NCBI GenBank assembly: GCA_009691725.1 | Contig: SIAP01000009.1 | Span: forward strand, 1-64,000 | Origin: Phycisphaerales bacterium | Lineage (GTDB): Bacteria > Planctomycetota > Phycisphaerae > Phycisphaerales > SM1A02 | DNA: 64,000 bases | Reading direction: 5' to 3' | Shown: positions 1 through 64,000 of the stretch, one piece after another | Layout of the letters: each line of letters starts with the position of its first letter | Position numbering within the stretch: position 1 is the stretch's first letter | The notes under the pieces: generated by a model | Told to the model about the DNA's origin: nothing | Database searches by the model: none | What the model saw: the letters and a program-made list of their open reading frames with translations, nothing else | Made by a program: the position numbers and the translations under genes

Positions 1-31
1 TAAACGGGAGATTTCCTACATACAACTTCAT
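1..31 (-). CDS. RRM-type RNA-binding protein, N-terminal fragment
   Basis: Only the first ten codons lie in the window. They read MKLYVGNLPF, which is the start and RNP2 strand of a typical bacterial RNA-recognition-motif protein of about 80-130 residues. An AAGGAAGG Shine-Dalgarno sits on the minus strand at 38-45, six bases before the ATG at 31, which supports this start. The gene runs leftwards out of the window and is divergent from the Wsp-like operon. Such small RRM proteins bind single-stranded RNA and are often linked to cold or stress responses in cyanobacteria and planctomycetes; that role is inferred from the family. Confidence 0.65.
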   Translation of the reverse strand, partial: MKLYVGNLPF

Positions 32-170
32 GACATACCTTCCTTCAAGCGCAAGCTCAGCGAATCCCGATACGAAATGACGAGTAGGTCATCGAAGCTC
101 ATGCGCAAACCTTGAGAATTGAATCACGGACATTCCGAGATTCGAACGGAAGAACTATACAGTAAAGGCG

Positions 171-2264
171 ATGTCAATGCGAGAGTCCTATATTCCATTT
201 CGAAGATCGCTCCTCGCTCGGATGTTGCTCCTGGGAGTACTGCCCGTAACGCTCCTGCTTGTGGGGCTCTTGGTCTACGAATCAAACCAGAACCTCGGTG
301 TCGTGCGATCCAGCGACGAACAGCTCATGATGGTGACCTCACAGGAGATCGGACTGGAACTGGCGGCCGGGACTGGATCCGCCCTCGATACCGCGTCATT
401 TGTGGCGAAGACTCAAGAAACTGGCATGTACGGGAAGAAACTTGAGACTCTGGCAATGCTCCACTCGCTCCTGGAAACGAACGCAAGCCTTTCTGGGACC
501 TACGTTGACTATGAGCCGAGCCTTGATCAACCAGACCCCGCGGTCACCATTCCAACGGGCGCCCTTGACCAGTCGGGTCGCTTTGCTCCCTATGTGTGGC
601 GCGACTGGACCAAGAACAACCTCGTCAGCCTGAAGCCATCAATCGATCAGGAGACGAGCCTCTGGTACGGCGGAATCAAGAAAGAGTATGAACTCACTGG
701 GGCGCGCATCGCACGAATCACGGAACCTTATGTCTATGAAGGGCAAATGATCGTGGAACAAACTTGCCCCATCGTGATTGATGGCAAGTTTGTTGGTGTC
801 GGCGGCGCGGACCGAAGTTTGAAATCCATCGACGAGCATCTGCGCACGAGTGCAGCGCGGATCAGTTCCGACGCATTCCTCATTTCGTCGGGACGCACCA
901 CGCCGGGCTTTGAAAAATTTCCGGCGTTTATCGCAGCAACGACCGACGAGATCCGTACAAATCAATCGGACACGACTGGGTTGCTTCGAACGCAGACAGT
1001 GCGCAGTAGCCCCTACGGAGAATTGTTTGCAACGCTGGGGAAGACGAAGGAAGCGACGGTGCAGTACGCGATCGACCCAGTCCTGAAAGAACGATGCGTC
1101 TACGTGACGATCCCCATCGCCGAGGGAAACTGGACACTCATCATGCGCAAGTCGGAAGTCGTGATGCTGGCGACTTTCTGGGATCAGTTCTATGCGCGGG
1201 TTGGCGGAGCTGCCGTTGGGTTGCTCGTGATCGCGGGGCTGCTGACGATTCCCGCGGTGCAGATCACTCGGCGTGTCCGTCGTTCGATGGATGTGGCGGA
1301 TCAAATCGCATCTGGCGACCTCTCGGCGACGATCGAAGTCACGCAGGGCGGCGATGAAACAGAGTCGCTGCTGCGATCACTCAAGTCAATGGCGCATGCG
1401 TTGCAATCCATCGTGCGTGGGGTCAAGCAGGCAACAGTCAACATCAATGCAACGGCGACGCAACTGGCCGCAACTGCGCGCGAACAGGATGGATCTGCGC
1501 AGTCCCTTGGCGCGAGCACCGCACAGATCGCTGCAGCCGTCAAGGAAATTTCAGCAACGGCTGATGAATTGTCGCGGCTCATGCAGGGAGTCGAGCAGGC
1601 TGCGAGTAACACCGCAGACCTTGCCCGCGATGGCAAGAGTTCGCTCCAAGAGATGACTACTGCCATGCATTCGCTCGACGAGGGGACGCATTCCATTGCT
1701 GGGCGACTCTCCACCATCAGCGAGAAAGCGAGTTCGATCAACACCATCGTGACAACGATCACAAAGGTTGCGGATCAGACCAACCTCCTCTCGGTCAATG
1801 CAGCGATCGAAGCTGAAAAGGCGGGAGAGCACGGCGTTGGATTCCTAGTGGTTGCCCGTGAGATTCGACGCCTCGCAGATCAGACTGCGGCGGCGACCCT
1901 CGACATCGAACAGACCGTGCGACACATGCAAGGTGCGGTCAGTGCTGGCGTGATGGAGATGGATCGATTCAGCGAACAAGTTCGAAAGAGTGTCGGCGAA
2001 ACGGCACGGGTCAATGGTCAACTCGGTGAGATCATCGCCCAAGTCGAATCCGGAACGCGCGATATTTTCCAAGTCACCGAGGGGATGAAGGCGCAGACCG
2101 AGGGCGCGAAGCAGATTGCAGATGCGATGTCGCAGTTGACATCGGGATCGCGCGAATCGGTCGTCGCCGCACAGGAAACCTGCCGCGCAGCGGAAGCGCT
2201 CCAAGAAGCAATCGTCGGACTTCGCCAGGGCGTTGCATCCTTCAAGACCACGGACGGGGGATGA
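171..2264 (+). CDS. wspA: Methyl-accepting chemoreceptor, WspA-like (Cache-HAMP-MCP signal)
   Basis: Membrane receptor of 697 residues, the input of the operon. A basic N-terminus is followed by a transmembrane helix (about 18-36), a periplasmic double-Cache-type sensor (about 40-335; it contains ITEPYVYEGQM and GKFVGVGGADRSL), a second helix (about 345-367), a HAMP domain (about 368-420) and a long signalling coiled coil. The hairpin tip has VADQTNLLSVNAAIEAEKAG followed by VAREIRRLADQT. This form is typical of receptors for alternative cellular functions such as WspA, not flagellar MCPs. There is no C-terminal tether pentapeptide. ATG at 171 is used; ATG at 177 is an alternative. The stop overlaps the next gene by 4 bp. 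Pseudomonas WspA has a four-helix sensor, so the Cache domain implies a different, unknown ligand. Confidence 0.88.
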   Translation: MSMRESYIPFRRSLLARMLLLGVLPVTLLLVGLLVYESNQNLGVVRSSDEQLMMVTSQEIGLELAAGTGSALDTASFVAKTQETGMYGKKLETLAMLHSLLETNASLSGTYVDYEPSLDQPDPAVTIPTGALDQSGRFAPYVWRDWTKNNLVSLKPSIDQETSLWYGGIKKEYELTGARIARITEPYVYEGQMIVEQTCPIVIDGKFVGVGGADRSLKSIDEHLRTSAARISSDAFLISSGRTTPGFEKFPAFIAATTDEIRTNQSDTTGLLRTQTVRSSPYGELFATLGKTKEATVQYAIDPVLKERCVYVTIPIAEGNWTLIMRKSEVVMLATFWDQFYARVGGAAVGLLVIAGLLTIPAVQITRRVRRSMDVADQIASGDLSATIEVTQGGDETESLLRSLKSMAHALQSIVRGVKQATVNINATATQLAATAREQDGSAQSLGASTAQIAAAVKEISATADELSRLMQGVEQAASNTADLARDGKSSLQEMTTAMHSLDEGTHSIAGRLSTISEKASSINTIVTTITKVADQTNLLSVNAAIEAEKAGEHGVGFLVVAREIRRLADQTAAATLDIEQTVRHMQGAVSAGVMEMDRFSEQVRKSVGETARVNGQLGEIIAQVESGTRDIFQVTEGMKAQTEGAKQIADAMSQLTSGSRESVVAAQETCRAAEALQEAIVGLRQGVASFKTTDGG

Positions 2265-2737
2265 CCAACGCCACCATGCGTGTTGTGGAAATCTGGCTTG
2301 GCACTCACCGGTTCGGTATCCAGATCGCAGGAATCGACGAAGTATTGCCGCTGGTCGAGTGTCGGTCGTTGCCTGGAGCTCCCCAGTGGATCATCGGCAT
2401 GGCTCAATTGCGCGGTGCATTCGTCCCGCTGATCGACTGCGGAGCCGTCTTGAATCACACTCCTGTCGAACGCACCATGAATGCGCGCATCGTGTTGCTA
2501 CAGGCTGGGGCGGTCGGTGGGAGTATGCGTCTGGCTTTGCTTGTGGATGGCGTCGGCGCGATCGTGACAGTCAATCCCACGACGGACGGAGCTCATCCTG
2601 GAATTGCCGGGACGGGTCGCGGAGCGTTGGGCGCGATCACCAACGATGACAAGGGCGAAATCTGCCTGATCGACCTCGCACGACTACTGAATGATCAAGA
2701 CCGCCAACTCTTCCGAGATGCGGGCACATCGCCGTGA
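2261..2737 (+). CDS. wspB: CheW-like coupling protein (WspB-like)
   Basis: A 158-residue single CheW domain, the normal length for a scaffold protein joining receptor tips to the CheA kinase in the cytoplasm. Visible features are the opening strands (VVEIWLGTHRFGIQIAGIDE), the conserved IIGMAQLRGAFVPLIDCG segment, and a late strand with GEICLIDLARLL. It starts within the stop of the receptor gene (ATGA) and ends in a GTGA overlap with the methyltransferase gene, so translation is coupled on both sides. It takes the WspB position in the wsp gene order. The assignment as CheW is secure; WspB orthology rests on synteny. Confidence 0.85.
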   Translation: MTNATMRVVEIWLGTHRFGIQIAGIDEVLPLVECRSLPGAPQWIIGMAQLRGAFVPLIDCGAVLNHTPVERTMNARIVLLQAGAVGGSMRLALLVDGVGAIVTVNPTTDGAHPGIAGTGRGALGAITNDDKGEICLIDLARLLNDQDRQLFRDAGTSP

Positions 2738-4026
2738 GTGACGCGAGTCGGCAGTCGGACATCGCCGCAATTGGCCAACTTCTTGCACGACGGGCCTCCT
2801 TGATGCCCGCGCTCCTCGAAGGACCTGGATTCGCCAGCGCAGTCCGCTTGCGAATGAGCGTGCTCGGCATCGTCGATACATCCCATTACGCGCAGCTCGT
2901 CATGGACGACGAGCGCGAACTGCGCTGCATTGCCAGCGAAATCGCAGTGCCAGAAACATGGTTCTTTCGATACAGCGCGAGTTTTGAATTCCTCTTGCAG
3001 TGGCTTCGAGATCGGCGAACGCGCAAGGGTGGGTCACTGATGTGTGCCAGCCTCGGTTGCGCGACTGGCGTGGAAGCGTGGAGCATCGCAGCATGCGCAC
3101 TTGCGAGTGGTTACAGCGCGCACTCCATCGTTGTCCACGGACTCGATCGCAATCCGACGGCGATTGAGGGTGCGCTCGTCGGAACTCTGGGACGAGGAAG
3201 CCTGCGGGGCGATCTTCCCGCGTGGGCTGCTCCTTGGATCACATCCGCGGGGTCGACTGTTGAACTGTCTGACGAGGTTCGCTCATGCGTGCGCTTTCGC
3301 ACTGCAGATGTGCTGGTCGACAACGATTTCTTTGACTCGCCGATCGATGTGATGTTTTGTCGCAATGTCGTGATCTACCTCGATCCCGTTGCTCGGATCG
3401 TGCTTCGGGATCGAGCGGCGCAGTGGCTCGCAAGCGACGGAGTGCTCTTCTTGGGGCATGCCGATGCTCTCGAGCGTGCCGATCTGTTCGAGACCGTTGG
3501 CGCCCCAGCTGCGTTCGCTGTGCAACACAAGCGCACGAGCCAGGCAAAGGTTGCGAGGGTTGCGACACGGACTCCGATCGCGCCCACCGCCGCCGTGCGA
3601 CCTTCGCGTGTGCCTCCGACTGAAAAGACGACTGGAAAGACGACTGGAAGCCCAAAGGGGATTCCAGTCTCGGGTCGAATTGCCTTTGCCCCATCCACAC
3701 CGACAATATCGACTGTGGATCGCACTCCGCTCCGCACTCAGATCAGCGCACTCATTCGGGTCAGCAAGCTCACTGAAGCTCGAAAGTGCGTGGAGATGTT
3801 GTTATCCCAAACGCCCGCTGACATCGAGTGGCTCGAAACGCTGGCGGGAATCCTGTGTGCCGAGAATTCCCTCGTCCGCGCTCATCAGACATATCTTCGA
3901 GTCGTCTATCTTGACCCACGTCACGGATCGGCATTGCTCGCGCTCGCCGAATTGTCTGCGGCACTCGGACGATTGGACGAGGCGGAACGATTCCACGGTC
4001 GATTGAAACGATTACATGATGGTTGA
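2734..4026 (+). CDS. wspC: CheR-type receptor methyltransferase with C-terminal TPR (WspC-like)
   Basis: SAM-dependent glutamate methyltransferase that adapts the receptor. The 430-residue protein starts with GTG at 2734 inside the previous stop. The N-terminal CheR helical domain holds VPETWFFRYSASFEFL. The Rossmann domain has LGCATGVEAWSIA (SAM loop; usually GCATGEE) and the diagnostic FCRNVVIYLDP. A Pro/Thr/Lys-rich linker (about residues 265-320) leads to TPR-like helices at the C-terminus (about 330-430; DPRHGSALLALAELSAALGR). A CheR with a TPR tail is characteristic of WspC and FrzF-type proteins. It sits between the two CheW genes exactly as wspC does. Confidence 0.87.
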   Translation: MSDASRQSDIAAIGQLLARRASLMPALLEGPGFASAVRLRMSVLGIVDTSHYAQLVMDDERELRCIASEIAVPETWFFRYSASFEFLLQWLRDRRTRKGGSLMCASLGCATGVEAWSIAACALASGYSAHSIVVHGLDRNPTAIEGALVGTLGRGSLRGDLPAWAAPWITSAGSTVELSDEVRSCVRFRTADVLVDNDFFDSPIDVMFCRNVVIYLDPVARIVLRDRAAQWLASDGVLFLGHADALERADLFETVGAPAAFAVQHKRTSQAKVARVATRTPIAPTAAVRPSRVPPTEKTTGKTTGSPKGIPVSGRIAFAPSTPTISTVDRTPLRTQISALIRVSKLTEARKCVEMLLSQTPADIEWLETLAGILCAENSLVRAHQTYLRVVYLDPRHGSALLALAELSAALGRLDEAERFHGRLKRLHDG

Positions 4027-4038
4027 CGAAGTGTGCCA

Positions 4039-4620
4039 ATGAGTTCATCGCAGCCTCCATCTTCGCCGGCTCATCACGACGCGATTTCTCGACTCCTGAA
4101 TCGACCCGTGAACAGCGCGACCGTCGCGCAGTCCACGAAGGAGAGCGCGCAACCGCGGAATCTGCGTCGCGAGCAACTCAACAATTTGCTGGTGGTTCGT
4201 TGCGCAGCGGAATGGTTTGCGATTCCAGCGGAGTGTGTCGTCCATGTCTCGCGAGTCTCGAAGGTGCACATGGTTCCCCATCGCTCTGCCCTGGGATTTC
4301 GTGGCGTGACTCCCCTCTCTGGTGCTGTGATCCCAGTTGTTGATCTCACTGCATTACTCGGGCTGACCCAACCGAATCAGGCACTTCCGCGCAACGCCCG
4401 AATGGTGACGGTCGGAACAGCGCAGGCACCGTGGGCCTTCGAGGCCGATGAAGTTCCGGGTGTGTATGCGCTCCCTCAGTCTGCCATCAAGCCACTGCCG
4501 ATGGTCGTCGAAGCCGCACCGAGGCGTGTCTCTTCTGGCCTCGTGCATACCCCACATGGAATGGCCTCGGTCATCGATCCCCAGCGACTCTTCGCGATGT
4601 TCGCACGGGTGCTGGAGTAA
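4039..4620 (+). CDS. wspD: CheW-like coupling protein (WspD-like)
   Basis: Second coupling protein of the cluster, about 193 residues. A polar N-terminal extension of about 45 residues precedes the CheW domain (NNLLVVRCAAEWFAIPAE, then GFRGVTPLSGAVIPVVDLTALLG). Two scaffold proteins of different length, one long and one short, are a hallmark of wsp operons (WspB and WspD). An in-frame GTG at 4033 is another possible start; the ATG at 4039 is preferred because a GAAG purine stretch lies seven bases upstream. Only three bases separate its stop from the kinase gene, so the two are almost certainly co-translated. Confidence 0.83.
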   Translation: MSSSQPPSSPAHHDAISRLLNRPVNSATVAQSTKESAQPRNLRREQLNNLLVVRCAAEWFAIPAECVVHVSRVSKVHMVPHRSALGFRGVTPLSGAVIPVVDLTALLGLTQPNQALPRNARMVTVGTAQAPWAFEADEVPGVYALPQSAIKPLPMVVEAAPRRVSSGLVHTPHGMASVIDPQRLFAMFARVLE

Positions 4621-4623
4621 TCG

Positions 4624-6912
4624 ATGGACCTCGGCGGCTTCTCAATGTTCGACCTCTTCCGCACAGAAGTGCAGCAGCATTGTGCGGCGCTCGCTGATGG
4701 GCTCGTCGCGCTCGAACAACGCGCGAGTGATCCCAAGATGGTTGAGCCGTTGATGCGTGCGGCACACTCGATCAAGGGAGCTGCGCGGATCATCAATCTC
4801 GATGGCGCAGTGCAGTTGGCACATGCGATGGAAGAATGCCTCGTGCGCATTCAGCGCGCCACCGAAGTGCCAGTTCCATCTCGCATTGACGACCTGCTCA
4901 AAGGAAGCGATGTCCTTCTCTCGCTTGCGGATCGCACGAGCGAGGCAGATGCCCGAGCGTGGCTCGAGAAGGAAGCAACCCAGATTGCTGCACTCTCCGA
5001 ATCACTGAACTCTCCTCCACGAGCGGGGCTGGGGAGTTCTGCCGGCGCAAGACCAGTCGCTCCGACACCCGCTGAACAGTTGGCTGAACAGTCGGTTGGG
5101 CATGCAGTTGGGCAGACAGCAACGATGGCGTCAGCGCTGGCAACTCCACCGACATCCCCTGTCGCATCGCTTCCATCGACTGCAGCGAGCCCATCAATTG
5201 GATCGGGAGTGCTCGTCGCTGCGTCGAGTCTCGAACGACTCTTGCAGTTGTCGGGCGAGTCGCTCGTCGAGGCGCGGCGGCTGGAGTCCATTCGGAAGAC
5301 GCTCACGCGTGCGAAGCGTGCTCAACGGACTCTTGCAGACGCGCTGGATTCGTTGGAGGTCAGCGGTCCGCGGGCTGGCGATGCAATGGATGCCGTCGCG
5401 CTGAGTCACCACGCCCTCGATGAGGCGCTCACGCAAGTTGAAGATCACCTGCGACGCGGAGAAGAACTCGCGAGCGCCCTGCACAACGAAGCGGTGGCGA
5501 GTCGGATGAGGCCATTCGGTGATGCGTGCGGAGGGTTTTCACGATCAGTTCGAGATGTGGCGCGCGCACTTGGCAAAGAAGTCAAGTTGGTGATCTCTGG
5601 CGAGCAGGTCCCGGTCGATCGAGAGATTCTGCGTCAGCTCGAGGCGCCGCTGGGGCACCTCGTCCGAAACGCAATCGATCATGGCATCGAGTCGCCAGCA
5701 GATCGCGTTGCTTCGGGGAAGCCTTCGCAGGCCACACTGTCGGTCGAAGCGCGCCATCACGCAGGAAGTTTGTTGGTGGAAGTGCGCGAGGATGGACGCG
5801 GCATCAACCGCGAAGGCTTGCGCGGACGAATCGTTGCGAAGAACCTGTCGACCGCGGAACTTGCTGCAACGATGGATGATGCGGAGCTCTTCGACTTCCT
5901 GTTCCTGCCTGGATTCTCGACCGCGGCACACGTCACGGACATTTCCGGGCGGGGCGTGGGGCTTGATGTCGTGCGGTCGATGGCGCACGCCGTTGGAGGC
6001 AGCGTCGAAGTACGTTCGAGCCCACGCGGCACATCGTTCGTGTTGCGTCTGCCCGTCACTCTGTCGGTCGTACGCGCCGCCGTCGTGTCGATCGCTGGAG
6101 AGACCTATGCGCTTGCGCTCGCGCGATTGGACCGCATCGATCGGATTGCGCGCACGGAAGTCACGACGATTGAGGGACGGCCGACTGCAGTCATCAAGGG
6201 CGATACGGTTGGTCTGGTGCACGCCTGGGAATTGCTCGAATTGAAAACTCCCCAGAATGCCCCGCACAGTGAAGATCTTGCGATTGTCAGTCTCCACGGT
6301 GGCGGACGATCCGTCGGGCTCATCGTCGACTCGTTTCTTGGTGAGGAAGACTTGGTGATCCGTCGACTCGACGCACGCCTTGGGCAGGTCCCCCATGTCG
6401 ATTCTGCGAGCATTCGCGAAAATGGTGACTTGCTCTTGGTACTCGATGCTGACGACCTGGTGCAATCGACAGTGCAACTGTTGGAACGCGGGCAACTGCG
6501 TGGTGACAGTCGGCGGTCAAGTGCGAGTGGGCGAGCACAGAAGCGCATTCTTGTCGTCGAGGATTCAATCACGGTGCGCGAGGTCGAGCGGCAAATGCTG
6601 CTGCGAGCCGGATACCTCGTCGACACGGCCGTCGACGGAGTCGATGGGTGGAACGCCTTGCAGAAGACACACTACGACTTGATCGTGAGCGATGTCGACA
6701 TGCCGCGCATGAACGGGATCGAGCTGGTGAGCAAGATTCGCGGCGACCGACGCTTTGAAGCAATCCCGGTGGTGATCGTGAGCTACAAGGATCGAGAGGA
6801 AGATCGGCTCGCGGGAATGGATGCCGGTGCGTCGGCATACCTCACCAAAGGATCGTTTCAAGATCAGTCGTTTCTGCGAACAATTGCCGACCTCGTGGGA
6901 TCGGCACCCTGA
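4624..6912 (+). CDS. wspE: Hybrid CheA histidine kinase with C-terminal receiver (WspE-like)
   Basis: Signal-transducing kinase of 762 residues. An Hpt domain with the phosphorylatable His48 (RAAHSIKGAARI) is followed by an Ala/Pro/Thr-rich linker (about 120-195) and a dimerisation helix pair. The ATPase has an N-box (LGHLVRNAIDHGIE), a G1 box (EDGRGI) and a G2 box (DISGRGVGLDVV). A CheW-like regulatory domain follows (about 480-625). The C-terminal receiver (from about residue 640) has ED at its start, the likely phospho-acceptor near 690 (DLIVSDVDMP) and a Lys in YLTKG. The CheA-REC fusion is the WspE/FrzE architecture and is absent from standard flagellar CheA. Its stop and the next start share one base (TGATG). 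It should phosphorylate both the CheB-like protein and the terminal REC-PP2C protein. Confidence 0.9.
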   Translation: MDLGGFSMFDLFRTEVQQHCAALADGLVALEQRASDPKMVEPLMRAAHSIKGAARIINLDGAVQLAHAMEECLVRIQRATEVPVPSRIDDLLKGSDVLLSLADRTSEADARAWLEKEATQIAALSESLNSPPRAGLGSSAGARPVAPTPAEQLAEQSVGHAVGQTATMASALATPPTSPVASLPSTAASPSIGSGVLVAASSLERLLQLSGESLVEARRLESIRKTLTRAKRAQRTLADALDSLEVSGPRAGDAMDAVALSHHALDEALTQVEDHLRRGEELASALHNEAVASRMRPFGDACGGFSRSVRDVARALGKEVKLVISGEQVPVDREILRQLEAPLGHLVRNAIDHGIESPADRVASGKPSQATLSVEARHHAGSLLVEVREDGRGINREGLRGRIVAKNLSTAELAATMDDAELFDFLFLPGFSTAAHVTDISGRGVGLDVVRSMAHAVGGSVEVRSSPRGTSFVLRLPVTLSVVRAAVVSIAGETYALALARLDRIDRIARTEVTTIEGRPTAVIKGDTVGLVHAWELLELKTPQNAPHSEDLAIVSLHGGGRSVGLIVDSFLGEEDLVIRRLDARLGQVPHVDSASIRENGDLLLVLDADDLVQSTVQLLERGQLRGDSRRSSASGRAQKRILVVEDSITVREVERQMLLRAGYLVDTAVDGVDGWNALQKTHYDLIVSDVDMPRMNGIELVSKIRGDRRFEAIPVVIVSYKDREEDRLAGMDAGASAYLTKGSFQDQSFLRTIADLVGSAP

Positions 6913-7946
6913 TGCGCATCGCCATCGTCAACGACTTGCGAATCGCACAAGAAGTCCTTCGCCGAGCCGTGGCTGCGATGCCCGGTGCATCGGTTGCATG
7001 GACGGCGCTCGATGGGCACGAAGCGCTGCTCGCGTGCAAGCGCGACACGCCTGATTTGATCTTGATGGACATGGTCATGCCCCTGATGGATGGCGCACTT
7101 GCGACGCGCGCGATCATGAAGGAGTGCCCCTGCCCAATCTTGGTTGTGACGAGCACGATCGAAGGCAATCTCTCGCTTGTGTACGAAGCGCTCAGTGCTG
7201 GTGCCATCGACGCAGTTCACACCCCGCAGCTCGCCTCCGATGGTTCCGTGACTGGCGTCGACGCACTCATCCGAAAGTCGCGCGTCGCACTCGCCGCCGT
7301 TGCGGGAACATATTCGGGACACGGCGAGTCTGTGGCACGAGTTCCCGCGCAGCCGCTTCCACACGCTCCTCACTCGAATCGGCTCGCCATGGTTGCCATC
7401 GGATCATCGACGGGTGGACCGCACGCACTCTCTGTGGTGCTTCGTGAGTTGCAGGGACACGCGTCCATCTGCACGGTCATCGTTCAACACATCGACATCA
7501 GTTATTCGTCGGGGCTTGCCAACTGGCTCACCCGCGAGATCAAGCGACCTGTACGGATCGCCATCGACGGCGAGCGACTCACTGTTGGCGAAACGCTGGT
7601 CGCAGCAACCGACGATCATCTCGTGATCATGGCAGGATGTGTGCGCTATGTGCGAGAGCCCGTCGCGCAGATCTACAGACCGAGTGTCGATGCGTTCTTT
7701 CACAGCGTTGCGGTTGATCGATCATTGCACGGCGCAGCGGTGCTGCTCACGGGGATGGGGCGCGATGGCGCAGATGGGCTGCGAGCGCTTCGTGCCTCGG
7801 GGTGGCACACCATCGCGCAAGATCGAGCGACCAGCGTCGTATGGGGAATGCCAGGCGCTGCTGTCGAACTTGGAGCTGCTGCAGAAGTCCTGCCGCTCGA
7901 AAGCATCGGCGCACATGCGAGTCGCAGAGTTGTGGGTCATTCGTAA
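6912..7946 (+). CDS. wspF: CheB-type receptor methylesterase (WspF-like)
   Basis: Adaptation enzyme of 344 residues that removes methyl groups from the receptor. The receiver domain begins MRIAIVNDLRIAQEVLRRAV, which resembles WspF more than flagellar CheB, and has its phospho-acceptor at Asp53 (LILMDMVMP). After a linker, the esterase domain shows the catalytic Ser in AIGSSTGGP (about 165), His at about 193 (VQHIDISYSSG) and Asp in LTGMGRDGADG. In Pseudomonas, loss of WspF locks the Wsp pathway on, so this gene is the expected negative feedback arm. It is followed after 14 bp by the output gene. Confidence 0.9.
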   Translation: MRIAIVNDLRIAQEVLRRAVAAMPGASVAWTALDGHEALLACKRDTPDLILMDMVMPLMDGALATRAIMKECPCPILVVTSTIEGNLSLVYEALSAGAIDAVHTPQLASDGSVTGVDALIRKSRVALAAVAGTYSGHGESVARVPAQPLPHAPHSNRLAMVAIGSSTGGPHALSVVLRELQGHASICTVIVQHIDISYSSGLANWLTREIKRPVRIAIDGERLTVGETLVAATDDHLVIMAGCVRYVREPVAQIYRPSVDAFFHSVAVDRSLHGAAVLLTGMGRDGADGLRALRASGWHTIAQDRATSVVWGMPGAAVELGAAAEVLPLESIGAHASRRVVGHS

Positions 7947-7960
7947 CATCGAACGACATC

Positions 7961-9136
7961 ATGTCACTCTCCGCTCACTCTGATTCTGCCTCGCTGAGTC
8001 GCGTCGTCGTTCTCCTGGTCGACGATCAACCGATGATCGGCGAAGCCGTCCGAAGAATCTGCGCCACGCAACCCGGTATCGAGTTTCACTTCTGCTCGGA
8101 TTCGACAAAAGCAGTTGAAACTGCGGTGCGTCTTGAGCCAACAGTCATCTTGCAAGATCTTGTGATGCCGGAGATTGACGGGCTCGATCTTGTGCTGCAT
8201 TACCGCACACACGAGGCCACCAGACTCGTCCCATTGATTGTGCTCTCTTCCAAAGAGGAGCCCGCCACCAAGGCCGAGGCATTCGCGCGCGGCGCCAATG
8301 ACTACCTCGTGAAGCTGCCTGATCCCATCGAGATCATCGCACGCATTCGATATCACTCGCGCGGATACCGCGCGCTGCTTGAGCGAAACGAGGCCTTTCG
8401 CCAACTCAAAAGCGAACTCGACCAAGCGGGCGACTATGTGCAGTCGCTGCTGCCATCGACGTTGACGGCACCAGACCTCACGGTCCGCGGCGCCTTTATT
8501 CCAAGCGCGCAATTGGGTGGAGATTTTTTTGGATGGCGCGAACTCTCCTCCGATCACCTCGCGATTTTCTTGATCGATGTCTGCGGACACGGTGTGGGTC
8601 CGGCTTTGCTGTCAGTCTCCGTGAGTAATGCCTTGCATGCCAGCGGGATCTCTGCCGATGATCTCTTGAGGCCAGGAGAGGTGATGACTCGGCTCAATGC
8701 CGCATTCCCGATGACGCATCATCGCGGGATGTATTTCACAGGCTGGTATGGAGTGCTGCATCGACCCACGCGAACAATGGTGTGGGCTGGTGCGGGTCAT
8801 CCTCCTGTGATGGTCACGCGCGCCAATGGGGACTACCTCGAACTCGATTCACTCGGTGCGCCGGTGGGCATCATTGAAGGCAATGACTACGAAGAGTCCT
8901 CCGTGCAACTTGAGAGCGGCGATCGACTCTTCTTGTACAGCGATGGAATTGTCGAGATCGAATTGCCAGATGGGACGGTCTGGGGGCACAGTGACTTTCA
9001 ACTCTTCGCTCGATCGGATGCGTTGAAGGCGGCAGATCCAATTGCACGAATGCTCGAATTCACGCGAGGAATGCAAGGGTGCGAGCAGTACGCAGATGAT
9101 GTTTCGATTGTGGAACTCACACTGCCGTTTCGTTGA
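7961..9136 (+). CDS. Response regulator: WspR-type receiver fused to PP2C/SpoIIE phosphatase
   Basis: Output protein of the operon, 391 residues. Residues 13-130 are a receiver with DD at 21-22, phospho-acceptor Asp66 (VILQDLVMP) and Lys118 in GANDYLVKLPD. Stretches such as VDDQPMIGEAVRR and IRYHSR are near-identical to Pseudomonas WspR as I recall it. A coiled linker (about 135-165) joins it to a PP2C/SpoIIE domain with metal ligands in GGDFF (Asp188), IDVCGHGVG (Asp206), YSDGI and YADDVS, and the family motif AGAGHPP. WspR instead has GGDEF here. The expected activity is dephosphorylation of Ser/Thr on a partner, perhaps an anti-sigma-antagonist as for RsbU; no such partner gene is nearby. 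The ATG at 7961 is chosen because the reading frame upstream overlaps the previous gene and is not protein-like. Confidence 0.9.
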   Translation: MSLSAHSDSASLSRVVVLLVDDQPMIGEAVRRICATQPGIEFHFCSDSTKAVETAVRLEPTVILQDLVMPEIDGLDLVLHYRTHEATRLVPLIVLSSKEEPATKAEAFARGANDYLVKLPDPIEIIARIRYHSRGYRALLERNEAFRQLKSELDQAGDYVQSLLPSTLTAPDLTVRGAFIPSAQLGGDFFGWRELSSDHLAIFLIDVCGHGVGPALLSVSVSNALHASGISADDLLRPGEVMTRLNAAFPMTHHRGMYFTGWYGVLHRPTRTMVWAGAGHPPVMVTRANGDYLELDSLGAPVGIIEGNDYEESSVQLESGDRLFLYSDGIVEIELPDGTVWGHSDFQLFARSDALKAADPIARMLEFTRGMQGCEQYADDVSIVELTLPFR

Positions 9137-9166
9137 AAGCGTCGCACGGGATAGCCTGAAGCGCGT

Positions 9167-10249
9167 ATGGCGCGGCGACCAGATCCCAATCAGTCTCTGC
9201 TCTTTGGTGATGGATCCGATGATCCAGCATCGCCCTCATCCACCACAGCGACGGCGTCGTCGACGACGCCCGCGATGTTTGATCAGACGCTCCATGCGGT
9301 CGCTCGGGGACTCTCGCAGCGCGTACGACTCGGCACGAGTTCGTGGAGTTTTCCAGGGTGGCGCGGCATCATCTGGGAGGGTGCCACGACGACGGCGGCG
9401 CTCGCGAAGGATGGGCTCCGTGTCTACGCGCAGCATCCACTCCTCCGCACCGTGGGCGTCGACAAGACGTATTACCGCCCCGCGCCTGCGGAGGAGTTCG
9501 CACGACTCCGTGCGCAGGTCACCGATGATTTTCGGTTTCTCGTGAAGGCGCATGAGTCGCTCATGCGGCGCGAGACCGCGGCGACTTCCGAGCGAGGTCC
9601 TGCACACTTCCTCGACGCCGCGTTTGCGCAGGATCAGGTGATCGAGCCAATCACGGAAGGACTCGGTGTTTCTGCGGGACCAATCCTCTTTCAATTCTCG
9701 CCGATGGGACTTCGAACCGCAGCGCATGCCGAAGCATTCATACGAAAACTTGGCGCGTTCCTTGGGGCACTCCCGCAGGGTCCGCTCTACACAATCGAGG
9801 TTCGCGATCGCGTGCTCCTGCGTCCGTCGTGGCCAGCCATGCTGCACGATCATGGAGCGACTCACTGTTTTTCAGTCCATCCCGCCATGCCAACCCCCGC
9901 AATCCAGGGGCGCACCGTGGATCCAGCGACGCAACGCGCGATCGTGAGTCGATGGATGTTGCACAGTGGGCTCGCCTATGCGACTGCGGTTGATCGATAC
10001 CACCCATTCGACAAGATCGTCGATCCAGATCCCGCGAGCCGAGAACAGTTCGCACAACTCTGCGCACTCGCCATCGCACAGGGCAAGGACGCGTGGGTGA
10101 TCATCAACAACAAGGCAGAGGGATGTGCGCCGAGATCCGTTGAGCGACTCGCTCGTGCGATCGCTGACGCAGCAGATGGCGCGGATGGCGCAGTCTCGGC
10201 CCAACCACCCATCGAAGATCATCGACCTCACCAAGATCATCACCCTTGA
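9167..10249 (+). CDS. DUF72 (YecE-like) TIM-barrel protein
   Basis: A 360-residue member of the DUF72/YecE family, recognised by the opening RLGTSSWSFPGWRGIIWEG, by YYRPAPAEEFARLRAQV and FRFLVKAHESL in the middle, and by the C-terminal AWVIINNKAEGCAPRSVERL. The first 45 residues are a variable, Ser/Thr-rich extension. The fold is a TIM barrel; biochemical function is unknown for the family. It starts 30 bp after the chemosensory operon on the same strand, but nothing links it functionally. Its 3' end overlaps the convergent unknown gene by 10 bp. Confidence 0.85.
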   Translation: MARRPDPNQSLLFGDGSDDPASPSSTTATASSTTPAMFDQTLHAVARGLSQRVRLGTSSWSFPGWRGIIWEGATTTAALAKDGLRVYAQHPLLRTVGVDKTYYRPAPAEEFARLRAQVTDDFRFLVKAHESLMRRETAATSERGPAHFLDAAFAQDQVIEPITEGLGVSAGPILFQFSPMGLRTAAHAEAFIRKLGAFLGALPQGPLYTIEVRDRVLLRPSWPAMLHDHGATHCFSVHPAMPTPAIQGRTVDPATQRAIVSRWMLHSGLAYATAVDRYHPFDKIVDPDPASREQFAQLCALAIAQGKDAWVIINNKAEGCAPRSVERLARAIADAADGADGAVSAQPPIEDHRPHQDHHP

Positions 10250-11277
10250 GGGGGAGCGGGCAGCGCGTCAGGCGCGAGTCTCTCTCCTCGCACTCGTGCC
10301 GCATCGCAGAGCGCATTGCGCTGGGCGCGACCGCGATCCAACTCTCCACGAACTCCCAGAAAGTCCGGGCGTGCTGCGCTCGCCCATGCTCCAAACTCCC
10401 CCGCCTCTGCGCGTGTGACCAACAGAGCAAGCTGCGCAGTGGCATCGGTGGCACGCCACGCAATGGCGGCTGCGGCGAAGAAGGTCTCCGCCGCCCGCAT
10501 CTCAACCAACAATTCCTCGCCACTGAGCCTCGAAAGCGGATACTCGTTGGACTTGGTCACGATTCCCGCTGGCTCGCTCAATGCCGACAGATAGAGCGAT
10601 GCGCCATTCGCACCCAGTCGAATGCGCTCCTGTGGACGGGTGATCCACCGTGTGTGCTCTGTCTGCACGCAACGAGCGATCGACGCATCCTCGACGGTGG
10701 CGTACGCCATCGCAGCATCGCGAATGCGGAGTGCGGCGTGTTGATCGCAATTCTGGAGGAACGCGTCAGCTCGTTGAATCGCTTGCCATCCCATTCGTGA
10801 GGCTTCCCGTTGCGTGTCGAGCCTTGGCACTTGCGCAAGGATGCGTGCGATGTGAAACATTGCGACGATGCGTTCACATGCTTCGTCGCGTCGACTGAAT
10901 CTCTCCAGTCGTCGGCTATCGGCGTCCAAGAGTGACATCCAATCGCTGAACTCCTTGGAAGGCGGAGCACTGGCGTACCAGTCCATCGACCATTCGCACG
11001 CATGGCTCAATGCGATGCACAGCGAAGCAATCTCGACCTTCGCGCTCTCCAATTCCATGATCGCACTTTCACTTGGCATCCATCGGCGAGAGCGGAAGTA
11101 CTCGCGCATCGTGCGGGGACAGCGCGCAGGAAGATCCACCGCAACCGCTGCGAGGCACTCGGGACTTCCGATGGCGCGTGCGGATGGCGGCGACACGGGG
11201 GTGGGTGCGACCTGCTGCGGTGACTGAAGTGTCATCACTCCAACGAGTTCCGCCACGATGATGAGAGATGCCACCAT
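10240..11277 (-). CDS. Unknown protein with N-terminal membrane helix
   Basis: I do not recognise this protein. From the ATG at 11277 it has 345 residues: a hydrophobic segment (MVASLIIVAELVGVM) that could be a signal anchor, a Pro-rich stretch, then a mostly helical domain with many Arg, Glu and Ala and scattered Cys. The frame continues upstream to 11370 with another possible start, giving a basic pre-sequence and a longer helix, but that would run antisense into the thioesterase gene. Start choice is therefore uncertain. It is head-to-head with the thioesterase, with almost no promoter space, and overlaps the DUF72 gene tail-to-tail by 10 bp. Confidence 0.6.
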   Translation of the reverse strand: MVASLIIVAELVGVMTLQSPQQVAPTPVSPPSARAIGSPECLAAVAVDLPARCPRTMREYFRSRRWMPSESAIMELESAKVEIASLCIALSHACEWSMDWYASAPPSKEFSDWMSLLDADSRRLERFSRRDEACERIVAMFHIARILAQVPRLDTQREASRMGWQAIQRADAFLQNCDQHAALRIRDAAMAYATVEDASIARCVQTEHTRWITRPQERIRLGANGASLYLSALSEPAGIVTKSNEYPLSRLSGEELLVEMRAAETFFAAAAIAWRATDATAQLALLVTRAEAGEFGAWASAARPDFLGVRGELDRGRAQRNALCDAARVRGERLAPDALPAPPQG

Positions 11278-11284
11278 CACGGCA

Positions 11285-11731
11285 ATGCTAATCGTTGCCA
11301 CTGGATATGCTGATCGCTTGCTCAATAGTGAACAGCATCGCGAGTTTGGAACGCTCCGTTTGGGGCGCACCGATGCTGCGGGAGTTCTCTACTTCGCACG
11401 CGCGCTTGAGATCTGCCATGAGGCAATCGAGAGTTTCTTGGACTCCAGAAAAATCGACATTGCGCTGCTCATGAAGGATGGGCCGCTCCTCCCCGTCGTG
11501 CATGTCGAAGCGGACTTTCGATCACCACTCGCTGTGGGAGATGGCTACTGCACCATCATCGAGTCGGTGGAGTGTTCTGCCCGCTCTGTGAAATTCGCGT
11601 TGCGGTTGATGTCGAAGGACGGACGGACGATCGTCACCGCGCACATCGTCCACGCCTGTATCCATGCCACGGAGGGCGGGAGCATGGAAATCCCGGCGAG
11701 TCTGCGAAAGGCACTCACACCGGCAACGTAA
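11285..11731 (+). CDS. Hotdog-fold thioesterase, likely 1,4-dihydroxy-2-naphthoyl-CoA hydrolase
   Basis: A 148-residue 4-hydroxybenzoyl-CoA thioesterase-family protein. The segment GRTDAAGVLYFARALEICHE carries the catalytic Asp and resembles cyanobacterial DHNA-CoA hydrolases. DHNA-CoA hydrolysis is the step between MenB and MenA, and this gene lies directly against the menaquinone operon: its 3' end overlaps menC tail-to-tail by 17 bp. Start is uncertain: in-frame ATGs at 11258 and 11261 would overlap the divergent gene, so the ATG at 11285 was chosen. The fold assignment is strong; substrate specificity is inferred from the neighbourhood and motif. Confidence 0.78.
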   Translation: MLIVATGYADRLLNSEQHREFGTLRLGRTDAAGVLYFARALEICHEAIESFLDSRKIDIALLMKDGPLLPVVHVEADFRSPLAVGDGYCTIIESVECSARSVKFALRLMSKDGRTIVTAHIVHACIHATEGGSMEIPASLRKALTPAT

Positions 11732-12728
11732 ATTGGGCGGCGGGGACAAACTGAAGTGATGGCACGGGCAGGGCAGGCGCGATTGCCATGCGGCCACCAC
11801 GAATGGGTGCGGGGGGAACGACATCGGACACGAAGAGGTTGGCAGTTCCAAGTCCGTGGTCGCGGTCTGCAACCCCAAGCGCACTTGCCATGCGCGCGAC
11901 GAGCGCAATGGTGTATGACGAGTCGATCGCAGTAGAGAGCACAGTTTCCGTCCCATGAATGCGACCCTGCGTGACCACGGACTCGACCGCCTCAAGCGAG
12001 CCGATCAAGGAGGGCTTCAGAATCTGCACTTCGATGCCAGGTGCGCCGAGGACTTCATCAATGGGCAATCCAATGTGCAGACTCTCATCGACTGCCATGA
12101 CGAGATTCACTCTGCGCGAGAGTTCGCTGAGGTCGGAGTGATCCTTGAGCGGCTCCTCGATGTATTCGATGCGTGATCCGTCAAGGCGACTCAGCAATCG
12201 TTCGGCGGTGACCAGCGTCATCCTGCGATTCCCATCGAGTCGAATCTGCACAGATTCATCGACCAGATTCAGAATGGTCGTCACGGTGCGCAAGTCGTCG
12301 ACTGCCTTCCCTCGCCCAATCTTGATCTTGATTGTTCGAAAGCCATCAAACTCGCCTGCAGTGAAGGCGGCCTTTGCCTCCCGCGCAGATCCAGAAAAGA
12401 ATGCGTTCACACCGATGTCGCTCGCGGGAGCGGGATCCGCAAATCCGTACCGCGCAGTTCCTGCTGCCGTTTCAATCGCACAGGACAAACCAAACGCGGC
12501 ACTCGGCAGGAGCGGTGTGGACTTGTTGCGGATCGCCTCTTGGAGGCTCTGCAACGCATCGACCAGTGTCTCGCGATGGAATCCTTGGAGCGGCGCGACT
12601 TCGCCGAATCCATATCGCTTCCCCGTCTGGCACCGCACCATCACTCCGCGTCGCACGGAGATACTTTCTCCGCCGATGTGATAGGGCTTGCGAAATGGCA
12701 GTTCAAAGTAGGCAAGATCCATTTTCAT
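11715..12728 (-). CDS. menC: o-Succinylbenzoate synthase
   Basis: Enolase-superfamily enzyme of 337 residues that dehydrates SHCHC to o-succinylbenzoate in menaquinone synthesis. Visible active-site elements are the KxK pair (TIKIKIGRGK), the metal ligands in RLDGNRR, YIEEPLKD and AVDESLH, and the Lys in ILKPSLIGS. The C-terminal region (STAIDSSYTIALVARMASAL) is typical of MenC. The ATG at 12728 gives a 4-bp ATGA overlap with menA; a start at 12737 is less likely. It is the last gene of the men operon and its end overlaps the thioesterase gene from the other strand. Confidence 0.88.
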   Translation of the reverse strand: MKMDLAYFELPFRKPYHIGGESISVRRGVMVRCQTGKRYGFGEVAPLQGFHRETLVDALQSLQEAIRNKSTPLLPSAAFGLSCAIETAAGTARYGFADPAPASDIGVNAFFSGSAREAKAAFTAGEFDGFRTIKIKIGRGKAVDDLRTVTTILNLVDESVQIRLDGNRRMTLVTAERLLSRLDGSRIEYIEEPLKDHSDLSELSRRVNLVMAVDESLHIGLPIDEVLGAPGIEVQILKPSLIGSLEAVESVVTQGRIHGTETVLSTAIDSSYTIALVARMASALGVADRDHGLGTANLFVSDVVPPAPIRGGRMAIAPALPVPSLQFVPAAQFTLPV

Positions 12729-13627
12729 ATCAGCCATCCGATTGAGAACAGAACACCGTACACGAGAATGGCTCGCCCAGTTGCAGCGAGCTCACGGTTC
12801 AGTGCGCGTCCGCTGGTCCCGTCAAGCATGCGTGACATTGATGGGATGAGCGCGATGCCTGCGACGCCAGCGCTCGCACTCCACCACCTCCCAGATGATG
12901 CAGCCATCACGATGGCGATCGCGATTGCTGCGATCACACATGCGCAGTAGCAACGGCGCCCCCATGCGCCGCCACATCGCACCGCGAGTGTGCGTTTGCG
13001 GGCGATGCGGTCCGTCGACTCGTCGCGAACATTGTTGACGCCGATGAGTGCGCTCGCAAGAAATCCGATGCCAAGCCCTGCGAATGCCGGCAGCATTGAC
13101 CACGATCCAGTCTGCGCAGCGACCGTGCCTGCGACTGCGACGGGACCGAAGAAGAGCAGCGCGAAGAGGTCGCCCAGCCCGAGGTACGCGAGAGACCACC
13201 GACTGCCGGTGTATGCGAACGCGAGGACCACACACAGCGCACCGAGCGCGGAAAATGTCCACCCCGCGTGCATGGAGAGATACACCACACATGGCGTGAC
13301 GACTATCAAGAGCACACAGATTGTGGCGATCATCATGGCGCGTGCCCCGATTCGTCCCGAGGACACTGCGCGGACTGGACCGAATCGTTGAGGCGTGTCC
13401 GCACCCTGGCGCGCATCGAAGAAATCATTTGCGAAGTTGCATGCCACCTGGATGCCGAGCGCACCGGTCAGTGCGGCGATGGCACCACCAAGATGAAATG
13501 CGCCGCTTCCCTGCGCAATCGCAGACCCCATCGCCACCGGAGCGATGCTCGCAGTCAGCGTCCGAGGTCGCATCGCTGATATCCACACCCAGAAGATTTC
13601 ATCCTGTGTCGTATCGACTGTGGTCAC
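12725..13627 (-). CDS. menA: 1,4-Dihydroxy-2-naphthoate polyprenyltransferase
   Basis: Integral membrane UbiA-superfamily prenyltransferase of 300 residues that attaches the isoprenoid chain to DHNA, giving demethylmenaquinone. The first Asp-rich motif is [18 protein letters not shown] followed by GPVRAVSSG; the second is in [19 protein letters not shown]. About eight or nine hydrophobic helices can be seen. The start is GTG at 13627, inside the menB stop (GTGA). It sits fifth in the men operon, with menC coupled to its own stop. Confidence 0.9.
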
Positions 13628-14481
13628 GGGTGTCGAGTGAAGCTGCTGAAATCCGGGGGACGCTTCTCCAAGTATGCCTGATGGCCCTCCTGGCCCTCCT
13701 CGCTCATGTAATACAAAAGTGTCGCATTTCCTGCCAATTCCTGGAGTCCTGTCTGCCCATCACAGTCTGCGTTCAACGCTGCTTTGAGGCATCGGATCGC
13801 CAATGGCGACTTTGCGAGAATCTCCCGCGCCCACTGCACAGTCTCTGCTTCGAGCTGCGCCAATGGCACAACGCGATTAATCAATCCCATCTCAAGTGCC
13901 GCGGTGGCGTCATATTGACGGCACAGAAACCAGATCTCGCGAGCCTTCTTCTGGCCCACAATGCGCGCCATGTAGGAGGCGCCGAATCCGCCATCGAACG
14001 ATCCAACCTTTGGACCCGTCTGCCCAAAGATCGCATTGTCGGCGGCAATCGTGAGATCGCACACCATGTGCAGGACATGCCCACCGCCGATGGCATACCC
14101 CGCCACCATTGCAATGACTGGCTTTGGAGAAGTTCGGATGTCCCGTTGCAGATCGAGGACATTCAGGCTCTGCGTCCCGTCACCGTCGGCATAGCCAGCC
14201 TCGTGACGAACCCGCATGTCACCCCCCGAACAGAACGCGAGGGTTCCTTCGCCCGTCAGGATCACCACTCCAATCTGCGGATCGAATCGCGCCGCACGAA
14301 GTGCTGATCGCATCGACTCGACAGTTTGTGGTCGAAACGCATTGCGAACCTCGGGACGACAGATGGTGATCTTGGCGATTCCCTCCGCTGTCTCGTAGCG
14401 AATGTCCGGATACGCACCAGCCATCGTCCATGCGATGGGTTTCATTTCAGCGGGGATTGCGGTGTTTTTCTCTGTTGTCAT
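13624..14481 (-). CDS. menB: 1,4-Dihydroxy-2-naphthoyl-CoA synthase
   Basis: Crotonase-superfamily ring-closing enzyme of 285 residues. Oxyanion-hole regions are [15 protein letters not shown] and [16 protein letters not shown]; the MenB signature [15 protein letters not shown] is complete, as is the C-terminal RPPDFSSF. It converts o-succinylbenzoyl-CoA, so it needs MenE, which is not in this window. The ATG at 14481 gives a 4-bp overlap with menH; an ATG at 14502 also exists. MenA is coupled downstream. Confidence 0.93.
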
Positions 14482-15359
14482 GGAGTTCCTGTCGTTGAGC
14501 ATTCTCGCACTCGAAGCACCTCGAACGCAAGCGCTGTGGGCTGCTCGATCGCAACAGCGTGATCAGCGCAGCGGACGCGCAGCGTACGAATTCCTCGTCT
14601 GTGCGCACGGTCGGCAATGGCGAGATACTTGGCGTCTGCCTCTCCAACCACGAGAGTGCACATGTCAGCGTTGTCGCAGAGCAGATCCCACCGCGAGATG
14701 GAGCGTCCTGGCGAAGCGTCGCTGACCATGGATGCCCACACCAACGCAGAATCGCCGCGAGCCAAGTCGACTGTGCGGCGGTCCGCGAACGATTGATAGT
14801 TCTCCGTCGCACGAAGCATCGCAAACATCGCCGTCGAATACCACCCGTCGATGAATGCCGCTGCCATCCTGGTTCGTGTTGCGGCGTCGGCATCTGCAAT
14901 CGCCACGAGCTGGCGTGCACGATCCTCATCGCACGCGACACGCGACTCGCGCAGTGATGTCTCTTCGATTCCAGGATCGGCACTCACGAGGATGCATCGC
15001 ATCGGTCCGCGACCTGGATCGATTTCGCCTCGCCGCTGAGCGAGCAATTCCAACGCAATGCGACCTCCCATCGAGTACCCGATCACATCGAATCCGGCGT
15101 TGGTGCGCGGATCCTCTGCGAGTTGTCGCGAGATCTCCCTCGCAAGTTCGCTCAGTCCGCATCGGCGTTCGTTCTGTAATCCCCGCGCAACGGTTCGGGC
15201 AATCTCACAGAGGTCCACGACGATGCAATGTGGTCTGTTTCGGCGACTCTCCACTTCGAGCGCAGCGCGCAAGGGCTGCCAATCGTCTGGCGATCCGAGG
15301 AATCCATGAATGAGGACCAGCGGTCGATGGGAGTGACGATCGTCGTGGTGATCGCTCAT
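14478..15359 (-). CDS. menH: Alpha/beta hydrolase, SHCHC synthase
   Basis: A 293-residue alpha/beta-hydrolase between menD and menB. It opens with [18 protein letters not shown], which is MenH-like, has the nucleophile Ser in [13 protein letters not shown], and a plausible catalytic His in [11 protein letters not shown] near the end. It would eliminate pyruvate from the MenD product SEPHCHC. The ATG at 15359 is chosen because it overlaps the menD stop by 4 bp; an upstream ATG at 15386 would overlap menD by 31 bp. Length is slightly above the usual 250-270 residues. Confidence 0.82.
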
Positions 15360-17236
15360 GTTCGATCTGCCACAGCTCGCACGCACACTGCCGAATCAAC
15401 CACGCCACGATCGAGATGAGTCCGAATTGCATCCTGCAAGGATCTGTGGAACTGCAGGTTCTCATCGCGGTTTGTGCGGACTTCGATGAGTGACGACGCA
15501 GTGCCTCCCGCAGCAGCATGCAACGCCTCATTCAGGGATTGCACAACAGCACTGCGCAGGACTGGTGCGTGATATCGCAGTCCAAACATCTCCGCCGCTG
15601 CGGCGAAACGAAGCCCGTGCGGCGTTGTCGTCCAGGGAGTGAGCATCGTCGGATGGTCTGCAACCGGCAGGAAGTGGAAGATGCCACCGCCGTCATTGTT
15701 GACGACCACGATGATCACTGGAGCCCCGGCCGCGCGCACAAGTGCGAGCGAACCGATGTCATGCAACAACGCAAGGTCTCCCAGTAACACGATCGAAGGG
15801 CGTGTGGTGACGCGCGCGTGTCCAACGGCAGTGGCGATCACACCTTCAATTCCAGAGGCGCCGCGATTGACCGCGATGGTTGGCGCAGCTGCGCTCCGTG
15901 CGGCGTGCATGTCGGCATCTCGGATTGGCATGCTGTTCCCAAGCATCAGTGTTGATTCACTCGGTGCGAGTGCCGCGACGATGCGTGCGGTCGATGGTTC
16001 GTCCACACATGCGTGTGGTGGATCGAGATGTGCATCAAGCAATCGACCGACGGCGGCATCCGCACTGCTCCATGCTTCGACGAATGACTGATCACACTCA
16101 AGTCTGCGTGCAGTAGGCGTTCGTCGCACGGGGGCGCGAGAGAGCAGTGCGCTGGCGTCGATCGAGATCTCCACGCTCGCGCTATGTTCAGAATCCATCC
16201 GTTCAGGTCCATCGCGAATCAGAATCTCCTGCGCACCGAGTCGTCGCGCGCACGCAAGGAACTCATGAATGCGCTTGCTCGAGATGGCGCCGCCGACTCG
16301 AACCACGATGTCTGGACGCAACATCGCTGCAGCGGTTCCCGAAAGTGTGATGAGATCGCCGTGCGCCACGACCCTGTTCGACGAGTCGCCGTGCCGCAGT
16401 CCGCTGCCAATATCCGCTATGACCGGACACGCCAACGCGTTGCCAAGATCTCGGGCGAAGGATCTCATCACCGGCGAATAGAGCGCACCGACGCAGAGCA
16501 CACACCGCCGCCCACCCTGCGAAGACTCGACAATCCGATCGATCACGCGTTGCACCATTTCATCCATCGATGACCCGACCGAGGTTGAGCATCGCCACCG
16601 TTCGCGACCAACCGACCACTCCTCCAGCCCCTCGATCGCAGCGCGATCCCATGCTTCAACTCGTGGTGCAAGCGGTTCTCGGAATGCCCAATTCACATGG
16701 ACAGGTCCCGCGCACTGCGACGATGTGTGCGCTCGTTGCCACACTTCATCTGCAGTGGAAAGGATCCACCGCCCATCGATCGCGGTCTGTGCGCATGGAA
16801 TCTCGAATGACCACCGCGCGAATGCGCCGAACAATCCCCGTTGTGAAATGCTCTGATTTGCCCCGCAATCATGCAACTCTGGGGGACGATCGGCGGTGAC
16901 CACCAACATCGGCGTGCCAGTCTTGGATGCCTCGATGACCGCTGGAAGGAGGTTTGCAGCCGCTGTGCCAGACGTTGTCACCACCACCGCAGCTCGACCC
17001 GTGGCTCGGGCTGCACCGAGTGCCACAAATCCTGCTGCGCGTTCATCGTGCGCAATGATCGACTCAATCGATGGGTTGTTGGAGATGGCGTATGCCAACG
17101 GCGCAGATCGTGACCCGGGACACACAACCGCCAATGAAAGCCCGCACCGAGCCCACTCATCGAAGGCAACTTGCGCCCACAGTGCATTGAGGTTGGGGGC
17201 CTCGGTCGGCAAGAACTGTGCAGTGCGTCTGCTCAC
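15356..17236 (-). CDS. menD: SEPHCHC synthase (2-oxoglutarate decarboxylase-type)
   Basis: Thiamin-diphosphate enzyme of 626 residues, first committed step after isochorismate. The N-terminal domain has VVCPGSRSAPLAYA, the catalytic Glu region IAHDERAAGFVALG and TTSGTAAANLLPAV. The C-terminal TPP-binding region has VLLGDLALLHD and VNNDGGGIFHFLP. Start is GTG at 17236 within the menF stop (GTGA). It is the second gene of the men operon. Confidence 0.93.
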   Translation of the reverse strand: MSRRTAQFLPTEAPNLNALWAQVAFDEWARCGLSLAVVCPGSRSAPLAYAISNNPSIESIIAHDERAAGFVALGAARATGRAAVVVTTSGTAAANLLPAVIEASKTGTPMLVVTADRPPELHDCGANQSISQRGLFGAFARWSFEIPCAQTAIDGRWILSTADEVWQRAHTSSQCAGPVHVNWAFREPLAPRVEAWDRAAIEGLEEWSVGRERWRCSTSVGSSMDEMVQRVIDRIVESSQGGRRCVLCVGALYSPVMRSFARDLGNALACPVIADIGSGLRHGDSSNRVVAHGDLITLSGTAAAMLRPDIVVRVGGAISSKRIHEFLACARRLGAQEILIRDGPERMDSEHSASVEISIDASALLSRAPVRRTPTARRLECDQSFVEAWSSADAAVGRLLDAHLDPPHACVDEPSTARIVAALAPSESTLMLGNSMPIRDADMHAARSAAAPTIAVNRGASGIEGVIATAVGHARVTTRPSIVLLGDLALLHDIGSLALVRAAGAPVIIVVVNNDGGGIFHFLPVADHPTMLTPWTTTPHGLRFAAAAEMFGLRYHAPVLRSAVVQSLNEALHAAAGGTASSLIEVRTNRDENLQFHRSLQDAIRTHLDRGVVDSAVCVRAVADRT

Positions 17237-18738
17237 GATCCCGCAACCAATCTGAGGGGGACATTCGCCATCGGTCCACGTGCGGGTGCTCGTGTGGGAT
17301 CTCGCATGGGATCAGTCCGCGCGGGCTCAATGAGCGCAGCGCGATCACTTGCCGCGCGGATCACCAGCGCATCGAATGCAGCGAGTTTTCGTTCGGTCTC
17401 CAGCCACTCGGCATCAGCATCGGAACCGCGAACGACTCCGGCGCCGGAAAACGCCGTCATGTCAGTCCCAGAAATGAGCGCTGCACGAATCGCCACTGAA
17501 AAATCGCTCCGTGCGGGACTCGTCACTCCGATCACGCCGCTGTAAAGACCGCGGCTCAGGTGCTCATGATCCCGAATGAACTCGCGGGAGCGATCGACTG
17601 GCCATCCACAGACTGCAGGCGTCGGGTGCAGTGCACCGACGATTGTCGCATCGTTGATCCCGGGCTTCAGTCTCCCCTGCGCATTCGTCTTCAAGTGCTG
17701 AACATGGCGGAGTCGCATGATGCTGGGGGATTCGTCACAGCACAACTGATCCACCATCGGCGCGAGGACCGACTCGATGCGGCGGATCACAATCTCATGT
17801 TCTCTGCGATTCTTGTCGCTGCCAAGCAGTCGTCCCGCAAGTCGATCATCCGACGATCCATCTGGGCCGCGACCACATGTTCCAGCGACGGCCTCACTCT
17901 CGAGGCGATTGGCGATTCGTCGGAAGAGGCGCTCCGGACTCGCGCCCACGAATGCGGATCCTGCATGCTGTTCCACCATGAAGTGAAAGGCACTTGGTTC
18001 TTCTTCCATCAATCCAAAGAGCACGGAGCATGGGTCGATCGACTCGAATGCGCAGTAGCTTCGCGTGCGAGCGAGCACCACTTTTTCCATCGATCCCGAC
18101 GCAATCGCGCCGAGCGCCGCGTCAATTCCATCAGCCCAGCCCACAGGATCACCATCGCCGCTCAATCGCAATCCTCGCGGAAGCGGCAAGTGCGCACGGG
18201 GCTCTTGGCACTCTTCGAGTGCAGTGAGTGCGTCCATCACACTGTCACCGAGATGCACTGCCAAGATCGTTTGCTCCGCGTGCTGTAACTCAATCAGCGG
18301 CAGGACCGAGATTGATCGATCGAAACTCGCCCACTGAGGCGCGTGTTTCCCGCGCGATTCTGGATCGAAAAAACTTGAGTGAAAGAACAAGGGCGCAGTC
18401 GGCTGATTCGTTCCCTGTATCAGAGGGTCGTCGCCGCAGTGCGCATTCTGCGCAATCGCCTCTTCGAGCGATGTCCACGACCTCGCACATCCAATCCCCG
18501 CGGCAGTGAGCGTCCCCTCCCGACTTCGAAAGAACCATCGTTGTCCAGCGGGTTGGCCTGCGAGCCAATGAAGCACATCGGTCGGCTCGATCTCGATTTC
18601 GATCCGATCGATACTCGACGACGACCACCGTTGAACTCTGGATTGGACTGCATGACGCAGCATCTCGACTCCGTCCGACAACGACACGCGCCCCTCAAGG
18701 CGCGACACGACGATGGATTGGTGGAGTCGGACTGACAT
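17233..18738 (-). CDS. menF: Isochorismate synthase
   Basis: Chorismate-using enzyme of 501 residues and first gene of the men operon. The chorismate-binding domain shows EKVVLARTRSY, GASPERLFRR, SEAVAGTCGRG, the hinge SDKNRREHEIVIRRI, GALHPTPAVCGWP and YSGVIGV. An N-terminal variable region of about 200 residues and a Pro/Arg-rich tail of about 40 residues flank it. The next gene upstream, ribonuclease D, is divergent; the 137-bp gap between them must hold the men promoter, but I could not define -35 and -10 boxes with confidence. Confidence 0.9.
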   Translation of the reverse strand: MSVRLHQSIVVSRLEGRVSLSDGVEMLRHAVQSRVQRWSSSSIDRIEIEIEPTDVLHWLAGQPAGQRWFFRSREGTLTAAGIGCARSWTSLEEAIAQNAHCGDDPLIQGTNQPTAPLFFHSSFFDPESRGKHAPQWASFDRSISVLPLIELQHAEQTILAVHLGDSVMDALTALEECQEPRAHLPLPRGLRLSGDGDPVGWADGIDAALGAIASGSMEKVVLARTRSYCAFESIDPCSVLFGLMEEEPSAFHFMVEQHAGSAFVGASPERLFRRIANRLESEAVAGTCGRGPDGSSDDRLAGRLLGSDKNRREHEIVIRRIESVLAPMVDQLCCDESPSIMRLRHVQHLKTNAQGRLKPGINDATIVGALHPTPAVCGWPVDRSREFIRDHEHLSRGLYSGVIGVTSPARSDFSVAIRAALISGTDMTAFSGAGVVRGSDADAEWLETERKLAAFDALVIRAASDRAALIEPARTDPMRDPTRAPARGPMANVPLRLVAGS

Positions 18739-18875
18739 GGATCACCCACACTTGAAGGCGGTTCGTGATGATAGGGAACACAACATTCTGACCACCATCG
18801 CTTGAACCGAGCCGCCACCAGGTCGTTATGGGACGGCCGAGTTGACGCTCCGTGCGCTGTACGCTCGTGGGTTCG

Positions 18876-20138
18876 ATGAACTTTCGACGACGAAAACGCG
18901 CAATGCGCCACGAAGAGGCGCACGACGAAGCCTCGGCACCGACCGCGAAGATCATCGATCATCCGGCTGTTCCGCAGGGCGAAGCTGAACTCATTTCGAC
19001 TCCGGATCGACTCGGTGAGTTCATGCGACACGTTCGCACCCAAGGGTGCTTTGCGTTTGACACCGAGTTCATCGGCGAAGAGACCTTCATTCCAAAGATT
19101 TGTCTTGTCCAACTTGCAACTCAATCGCAGATTGCCCTGATCGACCCATTCGCATTCGAGGGCACCTTGCTCAATGTTGTGTGGGACGCCGTCTGCGATC
19201 CGACACTCACCACGATCGTCCATGCAGGTGGACAGGACATCAACGCCGCGCAGAGGCACACCAGTCGACCTGCGCGCAATGTCATCGACACCCAAATCGC
19301 TGCCGGTTTCATGGGCATGCCATGGCCGACCAGCCTTGCAAATGTCGTGCATGCCGTTGCGGATCTGCGCCTCAATAAGGGGCACACTTTTACCGAATGG
19401 GATTCGCGCCCTCTTTCAAAGCAGCAACTCTCCTACGCTGCCGACGATGTGCGATACCTCCCCCTTGTCTGGCAACTGCAACACCACAAGTTGGAGACGC
19501 TGAATCGCACGGCGTGGGCAGTCAGCGAAAGTGAGGAGTCGCTCCGCACCAGCGATGAGTTCGCACCCGAGAGCCAGGTGCGTCGCGCCGCGCGCGGCAT
19601 GGGTCTGCGGCCACGAGTGATGACCATCCTTCGTGAACTGGTCATCCTTCGCTACTCGATCGCACAGACGAAAGACCTGCCGCCGCGCACCGTGCTGCCT
19701 GATAGTCCGATGCTGGAGCTCGCTCGACGCAAGGTTGCGTCCACCGAAGAACTTTTGGATATCCGCGGTTTTCCAAGACAAACCGTCCACGAGTTTGGCA
19801 CAGAGATTCTCGCTGCGATCCAAGCGGCACGGAATCTTCCCCTCGACCGCGATCTCGTGTGGGTGACGCCAGAAGAGGGTGCCGACGACAGAACACGCAT
19901 CGATGCGCTCTGGTCGATCATCACCATGCGCGCAATCTCGATGGGGATCGCCACATCACTCATCCTGACTCGGGGAGAACTCTCACGGTGGTATCTCGCA
20001 CGCGGAGCGGGGGCGGCACCGCTCTTCGCGCCCGACTCGTGGAGACATCAAGCAATCGGCCAGTGGCTCGATTCGTTCCTTGATGGCAACGAGACGCTTC
20101 GTCTGGGTTGGAAGGATGGAGGACCGATCGTGCCATGA
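18876..20138 (+). CDS. rnd: Ribonuclease D
   Basis: DEDDy 3'-5' exoribonuclease of 420 residues acting in tRNA maturation. Catalytic residues appear as CFAFDTEFIGE (Asp, Glu), VHAGGQDINA (Asp) and SYAADDVRYLPL (Tyr/Asp of Exo III). A central HRDC-like helical region is followed by a C-terminal extension. ATG at 18876 (MNFRRRKRAMRH) is preferred to the in-frame GTG at 18852. The stop overlaps the CoaBC-like gene by 4 bp (ATGA), so the two are translationally coupled although their functions are unrelated. Confidence 0.87.
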   Translation: MNFRRRKRAMRHEEAHDEASAPTAKIIDHPAVPQGEAELISTPDRLGEFMRHVRTQGCFAFDTEFIGEETFIPKICLVQLATQSQIALIDPFAFEGTLLNVVWDAVCDPTLTTIVHAGGQDINAAQRHTSRPARNVIDTQIAAGFMGMPWPTSLANVVHAVADLRLNKGHTFTEWDSRPLSKQQLSYAADDVRYLPLVWQLQHHKLETLNRTAWAVSESEESLRTSDEFAPESQVRRAARGMGLRPRVMTILRELVILRYSIAQTKDLPPRTVLPDSPMLELARRKVASTEELLDIRGFPRQTVHEFGTEILAAIQAARNLPLDRDLVWVTPEEGADDRTRIDALWSIITMRAISMGIATSLILTRGELSRWYLARGAGAAPLFAPDSWRHQAIGQWLDSFLDGNETLRLGWKDGGPIVP

Positions 20139-21430
20139 GTCACTGGATTCCCACGCCGCCAGCGCTTTCGAAACTCACTGACCACGCTGTCCAATTGGAA
20201 GGTGAACACCTCCTCGGCAAGCGAATCGCTCTGCTTGTCACTGGTGGAATCGCTGCGATGAAGGCGCCACTCCTCGCGCGCGCACTTCGGCGTCAGGGAG
20301 CGGAGGTGACTGCATTCGTCTCTGATGAAGGACTTCGATATGTCACTGCAGAATCATTGGCATGGGCCACAGATCGACCGGTGATCTGCAAACTTGGACC
20401 ACGCGCCGAACATCTCTCAGACACCGATCGATTCCACGCATATCTCGTCGCGCCTGCGACCTACAACACCATCAACAAGATGGCCTGCGGAATTGCGGAT
20501 GGGGCACTCACTGCCACGCTCGCGTCTGCGCTTGGGCGGTTGGAGCGCGGCGAGTGCGCAATCCTCGTCTGCCCAACGATGCATGGATCGATGCACACGC
20601 GCATCCTCACGGAGAGTTTGGAGCGGTTACAGCGATTCGGTGTGACCGTCGTGCCGCCGCGTGATGATTCCGGCAAGCACAATTTGCCCGATGAAGAACC
20701 CATTGTCGTCGCCGTTTCACGGGCGATCAGCACATCATCTCTGCGTGGCAAACGCATTCTCGTGACCGGCGGACCCGTCCCAGTCAAGCTCGATGCCGTG
20801 CGCCGACTCGGTAGTCGGTTCACTGGCGCACTCGGCATCACTATCGCAAAGGATCTCGCCTATCGAGGAGCGGACGTGCATCTCATCCTCGGCGCAGGGA
20901 GCTCGGCAGCACCACCGTGGTTGTGCGCCTGCATCGCCCAGAGTCTCGACGACTATCGCGCAATGGTGCTTGCCGCGCTGGACACTGCTCCCTACCAAGC
21001 CGCCGTGCTCAGCGCAGCTGTTGCGGACTTCGCCCCAACAGTGGTGCGTGATTGCAAGGTCAAGACCTCAGATGGACCGTGGACCGTGGAGTTGCGACCA
21101 ACCGCCAAGGTCATCGACGCCGTCCACGAACGCTTCCCCGCACTGCATGTGGTTGGATTCAAGTATGAAGAGACATCCACCCACGAGGCGCTGATGGCGA
21201 CAGCCCGCGTGCGCGCTGCGCTGCACGGTGCGTGCGTTGCAAATCGCGGCGAAGAGATGAAACAGGGAGCCCCGCAGATTGCGTGGCTCGTCACTCCTGG
21301 ACACGATCCAGTTCGGCTCGAGGAAAAGCCAGTGATCGCTGCTGCCATTCGAGTTCACTTGGAACATGTTGCCGCAACGCACCGAATGGCGCACAACGAG
21401 GGACTGCGATGGCGAAGCGCATCTGGGTGA
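20135..21430 (+). CDS. coaBC: CoaBC-like flavoprotein (phosphopantothenoylcysteine synthetase/decarboxylase family)
   Basis: A 431-residue two-domain protein. The N-terminal flavoprotein half has LVTGGIAAMKA, a conserved His in AEHLSDTDRF, and the FMN motif VAPATYNTINKMACGIAD. The C-terminal DFP half has GKRILVTGGP, LSAAVADFAP and VVGFKYEE. The canonical enzyme makes 4'-phosphopantetheine for coenzyme A. Here two decarboxylase-site elements differ: the PxMNxxM motif reads PTMHGSM (Asn replaced by His), and the Cys-containing GACGDxGxGR flap is replaced by PRDDSGKHNLP. The ligase Lys-rich motif is also altered. It could be a divergent CoaBC or a paralogue with another substrate. It is coupled to rnd upstream and overlaps the phosphoesterase by 22 bp. 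Confidence 0.72.
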   Translation: MSHWIPTPPALSKLTDHAVQLEGEHLLGKRIALLVTGGIAAMKAPLLARALRRQGAEVTAFVSDEGLRYVTAESLAWATDRPVICKLGPRAEHLSDTDRFHAYLVAPATYNTINKMACGIADGALTATLASALGRLERGECAILVCPTMHGSMHTRILTESLERLQRFGVTVVPPRDDSGKHNLPDEEPIVVAVSRAISTSSLRGKRILVTGGPVPVKLDAVRRLGSRFTGALGITIAKDLAYRGADVHLILGAGSSAAPPWLCACIAQSLDDYRAMVLAALDTAPYQAAVLSAAVADFAPTVVRDCKVKTSDGPWTVELRPTAKVIDAVHERFPALHVVGFKYEETSTHEALMATARVRAALHGACVANRGEEMKQGAPQIAWLVTPGHDPVRLEEKPVIAAAIRVHLEHVAATHRMAHNEGLRWRSASG

Positions 21431-22026
21431 CGGCGGATACACACTTCGGACACAGCGAAGCCATCGGTCTCTTTGCGAGACCTGTCGCGGACGGTGATGT
21501 TCACTCCATGGACGAGCTCCTGCTCGATCGAATCAACACGCGTGTGCAACGTGAGGACTTCCTGTTGCACTTGGGAGACTTCACAGGACCGCGCCGCTGG
21601 AAGGGCGAGGAGGGCGCTCTGAGCATGCAATTCGCACTCGACTTGCGACGACGCATCTACTGCAAGAAGATCGAAATCCTGCGCGGCAATCACGATCCAT
21701 CCTGCAAGCGACTCCGAGACATCTTTGACGACGCGCACGACCTGCATTCCTTTCGCGGATGGACGGGCGGAGATGAACGAGTGGTCTGCTGTCACTATCC
21801 GTTGCGCACATGGCAGGGAATCTTCGATGGTGCGGTGCACCTCTATGGTCACACACATGGCACCTTCGAGGCGCTTGGGCGGAGTTGCGATGTCGGCGTC
21901 GACTGCTTTGACTACGGACCCGTGTTGCTCGACGAAGTCATGGCTCGCATCGTCCAACAGTCATCGCCCGCTCGAGAGGAATCGCTCCCACGCCGACAGG
22001 CGATGCGCCATCCTGAAATGCAGTGA
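21409..22026 (+). CDS. Calcineurin-like metallophosphoesterase
   Basis: A 205-residue phosphoesterase with the metal-binding motifs in order: VTADTHFGHSEAI (DxH), HLGDFTG (GDx), LRGNHD (GNHD), CCHYPLRTW and LYGHTHGTFE (GHxH). The family includes small phosphodiesterases such as YfcE and phage-like enzymes; the substrate is unknown. The ATG at 21409 lies inside the CoaBC-like gene (22-bp overlap) and is the last reasonable start before the DxH motif. The C-terminal 20 residues are a charged, variable tail. Confidence 0.85.
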   Translation: MAKRIWVTADTHFGHSEAIGLFARPVADGDVHSMDELLLDRINTRVQREDFLLHLGDFTGPRRWKGEEGALSMQFALDLRRRIYCKKIEILRGNHDPSCKRLRDIFDDAHDLHSFRGWTGGDERVVCCHYPLRTWQGIFDGAVHLYGHTHGTFEALGRSCDVGVDCFDYGPVLLDEVMARIVQQSSPAREESLPRRQAMRHPEMQ

Positions 22027-22048
22027 TCACCCTCTATACTTCGCGGCG

Positions 22049-22330
22049 ATGAAAAGCAATCCTCAATCGTATTCACGCACGACGCTCGCGATTGCCCGCC
22101 GCACGATCGCTCTGAGCGTGACGGCGTGCGCATTCGTTGGATGCGAATCGGAGGAGTCCATTAGCACGGATGCGGGACATTCGCGTCTCTCGCACGCGGC
22201 GAACAACATCCAAGATCAAGGTGCATGGTCGCTCGAGAACACAGACATGGAAGAGCGATGGGATCAAGATCCAACCATCATGGAACCCGACTATCCCTCC
22301 GCCGGACAGCAACCGGGCTTCGGACCGTAG
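22049..22330 (+). CDS. Small predicted lipoprotein
   Basis: A 93-residue protein that I do not recognise. The N-terminus has basic residues, a hydrophobic core (TIALSVTACAFVGC) and a lipobox-like FVGC, so Cys would be lipidated about 31 residues in. The mature part is acidic and disordered (Glu, Asp, Gln, Pro), rich in Trp-Glu and Tyr-Pro pairs, with no repeat. It starts 22 bp after the phosphoesterase stop. The coding assignment rests on the signal sequence only. Confidence 0.55.
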   Translation: MKSNPQSYSRTTLAIARRTIALSVTACAFVGCESEESISTDAGHSRLSHAANNIQDQGAWSLENTDMEERWDQDPTIMEPDYPSAGQQPGFGP

Positions 22331-22399
22331 GCGCTGCTCCACGACGCGAGCCACGCAACTCGAAGCAGGTAACTTTTTGCCGGACGTGCGCTGGTGCGA

Positions 22400-23113
22400 C
22401 TACTTCAGCGCTCGCCGCACCGCGCTCGAACCCGTGGGCATATCGGTGATGGAAACGCCTGGTTTCCACGACTTGGAAAAGCTCGTTCCATCTGCCGCAA
22501 TCTCGATCGACGTGTGCCATCCATCGGCCCAGTACACATGTGCGACCCCGGAATCGAGCAGCCAGATCCCCTGCTTGATCGCATCGATGTCTTTCATTGC
22601 CATCCCATCTGACCGCAATGCGATTGTGACTTCATACTTTGCACCAGCGAGTGCTCCTGGAATCGTCCACACGCCGACGAATGGAAGTTGCGCGCCTGTG
22701 AGCAACACCGCTTGTCCATAATTGGTCGGCTGATCCGTTGAGCCTGCCTTGGGTGCGAGCCCCGGTGCATACGAGAGTTTTCCAAAGCCGAGCGAATTGG
22801 TGGTGATCACATCGCGCCATCCATCGCTGTATCGAATGTCGAGGACGCCGTTTGCCAATTCCCAGCGACCGCGTTCGCCTTTCGTGGGGTGTTCACCCTT
22901 CCACCATGTGCTGACCGCTGCCCCATCACTCGAGACGATGACATTGAAGAGTTCGTTCTGCCCATCAGTGAGACTCCATGTTCCAATGGCCTGCTCGCGC
23001 GTCAGTGGCGGCGAGTCATCATGGTGCGACGCAGAATTGGTCGCACAACCCATCAACGCCGATGTTGTCAGCAGCGTCAAAGTCACGAGCTGGGTGCGGA
23101 TCGATGGTTGCAT
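22400..23113 (-). CDS. Lipoprotein with two related lipocalin-like repeats
   Basis: A 237-residue predicted lipoprotein: MQPSIRTQLVTLTLL, then a lipobox at LMGC. The mature protein seems to contain a duplicated beta domain. Each half starts with a short (G)xW segment (IGTWSLTDGQ; VGVWTIPGA), has a strand with a counted residue pattern (VIVSSDGAA; IALRSDGMA), and ends in a matching pair of strands (DIRYSDGWRDVI; HVYWADGWHTSIE). This looks like tandem lipocalin-like or TIGR03067-like units. Function is unknown. It is divergent from marC, with 32 bp between the starts. Confidence 0.68.
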   Translation of the reverse strand: MQPSIRTQLVTLTLLTTSALMGCATNSASHHDDSPPLTREQAIGTWSLTDGQNELFNVIVSSDGAAVSTWWKGEHPTKGERGRWELANGVLDIRYSDGWRDVITTNSLGFGKLSYAPGLAPKAGSTDQPTNYGQAVLLTGAQLPFVGVWTIPGALAGAKYEVTIALRSDGMAMKDIDAIKQGIWLLDSGVAHVYWADGWHTSIEIAADGTSFSKSWKPGVSITDMPTGSSAVRRALK

Positions 23114-23145
23114 GTGATCACTCTATCACCCCGTACATTGCCGCC

Positions 23146-23814
23146 ATGCACGATGTCGAGTATGCGCAAATCTTTGTCTCGTTGCTTGCCATCGTCAATC
23201 CGCTGCTTGGAATCCCGCTCTTCGTGAGTGTGACAGAGCAGATGCCATCTGCCGCACGCCACCGTGCAGCACGGTCCGCGGCGATCACAGTCTTCGCAGT
23301 GCTCGCGGCCTCGGTCGTTGCGGGCGAATTCATCCTTGGGCTCTTTGGCATCAATGTGATGGACTTCTCAATCGCAGGTGGAATCTTGGTTCTGCTGATG
23401 GCGATCAACATGCTCAATGCTCGAGCCGATGGCGGCGCGCGCATTTCTGCTGACGAGAGACTCGAGGCATCGCAGAAGGCAAGCATCGCCATTGTGCCGC
23501 TGGGCATCCCATTGCTCGCGGGTCCCGGCGCAATCTCGACTGCCATCATCGTGGCGGACATGTCGAATACAATTCAACACCGAGTGATTCTCGTCGGACT
23601 CTGCGTCGTCATCGGATTGCTGACCTACGGAGCGCTGCGTGCGGCGCGCGGGGTCTCGGCATTGCTTGGAATCACGGGCATGAACATCGTCAACCGAATC
23701 ATGGGACTCCTCCTCGCTGCGGTCGCGGTGAGTTTTATGGTCAACGGGATTCAGCGACTCTTCCCGATCCTCGCGACGACGCAGACACCGGCTGTGGCCA
23801 TTCACGAACCCTGA
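23146..23814 (+). CDS. MarC-family integral membrane protein
   Basis: A 222-residue protein with six hydrophobic helices. The family signature is clear: FVSLLAIVNPLLGIPLF at the N-terminus, SIAGGILVLLMAINML in the middle, VPLGIPLLAGPGAIST, and GMNIVNRIMGLLLAAVAVSF at the end. MarC/UPF0056 proteins sit in the inner membrane; their transport role is not established. The ATG at 23146 directly precedes the first helix; the frame upstream is antisense to the lipoprotein and not protein-like. Confidence 0.88.
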   Translation: MHDVEYAQIFVSLLAIVNPLLGIPLFVSVTEQMPSAARHRAARSAAITVFAVLAASVVAGEFILGLFGINVMDFSIAGGILVLLMAINMLNARADGGARISADERLEASQKASIAIVPLGIPLLAGPGAISTAIIVADMSNTIQHRVILVGLCVVIGLLTYGALRAARGVSALLGITGMNIVNRIMGLLLAAVAVSFMVNGIQRLFPILATTQTPAVAIHEP

Positions 23815-24159
23815 ACAGGCGGAGTGCTGCAACGACGATTCTGGCTGACGATTGGTGCGAGAATCACCACGAATGCAGCGATTGGACAGGTGACCTGCCA
23901 TCGAGAGCCGCCGCAGAGTGCAGCAGATTGCGCCGTGAATACCCCTGCGCGAGTGACTCGCCAAGTCCGCAGGCAGTCCATGGTTGTGAACGGGATTGTG
24001 GGCGAGCGTCCTCTGCCATCGTCTTGGCGCAGCCTCGCGAGCGCTCACGACTCGTGACTGCGACTCGTGACTGCGACTCGTGACTGCGACTCGTGACTGC
24101 GACTCGTGACTGCGACTCGTGACTGCGACTCGTGACAGACGCTCGCTACGATTGGCTCC
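23815..24159. other. Gene-free stretch upstream of purE
   Basis: These 345 bp hold no credible gene on either strand. A 77-codon open frame in its first part has no recognisable features and runs into the tandem repeat. The only structure visible is the 13-bp tandem repeat at 24048-24136, which ends 23 bases before the purE start. The stretch must hold the purE promoter and leader; no riboswitch-like fold was recognised. Confidence 0.6.
24048..24136. repeat. Tandem repeat, 13-bp unit, 6.8 copies
   Basis: Six perfect copies of CGACTCGTGACTG followed by 11 of the 13 bases of a seventh. The unit is not a multiple of three, so it is not a coding repeat, and there are no spacers, so it is not CRISPR. 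Perfect identity suggests recent slippage. It sits in the leader or promoter region of purE. Confidence 0.97.
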
Positions 24160-24711
24160 ATGGCAGGACCGAGACCGATTGTTGGCGTCATCATGGGATC
24201 GCGAAGCGACTGGGAGACGATGCGTCACGCATGTGAGACACTCGATGTCCTGCGAATTCCATACGAGCGCCGCGTGGTCAGCGCGCATCGCACCCCCACC
24301 GAGCTCTACCGATACGCAGACCGCGCCGAGGCTCGCGGGATTGAAGTGATCATCGCAGGCGCAGGCGGCGCCGCGCATCTCCCTGGGATGACTGCAAGCC
24401 GAACATGTCTGCCCGTGCTGGGAGTTCCAGTTGAAAGCAAGACACTGGAAGGGCTGGACTCGTTGCTCTCGATCGTGCAGATGCCTGCAGGAATTCCTGT
24501 TGGAACGCTCGCCATCGGAAAGGCTGGAGCGATCAACGCTGCCCTGCTCGCGGCAGCGATTTTGGCGCGGGGGAATTCCGCCATTCGGCGAAGGCTCCAA
24601 GCGTGGCGATCACGACAAACTGCTGCGGTGAGGGCGAATGCGGATCCCGCTGCGGTCGCTGTAGTCGCACGCGCACCCCGTCGAAAGATCTCGCAAAGGA
24701 AGAGCCGTTGA
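24160..24711 (+). CDS. purE: N5-carboxyaminoimidazole ribonucleotide mutase
   Basis: A 183-residue class I PurE that moves the carboxyl group of N5-CAIR to give CAIR in purine synthesis. Motifs: [11 protein letters not shown] (phosphate loop), VVSAHRTP (catalytic His), [14 protein letters not shown] and [10 protein letters not shown]. The last 25 residues form an Arg/Ala-rich tail beyond the normal enzyme length of about 160. It overlaps purK by 4 bp (TTGA), consistent with a two-gene purEK operon. Confidence 0.93.
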
Positions 24712-25901
24712 AGATCGGGGTCGTGGGCGGAGGACAATTGGGGCGCATGCTTGGGCTCGCGGGCGTGCCGATGGGATTCCAGTTTCGATTTCTCGAGCCA
24801 TCATCGGATTGCCCCGCTGGAGCGCTGGGAGAGTTGATCCGCGCACCATATGACGACATGGATGGGCTGGAGCGATTCGCACGAGATCTCTCCTTTGCGA
24901 CATACGAGTTCGAGAATGTTCCAGCAGCGACGGCCCATTGGCTTGCAGAGCGATTGACCCTTGTGCCCACACCGCGCGCACTCGCCATCGCACAGGATCG
25001 CATCGTGGAGAAGACCACCTTTCGAGAACTTGGCATTCCGGTGCAGGCATTCGCTGCCATCAGCTCGCTCACAGAAGTTGCCGGAGCTGTGCAACGCGTG
25101 TCAATTCCTGCGGTCTTGAAGAGTCGACGGATGGGATATGACGGCAAGGGGCAGCGAGTGATTCGCGCCGATGGCGTCAATTTCGATCCTGCACTGGCGG
25201 TGCGGCAGGCATGGGACGAACTCGGTCGTGTGCCGTGCATCCTCGAGTCCTTTGTCGACTTCACTGCGGAAGTATCGATGATCGCCGTGCGCTCGCGATG
25301 CGCTGGAAGTATTGGTGGCAGTGGGGTGAGCGGTGGTGCGAGAGGTGGCGCTGGCAGTGGGACTGGGCGCGGCGCAACCATCGCGTTCTATCCGCTCATT
25401 CAGAACGAACACCGCAATGGGATTCTCTTCAAGAGTCAGGTCCCAGCACCATGCGATCCTGACGGCACACTCGAAGCCGCTGCGCAGGCGTTCGCGAGAT
25501 CACTGATGGAATCGCTCGACTACATCGGGGCAATCGCTGTTGAGTTCTTCGTCACGAACACTGGTCTCGTCGCCAACGAGATGGCGCCACGCGTTCACAA
25601 CTCTGGCCACTGGACAATCGATGGCGCAATCACAAGCCAATTCGAGAACCACTTGCGCGCTGTCGCCGGATTGCCTCTCGGCTCCACGGACGCGCGGGGT
25701 GCGAGCGTGATGATCAACCTAGTGGGGCGGACGCCGATTCCTGCGAGGATTCTCGAGCTCCCCAACGCCAAGTTGCACCTCTACGGCAAAGCACCGCGTG
25801 GGGGCCGAAAGCTCGGTCATGTCACGCTGACTGGGCCAACGGCAGAGGACCTTGTTGCTCCGACTGCTCAACTCGAGCGGCTCGCGGTGTGGGATGTGTG
25901 A
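24708..25901 (+). CDS. purK: N5-carboxyaminoimidazole ribonucleotide synthase
   Basis: ATP-grasp enzyme of 397 residues that carboxylates AIR and feeds PurE. Motifs: [50 protein letters not shown]. The start is taken as TTG at 24708, which overlaps the purE stop, lies just before the first beta strand and has a GGAAGAG purine stretch upstream; no ATG fits. A Gly/Ser/Arg-rich insertion of about 22 residues (around residues 203-224) interrupts the strand pair that in other PurK reads SVIVAR followed by a short turn. Its 3' end overlaps the convergent methyltransferase gene by 80 bp. Confidence 0.9.
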
Positions 25902-26658
25902 TCGCTCCATCTCCTCGATTGCACTCAAGACGCCGACGCGAAACATGCAACGCATCGGATGATTGATCGATCCCAATCGCACGTCTGCCCGACTGCACTG
26001 CGGCAACCAATGTCGTGCCACTTCCACAGGTTGGATCGAGAACCACTCCGCCGACGGGACAACACGCGTTCACCAACATCGTGAGGAGCGCGATGGGTTT
26101 TTGGGTTGGATACCCGGTGCGCTCGAAGGCCATGTTGTTGATCGAAGGGATCTCGATGACATCGGTTGCTTTCTTCATCCTTCCACGAAGCCTCGCACTC
26201 CGCGCTGGCACCATCGGCGGTTGAAACCAATAGTCCTCGCTGCGGGAGTAAAAGAAAATGTCGTCATGCTTGCGCGCGAACGACCTCGGACCAGACCCTC
26301 CCAATCCGTATGACCACACCAGATGATTGACGAACGCGTCCGCTCCGAAGCAGTCGTCCAGCATGAGCCGAACATGATGACTCGTGTGCCAATCCACATG
26401 CACCAGAATGGATCCAGTGGGACGAAGGACGCGATGCATCTCTGCCAACCTCGGCGCGAGAAAGGCGCGATAGGCACTCGCATTCACAAATCTGTCTTCG
26501 AACGAAAGCCCGCCGCGTCCCTTGCGCACACTTCCCGAACTGAATGGTGGATCGACATAGACCAGATCGATCGATCCCGTTTCGATCGTGGGCAGGACAT
26601 CGACGCAATCACCCTTGAGCAGTGTCCACGGGAGTCCAGTTCGAGACAACTCCGCCAC
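25822..26658 (-). CDS. Orphan site-specific DNA methyltransferase (beta class)
   Basis: A 278-residue N6-adenine or N4-cytosine methyltransferase. The catalytic motif IV VDPPFSS (36-40) precedes the SAM-binding motif I DPTCGSGTT (208-216), the order of the beta class. A further conserved piece is TQKPIALLTMLV, motif X. Between them lies a presumed target-recognition region. No restriction endonuclease is adjacent, so it is probably solitary. The specificity cannot be read from the sequence. Its last 26 codons lie antisense to the end of purK. It is 8 bp downstream of the Xer-type recombinase and probably co-transcribed with it. Confidence 0.87.
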   Translation of the reverse strand: MAELSRTGLPWTLLKGDCVDVLPTIETGSIDLVYVDPPFSSGSVRKGRGGLSFEDRFVNASAYRAFLAPRLAEMHRVLRPTGSILVHVDWHTSHHVRLMLDDCFGADAFVNHLVWSYGLGGSGPRSFARKHDDIFFYSRSEDYWFQPPMVPARSARLRGRMKKATDVIEIPSINNMAFERTGYPTQKPIALLTMLVNACCPVGGVVLDPTCGSGTTLVAAVQSGRRAIGIDQSSDALHVSRRRLECNRGDGAITHPTPRAARVEQSEQQGPLPLAQSA

Positions 26659-26666
26659 GGGATTCG

Positions 26667-27644
26667 TCAGGAGGCTTCCGCTCGCGGGTGCGCACGGTCA
26701 TATGCCTCACGCATGCGAGCCGTCGTGAGATGTGTGTAGACCTGGGTGCTGGACAGCGACTGATGCCCGAGCAATTCCTGGACAGCCCGAAGATCCGCAC
26801 CGTTGTCAAGGAGATGCGTCGCAAACGAATGGCGAATCGTGTGTGGTGAGATGTCGGGGTCAAGTCCCGCAATCTTGAGGTACTTCGAGACCTTCCGGCG
26901 AACCGAACGACTCGAGAGCCGCGATCCGAGTTTGTTGACGAAGAGCGGACAACCCGCATCCATCGGCACTTTTTCAGCCTCGGCTCGAACGAGATAGCGC
27001 GCGACCGCAGCAAGAGCGTGCGTCCCAATCGGGACGGCCCGTTCGCGACGACCCTTCCCCTTCACCTTCAGCACGCAGCCTTGGATGTCCATGTCGCCCC
27101 GATTGATGGCGACAACTTCGCTGACTCGGATGCCCGTCGAGTAGAGCGTCTCAAGAATCGCGCGATCGCGTGCCCCAAGAAGATCGGATTCACTCGGTGC
27201 GGCAAGCAACTTTTCAACCTGATCGACAGTGATCGCCTTGGGCAATCGTCGCGCCTGCTTTGGCGTGCGAATGAGCGTCATCGGGTTGGACGATGTGTGA
27301 CCACGCTTTTCCATCCACTTGTGAAATGAGCGCAGTGTCGCGATCTTGCGCGCAGTTGTTGCTGCGGAATAATTCTGCACCGAGAGATGTGCGAGGAATC
27401 CTCGAACCGCATCGACATTCGCGGCGAGCATCCGACCGCAGATTGTGTTGAGTGCCGTGGCATCGCGCTTTTCAAGGACCATTCGTTCCCGTTGGAGGTC
27501 AAATTCGATTCTGTACTCGGCAGCGAGGAAGTCCGCGAACTGGCGGAGATCCAGGCCGTAACACCGAGATGTGTAAGGACTGAAGTGCCGTTCGTCGATC
27601 AGGTACGAGAGAAACTGTTCAACGATCGGGATGGATCCGCTCAT
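26667..27644 (-). CDS. xerC: Tyrosine recombinase, XerC/XerD type
   Basis: A 325-residue site-specific recombinase. The N-terminal SAM-like core-binding domain has a short insertion (about residues 45-70). The catalytic domain shows Arg in STGIRVSEV, Lys in VKGKGRRER, HTIRHSFATHLL (His, Arg), LGHQSLSSTQVYTH (His and nucleophile Tyr). Xer proteins resolve chromosome dimers at dif. Whether this is XerC or XerD cannot be decided; the symbol is the more likely of the two. The ATG at 27644 gives a normal N-terminus; the frame extends to 27731 with a less plausible start. Presence beside a methyltransferase could also suggest an integrase, but no other mobile genes are seen. Confidence 0.82.
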   Translation of the reverse strand: MSGSIPIVEQFLSYLIDERHFSPYTSRCYGLDLRQFADFLAAEYRIEFDLQRERMVLEKRDATALNTICGRMLAANVDAVRGFLAHLSVQNYSAATTARKIATLRSFHKWMEKRGHTSSNPMTLIRTPKQARRLPKAITVDQVEKLLAAPSESDLLGARDRAILETLYSTGIRVSEVVAINRGDMDIQGCVLKVKGKGRRERAVPIGTHALAAVARYLVRAEAEKVPMDAGCPLFVNKLGSRLSSRSVRRKVSKYLKIAGLDPDISPHTIRHSFATHLLDNGADLRAVQELLGHQSLSSTQVYTHLTTARMREAYDRAHPRAEAS

Positions 27645-27699
27645 GTGGAACTCTTTTCGTGGGGAGTCGTCGGGTCGAAGAAACTCAAATGCGCCTACT

Positions 27700-27713
27700 G
27701 ATAACTTGTTATC
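27700..27713. promoter_or_regulatory. Inverted repeat upstream of the Xer gene
   Basis: GATAACTTGTTATC, two perfect 6-bp arms with a 2-bp centre, lies 56 bp before the Xer start in an AT-richer stretch. It could be an operator or part of a recombination site. The arrangement does not match a dif consensus (two 11-bp arms, 6-8 bp spacer). Confidence 0.35.
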
Positions 27714-27846
27714 CAGACTGTAGTTAAGCAATCAAAGTACGCTGGTTGCTTGCTGCCAAGGTATTTATCGGCAATCTCTTGCGAAATCAGTAGGGTTCGT
27801 CCGATAAATCCCCTGAATTTTCGAGAGTTTCCAACGGTGGTCTAAA

Positions 27847-27877
27847 TTGAGCCAGTCACGACAGACCTCTGTACACT
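27847..27877 (+). promoter_or_regulatory. Possible sigma-70 promoter of tRNA-Lys
   Basis: TTGAGC (27847-27852) and TACACT (27872-27877) resemble -35 and -10 boxes. The 19-bp spacer is longer than ideal. Transcription would start about 15 bases before the tRNA. This is a weak, position-based call. Confidence 0.3.
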
Positions 27878-27898
27878 CTTTCCCCAACTCAAATCACA

Positions 27899-27971
27899 GA
27901 TTGCGTAGCTCAGCTGGTAGAGCAAGTGGCTTTTAACCTCTAGGTCCTGGGTTCGATCCCCAGCGCAATCA
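27899..27971 (+). tRNA. tRNA-Lys (anticodon TTT)
   Basis: Full cloverleaf of 73 nt. The acceptor stem GATTGCG/CGCAATC pairs perfectly with discriminator A. The D arm is GCTC-AGCTGGTA-GAGC, the anticodon loop CTTTTAA has TTT at 27932-27934, and the T arm is CTGGG-TTCGATC-CCCAG. The central pair of the anticodon stem is a T-T mismatch (27927 with 27939). CCA is not encoded. Confidence 0.96.
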
Positions 27972-28002
27972 TTCGATACTGAATTGCAGAGATTCAAGAA
28001 AC

Positions 28003-31000
28003 ATGCTTGTTGTTCACGCAAACTGGTCTGATGAAACCCTGCATCTTTGGGCTGAGTCGCTGTCTTGCGCCGTCACACTCGAGAGCGTCACGGCGCCGAT
28101 GCATCCGTTTGTTGCAAGCCCCCGAGATCTCCGCGGCGCACTCGAGTCGGTCTTTGGGTCACTCGACGGCGCGATGGATGGTCACCTCGATCTGCTCCTC
28201 CCCCACTTTCATGCCACGCTCGATCGACTCGACTCGACACGATCTTCCACGCTCCCATCGAGCCGGCTCGCGGGACTCATGGGTCGGCCGACGCTCGATG
28301 AGGAATCACTCACACTCGAGCCGACGCGCGTTGCAACGCTGGCTCTCGCACCAGGCGCGGCACTTCAATTGTTGTTAGCGATGCGCGCCTGTGAGGAGAG
28401 TCCGGCTGATGAGTTCGTTGTTGCACATTCGATGCACTGGTGGTTTGCCCTTGCCCAGTTTGCACTTGACTCTGTGATTGATCAGCGCGTGATCCCAACG
28501 GTCCTGCAGCGGCGCGATGGCACCTTCGCAGGACAGTGGCGACCGTGGCTCAACGACCCGGATGCGAACACCCAACTCGCTGATCTTCTTGCCAGCATGC
28601 CCGCCGCCGCACGCGCGATCGACGGTTCCGATGGACAACCGTGGCCCATCGTTGATTCGTTTCTTGGTGCGACCGTCGATTCCATCGTTCGTTCGACGCT
28701 GGTGGGCGAAAACTTCGACGAGTCCATCGAGGGCTTTGACACAAGCGTCGATGCACACGCCGCGTGGCTCAGTGGACTCTTGAGTGCAAACGATTCGATC
28801 ACCGTCGCACGCAGAACTTCCTTTGATGTCTTGCGCGACACTCGCGGGTGGCTCAGCGTGCTCGACGAAGCACGCGTCACAACCGGGATGCGATTGCGGT
28901 TTGAGGTGCGCGAACCGGATCTCGATGCCGCCGAGGATGGCATCGACGCGCAATGGCATGTCGGATTTGGACTCGTGGATCCAGACGCGCCCGACACCGT
29001 GTTCGATGCACAGATGCTCTTTGATCGCCCAACTGGAAAGCGCAAGGGCGGCGCTGCCTCTATCGCTGGAGGGCGCAATGATGAACTCGCCGAGATGTTG
29101 TTGAAGGAATTGGCGCGAGCGAGCCGAATCTGGCCGCAGTTGGATGAAGCGCTCGAAGATGAAGCTCCATCTGGCATCGATCTCGACACGCGACAGGTCT
29201 ATCAATTCATGCGCGACCTGCGACCGATTCTGCTCGAGGCTGGATTCTTCGTGGAAGTCCCCGAGTGGTGGGGCGAATCTGCCAGTCGCATCAACGCAAA
29301 CCTGTTGATCGATTCGCCAGATGCACCGCCGACATCGGCCGAGAGTGATGGAAACCGCGGAGCTGGCTCGTTGGGCTTGGGATTGCAATCGCTCGTGGGG
29401 TATCGCTGGCAGGTCGCGCTGGGCACTCAGAATGTGTCGATCGAAATGCTGGAGAAGCTCTCGCAGAAGGGCTCGCCGCTCGTGCGAGTCGGAGGTCGGT
29501 GGGTCGATCTGCGTCCCGAGGACATTGAATCTGCACTGAAGTTCTTGCGCAGTCACCCCGGCGGCACGATGACGCTCGTCGAAGCAATGCGAATGGCCCA
29601 TGGCATCGATGGACCGCCCGAGGCACTCCCAGTGAGCGGAGTCCAAGCAACGGGATGGGTGAAGCAACTCTTGTCTGGAACGGATTCAAGCGAGGCGTTC
29701 CAAATGGCGGGTCCTCCTGCAACATTTCAAGGAACGCTGCGCCCCTACCAGTTGTCGGGGTTGAGCTGGCTTGCGTTCCTTGATCGACTTGGGCTTGGAG
29801 CGTGTCTTGCGGACGACATGGGACTCGGCAAGACCATCCAGTTGATCGCGCTGCTCCAGCACGAGCGAACGAAGATCGGGGCCGCCAAGATTGGACCATC
29901 GCTTTTGGTCACACCCATGTCCGTGATGGGCAACTGGAAGCGCGAACTCGCGCGATTCGCCCCCGAGTTGACGGTCATGATCCATCATGGACTCGATCGC
30001 GCCGCGGGCGAACGGTTTGCGTCGCTCGTGAGTGACCATGATGTGGTACTCACCACCTACTCGATCGTGGTGCGCGACAAAGAAGTATTGCAATCGATCC
30101 AGTGGCGCCGCGTGGTGTTGGACGAAGCGCAGTACATCAAGAATCCTCCAACGAAACAGACCGTCGCCATTCGTTCACTGAACACACAATCACGAATCGC
30201 TCTGACTGGAACTCCAGTCGAAAACAGACTCGCCGAACTCTGGTCGATCTTGGAGTTCTGCTGTCCGGGATACCTTGGCACGAATCAAGATTTCCGGCGC
30301 CGATTTGCTGGACCCATCGAACGCAATCGCGATCGCAAGACGGCCGATCGATTACGTGCGCTGGTGCGACCATTCATCCTGCGCCGTCTCAAGACCGATC
30401 CGAAAGTCATCAACGATCTTCCGCCGCTGATCGAGAGCCGCCAGCACATCGCCCTCACCGACGAGCAAGTGAAACTCTACGACGAAGTTGTCGCAGAAAT
30501 GTTGAACAAGGTCGACCACTCAGATGGAATTCGCCGCCGCGGACTCGTATTGAGCGCACTCGTCAAACTCAAGCAGATTTGCAATCATCCAGCCCACTAT
30601 CTCGGTGAGGCCATAGGCACAGCCACACGAGGCACTGAATTGGTCGACGACTCCGAGAGCGACTCCGCAGTCTCGCCGCTCCTCTCGATCCAGCAATCAT
30701 CGTTGACTCCCAGCCGCAGCGGCAAGACGCAGCGCCTCATCGAGATGCTCGGCGAAGTGGTCGCAGCCGGGGACTGCGCGCTGGTCTTCACACAGTATCG
30801 GCAGATGGGACATCTGCTCGACGCGATGATTCGGCAGTCGCTTGACGTTGAGCCACTCTTCTTGCACGGCGGAACGTCGCAGCAAAAGCGCGATGCTCTC
30901 GTCGAACGCTTTCAGAAAGGCGATGGAACGACGCCGATCTTCATTCTCAGCCTCAAGGCCGGAGGTGTCGGTCTCAACCTCACTGCGGCAAATCACGTCT

Positions 31001-31266
31001 TTCACTTCGATCGATGGTGGAATCCCGCGGTTGAGAATCAGGCGACCGACCGAGCGTTCCGTATTGGACAGACCCGCACTGTCAACGTCCACAAGTACAT
31101 CTGCACGGGCAGCCTTGAGGAGCGCATCGACCAGATGATCGAGCAGAAGACCGAACTCGCAACACATGTGATTGGTGCTGGCGATGCGTGGCTCACTGAA
31201 TTGTCCACCAATCAACTGCGCGATCTCATCACGCTTCGAAAGACTGGGTTGGAGGGCAGCGAATGA
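28003..31266 (+). CDS. SNF2-family helicase-like ATPase
   Basis: A 1087-residue bacterial SNF2/HepA-type protein. The N-terminal 560 residues form the SNF2_N-associated region seen in bacterial SWF/SNF proteins. The motor begins at RPYQLSGLSWLAFLD (about 577), with Walker A ADDMGLGKTIQ (about 602), DEAQYIKNP (about 706), LTGTPVENRL, and a helicase C domain with LKAGGVGLNLT and FRIGQTR. Such motors translocate on double-stranded DNA and remodel nucleoprotein complexes. An acidic insertion (ELVDDSESDSA) lies between the lobes. Its stop is coupled by 4 bp to a SWIM-finger gene, the usual partner of this protein class. ATG at 28003 is 31 bp after tRNA-Lys. Confidence 0.92.
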   Translation: MLVVHANWSDETLHLWAESLSCAVTLESVTAPMHPFVASPRDLRGALESVFGSLDGAMDGHLDLLLPHFHATLDRLDSTRSSTLPSSRLAGLMGRPTLDEESLTLEPTRVATLALAPGAALQLLLAMRACEESPADEFVVAHSMHWWFALAQFALDSVIDQRVIPTVLQRRDGTFAGQWRPWLNDPDANTQLADLLASMPAAARAIDGSDGQPWPIVDSFLGATVDSIVRSTLVGENFDESIEGFDTSVDAHAAWLSGLLSANDSITVARRTSFDVLRDTRGWLSVLDEARVTTGMRLRFEVREPDLDAAEDGIDAQWHVGFGLVDPDAPDTVFDAQMLFDRPTGKRKGGAASIAGGRNDELAEMLLKELARASRIWPQLDEALEDEAPSGIDLDTRQVYQFMRDLRPILLEAGFFVEVPEWWGESASRINANLLIDSPDAPPTSAESDGNRGAGSLGLGLQSLVGYRWQVALGTQNVSIEMLEKLSQKGSPLVRVGGRWVDLRPEDIESALKFLRSHPGGTMTLVEAMRMAHGIDGPPEALPVSGVQATGWVKQLLSGTDSSEAFQMAGPPATFQGTLRPYQLSGLSWLAFLDRLGLGACLADDMGLGKTIQLIALLQHERTKIGAAKIGPSLLVTPMSVMGNWKRELARFAPELTVMIHHGLDRAAGERFASLVSDHDVVLTTYSIVVRDKEVLQSIQWRRVVLDEAQYIKNPPTKQTVAIRSLNTQSRIALTGTPVENRLAELWSILEFCCPGYLGTNQDFRRRFAGPIERNRDRKTADRLRALVRPFILRRLKTDPKVINDLPPLIESRQHIALTDEQVKLYDEVVAEMLNKVDHSDGIRRRGLVLSALVKLKQICNHPAHYLGEAIGTATRGTELVDDSESDSAVSPLLSIQQSSLTPSRSGKTQRLIEMLGEVVAAGDCALVFTQYRQMGHLLDAMIRQSLDVEPLFLHGGTSQQKRDALVERFQKGDGTTPIFILSLKAGGVGLNLTAANHVFHFDRWWNPAVENQATDRAFRIGQTRTVNVHKYICTGSLEERIDQMIEQKTELATHVIGAGDAWLTELSTNQLRDLITLRKTGLEGSE

Positions 31267-32162
31267 CGCAGTGGCAAGAACCAAACACTCCCAGGCCGCC
31301 CGAGAATCCGCGCCGAGTGATCGGCGGGTACAAATTCAAGCGCAAACAGGGAATTGAAGACCTCCCCTGGACCGCTGAACCGCTGCTGCGCGCAGTGCTC
31401 GAAGCTGCGGATGCCGAAACACGCGAGGAGGGATATTCCTACGCACTCTCTGGGCAAACGGTCACGATGCTGCCATTCGACGCACGAATCGCCGCATCGG
31501 TGCAAGGCCGTTCATCGCGCCCCTATCAACTCGAGATCACGTTCACGCCGTGGACTCCAGAGGAGTGGGACAAGATCATTGCGGCGTTATGCGGTGAAGC
31601 GATATTTGCAGCGCGTTTCCTCATTGGTGAAATGCCTGCGTCCACGGCCACTGTCGTTGCGGACCTTGGTATTCGAACCCCACTCGTCCCGATCAAGCCA
31701 GGTGCGAAGGGCAATTGCGATCCCCTCATGAAGTGCTCGTGTGGGGCGACTCAGCCATGCAAGCATGTTGTGGCAATGATGCACATCCTTGCGGAGCGGC
31801 TCGAAGAAGAACCCCTCCTGCTCCTGCAGTTGCGGGGAATGCCAGTCGCGCGCGTTCTTGAACGCATCCACGAGAAGCGCACACTCGCCACGCGCGGTGC
31901 GAATCAAGCGCACCCAACGCCGCAAGCCGCGAACGATCACGCACTCGTGACCCCACTTGAAACGATGCTCCATGATTTTTGGCGCCCCGGGCGGCGCCTG
32001 CATGATTTGGAGTCGCGACCAGTGCCGACGCACACGCCGCACGCGCTCTTGCGCCGACTTGGTGCGAGCCCTCTCGGCGGGCGCTTTCCGCTTGTTGGCC
32101 TGCTTGCCACGATCTACGACATCGCTCGTGAGCGCGGGACGGCGCTGCGCGACCGAGTGTGA
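31263..32162 (+). CDS. SWIM zinc-finger protein, SNF2 partner
   Basis: A 299-residue protein with a SWIM motif around residues 157-169: CSCGATQPCKHVV, the CxCxnCxH zinc-binding pattern. The N-terminal part is a beta-rich region found before the finger in bacterial homologues (TITFTPWTPEEWDKI-like pattern, here LEITFTPWTPEEW). The C-terminus includes LLRRLGASPLGG, also typical of this partner family. It overlaps the SNF2 gene by 4 bp, and genome pairs of SNF2 and SWIM proteins are common. It likely helps the ATPase bind nucleic acid or protein; the exact role is unknown. Confidence 0.85.
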   Translation: MTQWQEPNTPRPPENPRRVIGGYKFKRKQGIEDLPWTAEPLLRAVLEAADAETREEGYSYALSGQTVTMLPFDARIAASVQGRSSRPYQLEITFTPWTPEEWDKIIAALCGEAIFAARFLIGEMPASTATVVADLGIRTPLVPIKPGAKGNCDPLMKCSCGATQPCKHVVAMMHILAERLEEEPLLLLQLRGMPVARVLERIHEKRTLATRGANQAHPTPQAANDHALVTPLETMLHDFWRPGRRLHDLESRPVPTHTPHALLRRLGASPLGGRFPLVGLLATIYDIARERGTALRDRV

Positions 32163-32204
32163 TCGCCTCCCCCTCGCGGCATTCCAAACTACGATCACGA
32201 TTGA

Positions 32205-33077
32205 ATGAGTTCGCGTGCGAATCAACCACCTGCGACCCTGCGGGCGATTCAATATGCCTCCCGCGCATTGCGCCGGGGTGCGCCGTGTGAAGCGCGCACG
32301 CGACGGCGGCTTCCAAGTCAATCTGCCATCGCGTGGGCTGCGCATCAATTGCACCATGTGATGCTCTCCAACAAGGTCGAAATGGAAGAGGTCGTCGAAC
32401 TGCTTCACCCCGAGATGGTCTGTGCATTCATGAGTGCTTCGACTTCGCAGCGCATCGGGACCGCACGTGCGAATCGTTCGATGTGCGCACTCCTCCGCGC
32501 TCTGCCAAAGATTCAGAGGGTGCTCTTGGTGGATCTCGAAGGTGCCTTTGAACGCGACCCCGCCGCACGAAGTCGCGCCGAAATCGTCTTGTGCTATCCA
32601 GGAATTCGGGCGCTCTGTGTGCACCGCGTCGCACATGAACTCCACAGGTTGCGCGTGCCGCTGGTCGACCGCATGCTGTCAGAATCCGCTCACGACTCGA
32701 CAGGGATCGACATCCACCCAGGTGCGACGATTGGTTCTGGATTCTTCATCGACCACGGAACAAGTGTGGTCATCGGAGAAACAGCGGTGATCGGACGGAA
32801 TTGCACGCTCTATCAAGGCGTCACACTCGGCGCACGACGATTCGATCGACACGCAGACGGTTCCATTCGCAGAGGTTCCAAGCGACATCCGACGCTGCGA
32901 GACAATGTGACCGTGTATGCAAATGCAACCATTCTTGGTGGAGACACCATCATCGGTCGGGGATCAACAATCGCTGCTGGAGTGCTCGTCCAAGAGAGCG
33001 TGCCGGCAAACTCGATTGTCAAACCTGCGAGGGTTGAACTGACCGTGGCGCGCCGCGGTCGCGGTCGAGCGCACTAG
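32205..33077 (+). CDS. cysE: Serine O-acetyltransferase
   Basis: A 290-residue left-handed beta-helix acyltransferase that acetylates serine in cysteine biosynthesis. It has CysE hallmarks: CYPGIRALCVHRVAHELH, DIHPGATIGSGFFIDHGTSV (catalytic His/Asp), GRNCTLYQGVTLGARRF and KRHPTLRDNVTVYANATILG. The N-terminal helical domain is longer than in minimal enzymes. It follows the SWIM gene by 42 bp; no sulphur-assimilation gene is adjacent. Confidence 0.9.
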   Translation: MSSRANQPPATLRAIQYASRALRRGAPCEARTRRRLPSQSAIAWAAHQLHHVMLSNKVEMEEVVELLHPEMVCAFMSASTSQRIGTARANRSMCALLRALPKIQRVLLVDLEGAFERDPAARSRAEIVLCYPGIRALCVHRVAHELHRLRVPLVDRMLSESAHDSTGIDIHPGATIGSGFFIDHGTSVVIGETAVIGRNCTLYQGVTLGARRFDRHADGSIRRGSKRHPTLRDNVTVYANATILGGDTIIGRGSTIAAGVLVQESVPANSIVKPARVELTVARRGRGRAH

Positions 33078-33086
33078 TTCATCGAT

Positions 33087-35003
33087 TCAACTCGCCCCGC
33101 CGCCCTGACCGCCCTGTCCACCCTGACCTCGTCCACCCTGTCCGCCCTGACCGCCCTGTCCACCCTGACCTCGTCCGCCCTGTCCGCCCTGACCTCGTCC
33201 GCCCTGTCCGCCCTGACCGCCAAACCCGCCCTGATCGCGCAGCATTTGGAACAGTTCGCCGCGCTCTGCGTCATCGATGGTTCCATCGTTGTTCTTGTCC
33301 GCCTTCTTGGCGTTGGCTTGGAACTGCTCTGGCATCTCCGAAATCTTGCCGGATCCAAAGTTGTTGTTTCCGCCGCGTTGGCGTTGGCGTGGCGCTGGCA
33401 GCAACTCCTGCTGCTCTGGAGTCAAGATCCCCTTCAGCTGGTCGAGATACCGCTTGTCCATGTCGTCGCGTCCCTCTTCGAGATCGCGCACCGGATCTGC
33501 CGTGCCTTCACCTTGGCGTCCAAACATCTGGAATCCAAACGAGTTCCCAGAGAGCATTCCGATGATCCGCTCTGTTTCCTCAAGGCGCCTCTCTGGTTCC
33601 TGCTTCCGTGTTGCAGCGACGATGCGCTCATTGATACCCGCGAGTTCTGCGAGATACGCAACCTGCAATCCTTGCGCCGCCGCGAACGATTCGGGCGAAA
33701 GTGCATCCATTGCGAGCACCGTCGTAAACGCCTCCTGAACCTGTGTCGTGCGATAGACCCTTCGGAATGCTGCCGTCAACGCCGCTTGGTTGAAGAGTGC
33801 GCCATCTTCTGCTGGCATTGCTCCAACGATCATCGTTCGGAATTGATCATTCACTTCGCGCACCGCCTTGCGAAGCGTGATCTGCCGCTCTGCGATCGAC
33901 TTCGCTGACACAAGGTCAGCGTCGAGCACGGCGCGCATCATCTTTGGATCGCTCTGTTCAATGAACTCGTCGCGAGTCTTGAGTGCGTTGTCGAGTTGCA
34001 TCTCGTAGTCATCGAGGGACTTGACCGACGCGTCGATCGATGGTTGAGAAACTCCCGCTTCATCAATCACCACCAATAGATTGGTCGCCTCGCCAGAGAG
34101 CACAGCGTTGTCCATGGACTTCTCTCGGCGCAGAAATCGCTCGAATTTCGGCCAGTTTGCTGTTTGATCCTTGGTCAGCGTGGTTTGAATCCCGTCCACA
34201 ACGACCTTCCGAAACGCAGCGCGTTCGCCAGCCCAACGATTCGTTTCTGCAAGGATCTCCTCCATGATCGCCTTCGTCTCCAGATCCGCGCCGGTTGCCT
34301 TTCGCTCGGCAGCAAGTTCAGCTCCCATCTTGGCTCTGAAGTCAGCGGACAATTTCTGACGGGCCTCATCGGTCAACGCACCTCCGCCTTCGACTTCCAT
34401 CTGTTCGATCGTCTGTTGCAAAGTATCGCGCATCGTGCGCATCTTCTCGCGCATATCTCCGCCAAAGAAACCTTGGAACATGCGCCCCGCTGCTTCTTCG
34501 ATTTTCTGGCGTGATGCGTCTGCCGCAGGATTGAACGCAAGGTCGTAATCGTTGATCAGTGCTTCGACGATCGCCATCTGACCATCATCGAACTCGAGTT
34601 GCTCTTTGAAGAGCGGAATGTCGCGGCGCAGGAACTCACCCTTGTATCGATTCATGAGTTGTGCGAATCCGCCCATGCCGCGCCCGCCGCCGCCGCCGCC
34701 GCCAAATCCGCCCATTCCCCTTCCGCCCTGCCCGCCCTGCCGACCCTGTCCACCACCTTGAGCTTGTCCACCACCTTGAGCTTGCCCACCACCTTGAGCT
34801 TGCCCACCACCTTGAGCTTGCCCACCACCTTGAGCTTGCCCACCACCTTGAGCTTGCCCATCCTGTCGCTGTGATGGCGTCGAAGGTGTGGTGGCTTGAC
34901 CCTGCGGCGCACCCTGCACTGCGAACGCGGTCGCAGCGCTCACGCAGATTCCCAACACAAAGCTGGACGACAAGGCAGTGAATTTCACGGTTGATTTCTT
35001 CAT
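33087..35003 (-). CDS. Secreted Gly/Gln-rich repeat protein with EF-hand
   Basis: A 638-residue exported protein of unknown function. It starts with a signal peptide (MKKSTVKFTALSSSFVLGI, cleavage near TAFA). Next come a low-complexity region with six QAQGGG repeats and Gly-rich tracts (about residues 45-110), then a long helical domain (about 120-560). A single EF-hand loop, DKNNDGTIDDAE, lies near 585, and the tail is again made of Gly-Gln and Gly-Arg repeats. The helical domain has no family that I recognise. The EF-hand may bind Ca2+. An in-frame ATG five codons upstream (35018) is an alternative start. It is convergent with cysE. Confidence 0.8.
   Translation of the reverse strand: MKKSTVKFTALSSSFVLGICVSAATAFAVQGAPQGQATTPSTPSQRQDGQAQGGGQAQGGGQAQGGGQAQGGGQAQGGGQAQGGGQGRQGGQGGRGMGGFGGGGGGGRGMGGFAQLMNRYKGEFLRRDIPLFKEQLEFDDGQMAIVEALINDYDLAFNPAADASRQKIEEAAGRMFQGFFGGDMREKMRTMRDTLQQTIEQMEVEGGGALTDEARQKLSADFRAKMGAELAAERKATGADLETKAIMEEILAETNRWAGERAAFRKVVVDGIQTTLTKDQTANWPKFERFLRREKSMDNAVLSGEATNLLVVIDEAGVSQPSIDASVKSLDDYEMQLDNALKTRDEFIEQSDPKMMRAVLDADLVSAKSIAERQITLRKAVREVNDQFRTMIVGAMPAEDGALFNQAALTAAFRRVYRTTQVQEAFTTVLAMDALSPESFAAAQGLQVAYLAELAGINERIVAATRKQEPERRLEETERIIGMLSGNSFGFQMFGRQGEGTADPVRDLEEGRDDMDKRYLDQLKGILTPEQQELLPAPRQRQRGGNNNFGSGKISEMPEQFQANAKKADKNNDGTIDDAERGELFQMLRDQGGFGGQGGQGGRGQGGQGGRGQGGQGGQGGQGGRGQGGQGGQGGGAS
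34750..34857. repeat. Six-copy 18-bp coding repeat (QAQGGG)
   Basis: Six head-to-tail 18-bp units (plus-strand unit CCACCACCTTGAGCTTGC, last base T in the first) inside the repeat protein gene, encoding QAQGGG on the minus strand. Only one base varies among them, which suggests recent expansion by slippage. Confidence 0.95.
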
Positions 35004-35157
35004 TTCAGTTTCTCTCAATGGGGGAATTGGAACTCGACACGCAACTCAAGAGTGTAACCCGACGAGCCTTGCGGTCGTAGGAATACTCGATGCGTGTTGC
35101 TCTCTACTCGGGGTGGCGGGACGATCACCATCCAACTTCTTGGTGCCGATGCCGCCT

Positions 35158-36402
35158 TCACGGCGCCGCTGAAAGTCGGTAGATCGACCCCGGGCCATCG
35201 GCGCCACCCTCGGTTCCGCACATGAAGAGCGATCCATCGGCCGCCTCTCCAAAGCTCGCGGGATGAAATCCGCGCTTCCCGCCAACGACGACCGGAGGTG
35301 CTATGACTTTCCCGGCGACCGCACGAAGTCCCCACATCGTGCCAGACTCGTAGTCGGCGTAGTGGTAGATCCCGTGAAGTCGTGGATCAGACGTGCCTCG
35401 CGCGACAAACCCACCGGTCACAGAGACGCCCTCTCGGCGCGGATATGCCGCGATCGGTTCAATGAACTGCGCGCTCGCCTCGCTGCTGTCGGGAACTCCG
35501 GGTGTTGGATGAAATCCCTCTCGCGGACGCCATCCGTAATTGCCGCCTTTGGTGACGATGTCGATCTCCTCCCACGCATTTTGACCAACGTCGCCCGCAT
35601 AGAGCTCGCCAGTCTGGCGATCGAATGACATTCGCCAGACATTGCGCAGTCCCAGTGCGTAGATCTCTGGCGCTGCATCCGCCCGTCCAACAAATGGGTT
35701 GTCCGCAGGAATTCCATAGGGCTTTCCCTCACCTGGATGATCAACGTCGATGCGCAAGACCTTTGCGAGCAGCGACTGCATGTTCTGTCCATTCCCCCAT
35801 GGATCATTGCCTGCACCACCATCTCCCGTGGAGAGGTAGAGAAAACCATCCGCTCCAAAGAGCACCGTCCCGCCGTTGTGATTCCACGCTGGGTCTTCGA
35901 TGTGCAGGAGCACGACCTGCGACGCTGCGTCGATCGTGCCATCTTCATTCGCAGTAAAGCGTGCAAGCACATCGCGGTCTGGAAGCGTTGCGTCCTTCTT
36001 GGCGGTGTACCACGCATAGACGAAGCGGTTCTGCGCAAACTTTGGATGAAACGCGACCGAGAGGAGACCCTGCTCGTTGTACTTGTCTTGAACGGGCTCC
36101 TTGATGTCCAAGACGAGCCGTCCCTCACTCTGTGGATTTGTCGCATCGATCTCAAGAATGCGCCCCGCTTGTTCCACGACATAGAGCAGTTCTGGTCGAT
36201 CCGCGCGCGAGACAATCTGGATCGGTCGGCGCAGTTTCAGATTGCTCCACACGCGCTGCATCTTCACCTTGGGAATCGCTGGCACTGCCGTGGTTGCTAT
36301 GGTTGGGGCGGATGCGCTGGGCGTTTGTTGAGCATCAGCGGCGCCAAGAAATGCCAGACTGATCGCAAGCGGAAAGACCACCGAGAGAGATTCGCATGTC
36401 AT
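35158..36402 (-). CDS. Secreted PQQ-type glucose/sorbosone dehydrogenase
   Basis: A 414-residue beta-propeller oxidoreductase of the GSDH family. The signal peptide is LSVVFPLAISLAFLGAADAQ. Propeller features are RPIQIVSRADRPELLYVVEQ, EQGLLSVAFHPKF, the His-bearing WNHNGGTVLFGADGFLYLS with TGDGG, and GLRNVWRMSFD. Family members oxidise aldoses in the periplasm using PQQ; the substrate is unknown. The ATG at 36402 is chosen for its clean signal peptide. It is divergent from the DUF1080 gene, with 85 bp between the starts, suggesting shared control and a joint role in outer-surface sugar use. Confidence 0.88.
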   Translation of the reverse strand: MTCESLSVVFPLAISLAFLGAADAQQTPSASAPTIATTAVPAIPKVKMQRVWSNLKLRRPIQIVSRADRPELLYVVEQAGRILEIDATNPQSEGRLVLDIKEPVQDKYNEQGLLSVAFHPKFAQNRFVYAWYTAKKDATLPDRDVLARFTANEDGTIDAASQVVLLHIEDPAWNHNGGTVLFGADGFLYLSTGDGGAGNDPWGNGQNMQSLLAKVLRIDVDHPGEGKPYGIPADNPFVGRADAAPEIYALGLRNVWRMSFDRQTGELYAGDVGQNAWEEIDIVTKGGNYGWRPREGFHPTPGVPDSSEASAQFIEPIAAYPRREGVSVTGGFVARGTSDPRLHGIYHYADYESGTMWGLRAVAGKVIAPPVVVGGKRGFHPASFGEAADGSLFMCGTEGGADGPGSIYRLSAAP

Positions 36403-36487
36403 GGACTCAAGAATAGGCAGTTCGTCGAGATGCGCCGCGCAGCGCACAATCCAGCGCGCAGCCCAGTGCGATGCGTATCCTCAACGG

Positions 36488-37162
36488 ATGCAATTGATCA
36501 GTGTTGTGCTCGTGACCGTGACGCTCGCACTCGCGCAAAGCCCATCGCAAGCCCCTGCGCCTGCGGGTGCGCCGACTGCGCCCGGGAAAGAGGTCGGATT
36601 CGTTTCGCTCTTCGATGGAAAGACGCTGCAGGGCTGGATCGGCGACACGACGGGATATGGCGTCGAGAATGGCGCAATCACCTGCCTCCCGTCCGGCAAG
36701 AATCTGATGACGGAGAAAGAGTTTGCGAACTTCCATCTCAAGTTTGATTTCCAACTCACGGCCGGTGCGAACAATGGGGTCGGCATTCGCGCTCCAGTCG
36801 ATGGCGACGCCGCCTATGACGGGATGGAGATTCAGGTGCTCGACAATTTGGACCCCAAGCACGCCACGCTTAAGTCGTGGCAGTATCACGGTTCCGTCTA
36901 CGGAGTCGTTCCAGCGAAGCGCGAGTTCTTGAAGCCCGTGGGTGAGTGGAATTCGCAGGAGATCATCGCGCAGGGAGAGCACATTGTGGTGATCCTCAAT
37001 GGTCACACCATCGTTGATGCAGATATCTCCAAAGCGGCAACGGAGGGGACGATTGACGGAAAGCCCCATCCAGGACTGAGGCGCCAGAGCGGTCACATCG
37101 GATTCCTTGGCCACGGCGATCGGGTGGCGTTTCGGAATCTGCGAATTCAGGAGTTGCGATGA
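36488..37162 (+). CDS. Secreted DUF1080 protein (3-keto-disaccharide hydrolase family)
   Basis: A 224-residue protein with a signal peptide (MQLISVVLVTVTLALAQS) and a single DUF1080 domain: GFVSLFDGKTLQGWIGD at the start, NGAITCLPSGKNLMT, and QSGHIGFLGHGDRVAFRNL near the end. These concanavalin-like proteins are greatly expanded in planctomycetes and bind or hydrolyse oxidised sugars. The divergent sugar dehydrogenase would fit a keto-sugar pathway, but the specific substrate is not visible. Confidence 0.9.
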   Translation: MQLISVVLVTVTLALAQSPSQAPAPAGAPTAPGKEVGFVSLFDGKTLQGWIGDTTGYGVENGAITCLPSGKNLMTEKEFANFHLKFDFQLTAGANNGVGIRAPVDGDAAYDGMEIQVLDNLDPKHATLKSWQYHGSVYGVVPAKREFLKPVGEWNSQEIIAQGEHIVVILNGHTIVDADISKAATEGTIDGKPHPGLRRQSGHIGFLGHGDRVAFRNLRIQELR

Positions 37163-37193
37163 TTTTTGATTTTCTCTGCCGGGGATCGCAGAC

Positions 37194-38006
37194 GTGATTG
37201 AGGGTGTGGATGCGCGACTGCGTGCTGAACTCGCAGTCCTCGAGCGCCCGCTCGCTCATGCGGGATACCTGATCGGCGAGGTTCGAGTGATCGACGAAGG
37301 CACATGGGGTCGGCTTGATGCGGTCGTTGAAGGCACTCACTTGTCAGGAAAACTGCAGATACACCTCAGTTCCAAAGGGCGTATCAGCGTCGTCCCACAG
37401 GGCACTGCGGCGCGTGCGATTGCGACGGCACTCAAGGGAATTGCGGACACTCTGACAGCGCCGAACTCATCGTGCACTCCCCCCGCCGCGAAAGTCGCGC
37501 GCATCCAAGCGCATGAATCAACGACGGCCCCGATAACTCGGACTGCCCAAAGACCCACGAGTCGGGTCCATGGAAATCCCCTCGAGCTTGTTGTGGATTG
37601 TTCGAAGTATGGCACGTCGCTGATTGGACCGACGGAGTGGCGCGGCGTGACCTACTCGGCAACAGGAGAGTGGCGAGAGACATTCCACAGTCCTGTGTAT
37701 GCGCGCGGGCACAACAATCTCGGCGAGTTTCTGGCCATCGTTGATGCATGTCGGCGGATCGAACGAGGTGAGACGACCTGCACGACGCTGTGGAGTGATT
37801 CGAAAACGGCACTGAGTTGGTTCGCCAAGGGCGTCATCAAGACGACCATTGAAGTTGATCGCGTCTGCGACGATCAATTCGCAGCAGCCGTTGGTGAGGC
37901 ACGGGCGTGGCTCGAGCGAACAAGTCGCACGAAGTGGAGGTCGATGATGCATCGATGGGACACATCCGTGCGCGGCGAAAACCCTGCGGATTTCGGACGT
38001 AAGTAA
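37194..38006 (+). CDS. RNase H-fold protein with unknown N-terminal domain
   Basis: A 270-residue protein with a GTG start at 37194. Residues about 130-270 resemble type I RNase H. The four acidic residues appear as LVVDCSKYG (Asp), NNLGEFLAIVDA (Glu), LWSDSKTALSWF (Asp) and NPADFGRK at the C-terminus (Asp). The Asn-Asn-x-x-Glu and Asp-Ser context is as in RnhA. The N-terminal about 80 residues (EVRVIDEGTWGRLDAVVEG) form a small beta domain that I do not recognise; a Thr/Pro linker joins the two. Hybrid binding or RNA-DNA hydrolysis is plausible but untested. Confidence 0.7.
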   Translation: MIEGVDARLRAELAVLERPLAHAGYLIGEVRVIDEGTWGRLDAVVEGTHLSGKLQIHLSSKGRISVVPQGTAARAIATALKGIADTLTAPNSSCTPPAAKVARIQAHESTTAPITRTAQRPTSRVHGNPLELVVDCSKYGTSLIGPTEWRGVTYSATGEWRETFHSPVYARGHNNLGEFLAIVDACRRIERGETTCTTLWSDSKTALSWFAKGVIKTTIEVDRVCDDQFAAAVGEARAWLERTSRTKWRSMMHRWDTSVRGENPADFGRK

Positions 38007-38068
38007 GTCACGAAATCGGGATCCCTGCGCGCGTTGGTGGCGGTGGGCGTGCGCTGAAACGGCGGCAG

Positions 38069-39601
38069 CTACAACCCGAGTGGCGTGATCGCCGTGCTGA
38101 TTCGCGACGCCAATTCGCTGTCACGAATCGAGAGGAAGACTCGACCCAATTCGGGATCGAAGTGGGTTCCGAGGCATCGCTCGATTTCGCTGCGAACCTC
38201 CGCGATCGAGCGCGCCGGACGGTAAAAGCGTGCGCTCGTCATGGCGTCAAAGCAATCGGCGATGCACAGCAGGCGACCGAGCATCGAGATCGACTCCCCC
38301 TTCAGATTGTGGGGATATCCAGAGCCATCCCATCGCTCGTGATGCTGCATCACCCCTGGCAAGAGGTCTCGCATTTGCGGGATGTCCCGCAAGATTGCGT
38401 GGCCGATTTCTGGGTGCTGACGAATCCGATCAAACTCATGAGCTTCGAGGTGTGTCGGCTTGCGGAGAATCTCCTCTGGCACGCCGATCTTTCCGATGTC
38501 GTGGACGAGTCCACACACGCGTGCCTGCTCGATGTGTTCGTCGGAGAGTGCTGCGGCGCGTGCGAGCAGCACGGCGAATTCACTCACGCGATCCGAGTGA
38601 CCTCGGGTGTATGGATCCTTCGCATCAATGGCGCGAATCAGCGCACGCATCGTTCCACCAAACATCTGCTGCGATTCGAGATCAAACCTCTGCTGCATCT
38701 TGCCACGAGCAATGTTGGCCAGTGAGAGTCCAGTCAATCGTGCGACCGCAGATGCGAAGCCGGCCGCCTCCAATTCGTGCAACTCAGAGGTCCCACCAGA
38801 TCGGTTGTCGAGATAGAGCCACCCGAAGAAGTTCGTTCCCGCTTCAACAGGAACTGAAATCGCCTGTCGGATCGACAGCGATTCCAAACTTGCGCCGAGC
38901 GTGCCCGATCCCGCACCTCCGCCACGGTGCACATAGATACCGTTGCGAGAGCGTTTGAGCAGACTTCGACTCACCTGCACTTCCCCGCGGGATCCCGAAA
39001 TCTCTCCAACTTCGGCGACGACCTCGATCATTCTCGCATCGGAACCCGGTCGAAGGAAAGCGACGTTGGCGAATCCCGTCGCAGAGGCGAGTGCCTCGAT
39101 GGCAGCTTGACCCACTGAGAGTTCATCTGGCGCCTTGGCGATGTCCTCGCTTGCTGCGAGCAAGCGAACAAGCATGCCTTGTGCAAGATCCTTCGGCGAC
39201 TGCTCGCCGAGTGCAACGAACTGCTCGCCGCTGTCGGCGTCATCGGCGAGAGTCTGACAGACTTCTGCGATGGTTTGGTCCGAGGAGGGTCCCTCGACTT
39301 GAAATCGCCAGGGTCGAATCTCGAGTGTGTCAGAGTGGTAGAGCCGCACCTCGCGATGCGGAGTCAACTTCACGCCGTTGAGGAATGATCCAGAAGTCGA
39401 TCCACAATCGCGAACGCGCCAGTGACCACGATCGATGCCACTCTCCGGCGCCCAGTGCATCTCTGCGTGCAACCGCGACACTTGCCTCTGCCCCAGATGA
39501 ATCGTGCAATCCACATCCCTCCCAATGGTGATGACAGTTGGCGGATTCAACGCGAAGTCAATGTCGCCGTCTACCGAACTTCCAATCAGTCGCCATGGCA
39601 T
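38069..39601 (-). CDS. FHA - GAF-like - HD-GYP signalling protein
   Basis: A 510-residue cytoplasmic protein. The N-terminal FHA domain (about 1-105) has TIGRDVDCTIHL, VSRLHAEMHW and GSTSGSFLNGVKL, for phospho-Thr peptide binding. A GAF-like region (about 150-310; FFGWLYLDNRSGG) follows. The HD-GYP domain (about 320-500) has GHSDRVSEFA, the HD pair VHDIGKIGVPEEIL and HHERWDGSGYPHNLKGE, so the GYP signature is intact and c-di-GMP phosphodiesterase activity is likely. The ATG at 39601 places the FHA domain near the start; the frame extends to 39664. It is convergent with the RNase H-like gene. Confidence 0.87.
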   Translation of the reverse strand: MPWRLIGSSVDGDIDFALNPPTVITIGRDVDCTIHLGQRQVSRLHAEMHWAPESGIDRGHWRVRDCGSTSGSFLNGVKLTPHREVRLYHSDTLEIRPWRFQVEGPSSDQTIAEVCQTLADDADSGEQFVALGEQSPKDLAQGMLVRLLAASEDIAKAPDELSVGQAAIEALASATGFANVAFLRPGSDARMIEVVAEVGEISGSRGEVQVSRSLLKRSRNGIYVHRGGGAGSGTLGASLESLSIRQAISVPVEAGTNFFGWLYLDNRSGGTSELHELEAAGFASAVARLTGLSLANIARGKMQQRFDLESQQMFGGTMRALIRAIDAKDPYTRGHSDRVSEFAVLLARAAALSDEHIEQARVCGLVHDIGKIGVPEEILRKPTHLEAHEFDRIRQHPEIGHAILRDIPQMRDLLPGVMQHHERWDGSGYPHNLKGESISMLGRLLCIADCFDAMTSARFYRPARSIAEVRSEIERCLGTHFDPELGRVFLSIRDSELASRISTAITPLGL

Positions 39602-39682
39602 GCCGTGGATGATCGTATGCGCGGCGCAAGCGCTTCGGGTGGCTGGCCATGCGAACCGCGTCACCTGGCGATCTAGTCCGCA

Positions 39683-40504
39683 TCAGTACGGTGCGGTGCC
39701 CTTGGGATTCCAAATCAACTTTGGCTTGTTCCAGTCGCCATCCGTCTGATTGGGATCACGACTCCCCTGCGCAGAACGAGTCGCAATCTCCGAAAGAATG
39801 TGCGCCACATGTCCATCCGCGAAGACCACATGACCCCCCTCGAAGTGACGGTTCGGGAAGGCGCGCCAATCTGTCTGGCAGAGATCCAGCGGCTCATTTC
39901 TGTATGGATCTCCTCCCGCCAGTTCGTCGGCGGTTGTCCGCACCTCACTCATCAGGACGGTGGATGCGCTGTCGGTGATCTGCACGATGGAGATCACCTT
40001 TTCTCGATCTGGCCCGACCTGCGCGGCAACCGAATCGTTGAGGCGACTGTTTGGTACATAATTGAAATAGAAAGACTGCCCTCCACCGGTGACCCAAGGT
40101 GCACTTGGATTCGCCACGGCTCCTGGGTCCGTCCATATGGATGCGCGACTGCTCGGCGACGGAAGAATCTCGATGCCTGTGATTGCCGCTTGGGTGAATT
40201 GCGCATAGGGTCGTTCACCCGCAAGTTCGGCGACGCCGTTTGCCCAGAAGGACTTTTCCAGCAGATTGAGTTCCATGTCGCTCGCCAATGGATTCCCCTC
40301 CCATGGCAGGCGATCCTTGTTCACCGTGGTGTAGTTGATCGTTGCTGCTCCCCACTGCTTCAAGTTGGATTGGCTGGAGGTTGCTTGGCTGGACTTCCGC
40401 GCCATGCCGATGGCGGGAAGCAGGAGTCCTGCAAGGATGACAACGATCCCCAAGACGACAAGGACCTCAACGAGCGTAAAGGCGTTTCTGTGAGGAATCC
40501 TCAT
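39683..40504 (-). CDS. Type II prepilin-like (pseudopilin) protein
   Basis: A 273-residue protein with a class III signal: short basic leader MRIPHRNAFTLVEVLVV, the cleavage and methylation motif around AFTLVE, and a long hydrophobic helix (VLVVLGIVVILAGLLLPAI). The C-terminal part contains a HFEGGHVVFADGHVAHIL segment, like the H-x9-DG tail of planctomycete pseudopilins. It would be processed by a prepilin peptidase and exported. No secretion machinery gene is near. A second such protein lies at 60967. Confidence 0.88.
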   Translation of the reverse strand: MRIPHRNAFTLVEVLVVLGIVVILAGLLLPAIGMARKSSQATSSQSNLKQWGAATINYTTVNKDRLPWEGNPLASDMELNLLEKSFWANGVAELAGERPYAQFTQAAITGIEILPSPSSRASIWTDPGAVANPSAPWVTGGGQSFYFNYVPNSRLNDSVAAQVGPDREKVISIVQITDSASTVLMSEVRTTADELAGGDPYRNEPLDLCQTDWRAFPNRHFEGGHVVFADGHVAHILSEIATRSAQGSRDPNQTDGDWNKPKLIWNPKGTAPY

Positions 40505-40534
40505 CGCCCAATAGTAGCCCGATGTGGGGCGAAT

Positions 40535-42469
40535 TCAATTGTTGCGATCAGTTCTTGGCTCTTTCGCCAAGTCTTCTGCGTACCCAATCGCGTCCTCGAA
40601 TTCGCGGTCTCCGCTCACATACCTTTGGAGGAGTTCTCGCACCTTTGGCACATCGTGTTGATCGAGCGCTGCCTCAAGCAAATGGAGTTGTGTTTCGAGT
40701 TGCTCCCACGGAGTGAAGCGCTCTCGCGCCTGCGTAATCCCCCCGTGCTCCGTCGGGGCGCACTGGGTATCGATCAGAAGTTCCTCGTAGAGCTTTTCTC
40801 CTGGCCGCAGTCCAGTGACTTGAATCTCGATGTCTCCGTTTGGTTGTCGCTCATTCTTCTCGAGATACCCGGCCAATCGAATCATGTTGCGGGCAAGGTC
40901 GATGATCCGCACTGGATCCCCCATGTCGAGCACAAAGACCTCGCCGCCACGTCCCATCGCCCCGGCCTGAATCACCAAAGACGACGCTTCTGGAATCGTC
41001 ATGAAATAGCGAGTGATCTCTGGGTGAGTGATGGTGACGGGGCCGCCCCTTCGAATCTGCTCGGTGAAGTGTGGAACCACGGAACCACTCGACGCGAGAA
41101 CATTTCCAAATCGAACCATCACGAAACGCGTGGTTGGATGCTTCTTGTTTCTCGATTCCCAGTCTGCAAGTGCCTGCAGGCACTTTTCCGCGAGCCGCTT
41201 GCTTGCTCCCATCACGCTCGTGGGTCGCACCGCCTTGTCTGTCGAGATCAACACGAACGACTTGACGCCTGCGCTGATGGCTGCCTGCGCGACGCGAAGC
41301 GTCCCGATTGCATTGACGCTGACCCCTTCGACTTCATTGGCTTCGACGATGGGGACATGCTTGTACGCAGCTGCGTGATAGACCGTCTCAATGGAGTGTT
41401 CCCGCAACACGCACGCGAGTCGAACCTGATCGAGGACCGATCCGAGCACGCCGGTGATCTGCACTCCGATCGCTCCCGCCGCGAGACTGCGAAGTTCGCC
41501 TTCGATGGAGTACAGATTGAACTCGCAATTGTCGAGAAGCACGATCCGTCGAGGTCCCTGACGCACCGCCTGCCGCGCAATCTCAGATCCGATCGATCCC
41601 CCCGCACCCGTAATCAACACATTCTTGCCGCCGATATCACGCGAGAGCAATTCTTGAATTGGCGCAACAGGAGCGCGACCGAGCAGGTCTTCAATCTTCA
41701 TCACGCGGACTGCATCGGTCCGCGAAGTCCCCTCGGCGATCTCGTTGAGGGTTGGAACCATCATCAACCGTGCTCCCGTCGAACTGAGCTCCTGAAAAAT
41801 CTCGCGGCGGCGACGGCGGCACGATTCTGGGAGCGCAAGAAGAACCGTGTCGACTCGCTCCTTTCGGATCACCCTTCCAATGTCAGCCGGTGCATAGACG
41901 CGGCGGCTTTGGATCTCGCTCCCAACGCGCGAGGGGTCGTCATCAACGAATCCGACCACGATTGACTTGCGGTCTTGCGAGAGGAGCGACACAAGTCCAG
42001 CACCGACATCGCTCGCGCCATAGATCAAGATCCTCGATCCCGCCCTTTGACCGCCGCTGCGAATCAGCTGCCGTGCAAGGACACGCGTCGCACCCACTCC
42101 GATGAGTGCTGCCATCCAGAATCCGATGAGCGCCAGCCGTGGCAATCCCTGCGCACGGTCGATCATCAACGCCAAGAACCCCAGCACGAGTGTGGTGATC
42201 GTCACCGCATACACCACGCGAACCGCAAATCGATGGCCGACATAGCGGGTGATTTCGCGGTACAGCCCACTCGCCCAGCACGTGGACACACCAATGACCA
42301 CCGCAGCCAAACAGACCATCACCAAGTCCTTACCATCGGGGCGCGGCCACCATGTTTCGAGTCTGATGGCGAGAGCCATCCAAAGCGCAACGGCGAAGAT
42401 CACGGCATCAGAAACCAGCGCGATGAATTGTTTGCCCCGTCTTGGAAACCGGTCGATCCACGCAATCAT
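40535..42469 (-). CDS. Membrane-bound nucleotide-sugar dehydratase (CapD/FlaA1/PglF family)
   Basis: A 644-residue enzyme of the UDP-sugar 4,6-dehydratase type. Four N-terminal membrane helices (about 18-130) precede a CoA-binding-like Rossmann domain (about 145-265) and a short-chain dehydrogenase domain starting with NVLITGAGGSIGSEIARQ. The catalytic STDKAV and SVMGASKRLAEK elements (Thr-Asp...Met...Lys) are as in PglF and WbpM, with Met in place of the usual Tyr. These enzymes start synthesis of di-amino or deoxy sugars for surface polysaccharide or glycoprotein. No other glycan genes are nearby. Confidence 0.9.
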   Translation of the reverse strand: MIAWIDRFPRRGKQFIALVSDAVIFAVALWMALAIRLETWWPRPDGKDLVMVCLAAVVIGVSTCWASGLYREITRYVGHRFAVRVVYAVTITTLVLGFLALMIDRAQGLPRLALIGFWMAALIGVGATRVLARQLIRSGGQRAGSRILIYGASDVGAGLVSLLSQDRKSIVVGFVDDDPSRVGSEIQSRRVYAPADIGRVIRKERVDTVLLALPESCRRRRREIFQELSSTGARLMMVPTLNEIAEGTSRTDAVRVMKIEDLLGRAPVAPIQELLSRDIGGKNVLITGAGGSIGSEIARQAVRQGPRRIVLLDNCEFNLYSIEGELRSLAAGAIGVQITGVLGSVLDQVRLACVLREHSIETVYHAAAYKHVPIVEANEVEGVSVNAIGTLRVAQAAISAGVKSFVLISTDKAVRPTSVMGASKRLAEKCLQALADWESRNKKHPTTRFVMVRFGNVLASSGSVVPHFTEQIRRGGPVTITHPEITRYFMTIPEASSLVIQAGAMGRGGEVFVLDMGDPVRIIDLARNMIRLAGYLEKNERQPNGDIEIQVTGLRPGEKLYEELLIDTQCAPTEHGGITQARERFTPWEQLETQLHLLEAALDQHDVPKVRELLQRYVSGDREFEDAIGYAEDLAKEPRTDRNN

Positions 42470-42559
42470 TGCGTTGAGAGTATCAGCGCGCCCACAGATC
42501 GAAGATCAAACTCGCAAATGGATCCAACGACCAATAAGTCGTCGCACCTTCCAATGGAC

Positions 42560-42643
42560 TAGGCCCGCCGGGACTTGAACCCGGATGAGGGTGAACTCTG
42601 CGGATTTTAAGTCCGCTGCGTCTGCCAATTCCGCCACAGGCCT
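42560..42643 (-). tRNA. tRNA-Leu (anticodon TAA)
   Basis: Class II tRNA of 84 nt with long variable arm. The acceptor stem is AGGCCTG/CGGGCCT (one G-T pair) with discriminator A. D-arm segment TGGCGGAATTGGCAGACGC is leucine-specific. The anticodon stem-loop is GCGGA-CTTAAAA-TCCGC with TAA, and the T arm is CCGGG-TTCAAGT-CCCGG. CCA is not encoded. It lies between capD-like and the CoA transferase. Confidence 0.97.
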
Positions 42644-42700
42644 CGTTGGCGAATCGTAGCCCAATCAGCGCACCGATGACCGCCCAACTATTCTTTTGTG

Positions 42701-43894
42701 ATGCCCTCATTGGACTGCACTCCGCCCATCGCTGGTATCACCGTCATAGACCTCGGACGGGTCCTCGCGGCACCCTTCGCAACATCTGTCCTCGCGTCAC
42801 TCGGCGCGCGCGTCATCAAAGTTGAACGCCCCGGCGCCGGTGATGACGCACGCGCATTTGGTCCGCATCACAACGGCAAGAGTCTTTACTTTACGAGTGT
42901 CAACTGTGACAAGGAGTCCATCGCACTGGATCTGAAAGTTGCGGAGGACCGCGCCATCTTTGAACAGTTGCTTGATCGCGCGGATGTCCTCGTGGAGAAC
43001 TTTTCCCCCGGCGTGATGGACGCTCTCGGATATGACTGGGACACGATCCACGCACGCTGGCCCCGAGTGATCTATGGCGCACTCTCTGGATTCGGAAAGA
43101 CCGGACCGCTTTCCGGCGCTCCCGCGTACGACATCGTGGTGCAGGCACTCGGCGGAATGATGAGTCTCACTGGGTTTCCAAAGAGTCCGCCAGTCCGCGT
43201 GGGTGCATCCATCGGAGATCTCACCGCGGCCCTCTATATGGCGCTCGGCATCGTCAGCGCAATTCACAAACGAACCCGAACGGGTGAGGGATGCCTGATC
43301 GACATTGCCATGCTCGATTGTCAGGTTGCCATTCTTGAAGCCGCAGTGACCACCTTTACCGCGACGGGAGAGGTGCCGCAACGACTCGGATCTCGACATC
43401 CATCCATCGCTCCCTTCCAGGCCTTTCAATGCAAGGATCAGTGGATCGTCATCGGTGCCGGGAACGATGCCCTCTTTCGAACACTCTGCATGGCGCTCGA
43501 CCGATCGGATCTGCTCGAGCGTGCCGAGTTCTCCACAAACCCCCTGCGGCTTGCCTCGATGGATTCACTCGAGCGGGAACTCAATACCACGCTCACAGCA
43601 GCCACCGCGCAGGAGTGGATCTCTCGATTGATGACGGCGGGGATCCCATGCGCGCCGATCCAGTCAGTCGCCGAGATGGCCGCGATGCCGCAGGTCGCGG
43701 CGCGCGGGATGATCGTGCCCGTCGACGATCCGATGCTTGCGGCAACTTGCGTGCCCGGGAATCCGATCAAGATGAGTTCTGTGACACCCCGGTTTTCGCG
43801 TGGACCAGCGCCTGCGCTCGACGAGCACCGGCACGCCATCTTGGCTGAACTCGCCGTCCAGAAAAATGGACGGATCTCGCCACCACACCCGTAA
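42701..43894 (+). CDS. Family III CoA transferase (CaiB/BaiF)
   Basis: A 397-residue CoA transferase. Motifs: VIDLGRVLAAPFAT, VIKVERPGAGDDAR, LVENFSPGVMDALGYDW, GFGKTGPLSGAPAYDIVVQA, the catalytic Asp in ASIGDLTAALYMALGIV, and GIPCAPIQSVAEM. Members move CoA between carboxylic acids; formyl-, carnitine- and alpha-methylacyl-CoA enzymes all look like this, so the substrate cannot be named. The ATG at 42701 is chosen over the preceding GTG at 42698. It is followed after 9 bp by the TerB-like gene. Confidence 0.9.
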   Translation: MPSLDCTPPIAGITVIDLGRVLAAPFATSVLASLGARVIKVERPGAGDDARAFGPHHNGKSLYFTSVNCDKESIALDLKVAEDRAIFEQLLDRADVLVENFSPGVMDALGYDWDTIHARWPRVIYGALSGFGKTGPLSGAPAYDIVVQALGGMMSLTGFPKSPPVRVGASIGDLTAALYMALGIVSAIHKRTRTGEGCLIDIAMLDCQVAILEAAVTTFTATGEVPQRLGSRHPSIAPFQAFQCKDQWIVIGAGNDALFRTLCMALDRSDLLERAEFSTNPLRLASMDSLERELNTTLTAATAQEWISRLMTAGIPCAPIQSVAEMAAMPQVAARGMIVPVDDPMLAATCVPGNPIKMSSVTPRFSRGPAPALDEHRHAILAELAVQKNGRISPPHP

Positions 43895-43903
43895 CCTACT
43901 GCC

Positions 43904-44320
43904 GTGAAAGAGGATATTGAGAACGCAACGCTTTGGTTTCTCACCGCGCGGGGGATGGCAGCTGCCAGCAGCCACCAGCACGTCGAATCCCAACCTGCCG
44001 CCGCCGGGCTCTTCGCTCAGGCTGTCTTGCGCCTATCGGAGGATGTCTGCATCGAAGGCAAGTCCCCTGCGCGCATGTCGCGACTCTCATTGATTGATTG
44101 CCTCTCGGGAGTGGCCGCGCTTCCTATGGACATGCGCGAGAAGTTTTTCATCGGTGCAATCATGATCGCACTCCTCGATCGACGGATGGATCCGTCGGAA
44201 GTTCGCTGGGCATCTGCGCTCGCGAGCGCGATGCAATTGTCGCCACGCCAAATCGAAGAGTGCTGCCTCGGCGCGCGCATCCTGACGGACATGCTCCATC
44301 CCATCGCGCAATCGGCTTGA
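43904..44320 (+). CDS. Small helical protein, TerB-like
   Basis: A 138-residue all-helical protein from a GTG at 43904. The region FFIGAIMIALLDRRMDPSEV followed by a helix of MQLSPRQIEECCLG resembles the acidic-turn, two-helix pattern of TerB/tellurite-resistance-like domains, but the metal-binding acidic residues are few. This is a weak family hint. It is packed between the CoA transferase (9 bp) and the DUF4145-like gene (2 bp), so it belongs to the same transcript. Confidence 0.6.
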   Translation: MKEDIENATLWFLTARGMAAASSHQHVESQPAAAGLFAQAVLRLSEDVCIEGKSPARMSRLSLIDCLSGVAALPMDMREKFFIGAIMIALLDRRMDPSEVRWASALASAMQLSPRQIEECCLGARILTDMLHPIAQSA

Positions 44321-44322
44321 CG

Positions 44323-45132
44323 ATGGAAGATCCCATCTCAAACTTCAGTTTCCTGTCGGCGCTTGATCGACGGCTCGCGAAACTCGGATCGCAAGCCGAG
44401 AACTATGTCCACTCTGATCCCCAGGCGTGCCTCTTCAAACTTCGACTGATGGTTGAAATGATGGCCTCGACCCTCGCACGGATCACACTGGGGAATGCGT
44501 TGCCACCTGAACTTGGTGTCACGCTGGGAGAACTCGAGCGCACTGGAGTGCTCCCTCGACATGAAGCGGACACCATGCACGCGATACGACGTGACGGAAA
44601 CTCCGCCGTTCATGGCGGAATAGCACCAGCATCGACGGCGCTGCGGAGACTTCGTGATGCTCACTCACTCGGTCGCTGGTACTGCCGGTCGCTGAAGCAT
44701 CCCGCTGCTGATGCAACGTGCGCTTTCCAGCTTCCGCGCCGCGCTTCAACCCAGAACATTGATCCGCAAGTTGCTGCAGCAGAGGTACTTGAAGACCAGA
44801 TCGAGAATCGTCGCAAGCGCACTCGAGAGGCTCTCCTCCTCTTCCGTGACGAGGCGGAGCGAGCCGAACTCACTGCGCGATTTCGAAGTGAGTTGGATGG
44901 ACTCGATGCCGTGGCCGCCACAGCTGGCGAATCTGAAATTGATGCCGAGACGATGGCGCTCTTCATGGCACTCGAAGTTGAGCAGCTGCTTGAGCATCCA
45001 ACTTTTGGTCGCGCGAGCCGTGATGCGCGCCGCGAAGCACAGATGCAACTTGATGCTGTCAAGCGACGACTCGACGCGCAAGAGGCGGCGTTCCGAGAAG
45101 CGCGCGAGCGATTAACCACCGACAATTTTTAA
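44323..45132 (+). CDS. Stand-alone HsdR-N-terminus-like (DUF4145-like) protein with coiled coil
   Basis: A 269-residue protein. Residues about 5-125 resemble the DUF4145-type domain at the N-terminus of type I restriction HsdR subunits: FLSALDRRLAKLGSQAENYV, then KLRLMVEMMASTLAR, and MHAIRRDGNSAVHGG. Residues about 150-269 are a charged coiled coil (Arg, Glu, Ala-rich). No helicase or nuclease part is present, and there is no HsdM or HsdS gene. Such free domains occur in some anti-phage or membrane-linked genes, but function is unknown here. It is two bases after the TerB-like gene. Confidence 0.7.
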   Translation: MEDPISNFSFLSALDRRLAKLGSQAENYVHSDPQACLFKLRLMVEMMASTLARITLGNALPPELGVTLGELERTGVLPRHEADTMHAIRRDGNSAVHGGIAPASTALRRLRDAHSLGRWYCRSLKHPAADATCAFQLPRRASTQNIDPQVAAAEVLEDQIENRRKRTREALLLFRDEAERAELTARFRSELDGLDAVAATAGESEIDAETMALFMALEVEQLLEHPTFGRASRDARREAQMQLDAVKRRLDAQEAAFREARERLTTDNF

Positions 45133-45175
45133 GTTCGTTAGTTGATAATCCCGAAGCGTGAGTACATTCCAACCC

Positions 45176-45182
45176 AAGGAGG
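45176..45182 (+). promoter_or_regulatory. Strong Shine-Dalgarno AAGGAGG
   Basis: A full AAGGAGG placed 7 bases before ATG at 45190. It is the clearest ribosome-binding site in the window and settles the start of the small acidic protein in favour of 45190 over the upstream ATG at 45142. Confidence 0.85.
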
Positions 45183-45189
45183 ATCGACC

Positions 45190-45507
45190 ATGGACGGCGA
45201 CCTATCAGTGGATTATCTCGGCGACGGCTACTACGCACTCTTTCGAGACAACGGGGATCGAAGAATCATCGAATGCGTTGCACCGTGCGTGACGGATATT
45301 TTTCGAAGTGTTGCACGGCGATTCGGGCACGATCATCCGGTGGAGATGTCGTACGCCGCACACTTGGTGTTCAAGATCGAGGCCGGGATAGACATCTCGA
45401 CGGACGGGGGAGAACTCGCAGAGGGCAACGGAGCCGATGTGGATGGCGAGGACTTGGGCGAAGACCTGGGCGGAGGCTGGGGAACAATCGACTCGAAGGA
45501 GTTCTAG
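45190..45507 (+). CDS. Small acidic protein of unknown function
   Basis: A 105-residue protein with an exceptionally good ribosome-binding site, which suggests high expression. The first 75 residues form a compact alpha-beta segment (VDYLGDGYYALFRDNGDRR, VTDIFRSVARRFGHDH). The last 30 are very acidic and Gly-rich (GELAEGNGADVDGEDLGE). I do not recognise the family. It lies 57 bp after the coiled-coil gene and is convergent with the Bax-inhibitor gene. Confidence 0.7.
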   Translation: MDGDLSVDYLGDGYYALFRDNGDRRIIECVAPCVTDIFRSVARRFGHDHPVEMSYAAHLVFKIEAGIDISTDGGELAEGNGADVDGEDLGEDLGGGWGTIDSKEF

Positions 45508-45549
45508 AAGAACACCTTGGACGAGCGCGCGATTGCGCAGGAATCTCAA

Positions 45550-46359
45550 CTACTTCCGATTGCCGAACATCATTGCAAGCCGGAAGACCAGTTTGAGTGC
45601 TTCCAAGTACACCCACGCCAGCGTGACGATCAATCCAAATGTCAGATACCACTCAGACGACGCTGGGGCGCCTGCGGTGACTGCGTCTTGAACTTGCCGG
45701 AAGTCGACAATGAGCCACAGCGCAGCGACGATCAAGACCAGCGCATTGATGCCCAGTCCGATGAGCGCTGCATTGCCACCCTCAGATGCTGAGGCGAGCG
45801 ACAGGAATGGCATGCTCGCTCCGAAGAAGCTCATCACCATGGAGATCAGGAAGATGAAAAAGATGCCTAGCGTGACGACCGACAGCACCGACTGAAACAT
45901 TGCTCCACCGGTGAGGATTCCCATTCGGAAGAGTGTCAGCATCGCCAACATGAGCGCGACGACGATGACAAATGCCTGCAGTGCGATTCCGCCCGGGACG
46001 GAAATCTGGTTCGCTGTGAGGATGCCTTCGAGCAACATTCCCAGTGCGCCGAGCATGAAGCCTTGCGCAACGGAGTAGAGCACTGTGATCGATGCCGCCA
46101 TCCTCGGCGACTTCCGAACCAGAAAGATCGCGCCGATCGAAACGGCGAGCGAAACGAAGAAAGCAATCCACATGGCAGCGGGAAATGCCTTCGTCGTGGG
46201 AACCGCAATCGCCCCCGAAAGAGCCGCCAACAGCACACATCCTGCAGTCTTGTTGATGACACCAGAAACAGTGCACACACGAGATTCACCACGCACCTGT
46301 TGAAGGGCGCCAGCGAGAACGCTGTCGGCGAGAATGGGGTTGGTTGAAACGAGTGACAT
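45550..46359 (-). CDS. Bax inhibitor-1 family membrane protein
   Basis: A 269-residue protein with seven hydrophobic helices of the BI-1/YccA family. Diagnostic parts are the helix MLLEGILTANQISVPGGIA, LTLFRMGILTGGAMFQSV, and the acidic C-terminal segment VDFRQVQDAVTAGAPASSEWY, where the conserved Asp pair of the pH-sensing channel site lies. BI-1 homologues act as Ca2+ leak channels in the inner membrane; the physiological role is uncertain. It is three bases from the PilZ gene and ends the long minus-strand operon. Confidence 0.85.
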   Translation of the reverse strand: MSLVSTNPILADSVLAGALQQVRGESRVCTVSGVINKTAGCVLLAALSGAIAVPTTKAFPAAMWIAFFVSLAVSIGAIFLVRKSPRMAASITVLYSVAQGFMLGALGMLLEGILTANQISVPGGIALQAFVIVVALMLAMLTLFRMGILTGGAMFQSVLSVVTLGIFFIFLISMVMSFFGASMPFLSLASASEGGNAALIGLGINALVLIVAALWLIVDFRQVQDAVTAGAPASSEWYLTFGLIVTLAWVYLEALKLVFRLAMMFGNRK

Positions 46360-46362
46360 GGT

Positions 46363-47232
46363 CTAGTTTTCCTTTCGAGTCTGTGCGGATTGCATTGCCC
46401 GGTGAATTTGGTCGGCGACGACCTGTTGATGTGACAACTGAAATGTGAAGTCGAATGACACTCCGATGTATGTGCGCTGTGAACTATCGAGATGCGTGTG
46501 AACCACCTTGCCAGTGACCACGATTGGCACTGGATGGTTGCGCCCGAGTGGAATCTCCAACCAAAAGATGCGGTGGCGCCCCAAGACCGATGCGTCTTGC
46601 GGTTCCACGCGCAATCCGACTCCACCACCACCGATGTTCACGAGCGTCGCAGTGAATTTTGGACCAACGGATGGCATGGGTGCGGTGTCAGATGGAAGCG
46701 ACTGCGATTCCGTGAATGCGCGAAACGCAATCTCGTTAGCGACTTCCGCCGCAACAATTGTGCGGGGATCCAAGAGTGGCCACATCGTGACGTTCGGCAA
46801 GTTCAGCGCACTCGCTTCGACACGGACGAAGCGGCGCATGCAGCGCTCCACGTGATCGGGGAGTTGCAACCGCATGCATTCCCCACGAGAACCTTCGGGA
46901 TGCTCGTCAGAGAGCTTCTTGGAGAGAAACCTCCAGCGGTTTTGTCCGATCGTGATCGCACCGACAAGCGCCATCCCATCCTCGATTCGCATCGTTTGAC
47001 CGAGTGCCACGGGCGCTTCGACGAGCACCGACTCTTCGTCCAGCGACACGATCTTCAGCCTCCACACAAGGTCGACGGAATCCGCGTCTTCCAGCCGATC
47101 CAACTTCGAAGAATCACTCGCGCCAGGTTGTCCAACCGAGATCTCGAGCGTTCCCCCGCGCTCAAAGACCTGTTGCATACTTCGCTTCCATTCGACAGTT
47201 CGTGATCGAGATGCTGGCATTGCACGCATCAT
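46363..47232 (-). CDS. PilZ-domain c-di-GMP effector
   Basis: A 289-residue cytoplasmic protein. The C-terminal PilZ domain (about 170-285) carries the RxxxR motif as RRFVRVEA and the second binding motif in NIGGGGVGLRV, so c-di-GMP binding is expected, although the usual (D/N)xSxxG is altered to NIGGGG. The N-terminal beta domain (about 35-160) may be a YcgR/PilZN-like partner domain. The start is uncertain because the open frame runs into the transglutaminase gene; ATG at 47232 is the first that lies beyond it, with 47220 and 47178 as options. It is embedded in the DUF58-transglutaminase operon. Confidence 0.8.
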   Translation of the reverse strand: MMRAMPASRSRTVEWKRSMQQVFERGGTLEISVGQPGASDSSKLDRLEDADSVDLVWRLKIVSLDEESVLVEAPVALGQTMRIEDGMALVGAITIGQNRWRFLSKKLSDEHPEGSRGECMRLQLPDHVERCMRRFVRVEASALNLPNVTMWPLLDPRTIVAAEVANEIAFRAFTESQSLPSDTAPMPSVGPKFTATLVNIGGGGVGLRVEPQDASVLGRHRIFWLEIPLGRNHPVPIVVTGKVVHTHLDSSQRTYIGVSFDFTFQLSHQQVVADQIHRAMQSAQTRKEN

Positions 47233-47275
47233 AGACAGGTTGTTCGATCCACTCTGCGATCGACGGACATGCTCC

Positions 47276-49561
47276 TCACCGGCGTTGCTCGATGGCGCTG
47301 CGAAGCCGCAGAACCAGCCGATGATCCAACCCCCGCCGGAGGGCGTCAGGCCGTTGACCTCCAAAGCGAATCGCGTAAAACCGCTCCACGATCTCGCCAA
47401 AGACTTCGCCAGCCAATCCATGCTCCGATGCCAGCTGCAGTGCAAACGCACGTGGAAGGAGGTGCGATGGGCGATCAAATCCGCGTGCATGCAGGAGCGC
47501 GATGGAGTCGATGTAGAACGCTGCATCACGCACTGTCATTCTGGCGCGCGCTCGATCGCGTCGCGTGAGACCGCGGACCTTGAGACCCAGCGTCTCGTGA
47601 CCAATGCGCCACCTTCGCCGAGCCATCCACACCGCGGCGCCAGAAAGCCCGATGGTGAGCGCGACCGAGCCGATCCACACAAATGCGGTGACGCCAAGTT
47701 GCGACGATGCGCTGGTCCGTCGTGCAGTCTGCTCGATCGTTGCCCATGCCCGCTGCGCCCAATCCCGAAACCACACATTGACACGGTTCATGAGTTCTGC
47801 CTGCGCACGGGCATCGAATTCTGCGATGCGGTCGCGCCAGAGCGATTCAATCGGCGCGTAGAGCATGCGAGAGAACTGGGTCCACGATCCCATCTCTGGC
47901 TCGATTGAGGTCATGTCATCAACAGGTGTTGCATCGATCATCGTCCACTGGAAGTCGCTTGTCCGCACCTCGACCCATGCATGCGCATCCGACTCGCGCA
48001 CGATGTAGCGACCCGATGCTGAGTCGTATTCGTCCACGAGAAATCCTGTCACGATGCGTGCATCGACTCCCACCGAATGGCAGAGAGCGCAGAGGGCACT
48101 CGCAAAGTACTCGCAGTGACCGAACCGATATTCGTTCAAGAACAGTTCGATGGGATCAAGGTCGTCATGGCGCACGAATGTCCTCAGATCCAAGGTGTAA
48201 CGAAAGCGATCACTGGAGAGTTCTGCCTCGAAGACCCGTGCAAGCCTGATGTTTCGCATCCACCGAGCCGTGTTCTGCTCTGGAGTGTCGCCTCCATGGA
48301 ACTCTGCCGCAGCTTCTCCGTCGAATCGCTTGAGAATCGCGATCGCAGCCTCGCGAATCGCTGGAACTGGAAAGGTCGGCGCAGGTGGAACGCGGCTGGA
48401 ATCCCCGAGCAATGCATCCATCGTCGACTTCGACGCATACTGTTGCACCCGAAGGTCGTAGCCGACAATCACGCCTGCCGTGTCCAGGTCGAGGGTGCGC
48501 AGTGCGAGTGATGAGGCGGTGAATGTGAAGACCTGCGCCGTTGGGCTGCGGATGGCCACAGGCGCCCACGGACTCAACACCACACTGGAGTGAAGTCCGC
48601 GCAGCAGTATTCGCACCGTGCAGGTGTTCAATCGCTCGTCGATGTCGACGGTGCCGAGCGACTGAAACTCGCCGGGCTGCGTGATCACAAAGCGTTGGCT
48701 CGACGACTTTCGCGCGAACCACTCTGCTGCTCCACGGTCATATCGATCCAGGACCGCGCCACGCAACCGGATCTGCTCCTGATTGGGCGGCGGTTCGTCG
48801 TCCGGACCGAGCCATTCCACCAAGAGGACTTCACGCTGCGATGGGGTCAGCAGCATCGGATCCATCAGCGAAATGCGATCAGAAAACTCCCGTTGACCGT
48901 ATGGCGACACCCCAAAGAGTGCGCTCGTCGGTTGGGAACTCCGAGGAAAGAGCACAAAGATGCCGATGGTTAACAGAAACACAAGCGCGAGCGCGATGCG
49001 AATCGTGTGGCGCAGGTCGCGCCATCGTGCTCGGCTTTGCAGGGATGTCTGTGCGAATCCAGCCACGCCGCCGACACCCTCCGAAGTCGCCGCGATCTCC
49101 TGGGACACCAGCCGAAATCGCACGACGCAGCCAACTGCAGCGAGCGTCGCACAGACGATGGCGATCCCAACAAGGAGGTCGCTTCGTTGCAATGCTGCGG
49201 CCACGAGGAGCACGCTCGCGAGCATCAATACTTGTCGCTCATCGCTCACCGTGCGCCGCGCGTACAGCCGCAGCAGCAACGCCACTGCCACCACGACTCC
49301 GATGATCGGTGGGATATCAACTGGGTCCATGTCCTGGGAGAATTCAGTCGCTGCACCGGCGAAGGTGAGTGACAACAAGAAGATGACGAGCCACCTCGGA
49401 AGCATGCGCTGACGGCATCCAGCCGTGACCACCCAACTCCCCATCGCGATCGTGGAGCAGACCACGAACAGCGTGATACTTCGTGATGTCAGCGCGAACG
49501 CAGCGGTCGCAAGTCCCGCGAAGAGTGTGTTCTTCCAGCGCGCGGACTGCCAATCACTCAT
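47276..49561 (-). CDS. Membrane transglutaminase-like protein (TgpA family)
   Basis: A 761-residue protein with six or so N-terminal membrane helices (about 15-220), a large periplasmic part with a transglutaminase-core domain, and one membrane helix before a C-terminal cytoplasmic tail. The catalytic triad appears as GHCEYFASALCALCHSVG (Cys), ESDAHAWVEV (His) and MIDATP (Asp). The C-terminal tail has a DUF4129-like helix pattern. TgpA-type proteins cut or cross-link periplasmic proteins; the substrate is unknown. The ATG at 49561 overlaps the DUF58 gene by 8 bp, which is typical for the MoxR-DUF58-transglutaminase grouping, but no MoxR ATPase is adjacent. Confidence 0.88.
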   Translation of the reverse strand: MSDWQSARWKNTLFAGLATAAFALTSRSITLFVVCSTIAMGSWVVTAGCRQRMLPRWLVIFLLSLTFAGAATEFSQDMDPVDIPPIIGVVVAVALLLRLYARRTVSDERQVLMLASVLLVAAALQRSDLLVGIAIVCATLAAVGCVVRFRLVSQEIAATSEGVGGVAGFAQTSLQSRARWRDLRHTIRIALALVFLLTIGIFVLFPRSSQPTSALFGVSPYGQREFSDRISLMDPMLLTPSQREVLLVEWLGPDDEPPPNQEQIRLRGAVLDRYDRGAAEWFARKSSSQRFVITQPGEFQSLGTVDIDERLNTCTVRILLRGLHSSVVLSPWAPVAIRSPTAQVFTFTASSLALRTLDLDTAGVIVGYDLRVQQYASKSTMDALLGDSSRVPPAPTFPVPAIREAAIAILKRFDGEAAAEFHGGDTPEQNTARWMRNIRLARVFEAELSSDRFRYTLDLRTFVRHDDLDPIELFLNEYRFGHCEYFASALCALCHSVGVDARIVTGFLVDEYDSASGRYIVRESDAHAWVEVRTSDFQWTMIDATPVDDMTSIEPEMGSWTQFSRMLYAPIESLWRDRIAEFDARAQAELMNRVNVWFRDWAQRAWATIEQTARRTSASSQLGVTAFVWIGSVALTIGLSGAAVWMARRRWRIGHETLGLKVRGLTRRDRARARMTVRDAAFYIDSIALLHARGFDRPSHLLPRAFALQLASEHGLAGEVFGEIVERFYAIRFGGQRPDALRRGLDHRLVLRLRSAIEQRR

Positions 49562-50693
49562 CGCGTTCCACCTCGCAGAGCGTGGCGATGAAGTCCGCTC
49601 CGACCGAGTGCGCTCGGAGCGGACCATCAGAGCAGATCGGTCGACCGCCGCCGGGGCGAATCGTCAGGCACGTCACACCAACGGGTCGTCGCCGAGAACT
49701 GGTCGTGGTGCGGGGCTGATCGAGATCAATCGAAGCGAGCGCATCGAGGACTTCAACGCTTCCGCGCCCAGCGTGATGTTCATGAGCGCGGTGATCCAGA
49801 GTGCGATCCAGAGTGCGGTCCACACCGCAGCCCAGGACATCCACCATCACATCCCAACCCGCACGCTGCGCATGCACGACGAGACTCGCCGTCATGGCAA
49901 TGGCGTGCTCGTCACTCTGCTTCAATGGCTCAGATGAAGAAAGGCGAAGATCGAGCACGATGCACAGGCGATGCGTGTTCGGTGCCGAGCGATCCATCAC
50001 CACCAGCGCTGGAAGCATCGCGCTGCGCCGCCATGCGACAGTCCGCAGTGAGTCGCCAGCGCGATACTCGCGCAAGCCTTGAATCTCGTCGCTGCCGCGA
50101 GCCACACTCGTCAATTGTTGTCCTGTTCCGCCCGCCCGTGCGAGCAACCTCGGCAGGGTGTCGACCCGCAATCGCGAAATCTTTGGGTGAATCATCACAT
50201 CCGCCGGTTGCGCGAACTCGACGGACTTGACGATCAATCCAAATGGAAACCCGCTCGCGCATCGAATGCGATTCATACGCAGCAGACCGCGCGTCGTTGG
50301 GTGGAGCTTTCCCTCTGATGCATGCGTCGTTCCCCGCGCGCAGTGCTGGAGTCGAGCGGGAGTGGACGGCACCTTGGTCTGCTCGACGATGCGGAGGTCG
50401 AAGATCGACCAGAGCTTCGAGACCGAGGAGATGTCGTATCGCACATGCAGCGGATCTCCGACCGCACCACGAGTTGGCATCACTCGTCGCACGCGCACGG
50501 CCATCATCATGCCTCCCGAGAGGAGCCCCGAGACGATGACCCATGCGAGCATGGATGCGAAGACCCACACCAGCAGATTCTCCCGCCGCTGCGAAGTCGC
50601 CGCTCCGATCAACACCGTCAGGAGCACAAAGACCACACCACCCCATGTCAAGTGGTAGCGCCGACGGACTGCCACGTCCGACGTCTGTGGCAT
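49554..50693 (-). CDS. DUF58 protein (VWA-like)
   Basis: A 379-residue protein with two N-terminal membrane helices (about 15-60) and a DUF58 domain: GSDEIQGLREYRAGDSLRTV followed by AWRRSAMLPALVVMD, then a degenerate von Willebrand-like fold. DUF58 proteins are usually partnered with a MoxR ATPase and a transglutaminase. A His/Arg-rich insertion (TLDHRAHEHHAGRG) lies in the C-terminal part. The ATG at 50693 shares one base with the upstream stop (TGATG); the frame runs 190 codons further upstream only as a shadow of the neighbouring genes. Confidence 0.85.
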   Translation of the reverse strand: MPQTSDVAVRRRYHLTWGGVVFVLLTVLIGAATSQRRENLLVWVFASMLAWVIVSGLLSGGMMMAVRVRRVMPTRGAVGDPLHVRYDISSVSKLWSIFDLRIVEQTKVPSTPARLQHCARGTTHASEGKLHPTTRGLLRMNRIRCASGFPFGLIVKSVEFAQPADVMIHPKISRLRVDTLPRLLARAGGTGQQLTSVARGSDEIQGLREYRAGDSLRTVAWRRSAMLPALVVMDRSAPNTHRLCIVLDLRLSSSEPLKQSDEHAIAMTASLVVHAQRAGWDVMVDVLGCGVDRTLDRTLDHRAHEHHAGRGSVEVLDALASIDLDQPRTTTSSRRRPVGVTCLTIRPGGGRPICSDGPLRAHSVGADFIATLCEVERDE

Positions 50694-51124
50694 CACTCGC
50701 ACTGGGCGAATCCAGTCGAGAACCAGATCGCAAGTGTGACCACCACCAAGACCAACGCTGCGATTCGACCCGCATTCACCATCGACTGACCAATCGAATT
50801 CATGGCATCTGCTCGGCCGAGTGCCTGTGCGGATGATTCTTCTTCGCCAACATCGACCATGTCCCAATCCACGCTGTCGGCAAGAAACTTGTTGGAACGC
50901 AGCGCGGACTGCGCACGCTCCACATCCACAAGTCGTACCTGGACAGGTATCCCTCCCAGCGATCGGTTCCCCGCTCCGGCGAGTCCGAAGGCCTGAATTG
51001 CTGCACTGAACACGACCGCATCGATTTCCCGATCGCGCAGAATCGCGGCGACTGTCTGCGCTTCGAAATCGCTCGTTGCGATGTGGACTGTCACGAGTCG
51101 GTCGCCATCCTCGGGCGAGCTCAT
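50693..51124 (-). CDS. DUF2007-like protein with C-terminal membrane helix
   Basis: A 143-residue protein. Residues 8-75 match the DUF2007 or putative signal-transducing-protein pattern: VTVHIATSDFEAQTVAAILRD, then IPVQVRLVDVERAQSAL. An acidic linker leads to a single C-terminal helix (IAALVLVVVTLAIWF) that would anchor it in the membrane with the domain in the cytoplasm. The family name reflects an older prediction and no biochemical role is known. It starts within the stop of the DUF4026-like gene (4 bp) and shares a base with the DUF58 start. Confidence 0.78.
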   Translation of the reverse strand: MSSPEDGDRLVTVHIATSDFEAQTVAAILRDREIDAVVFSAAIQAFGLAGAGNRSLGGIPVQVRLVDVERAQSALRSNKFLADSVDWDMVDVGEEESSAQALGRADAMNSIGQSMVNAGRIAALVLVVVTLAIWFSTGFAQCE

Positions 51125-52494
51125 GTCGATCCTCCCGTCGACGACTGTGCGTCATCGACACCTCGCACACGATCGACTGCCGCCAACAGCGCATCGACAT
51201 CATCCGGGTCATACACCTCATCCGCAATCTCGACGCGCCAATCTGTGACGATGGAATTCGCCAAGACAAGGTGCGATCCGGGATCCAAGTCCGGACGAGT
51301 CACTGGGCGATCCACGACTTTGACAGTCAAGGACTCGTGATCGATTCCCTGGAGCGAGAACCACGCCTGCTCGATGCGCGGCTCACCAGATCCAGGCACG
51401 GGCGCTTGCACAGAGAATCCGTTTCGTGCAATCTCCTGCCACTTTGGATTCCCCGTGCGAACCAGACTGACGAACGCTGTCGCGAACCCTCCCCATGTTG
51501 CGCGCGCGCGTCGTTCGGATGCTCGAACGCTGTGCTGGGTCATGTACAGGACCGCGCCACCGGCAGCAATGCGCTCGACCACTTCCTGCGGCCACACCCA
51601 GATGGGGCGATAGGTCCCCTTCTGCTCTGGCGCGCAAATCACGGCGCGTTTCAGCGCGAACTCGCTCAATCCGTGGGCACGCGCCTGCACTCGCCATGGC
51701 TCCGATCCCGCCGTGCTTTCGTTGACGCACTGCGACGCCTCCGCCGCCGTTTGCAGTACCACCGAGAGCGCATCGCCAACTTCGATTTCCTCTCCAGGTT
51801 CTGGAAGGTCATTCTCCAGCAGGAGTCCCGCGACCGTATGAATCAAGACCGCCGCCGATTCTGCGAGATCTCGCGGAACCTCGAGCAATTCCAATTCGGG
51901 GATCCCACATCGCGCCAGACCATGTGTCCCGAGCAGCACAAGGTTGGAATCCCCATCCGGCAGCGCCTCATATCGACCGAGCCTCCAGAGAAGGCGCTCC
52001 ACTGGTCCGGCATCTTGCGCAAGGAAGTCGCGATCAATGCGCTTGCGTGGATAGACCTCGCCGGTGACAACATCCAGAATTGAAACGATGTCTGGCAGCG
52101 CACCGCCGAGCATCCCGACGCTCATGAAGTACTCCTCCGCGGGTTCGTCCACCGAGAGAATCGTCTGCATTCGAATCACCCACGGGCACTTCGATGCGTC
52201 ATCGCCAATCTGACTTCGATCGCGATCCGAAAGTGGTCGAGCGCTCTCACACCACACCACGAATCCAGAGTCGACTCCGGGGATCTGAATTCCAAAGGCC
52301 CACAGCGCATCGTCGTCTGCCTCGATTGGTTCGATAGCGACCTTTGACCCAACCCACGCGGTGACTGCCGTGGAGAATTCCGCGCCCGTCAACGCGTCAG
52401 TGTGAGGCCAGAATGCGACGAATCCGCTCTCTTGTGGTTCGATGTCCCATCCAGAGGGTGACTGTGCATCGGAATCGTCTTCTGTCATCGACAA
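51121..52494 (-). CDS. DUF4026-like protein
   Basis: A 457-residue soluble, acidic protein. SVGMLGGALPDIVSILD and the block LVLLGTHGLARCGIPELELL are reminiscent of the DUF4026 family, as I recall it; the first 80 residues and the C-terminal 150 residues are less familiar. The function of the family is unknown. It starts 27 bp after leuS ends and overlaps the DUF2007-like gene by 4 bp, so it probably belongs to the folC-leuS operon. An in-frame Met two residues further on (MTEDDS) is an alternative start. Confidence 0.65.
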   Translation of the reverse strand: MSMTEDDSDAQSPSGWDIEPQESGFVAFWPHTDALTGAEFSTAVTAWVGSKVAIEPIEADDDALWAFGIQIPGVDSGFVVWCESARPLSDRDRSQIGDDASKCPWVIRMQTILSVDEPAEEYFMSVGMLGGALPDIVSILDVVTGEVYPRKRIDRDFLAQDAGPVERLLWRLGRYEALPDGDSNLVLLGTHGLARCGIPELELLEVPRDLAESAAVLIHTVAGLLLENDLPEPGEEIEVGDALSVVLQTAAEASQCVNESTAGSEPWRVQARAHGLSEFALKRAVICAPEQKGTYRPIWVWPQEVVERIAAGGAVLYMTQHSVRASERRARATWGGFATAFVSLVRTGNPKWQEIARNGFSVQAPVPGSGEPRIEQAWFSLQGIDHESLTVKVVDRPVTRPDLDPGSHLVLANSIVTDWRVEIADEVYDPDDVDALLAAVDRVRGVDDAQSSTGGST

Positions 52495-52521
52495 TGTGGG
52501 CCGGTGAAGCGTATGCGCGAA

Positions 52522-55332
52522 TCACACCAAGAGATTGACCATTCGCTGTGGCACAACAATGACTTTCTTCGGCGCACGACCCGCGAGAAGTTCCTGCACC
52601 TTCATATCCGCGAGCACAATCGACTCAATCGCGCTCGCATCTGCCCCGGTCGGGACCAGGACACGGGCACGGATCTTCCCGCTGATTTGCACTGGTAGTT
52701 CGATGGTGTCGGCAACGAGTTGCGACGCATCGAACGCTGGCCATGGCGCAGTCGTCACGCTTCCAGTCTCGCCGATCTGCATCCACAGTTCCTCCGCCAT
52801 GTGCGGCGCGAATGGGGCGAGTACGCCCAGGAATCGCCGCATCTGATCCTGTGTGAGACCACCCTGCGAAGGATCCTTCATCTCGGTCGGCCGAGTCGCC
52901 GAATTCACCAATTCGATCAGGGATGCGATGGCCGTGTTGAATGCCAATCGCTCGATGTCCTGAGCAACCTTGTGAATCGTGCGATGCAACTGCCGTTCCA
53001 CGCCTGGATCGACGATGCGTGCGGTCAGCACTTCGCCAGTGCGCTCATCAATCGCCAGCCGCCAGACGCGTTGGAGGAATCGAAACACGCCGGCGATATC
53101 ACGGGTGTTCCATGGCTTGGAGTCTGCGAGCGGTCCCATGGACATCTCGTACAAGCGCAAGGTGTCTGCGCCATATTCGGCGATGACCTCGTCTGGTGTC
53201 ACGACATTCTTTAGGCTCTTGGACATCTTGGCGATCACCCGAGTCGCAGGCTCACCTGTGGCGATCTCGAACCACTTCCCGCTCTCTTCGCGCACGGCAT
53301 CGGTGGCGAGCAATGATCCATCTGCACGCTCAAACGCAAAGCTTGTAATCATTCCTTGGTGAAAGAGTTTTGCAAACGGTTCCGGCGTGAACACCTCGCC
53401 GAGATCAAAGAGCAACTTGTGCCAGAAGCGGGCGTACAGAAGGTGCAACACCGCGTGTTCTGCTCCACCGATATAGAGATCGACTCCGCGCTCTCCCATC
53501 CAATACTTCTGCAAAGTGGGATCCGCGAATCGTGCGGCATTCTTTGGGTCGCAGTAACGCAGGTAGTACCAGCATGAACCGGCCCATCCTGGCATCGTGT
53601 TGATCTCACGACGAACTGGCGTGTCCGCATCGAGCAACGACGAATCGACTCCCGCCTCGCCCGCAGTCGTTGTGACCCACTGCGTCGCCTTGCCAAGCGG
53701 CGGCATCGGATGATCGCTTTCGATCGGCGTGTAATCCACGAGCGCTGGAAGTCGCACCGGCAGCGCAGTCTCCGCCACGGGATAGTGCATCCCCTGCTGA
53801 TCAAAGACGATTGGAAAGGGTTCGCCCCAATATCGTTGGCGACTGAAGAGCCAATCCCGCAGTCTGAAGTTCACCCGAGCGCAACCGATGCCCGTGGTCG
53901 TTATCCATGCAATCATCTTCTGCGTCGCTGCGGCAGTCTCCATGCCATCGATCGAAATCGAAGTGCTGGACGAGTGACAGGCGATGCCCTCATCGCTTGT
54001 CGCACGCTCGCCAGTCCACGCGCAGCCATCCTTCGCCGCCACGACCTGGCGGATCGGAAGATCGAATCGCGTGGCGAACTCGAAGTCCCGTTCGTCATGC
54101 GCTGGGACGGCCATGATCGCTCCCGTGCCATACGCCATCAAAACATAGTCGGCAATCCACACCGGGATCGCCTCGCGGGTTGCAGGATTGATCGCCGTCA
54201 CTCCAAGCGCAATGCCCGTCTTCTCGCGACTCTCTGCTTGGCGATCGACATCAGACCGATTGCGCGACCACGCCACATACTCCTCGGTGGCGTTGCGATG
54301 CGCTCCACCCTGTGAACACACCCATTCCACGATGGGATGCTCTGGGGCAACCACCATGTATGTCGCACCAAAGAGCGTGTCTGGTCGGGTGGTAAAGACT
54401 GTGAGGTCGCCAAACCCCTCGACCTCGAAACGCAACTCGGCTCCCTCGCTGCGACCGATCCACTGCGACTGCATCGCGCGTGTTGAGTCGGGCCACTGGA
54501 CCAATGTCAGATCGTCGAGCAATCGCTGCGCGTATGCGGTGATCCGAAACATCCATTGCCGCAGCGGCAGACGAAAGACAGGATGTCCTCCTCGCTCACT
54601 GCGTCCGTCGATGATCTCTTCATTGGCCAAGACCGTGCCGAGCACCGGGCACCAATTCACCGTCTGCTCTCCCAGATATGCCAAACGGAATCCATCCAAA
54701 TGTGATTGCTGTTGGAGCGGTGTGCTCGCTGACCAACGCACCTGCGATCCATCCACGAGAGTGATCAGTGCATCGTCGTGCTCGATCCGCGCACCAAGTT
54801 CTGCGATCGGCATCGCGCGCATCGATGTCGTGTCGTAGTAGGAGTGATACGCGCGAAGCCAAATCCACTGCGTCCACCGGTAGTAGTCGGGATCGATCGT
54901 TGCGAATTCACGCGACCAGTCATAACGAAATCCCAATCGCTGTAACTGCCGACGAAAGTTGTCGATGGCAGACTGCGTGGTGATCGCTGGGTGCACTCCT
55001 GTCTGCACCGCATACTGCTCTGCAGGCAATCCAAACGCGTCCCAACCCATCGGATGCAAGACATTGAACCCGCAGGCGACCTTGTAGCGAGTGATGATGT
55101 CCGTTGCGGTGTATCCCTCTGGATGTCCGACATGCAATCCCGCCCCCGACGGATAGGGAAACATGTCCAAGATGTAGTACTTCGGTTTCGCCGGGTCGAA
55201 GTCGGCGTCGCCTGGATTTGGCGCACGAAATGCGCCAGATGCCAGCCAATGCCGCTGCCACCGCGTCTCGATCTCGTCGGCGCGCGTGGCGTCGTAACGA
55301 TGAAGGGTCTGCGGTTCAGCCACGGGGGTCAA
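52522..55332 (-). CDS. leuS: Leucyl-tRNA synthetase
   Basis: A 936-residue class I synthetase. The HIGH-type signature is GLHVGHPEGYTATDI and the KMSKS loop is AKMSKSLKNVVTPDE. A CP1 editing domain with TTRPDTLFGATYMVV is present, and the C-terminal anticodon-binding domain is complete. It charges tRNA-Leu, one of which is in the window at 42560. It lies 9 bp after folC. Confidence 0.96.
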   Translation of the reverse strand: MTPVAEPQTLHRYDATRADEIETRWQRHWLASGAFRAPNPGDADFDPAKPKYYILDMFPYPSGAGLHVGHPEGYTATDIITRYKVACGFNVLHPMGWDAFGLPAEQYAVQTGVHPAITTQSAIDNFRRQLQRLGFRYDWSREFATIDPDYYRWTQWIWLRAYHSYYDTTSMRAMPIAELGARIEHDDALITLVDGSQVRWSASTPLQQQSHLDGFRLAYLGEQTVNWCPVLGTVLANEEIIDGRSERGGHPVFRLPLRQWMFRITAYAQRLLDDLTLVQWPDSTRAMQSQWIGRSEGAELRFEVEGFGDLTVFTTRPDTLFGATYMVVAPEHPIVEWVCSQGGAHRNATEEYVAWSRNRSDVDRQAESREKTGIALGVTAINPATREAIPVWIADYVLMAYGTGAIMAVPAHDERDFEFATRFDLPIRQVVAAKDGCAWTGERATSDEGIACHSSSTSISIDGMETAAATQKMIAWITTTGIGCARVNFRLRDWLFSRQRYWGEPFPIVFDQQGMHYPVAETALPVRLPALVDYTPIESDHPMPPLGKATQWVTTTAGEAGVDSSLLDADTPVRREINTMPGWAGSCWYYLRYCDPKNAARFADPTLQKYWMGERGVDLYIGGAEHAVLHLLYARFWHKLLFDLGEVFTPEPFAKLFHQGMITSFAFERADGSLLATDAVREESGKWFEIATGEPATRVIAKMSKSLKNVVTPDEVIAEYGADTLRLYEMSMGPLADSKPWNTRDIAGVFRFLQRVWRLAIDERTGEVLTARIVDPGVERQLHRTIHKVAQDIERLAFNTAIASLIELVNSATRPTEMKDPSQGGLTQDQMRRFLGVLAPFAPHMAEELWMQIGETGSVTTAPWPAFDASQLVADTIELPVQISGKIRARVLVPTGADASAIESIVLADMKVQELLAGRAPKKVIVVPQRMVNLLV

Positions 55333-55341
55333 CTTGCGAGA

Positions 55342-56904
55342 TCACGCGGGCTGTGATCGGCGCGCGTGAGAATCCGTTTGTTCGTGGAGGAACCGCATCG
55401 CGTCGCCAACGACATAGAAACTGCCTGTGACGCACACGAGATCGTCCGGTGTGGTCGCTCGAAGTGCCAGCAGGATCGCTCGTCCCACATTCGGTGCGAC
55501 TTGGCTCATCTTTCCGCTGCGCTCTTGGAACATCCGTTGGAGATCTTGCGGATCCGCTGCGCGCGGATTGCCGGTGGCGCGCGTGAAAATCACCTTGTCT
55601 GCGCCCAGGTTGAGACGGTCGAGCATCTCGCCGACATCCTTGTCTTGGCAGCATCCAAAGACGCACACCATGCTGTCATATGGAACATGTGCTCCAACAC
55701 AGCGCATGAGCGCATTGAGGCTTGCTGGATTGTGCGCGCCATCCACCAGGATCTGCGGCCGATCACTGATGAGATCCATCCGCCCCATCAACTTGGTCTT
55801 CGCAAGTCCACCAGTCACAAGATTCTCTGGGCAATTGAATCCGGCAGCGCGAACGCATTCGACCGCTGCGAGGGCGAGTCCGCAGTTGATCGCTTGATGC
55901 TCGCCTGGCACGGGCACGGGCAAGTGTTCGATGCGCGATTGCTTGGTGTAATAACACACCCGCGTGTGTGGCCCAAGTTCGGGCGAAGTGCAGAAACGAC
56001 TGGAGAACTCGATGTCCTTGTTCACAATGCGAAGTTCCGCACCGACCTTTTCGGCGACTTCGATAAATGTCTTATTCACTTCAGGCTGCGCATCGAAGAT
56101 GATTGCGGGAACGCCTCGCTTGAAAATGCCAGCCTTTTCGCGAGCAATCTTGCCAAGCGTGTCACCGAGAATCTTGGTGTGATCGAAGTCGATCGCGGTG
56201 ACGACCGACACGAGCGGAGTCAGCACATTGGTCGAATCGAGCCGTCCGCCGAGTCCCACCTCGATCACGGCGATATCGACCGCTTCATCTGCGAAGTACT
56301 TAAACGCCATCGCAGTCATCGCTTCAAAGAATGTTGGCTCGACCTTTGCCTTGAGGGCTGCAGCCTGAACTTTCTTTGCCATCTCCACCATCGAGGGCTT
56401 GGAGATCATGCGGTCGCCGATGGTGATGCGCTCACGAACATCCACAAAATGGGGGCTTGAGTAGACACCGACGGTGTACTTACATTCGGTGAGCATGTGC
56501 GCGATCATGGCGCAGGTCGAACCCTTGCCAACCGTTCCCGCCACATGCACGGTCTTGATGGCCTCGTGCGGATTCCCCATCGCAGCAAGAAGCGCGCGCA
56601 TGCGGTCCAGTTTGAACGCGCTGTCGTCGTACTTCACCACACGCATACGCTCGATGTCTGGTCGCTCTGACAGCCATTTCAAAGCCGCTTGATAGCCGCT
56701 GATATCAATCTTTGCTGGCGCAGCCACTGGCGTTGGCTTCGCAGAAATGTGGGAGGGTTTCGCGGTCGGCTTCACCGTCTTTGCAACCGTGGTGGTCGAA
56801 CGCGTCTTCTTGGGTGCGCTGGCGACAGCCTTTGGACTCTTCGAAGTCGTTCGTGACGAGGGGACCGCATTCGTACCTGTCCGACCTGTTGGCTTGCCAT
56901 TCAT
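55342..56904 (-). CDS. folC: Folylpolyglutamate/dihydrofolate synthase
   Basis: A 520-residue Mur-ligase-family enzyme adding glutamate to folates. Motifs: HVAGTVGKGSTCAMIAHML (P-loop), YSSPHFVDVRERI, EVGLGGRLDSTN, and VDGAHNPASLNALM. The first about 65 residues are unusual: a low-complexity tail of Lys, Ala, Pro, Thr and Ser (SPKAVASAPKKTRST) with no counterpart in normal FolC of 420-450 residues. The ATG at 56904 is used; a start at 56967 would extend the tail. It is the first gene of the long minus-strand operon and is head-to-head with the LOG gene, 27 bp apart. Confidence 0.9.
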   Translation of the reverse strand: MNGKPTGRTGTNAVPSSRTTSKSPKAVASAPKKTRSTTTVAKTVKPTAKPSHISAKPTPVAAPAKIDISGYQAALKWLSERPDIERMRVVKYDDSAFKLDRMRALLAAMGNPHEAIKTVHVAGTVGKGSTCAMIAHMLTECKYTVGVYSSPHFVDVRERITIGDRMISKPSMVEMAKKVQAAALKAKVEPTFFEAMTAMAFKYFADEAVDIAVIEVGLGGRLDSTNVLTPLVSVVTAIDFDHTKILGDTLGKIAREKAGIFKRGVPAIIFDAQPEVNKTFIEVAEKVGAELRIVNKDIEFSSRFCTSPELGPHTRVCYYTKQSRIEHLPVPVPGEHQAINCGLALAAVECVRAAGFNCPENLVTGGLAKTKLMGRMDLISDRPQILVDGAHNPASLNALMRCVGAHVPYDSMVCVFGCCQDKDVGEMLDRLNLGADKVIFTRATGNPRAADPQDLQRMFQERSGKMSQVAPNVGRAILLALRATTPDDLVCVTGSFYVVGDAMRFLHEQTDSHARRSQPA

Positions 56905-56931
56905 AGGAGTTTGAGTGTAACCCTCTCCCCA

Positions 56932-57717
56932 ATGGAATCCAAACACACTAAAGCGGCGCTGCAACATGAGGCATGGCGAGCTCTGCGAATCATGAGCGAG
57001 TTCGTCGATGCGACAGACACATTGGTGCGAATTGGTCCCGCTGTCGCGGTCTTTGGATCAGCCAGAACGGCACCAACCCGACCCGAATACCTGCAGGCGG
57101 TGCATTGTGGGCAGAGACTGGTGGAGCGCGGCTTTGCGGTGATCACGGGCGGAGGTCCGGGAATCATGGAGGCCGTGAACAAGGGTGCGCTCGAGGGGAA
57201 TGGCGTCTCGGTGGGGTTGAACATCTCGCTTCCCTTCGAACAGAAACCAAATCCCTACCAGAGCATCGAGTTGACCTTTCGATACTTCTTCATTCGCAAA
57301 GTCATGTTCGTGAAGCATGCGCGGGGCTTCATCATTTTCCCAGGCGGCTTCGGCACGATGGATGAGCTCTTTGAGTCTCTCACACTCATTCAGACGCTCA
57401 AGATTGTCCCCTTTCCTGTGATCATGATCGGCACGAAGTTCTGGCAACCGCTCCTCGATTGGATGCGCACCACACTCGCCGAGGAACATGGCACGATCTC
57501 GAAAGAGGACTTCGACATGTTCCACGTCACAGATAGTGTGGACGAAGCGGTCACCATCATCCACGAGGTGCAAACGGGTCAGCGTCCATGGGCGACTCGA
57601 TTGCCACGATTCGAATCAGATCCACCGATTTCCGAAGAAGAGGGAATTCGGCAAGGAGTTCACCCCCGTCGGCATTTGAAGGGTGATCCGTCGATGGGCG
57701 TGGACAATCTTGAGTAG
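56932..57717 (+). CDS. LOG-family protein (possible cytokinin-riboside phosphoribohydrolase)
   Basis: A 261-residue Rossmann-fold protein. It has the LOG signatures AVFGSARTAPTRPEYLQA, VITGGGPGIMEAVNKGA, and FPGGFGTMDELFE. Related bacterial proteins act on AMP or nucleotides as 5'-monophosphate phosphoribohydrolases; old annotations as lysine decarboxylase are wrong. The ATG at 56932 is preferred to an in-frame TTG at 56911. Its length exceeds the basic 190-residue LOG core because of N- and C-terminal extensions. Confidence 0.86.
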   Translation: MESKHTKAALQHEAWRALRIMSEFVDATDTLVRIGPAVAVFGSARTAPTRPEYLQAVHCGQRLVERGFAVITGGGPGIMEAVNKGALEGNGVSVGLNISLPFEQKPNPYQSIELTFRYFFIRKVMFVKHARGFIIFPGGFGTMDELFESLTLIQTLKIVPFPVIMIGTKFWQPLLDWMRTTLAEEHGTISKEDFDMFHVTDSVDEAVTIIHEVQTGQRPWATRLPRFESDPPISEEEGIRQGVHPRRHLKGDPSMGVDNLE

Positions 57718-57728
57718 AGGATCGACTC

Positions 57729-60251
57729 TCAACGCCACTCATGTCGCGGATAGCGGCGGCGCAGTTCGTTCCGAAGTTCTGGATAGAGAACCCGCCAGAA
57801 ACCTGCGAGATCTGCGGTGACTTGCAGCGGTCGGTGATTCGGTCCAAGGATCTCGAGGCGGACGGGCACGCGCGATCCAGCCACGCGGGGAGTTTCATCA
57901 AGACCGTAGAAGTCCTGGATCTTGGCGCGACCGCACGGAGTCTGTCCAGGTTCGTATTGCAGTTTCATGCGAAATCCCCGAGGAAGTCGGATGTCGGCCG
58001 GCGCCATCTTCTCGACGAATGTGCGATCCTCCCACGAGAGTGCGCCGACCACGATTGCAAGACTCGGTCGTGTGCGAGCCTGACTCCAACGCGTCGTCCC
58101 GCACACGATGTCGTTCAAGAGAATGCGCACATCGTCGTCGGTGTAGCCCAGCAATGCGCGCTGCGGAAACTGCTCGCTCACCCACCGAGTGCGCGCGATC
58201 CATGGCTCTGCATGCTCCTGCCAATCGTCGGGGCGCAGGTGGTGATCCATCATCTGCGACACGATGACTTCCGAAGCAGCCTTCGTGTTGCGTGGCGGAC
58301 GCACGGTGCGAGCAAACACCGTCTCATCGAAGAGTCGCTCCTCAACCTCTTCGACGGATTGCGATGACTCCTCCCACCGCTCCTCGGTGCGACACGAGAA
58401 GCGATCTGGAAGCAGTGTCTCGAGCCCATCACGGTCGAGCGCCACCGTCATCGCCAGCGTGGTCTCGGTCTTGTCGCCGCTGCCACTGTGTCGAACTTCC
58501 AACGCAAGCAGTGGGCCCTCGCCTTCGTGCAGGCTTCGTTTGTCGATGGACACTCGGCGTCGACCAGCCATCGCGGCATGTGGACGATGGCGGTCGAGTC
58601 GCCACGCGATTCGATCTGGAAATCCAAGTGCGAATGACTCAGCGATGGCTTCGTCGGCGCGCTGGCTGGTGATGGGTTGCCCAGTCATGGTGCGTCTTGC
58701 GGCGTCTGCCAGTTGATCAGCCGCCCGCAACACCTCATGCGCGCTCTGGGAATCGATCGATGAACTCCGCGTTTTTCCTGCACGAAACAACCCCAGCAAC
58801 CGCTCGCGCGCCAGCACATCGCTTGGTCGATCATCTGCTTCGAGAGCGCGGCGCAGCGACTCGGCGCTCTCGCGATCAAATGGATCGCGCTCGGCAATGA
58901 GCGCGCCCCACACGCCTGCGCGATCGGCGCATCCTCTGCGCGCCGCTTCGATGAGGGCGCGCGCGATGCGTGGATGCGCTGGAATGCGAGCCATCGAACG
59001 ACCAATCTCGGTCAGTGCGCGCTCGGAGTTGAATGCCCCTGTCGCCACCAGCACCCGCTGCGCACGATCAATCGCCGCAGGGTCGGGCAGATCGACCCAC
59101 GGAAATCGTGTTGGATCGCGCTCGCCGATCACGGCAAGCGTCAGGAGCGCTTCCGAGAGATCGATGCGGTGAACTTCGGGTGTGTCAAACGCATTGCGCC
59201 GCGCGTGTGTCGCAGCACTCCACATCCGAAAGCACACACCAGCAGCCGTCCGCCCTGCGCGACCTGTCCGTTGCCCAGCGCTCGACTGACTAATCGGCTC
59301 GAGTGTGAGCGCGTTGAGATCCCGCAGCGGATCGAAACGATGCACGCGTGCGAGCCCGGAATCGATCACGAATCGAACACCGGGAATCGTCAGGCTCGTC
59401 TCTGCGACATTCGTCGCGACGACAATCTTGCGGCGAATGGATGGAGTGAGCGCACGATCTTGGTCTGCTGGCAGTTGTCCGCCGTGCAATGCAAGGATGT
59501 CGCATGTTCCATGCGGCAGACGTGATTGCAATGCGTCGATCGTCCATTGGATCTCCTTGCGTCCGGGCATGAAGACGAGACCATCGCCTTCGTAGTCGCG
59601 AGCTGCTTGAACCGTCGTCGTGACTGCGCGTTCGATGAAGTCGTCCTTCGATCCAACATCGCCACAGAAGCGAATGTCGACGGCATGCACTCGTCCGGGC
59701 ACAGCGAGGGGCTCGACCTCAAAGACCTCGGCGAGACGGGCTGCGTCGAGTGTCGCGCTCATCACCACCACCCGCAGATCGCGCCGTGAAGTGCGCTGAA
59801 GTCGGCGAACGACTCCAGCGGCGAGATCAGTCGCAACCCCGCGCTCGTGAAACTCGTCCAGCACCACAACACCGACGCCGTCGAGATGTGGCGAGCCTTG
59901 TGCCAGTCGCACAAAGAGCCCATCAGTCATGAAGAGGATCTTGGTGTGCGCACTCTCGACGCGCTCGTAACGGGTTCGATAGCCGACGAGACCACCCTCG
60001 CGCACACCCATTTCCCATGCGACTCGCCGAGCGACGGCGCGTGCAGCGAGCCGTCGAGGTTGCAGCACAATGATTTGTCCATCACCTGCGATGCCAGATT
60101 CCAGCAGGATTTGTGGGAGTTGCGTGGTCTTCCCTGATCCGGTGTCCGCGACGAGCACGAGGCGTCCATCGCGTGAGATGCGTGCGACGATTTCGCGTGC
60201 GAATTGGTTGATCGGAAGCAGCGGAGTATCTGCGCCCCGTTCAGAAGGCAT
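57729..60251 (-). CDS. hrpB: ATP-dependent RNA helicase HrpB
   Basis: A DEAH-type helicase of 840 residues. Motor motifs: ADTGSGKTTQLPQIL, LQPRRLAARAVARR, DEFHERGVATDL, SATLDAARLAE and GRAGRTAAGVCFRMW. The C-terminal HrpB-specific domain contains RQVHELKTE-like sequences, here YEPGQTPCGRAKIQDFYGL. The role of HrpB is not well known; it is thought to act in RNA metabolism. ATG at 60251 overlaps the upstream gene by 11 bp; an ATG at 60272 is an alternative. Confidence 0.92.
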   Translation of the reverse strand: MPSERGADTPLLPINQFAREIVARISRDGRLVLVADTGSGKTTQLPQILLESGIAGDGQIIVLQPRRLAARAVARRVAWEMGVREGGLVGYRTRYERVESAHTKILFMTDGLFVRLAQGSPHLDGVGVVVLDEFHERGVATDLAAGVVRRLQRTSRRDLRVVVMSATLDAARLAEVFEVEPLAVPGRVHAVDIRFCGDVGSKDDFIERAVTTTVQAARDYEGDGLVFMPGRKEIQWTIDALQSRLPHGTCDILALHGGQLPADQDRALTPSIRRKIVVATNVAETSLTIPGVRFVIDSGLARVHRFDPLRDLNALTLEPISQSSAGQRTGRAGRTAAGVCFRMWSAATHARRNAFDTPEVHRIDLSEALLTLAVIGERDPTRFPWVDLPDPAAIDRAQRVLVATGAFNSERALTEIGRSMARIPAHPRIARALIEAARRGCADRAGVWGALIAERDPFDRESAESLRRALEADDRPSDVLARERLLGLFRAGKTRSSSIDSQSAHEVLRAADQLADAARRTMTGQPITSQRADEAIAESFALGFPDRIAWRLDRHRPHAAMAGRRRVSIDKRSLHEGEGPLLALEVRHSGSGDKTETTLAMTVALDRDGLETLLPDRFSCRTEERWEESSQSVEEVEERLFDETVFARTVRPPRNTKAASEVIVSQMMDHHLRPDDWQEHAEPWIARTRWVSEQFPQRALLGYTDDDVRILLNDIVCGTTRWSQARTRPSLAIVVGALSWEDRTFVEKMAPADIRLPRGFRMKLQYEPGQTPCGRAKIQDFYGLDETPRVAGSRVPVRLEILGPNHRPLQVTADLAGFWRVLYPELRNELRRRYPRHEWR

Positions 60252-60954
60252 CGGAATAGCGTTTGCGAACATCGTCGAGGAATCGCGCGATCTGCCCCTG
60301 CTGTTTTGGACTCGCGGTCACTTCGACTTCTTTTTGCCAGAGACTCATGAATCCAAGCGCCCCATCCGGACTCAGCGGAGCGATCGTGCGATCTTGCAAC
60401 CGCTCTTCGTTCCGCTCTGACTGTCGACGAACGCCTCGGATGCGCTCCTCGTCGGTGCGCTCGCGTTCCTTCCCCGTGGCGAGTTTCTCGCCCATCTTCT
60501 CCCAATTGACGATCCATTCATCGATGTACTTGCCTTGATCGCTCGGAGGCAACTCGAAATATCCCGTCGCACCCTGCATCAGAATGTCTCTGACAAGGAC
60601 TCGCACGTTTTGCGTCATCTGCTTGCGGGCTGGACCTGTCACCCCTGCAAAAAATCCAGCCATCGCGGCACTCTCTGAAGATTCCATCCCGCGGAATCGA
60701 TTGCTCAAATCCAAGAGGAACTTCATTCGCTCCTCGAGCGGAAGTTCGTTGAAGTCATCCATTGCGAGATAGCCCAGCACATCATCGACTGGCGTGTCAA
60801 AGATGGATGGTGGCGGGCGCCACCGGACGGCCATCCACCACCATGCCGTGCCCGACACGATGAGCAGCAGCAGCAGGATGATGCCAGCACGAATCAACTG
60901 CTGACTCCGCTCTCGCAGCGCATACTTTAGTTCGTGGAGATCGATGAGTGGCAT
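60241..60954 (-). CDS. Unknown single-pass membrane protein
   Basis: A 237-residue protein that I do not recognise. One strong transmembrane helix (AGIILLLLLIVSGTAWWW, about 23-41) follows a charged N-terminus (HELKYALRERSQQ). The rest is helical and rich in Arg and Glu, with ERMKFLLDLSNRFRGM and a segment of TDEERIRGVRRQ. It lies between a pseudopilin gene (12 bp) and hrpB (overlap), so an operon link is clear while function is not. Confidence 0.65.
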   Translation of the reverse strand: MPLIDLHELKYALRERSQQLIRAGIILLLLLIVSGTAWWWMAVRWRPPPSIFDTPVDDVLGYLAMDDFNELPLEERMKFLLDLSNRFRGMESSESAAMAGFFAGVTGPARKQMTQNVRVLVRDILMQGATGYFELPPSDQGKYIDEWIVNWEKMGEKLATGKERERTDEERIRGVRRQSERNEERLQDRTIAPLSPDGALGFMSLWQKEVEVTASPKQQGQIARFLDDVRKRYSDAF

Positions 60955-60966
60955 GGTGCTCCGAAG

Positions 60967-61605
60967 TTACTTGGCGACTGAACCTTGCTCGATGATAATC
61001 GCATGCACCGCGCCATCAAGATAGACACCGTTTCGGGGAACCCGAGTTCCAGGGTGACGATCTTCGCTGTCGAGGAGGAGTGGGAAGAGACCCTTGGTGT
61101 CGCTCTCGAAGAGTTTCAGCACGAGTTTCGATTCAGTCTCCAACCGCACGCGATTCCGTTGTCGTTCACTGGTAGATGCAGGGAGATTCATCAGCACTTG
61201 CGCCACTTCGAATTGCACTTGGGGTGAATACCGAAGCAGTCCTGGCAGGTATGTGTAACTCGTGCCAGTCGAAGTGGATTCGGGATCGAAGTCCGCCGGG
61301 CACAACCATGTGAGACTGTCGACGGGCAAGAAACTCGCCAAGAGATTCGGCATTCCACCCTCGATCCCCACGGGCGTCACGATGGGAAGAAACTCGCACA
61401 TCGGCATCAACCCCTTGTTGAGGGTCTGATAGGACTGCCACGCCACAAAATTCTGTCGCAGATTGCTCAAGCAGCCCGCATTGCGCGACTCACTCCGCAC
61501 CATCTTGAAGGCGGGCATGGTGATGCCAACCAGCACCGTGATGATCCCGATCACGACGAGAACTTCGACCAGTGTGAATGCGCGCGCTCGTGCAGAAGCG
61601 ATCAT
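60967..61605 (-). CDS. Type II prepilin-like (pseudopilin) protein
   Basis: A 212-residue protein with the class III signal MIASARARAFTLVEVLVV followed by the hydrophobic helix IGIITVLVGITMPAF. The remainder resembles planctomycete pseudopilins with Cys residues in CLSNLRQN and WLCPADFDPE and a C-terminal VYLDGAVHAIIIE. It starts in a 4-bp overlap with ftsY, an odd pairing. It is the second pseudopilin of the window after the one at 39683. Confidence 0.85.
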   Translation of the reverse strand: MIASARARAFTLVEVLVVIGIITVLVGITMPAFKMVRSESRNAGCLSNLRQNFVAWQSYQTLNKGLMPMCEFLPIVTPVGIEGGMPNLLASFLPVDSLTWLCPADFDPESTSTGTSYTYLPGLLRYSPQVQFEVAQVLMNLPASTSERQRNRVRLETESKLVLKLFESDTKGLFPLLLDSEDRHPGTRVPRNGVYLDGAVHAIIIEQGSVAK

Positions 61606-62588
61606 GCGGAAATAGTAGACCCGGGACCAGAAAATTGACCCGAATTCTCTCCCACAAACTGCGCCGAAAACACGGCATCGACAAACCGGTCCGCATCGAA
61701 GGGTTGCACGTCCTGGGGCGTTTCGCCAACACCGATCAACTTGACCGGAACTCCAAGCGCATCATGAATCGCGATCACCACACCACCGCGCGCTGTCCCA
61801 TCCATCTTGGCAAGAAAAATCCCGGAAATGTCGACTGCGCTCTGAAAGGCGCGAGCCTGCGCAATCGCATTCTGCCCACTTGTCGCATCGAGAACCAAAA
61901 GTGTTTCGTGTGGCGCGCCAGGAATCCGCTTGCGTAGGACATCTCGGATCTTGACGAGTTGACGCATGAGGCTCGCCTCGTTGTGCAATCGCCCAGCTGT
62001 GTCTACCAGAAGCACATCCACGCCACGCGCAACTGCCGCCTCGGCACCATCGAACGCGACTGCCGCTGGATCGCCGCCCGCAGATCCGCGAATGATGTCG
62101 ACACCGAGTCGCTCAGCCCACACACTAAGTTGCGCAACTGCGCCTGCGCGATAGGTGTCCGCCGCGGCGAGGAGAACGGTTTTTCCAGAGGCGCGGATCG
62201 ACTGCGCAATCTTGGCAACGCTGGTCGTCTTGCCGACTCCATTGACACCAACCACCAGCACCACCGCAGGCTTGGTTGAAGAGGTCGCAAGTTCGAGGGT
62301 CATTCCGGCGCGCGGCGCGAGTCGCTCTTTCATGCGTCGCTTGAGATGCTCCAGCGCATCTTCGCCGCGTTCCACGCGCCCAGCGCGAAACTCGCAGCGG
62401 AGTGAGTCAACGATTTCGCGTGCCGCGATCACCCCCACATCTGCCGCAATCAACTGACTCTCGACTTCGTTGATCAGCGACTCATCGAGCCGACGACCGT
62501 GCAGGATCGAACGAAGACCGAGCCCGACTGCCGACGCAGTGCGCGCAAGTCCGCGACGTACCGCGTCGATGGCTGACTTGAAGATCAT
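61602..62588 (-). CDS. ftsY: Signal recognition particle receptor
   Basis: A 328-residue SRP GTPase that receives ribosomes at the membrane. NG-domain motifs: GVNGVGKTTSVAKIA (G1), DTYRAGAVAQL (G2), LLVDTAGRLHNE (G3) and AKMDGTARGG (G4/G5 region). The acidic A domain of E. coli FtsY is absent, and the N-terminus begins directly with basic helices. nusB is 7 bp upstream and the pseudopilin gene is coupled to its stop. Confidence 0.94.
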   Translation of the reverse strand: MIFKSAIDAVRRGLARTASAVGLGLRSILHGRRLDESLINEVESQLIAADVGVIAAREIVDSLRCEFRAGRVERGEDALEHLKRRMKERLAPRAGMTLELATSSTKPAVVLVVGVNGVGKTTSVAKIAQSIRASGKTVLLAAADTYRAGAVAQLSVWAERLGVDIIRGSAGGDPAAVAFDGAEAAVARGVDVLLVDTAGRLHNEASLMRQLVKIRDVLRKRIPGAPHETLLVLDATSGQNAIAQARAFQSAVDISGIFLAKMDGTARGGVVIAIHDALGVPVKLIGVGETPQDVQPFDADRFVDAVFSAQFVGENSGQFSGPGSTISA

Positions 62589-62595
62589 CTGTGCT

Positions 62596-63123
62596 TCACT
62601 CTCTCAAAGCGGAGGAAGCGTCGACCCCGACGGTCGCAGCGGGATCAATCACCAGTGGATCAGTCGCCGCCGATTCGGTCGCAGCAGTCGGATGCGCGAT
62701 GCGATCAAGCACAGCATTGATGAACGCTGGGCTCTCTGCAATGCTGTAGATCTTCGCCAATTCAACCGCCTCGTTGATTGCGAGCGCGACTGGAACCCCA
62801 CCGTGCTTGATCTCCCAGTAGCCCAGACGAAGGATGTTGCGATCGACATTTGGCTGTCGGTGCGTTGGCCACTCTGGAGTGAGCAATTGGATGGCCGCAT
62901 CCGCTTCGCCGCGCACTTCCCACGCCCGCTGCGCCACGGCGATCCCTGCGGCGACGGCGGGTAGTGAAAAATCGCATTCGCATTCCAGTGGATCAGCAGA
63001 TCGTGCCTCGCGCGAACGAGACTCGAATGACTCTCGAAGTTGTGCGATGTCAACCGTGCCTCCGAGATCAAACTGAAACATCGCCTGAAGTGCGCAACAA
63101 CGCTGCTCGCGTGCCACGCTCAT
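62596..63123 (-). CDS. nusB: Transcription antitermination factor
   Basis: A 175-residue RNA-binding protein with the NusB fold: REQRCCALQAMFQFDLGG at the start, an insertion, then NILRLGYWEIKHGGVPVALAINEAVELAKIYS and FINAVLDRIA. It joins NusE/S10 in rRNA antitermination complexes. It starts within the ribH stop (ATGA), and ribH-nusB pairing is common among bacteria. The last 25 residues form a short Ala/Thr tail. Confidence 0.92.
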   Translation of the reverse strand: MSVAREQRCCALQAMFQFDLGGTVDIAQLRESFESRSREARSADPLECECDFSLPAVAAGIAVAQRAWEVRGEADAAIQLLTPEWPTHRQPNVDRNILRLGYWEIKHGGVPVALAINEAVELAKIYSIAESPAFINAVLDRIAHPTAATESAATDPLVIDPAATVGVDASSALRE

Positions 63124-63656
63124 CGTTCAGCTCCCACTGCATCGATGCGTCCCGCGCGAATCATCTGCATCGAGCGCGTCGCAGCGATCGCCGCATTCAT
63201 CGCGTCCGATCCCTTGTTGCCCTTTGACCCGCCAGCGCGCGCGCGGGCTTGTTCAATAGTCAGACACGTCAGAACTCCAAATGCGACTGCTTTTCCCGTG
63301 CGGATCGTGATTTCAGTCAGTCCATGCGCAACGGCATCGCAGAGATACCGATCGTGGTTTGTCTCGCCAGTGAGTACGCATCCAAGTGCAACAACGGCAT
63401 CGATGTCGGTGCGCTGAGCCATCTCCAAAGAGACTGCAACCAACTCAAATGCACCCGGCGCAAATGCATGCACAAGCCCATCCGCGTCGCCGCTGGCTGC
63501 AAAATATGCCTCGGCTGCGCCCTTGCGCAACTCTCCACAAATCTCCTGGTGGTAGCAACTCTCCACAATTCCGATGCGAAAACCCGACGCATCGATTGCG
63601 TCCGACGGATCTGAGACAGCAGGTTTCATGGGGTTCATGGGGTTCATGGGCTTCAT
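63120..63656 (-). CDS. ribH: 6,7-Dimethyl-8-ribityllumazine synthase
   Basis: A 178-residue penultimate enzyme of riboflavin synthesis. Motifs: FRIGIVESCYHQEI, PGAFELV, ALGCVLTGETNHDRYLCDAV (catalytic His), and GVLTCLTIEQA. The start is ambiguous: four in-frame ATGs, each 9 bases apart, encode MKPMNPMNPMKP at the N-terminus, and none has a clear Shine-Dalgarno. The outermost, at 63656, is given; the true start could be any up to 63629. It is the first gene of a six-gene operon and divergent from the prenyltransferase gene. Confidence 0.93.
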   Translation of the reverse strand: MKPMNPMNPMKPAVSDPSDAIDASGFRIGIVESCYHQEICGELRKGAAEAYFAASGDADGLVHAFAPGAFELVAVSLEMAQRTDIDAVVALGCVLTGETNHDRYLCDAVAHGLTEITIRTGKAVAFGVLTCLTIEQARARAGGSKGNKGSDAMNAAIAATRSMQMIRAGRIDAVGAER

Positions 63657-63660
63657 GTGG
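63625..63660. repeat. Four-copy 9-bp repeat at the ribH start
   Basis: Plus-strand units of TTCATGGGG (two exact, then TTCATGGGC and TTCATGTGG) in tandem. Each unit supplies one in-frame ATG to ribH. The repeat may allow slippage that changes the N-terminus without a frameshift. Confidence 0.9.
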
Positions 63661-63683
63661 GTTTGGAATGGTAGCCTCCTGCG

Positions 63684-64000
63684 GTGCTTGGCGTATCAAG
63701 GAAAGTTGTTTCCGCAGTCGAGCTGACACGACTTTCGATGGCGTTTGGAGCAATCACGGACTTGTGGCTCATCGTCATTCTCTCGCGCACCGACGACAGT
63801 TACCATTACATGCCAGTCGCATCGATGCCGTTGGCGCAGGCGTTGGTGTGCGCAGGGATCACGGCAGTTGGGCTCTTTTCGTTCGCTGCTGCGGTGAATG
63901 ACCTGCTTGATGCCAAGCACGACCGAGTCTTCAGTCCCAGTCGACCGGTGGCGTCCGGCACGATCGGTTCCGCACAGGCATTCTCCGTCGCGCTTGCATC
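63684..64000 (+). CDS. UbiA-family prenyltransferase, N-terminal fragment
   Basis: An open frame of 105 codons from a GTG at 63684 runs off the window end. It encodes two or more hydrophobic helices (FGAITDLWLIVIL, MPLAQALVCAGITAVGLFSF) and the first Asp-rich UbiA motif NDLLDAKHDRVFSPSRP. The spacing NDxxDxxxDx6RP is that of UbiA, chlorophyll-synthase and related enzymes rather than MenA. It would attach an isoprenoid to an aromatic or porphyrin acceptor in the membrane. It is divergent from ribH with only 27 bp between the starts. Confidence 0.8.
   Translation, partial: MLGVSRKVVSAVELTRLSMAFGAITDLWLIVILSRTDDSYHYMPVASMPLAQALVCAGITAVGLFSFAAAVNDLLDAKHDRVFSPSRPVASGTIGSAQAFSVALA

Follow-up and report, generated by a model that had tools for sequence, protein, structure and literature searches.

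The Wsp system serves as a model in the study of surface sensing and of the evolution of biofilms. The available text of PMC8552884 confines it to beta- and gammaproteobacteria and gives its output as WspR or WspH. The R-systems of Pseudomonas and Betaproteobacteria have in common with the locus described here the gene order, a hybrid CheA, a CheR-TPR, a WspF-like CheB and a WspR-type receiver followed by a stalk. In WspHRR of Burkholderia, as in our locus, the Wsp core and a WspR-type receiver are joined to a different output, which in the case of WspH is a histidine kinase (PMC8552884, available text). L111, a cluster placed with this system, has no GGDEF. A 2019 paper applies Wsp labels in Planctomycetes, with no comment on the output domain in its accessible part (PMC6461901).

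Ser/Thr phosphatase 2C was listed in 2012 among the outputs of CheR-TPR clusters of the alternative cellular function (ACF) class, in a survey whose accessible part sorts outputs by domain and makes no remark on a WspR receiver carried on PP2C, a stalk rule or a link to RsbW (PMC3447774). The present form, of which the first-pass annotation knew no characterised example, is thus not unknown, REC-PP2C outputs in CheR-TPR clusters having already been tabulated; the branch to which the locus belongs is barely described. In Shewanella, the Che1 chemosensory operon carries a partner-switch pair, CrsR/CrsA, that is, a partner-switch regulator and an anti-sigma antagonist acting on RpoS (PMC9855816, as far as its text is available). 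The Che gene set of Che1, with CheD and CheY, differs from that of our operon. The domain order of CrsR is presumably REC-PP2C-kinase. PP2C proteins of the RsbU/RssB/SiaA type have the PP2C fold in common with our regulator but carry other receivers or sensors and, to our knowledge, are not tied to a Wsp-order operon.

Gene content of the operon and likeness to Wsp

The window, a stretch of 64,000 nucleotides whose position 1 is base 1 of its contig, contains at 171-9136 a tight plus-strand operon of seven genes in the order MCP, CheW, CheR-TPR, CheW, CheA-REC, CheB and REC-PP2C. All seven reading frames were found where the first-pass annotation had placed them, with gaps between successive genes of -4, -4, +6, +3, -1 and +14 bases. 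A Pfam scan placed the core domains of all seven products above cut-off; the TPR of CheR (TPR_19) fell just below it (24.7 versus 25 bits). The features are as follows.

1..31, minus strand: start of a divergent gene truncated at the end of the contig, reading MKLYVGNLPF (frame conserved in relatives)
32..170, no strand: divergent intergenic region 5' of the operon, with partial conservation among relatives (sequence comparison)
171..2264, plus strand: chemoreceptor in the WspA position, with PDC sensor, HAMP and MCP signalling domain (ORF, Pfam)
2261..2737, plus strand: CheW in the WspB position (ORF, Pfam)
2734..4026, plus strand: CheR methyltransferase with C-terminal TPR in the WspC position (ORF, Pfam; TPR_19 at 24.7 bits)
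4033..4620, plus strand: CheW in the WspD position (ORF, Pfam)
4624..6912, plus strand: hybrid CheA with Hpt, HATPase, CheW and REC in the WspE position (ORF, Pfam)
6912..7946, plus strand: CheB methylesterase with receiver in the WspF position (ORF, Pfam)
7961..9136, plus strand: response regulator with WspR-type receiver, helical stalk and SpoIIE/PP2C phosphatase (Pfam, PDB matches, alignment, predicted model)
8009..8350, plus strand: WspR-type receiver domain, phospho-acceptor Asp66, Lys118 (Pfam, PDB matches, alignment)
8324..8446, plus strand: continuous stalk helix, residues 122-162 (predicted model, length comparison)
8549..9121, plus strand: SpoIIE-type PP2C domain with metal-binding acids (Pfam, alignment, fold matches)

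The divergent frame, which we take to resemble an RRM RNA-binding protein, was found upstream of the operon in four relatives as well (L032, L033, L036 and L037), which suggests that nothing of the operon is missing at the 5' end.

The gene order is that of an annotated wsp-type cluster of Azoarcus, which ends in a diguanylate cyclase. Identities to the Azoarcus products were 48% for the cytoplasmic part of the MCP, 34% for the first CheW, 27% for CheR, 24% for the second CheW, 42% for CheA, 50% for CheB and 60% for the receiver. The Wsp synteny and the closeness of CheB to WspF proposed in the first-pass annotation are supported. The available text of PMC8552884 delimits Wsp by syntenic homologues of at least 30% identity; measured here against six plasmid Wsp clusters instead of the queries of that paper, identities were 40-44% for CheA, 44-50% for CheB, 41-48% for the MCP, 22-34% for the first CheW, 27-32% for CheR and 23-27% for the second CheW. 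The wspA-wspF synteny and the WspR-type receiver of that definition are both present, and the output is REC-SpoIIE rather than the REC-GGDEF of WspR or the REC-HK of WspH. GGDEF Wsp-order clusters were also found in two alphaproteobacterial plasmids and in seven genomes of the phylum of L071.

The chemoreceptor carries a PDC sensor where the three Wsp receptors scanned have a four-helix bundle (4HB), so that the surface sensing attributed to the locus is unsupported. A search of the draft genome brought up no second MCP, the three CheW domains of the genome all lie within the operon, and FlhA gave no match; no chemosensory system other than this operon was found in the draft. A CheR-TPR (its TPR just below cut-off), a multidomain response regulator and the lack of a flagellar tie are the features that mark the ACF class in the available part of PMC3447774, and all three were found here.

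Receiver, stalk and phosphatase of the response regulator

Among the best 60 of 138 PDB matches of the window receiver, the first were WspR structures (3bre, 185 bits; 3i5a, 178 bits), followed by RssB (3eq2, 93 bits over both domains) and by others at 60 bits or less. The 20 best receivers in 72,556 plasmid records were 58-63% identical and the next ones near 35% (best 40 of 997 records). The last receiver is thus of WspR type, as had been claimed, and not of the generic RsbU/HsbR type. Nor did a separate GGDEF WspR emerge as the true partner. The genome has a single GGDEF match, a REC-GGDEF protein on contig C43, which might be the true output with the PP2C protein as a side branch. We regard this as highly improbable, since the receiver of the C43 protein is not of WspR type, its scores against the REC-PP2C regulators reach no more than about 38-60 bits, where true WspR receivers reach 152-185 bits against the window receiver, and it adjoins an Hpt protein, suggesting its own phosphorelay.

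In 50 aligned homologues, Asp21, Asp22, Asp66 and Lys118 of the receiver and Asp188, Asp206, Asp328, Asp379 and Asp380 of the PP2C domain were invariant (L068, whose available stretch ran into a stop codon, was omitted). The PP2C output named in the first-pass annotation is therefore confirmed as a SpoIIE-family domain by Pfam with intact metal-binding acids, as expected of an RsbU-type phosphatase. The closest full-length fold match of the regulator was RssB, called a pseudo-phosphatase adaptor in the available text of PMC12143880; matches to the PP2C fold included SiaA, Rv1364c and SpoIIE.

In the predicted model the stalk is a continuous helix (residues 122-162), one heptad shorter than the stalks of most relatives. 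Altogether 160 WspR-type regulators were found, which after removal of identical or short receivers left 108 with PP2C (window included), 36 with GGDEF and available sequence, and 8 with cyclase. Stalk lengths were 54 or 47 in 108/108 distinct PP2C regulators, i.e., a 7-residue step (98 measured with a strict anchor, the other 10 with a looser anchor searched from position 43 on), and 52, 38 or 59 in 36/36 GGDEF regulators. The same length rule, with a register-shift mechanism, has been published for Rec-GGDEF proteins including WspR (PMC8041772, available part), and coiled-coil control of PPM phosphatases is described, with control by a helical linker proposed, in the accessible text of PMC12143880.

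Distribution and descent of the phosphatase output

Genomes assigned by name to eight phyla carried clusters with a WspR-type receiver on PP2C; the window operon is a typical planctomycete member of this broad, widespread PP2C-output family related to Wsp. One of 17 planctomycete clusters was an exception, with a REC-HisKA-HATPase-REC output (L178). The cluster counts are lower bounds, as the CheB searches scored five candidates per genome; all 17 non-own CheB places that reached E 1e-70 were taken in, while the split hits of G162 were left aside. A separate search in G397 scored 150 of 192 candidates. Of the 28 clusters sampled from Pseudomonadota, 4 had no WspR-type receiver in view (L240-L243, of which L240 and L242 are on short contigs). 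In the same sample, CheB and a REC-GGDEF, with no CheA, were in view at L227; the stretch of L245, from the phylum of L071, ends just after CheB; and L183 falls within the family in the tree with no WspR-type receiver in view.

According to the first-pass annotation, the GGDEF domain of WspR had been replaced by PP2C in a surface-sensing system of this lineage. Such a replacement would be in keeping with the common gene order and with a receiver 58-63% identical to WspR. However, in an AU test on CheA plus CheB, joining the window clade alone to the GGDEF/HK Wsp clusters was rejected (p-AU 0.00112). Groupings not rejected were eight planctomycete PP2C clusters plus GGDEF/HK as one group (p-AU 0.131), a single GGDEF/HK clade (p-AU 0.509), a single clade of 14 planctomycete PP2C clusters (p-AU 0.474) and a grouping of all PP2C clusters (cost 2.95 log units, p-AU 0.45). 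The rejection and these other results alike come from an author-chosen 48-row subset analysed with the simpler LG+G4 model. They are compatible with an ancient change from GGDEF to PP2C that long predates this lineage. The receiver trees were divided on the separation of PP2C from GGDEF receivers. A 92-row tree set the REC-PP2C receivers apart from those of WspR, with few columns and poor outgroups, which sat on saturated branches and in one case inside the PP2C receivers. In a 157-row tree neither PP2C nor GGDEF receivers formed one side of a branch, each label needing four changes, two of them forced by starred branches. With a PP2C output in many lineages and, compared with GGDEF Wsp, a PDC sensor instead of 4HB and a clade not joined to the GGDEF/HK clusters, replacement within this lineage is improbable.

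Two rooted CheA+CheB trees placed the GGDEF/HK clusters inside the PP2C clusters, differing in the order of the deepest forks; for the 102-row tree, 19 listed rows were removed and then the rows without long CheA and CheB matches. Two WspH-like clusters sat among the GGDEF Wsp clusters. As the grouping of all PP2C clusters was not rejected, PP2C ancestry is not shown by the rooted trees, and PP2C was dropped as a demonstrated ancestral output. At somewhat less than even odds stands a history in which the PP2C output came first and its clusters make up the broader form, spread over genomes named as eight phyla, and GGDEF Wsp is a derived offshoot with the same receiver and stalk, with a later change from GGDEF to HK in Burkholderia and a tandem cyclase in other bacteria. 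A much older swap between PP2C and GGDEF may have taken place in either direction.

Candidate partners and proposed pathway

The operon itself showed neither a STAS nor an RsbW gene. In the genome as a whole there are five SpoIIE and seven STAS matches and two HATPase_c_2 hits above cut-off (four at E 0.01), and outside the operon RsbW adjoins STAS on contigs C31 and C48. These pairs agree with the earlier proposal of partner switching as the likely target. Since the candidates are unlinked to the operon, the substrate is a guess among seven STAS proteins.

RsbW and/or STAS lay in the stretch of 6 of the 86 REC-PP2C loci with CheA or CheB (L071, L074, L076, L080, L108 and L175, with L076 and L080 close kin), near 2 of the 23 without CheA/CheB in view, and near 0/36 GGDEF/HK loci. 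In L071, which is from Desulfoferrobacter suflitae, both RsbW and STAS are next to the operon; Singulisphaera acidiphila (L046) is another named relative. This adjacency was dropped as statistical proof: 6/86 versus 0/36 is weak, the 86 loci include near-copies (L049/L248, L057/L171 and L098/L264 are identical in the tree columns) and the stretches differ in length. RsbW homologues with strong matches (best E no weaker than 3.2e-21) occurred in 38/38 tested genomes with che-linked REC-PP2C and in 0/11 tested GGDEF-output genomes, four of them Pseudomonadota (best E 3.5e-11), all 52 genomes passing the loose family cut-off and the E-value gap being read off post hoc. Within one phylum the figures were 15/15 and 0/7. 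The contrast is confounded with lineage, strong RsbW being found also in 3/3 family relatives without a CheB match at E 1e-30.

Instead of acting in a STAS partner switch, the regulator could be a phosphatase with other substrates, e.g., targets of Hanks-type kinases, or an RssB-like adaptor. The operon without a STAS gene and RssB as top full-length fold match would fit this, as would the 21/23 REC-PP2C loci in whose stretch CheA/CheB and RsbW/STAS are both missing, some on short contigs. Against it stand the invariant catalytic acids of a SpoIIE-family domain, the fold matches to SiaA, Rv1364c and SpoIIE, and the strong RsbW in every tested genome with che-linked REC-PP2C, and we consider it unlikely. 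Judged from sequence, the locus probably (about 0.7) encodes a complete chemosensory system with a role other than motility, from a widespread Wsp-related branch, with a Ser/Thr phosphatase output acting on a STAS partner switch.

In the partner-switch pathway, a ligand or condition at the periplasmic PDC domain would set the activity of CheA, which would phosphorylate the response regulator at Asp66 as well as the receiver of CheB, with CheR and CheB providing adaptation. Phosphorylation may shift the register of the dimeric coiled coil of the stalk and so switch the PP2C domain, which would dephosphorylate at least one unlinked STAS anti-anti-sigma protein, the candidates being those at C31 and C48, each beside RsbW. 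Once dephosphorylated, the STAS protein would sequester RsbW, releasing a sigma factor or other target.

The Wsp core and receiver thus carry a Ser/Thr phosphatase in many lineages, and 'WspR' labels in Planctomycetes, as they appear in the accessible parts of PMC6461901 and PMC9119077, are therefore not safely taken for diguanylate cyclases without a check of the output domain. A single receiver-stalk unit, joined to GGDEF, PP2C, cyclase or kinase outputs and varying in length by 7-residue steps, provides a natural example of the exchangeable coiled-coil toolkit that the available text of PMC12143880 proposes. With this shared unit, comparing the domains offers a direct test of how the same phospho-switch can control enzymes that are unrelated.

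Gene content of the operon and its genome

All seven genes of the Wsp-type operon named in the first-pass annotation were present as described, and their core domains were supported by the Pfam scan, in which the TPR part of CheR fell narrowly below the cut-off. The genes are spaced by −4 to +14 bases. The region is arranged as follows.

171–9136, + strand: operon encoding MCP, CheW, CheR-TPR, CheW, CheA-REC, CheB and REC-PP2C
9167–10249, + strand: DUF72 gene, directly after the operon
11258–14502, downstream: group with a probable, inferred menaquinone role; by Pfam a 4HBT_2 thioesterase (+ strand), and a MenC-like enolase, a UbiA prenyltransferase and an enoyl-CoA hydratase/MenB-like protein (− strand)

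The source genome is a 2.07 Mb draft (92.6% complete), and the window starts at base 1 of its contig. Since in four relatives a divergent gene lies directly upstream of the operon, with a partly conserved intergenic stretch, the 5′ end seems complete. The contigs of the window (at 1–31) and of L030, a locus from another species, both break within the first codons of a divergent RRM-like gene, suggesting that assembly was halted there by a repeated gene.

The one MCP match and the three CheW domains of the genome all lie in the operon; no match to FlhA was obtained in the draft. A separate WspR as the true partner was likewise not found, as the single GGDEF protein of the genome is a REC-GGDEF encoded beside an Hpt protein, with a receiver that is not WspR-like. 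A PDC domain was found above the cut-off in the receptors of the window and its relative L030, and slightly under it in L036; none was detected in the L039 receptor by the Pfam scan. Other relatives showed a sub-threshold dCache_1 (L046, Singulisphaera acidiphila), Cache_3-Cache_2 (L083) or a Tll0287-like sensor (L071, Desulfoferrobacter suflitae), whereas 4HB_MCP_1 was found in all three Wsp receptors that were scanned. Because the sensor domains have diverged, the surface sensing initially proposed for the operon is not transferable from Wsp.

Likeness to Wsp and outputs of related clusters

An annotated Azoarcus cluster has the same gene order as the operon, but its last gene encodes a diguanylate cyclase. 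Identity between the two is 60% for the receiver, 50% for CheB, 48% for the cytoplasmic part of the receptor and 42% for CheA, and lower for CheR (27%) and the second CheW (24%). The receiver is close to WspR, as first noted: its top PDB matches are two WspR structures (185 and 178 bits), followed by RssB (93 bits over both domains), and the best 20 plasmid records resemble it at 58–63% identity, the next ones listed at about 35%. In all five of those 20 plasmid places read in context (L110, L112–L115) a REC-GGDEF terminates the cluster. A sixth plasmid cluster (L111, Burkholderia cenocepacia) shows 52% identity in the receiver and no GGDEF, corresponding to the WspH type of PMC8552884. Exactly one WspR-type receiver (E 1e-20 or better) was found in each of eight PP2C-form genomes.

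Two of these plasmids, from Novosphingobium (L112) and Mesorhizobium (L115), are alphaproteobacterial, beyond the range given in the available part of PMC8552884. According to that part, H- and R-systems were not found together in any genome; in contrast, genome G723 carries a WspH-type cluster (L224) and, elsewhere, CheB beside a REC-GGDEF WspR-type regulator (L227), and the B. cenocepacia plasmid record holds a second WspR-type receiver (hit H50) apart from its WspH cluster.

Among the best 80 of 279 loci from the response-regulator scan, a set biased to PP2C, clusters in the order of the operon, full or partial, occurred in Planctomycetota, Thermodesulfobacteriota, Pseudomonadota (Methylococcaceae), Kiritimatiellota, Lentisphaerota, Acidobacteriota and Chlamydiota, and a variant without CheB and CheR matches in Omnitrophota; these names are the labels of genomes that are mostly metagenome bins and can be wrong. 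Because of this bias, a second sampling used CheB alone. In Planctomycetota the PP2C output held for 16 of the 17 Wsp-like clusters besides the window, the other being REC-HK-REC. The 23 clusters from the phylum of L071 comprised 15 PP2C, seven GGDEF and one cut off, with an extra REC-cyclase in three of the 14 PP2C clusters that this sampling added. Pseudomonadota gave 28 clusters (22 GGDEF, one HK, one PP2C, four without a WspR-type receiver in view).

Tandem WspR-type regulators, one with a class III nucleotide (adenylate/guanylate) cyclase domain and one with PP2C, were seen at nine loci (L066, L077, L098, L104, L105, L106, L254, L255, L264), Pfam-checked for two, with L098 and L264 resembling a single genome. 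With two such regulators per cluster, one CheA may drive two outputs.

The first-pass annotation had further read PP2C as a replacement of GGDEF. In two CheA+CheB trees (89 and 102 rows) rooted on planctomycete ACF clusters, GGDEF/HK clusters nested within PP2C clusters, with SH-aLRT at those forks of 90–96 and 86–94, respectively; the deepest forks differed between the trees. With 48 rows, PP2C clusters as one clade were not rejected (p-AU 0.45), nor was the joining of eight planctomycete clusters to GGDEF/HK (p-AU 0.131). Placing the window clade by itself with GGDEF/HK was rejected (p-AU 0.00112); a GGDEF-to-PP2C swap of recent date therefore does not account for the operon. In receiver trees the PP2C forms stood apart from WspR in 92 rows, without a clean split in 157 rows.

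Phosphatase and stalk

Across 50 homologues no variation was seen at receiver Asp66 and Lys118 or at the PP2C acids Asp188, 206, 328, 379 and 380. In the AlphaFold2 model (mean pLDDT 89.9, pTM 0.70) a single unbroken helix, residues 122–162, is predicted to join receiver and PP2C, and Foldseek matched the model to RssB, WspR, SiaA, Rv1364c and SpoIIE.

Stalk length was counted between the Lys-x-Pro conserved in the receiver and either the point where the PP2C domain begins or the GGDEF start motif. It was 54 (n = 91) or 47 (n = 17) in all 108 distinct PP2C regulators, 52 (n = 30), 38 (n = 5) or 59 (n = 1) in the 36 GGDEF regulators, and 42 in all eight cyclase regulators, so that lengths within one output type differ by multiples of 7. 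The short PP2C stalk, that of the window included, requires four changes on the CheA+CheB tree. Three GGDEF-type clusters (L235, L236, L239) have two tandem REC-GGDEF regulators, one with a stalk two heptads shorter. The available text of PMC8041772 already gives a 7-residue length rule and a register-shift mechanism for Rec-GGDEF proteins, WspR among them. For PPM phosphatases, control by a coiled coil is proposed in PMC12143880, in whose main text a search returned neither "heptad" nor "linker length".

Probable partner switching and published systems

RsbW and/or STAS were in view, by Pfam checks, at six of 86 REC-PP2C loci showing CheA or CheB, at two of 23 with neither, and at none of 36 GGDEF/HK loci. 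Among 52 hand-chosen genomes, all above the family's own cut-off, the best HATPase_c_2 match reached 3.2e-21 or better in 38/38 with che-linked REC-PP2C, and 3.5e-11 was the strongest value in any of the 11 with GGDEF output (seven from the phylum of L071, four Pseudomonadota), the strong/weak threshold being drawn from the same data and lineage being a confounder. The contrast persisted within one phylum (15/15 PP2C, 0/7 GGDEF); strong matches also occurred in 3/3 relatives without a CheB match at the sampling threshold.

The genome of the window encodes five SpoIIE proteins, two HATPase_c_2 proteins over the cut-off and seven STAS proteins. By coordinates, RsbW and STAS adjoin on contigs C31 and C48, and Pfam confirms both proteins on C48 and the RsbW on C31. 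Another SpoIIE protein, on contig C32 (L020:2602–4614), is a one-piece PDC-HAMP-SpoIIE with the sensor type of the operon's receptor, and may feed directly into the operon's putative partner switch.

The available parts of earlier papers name Ser/Thr phosphatase 2C as one output of CheR-TPR clusters (PMC3447774), mention Wsp genes in Planctomycetes (PMC6461901, PMC9119077) and describe a Shewanella Che1 operon with CrsR/CrsA (PMC9855816); in the openly licensed PMC literature, so far as accessible, no other description of a Wsp-order cluster with PP2C output was recognized. All 794 Wsp clusters of PMC8552884, in its available part, have WspR or WspH and come exclusively from beta- and gammaproteobacteria. 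As its output is neither of these, the operon is outside Wsp as published. It is a real and well conserved variant chemosensory system, the input side of which would work as in Wsp and the output side most likely like RsbU partner switching.
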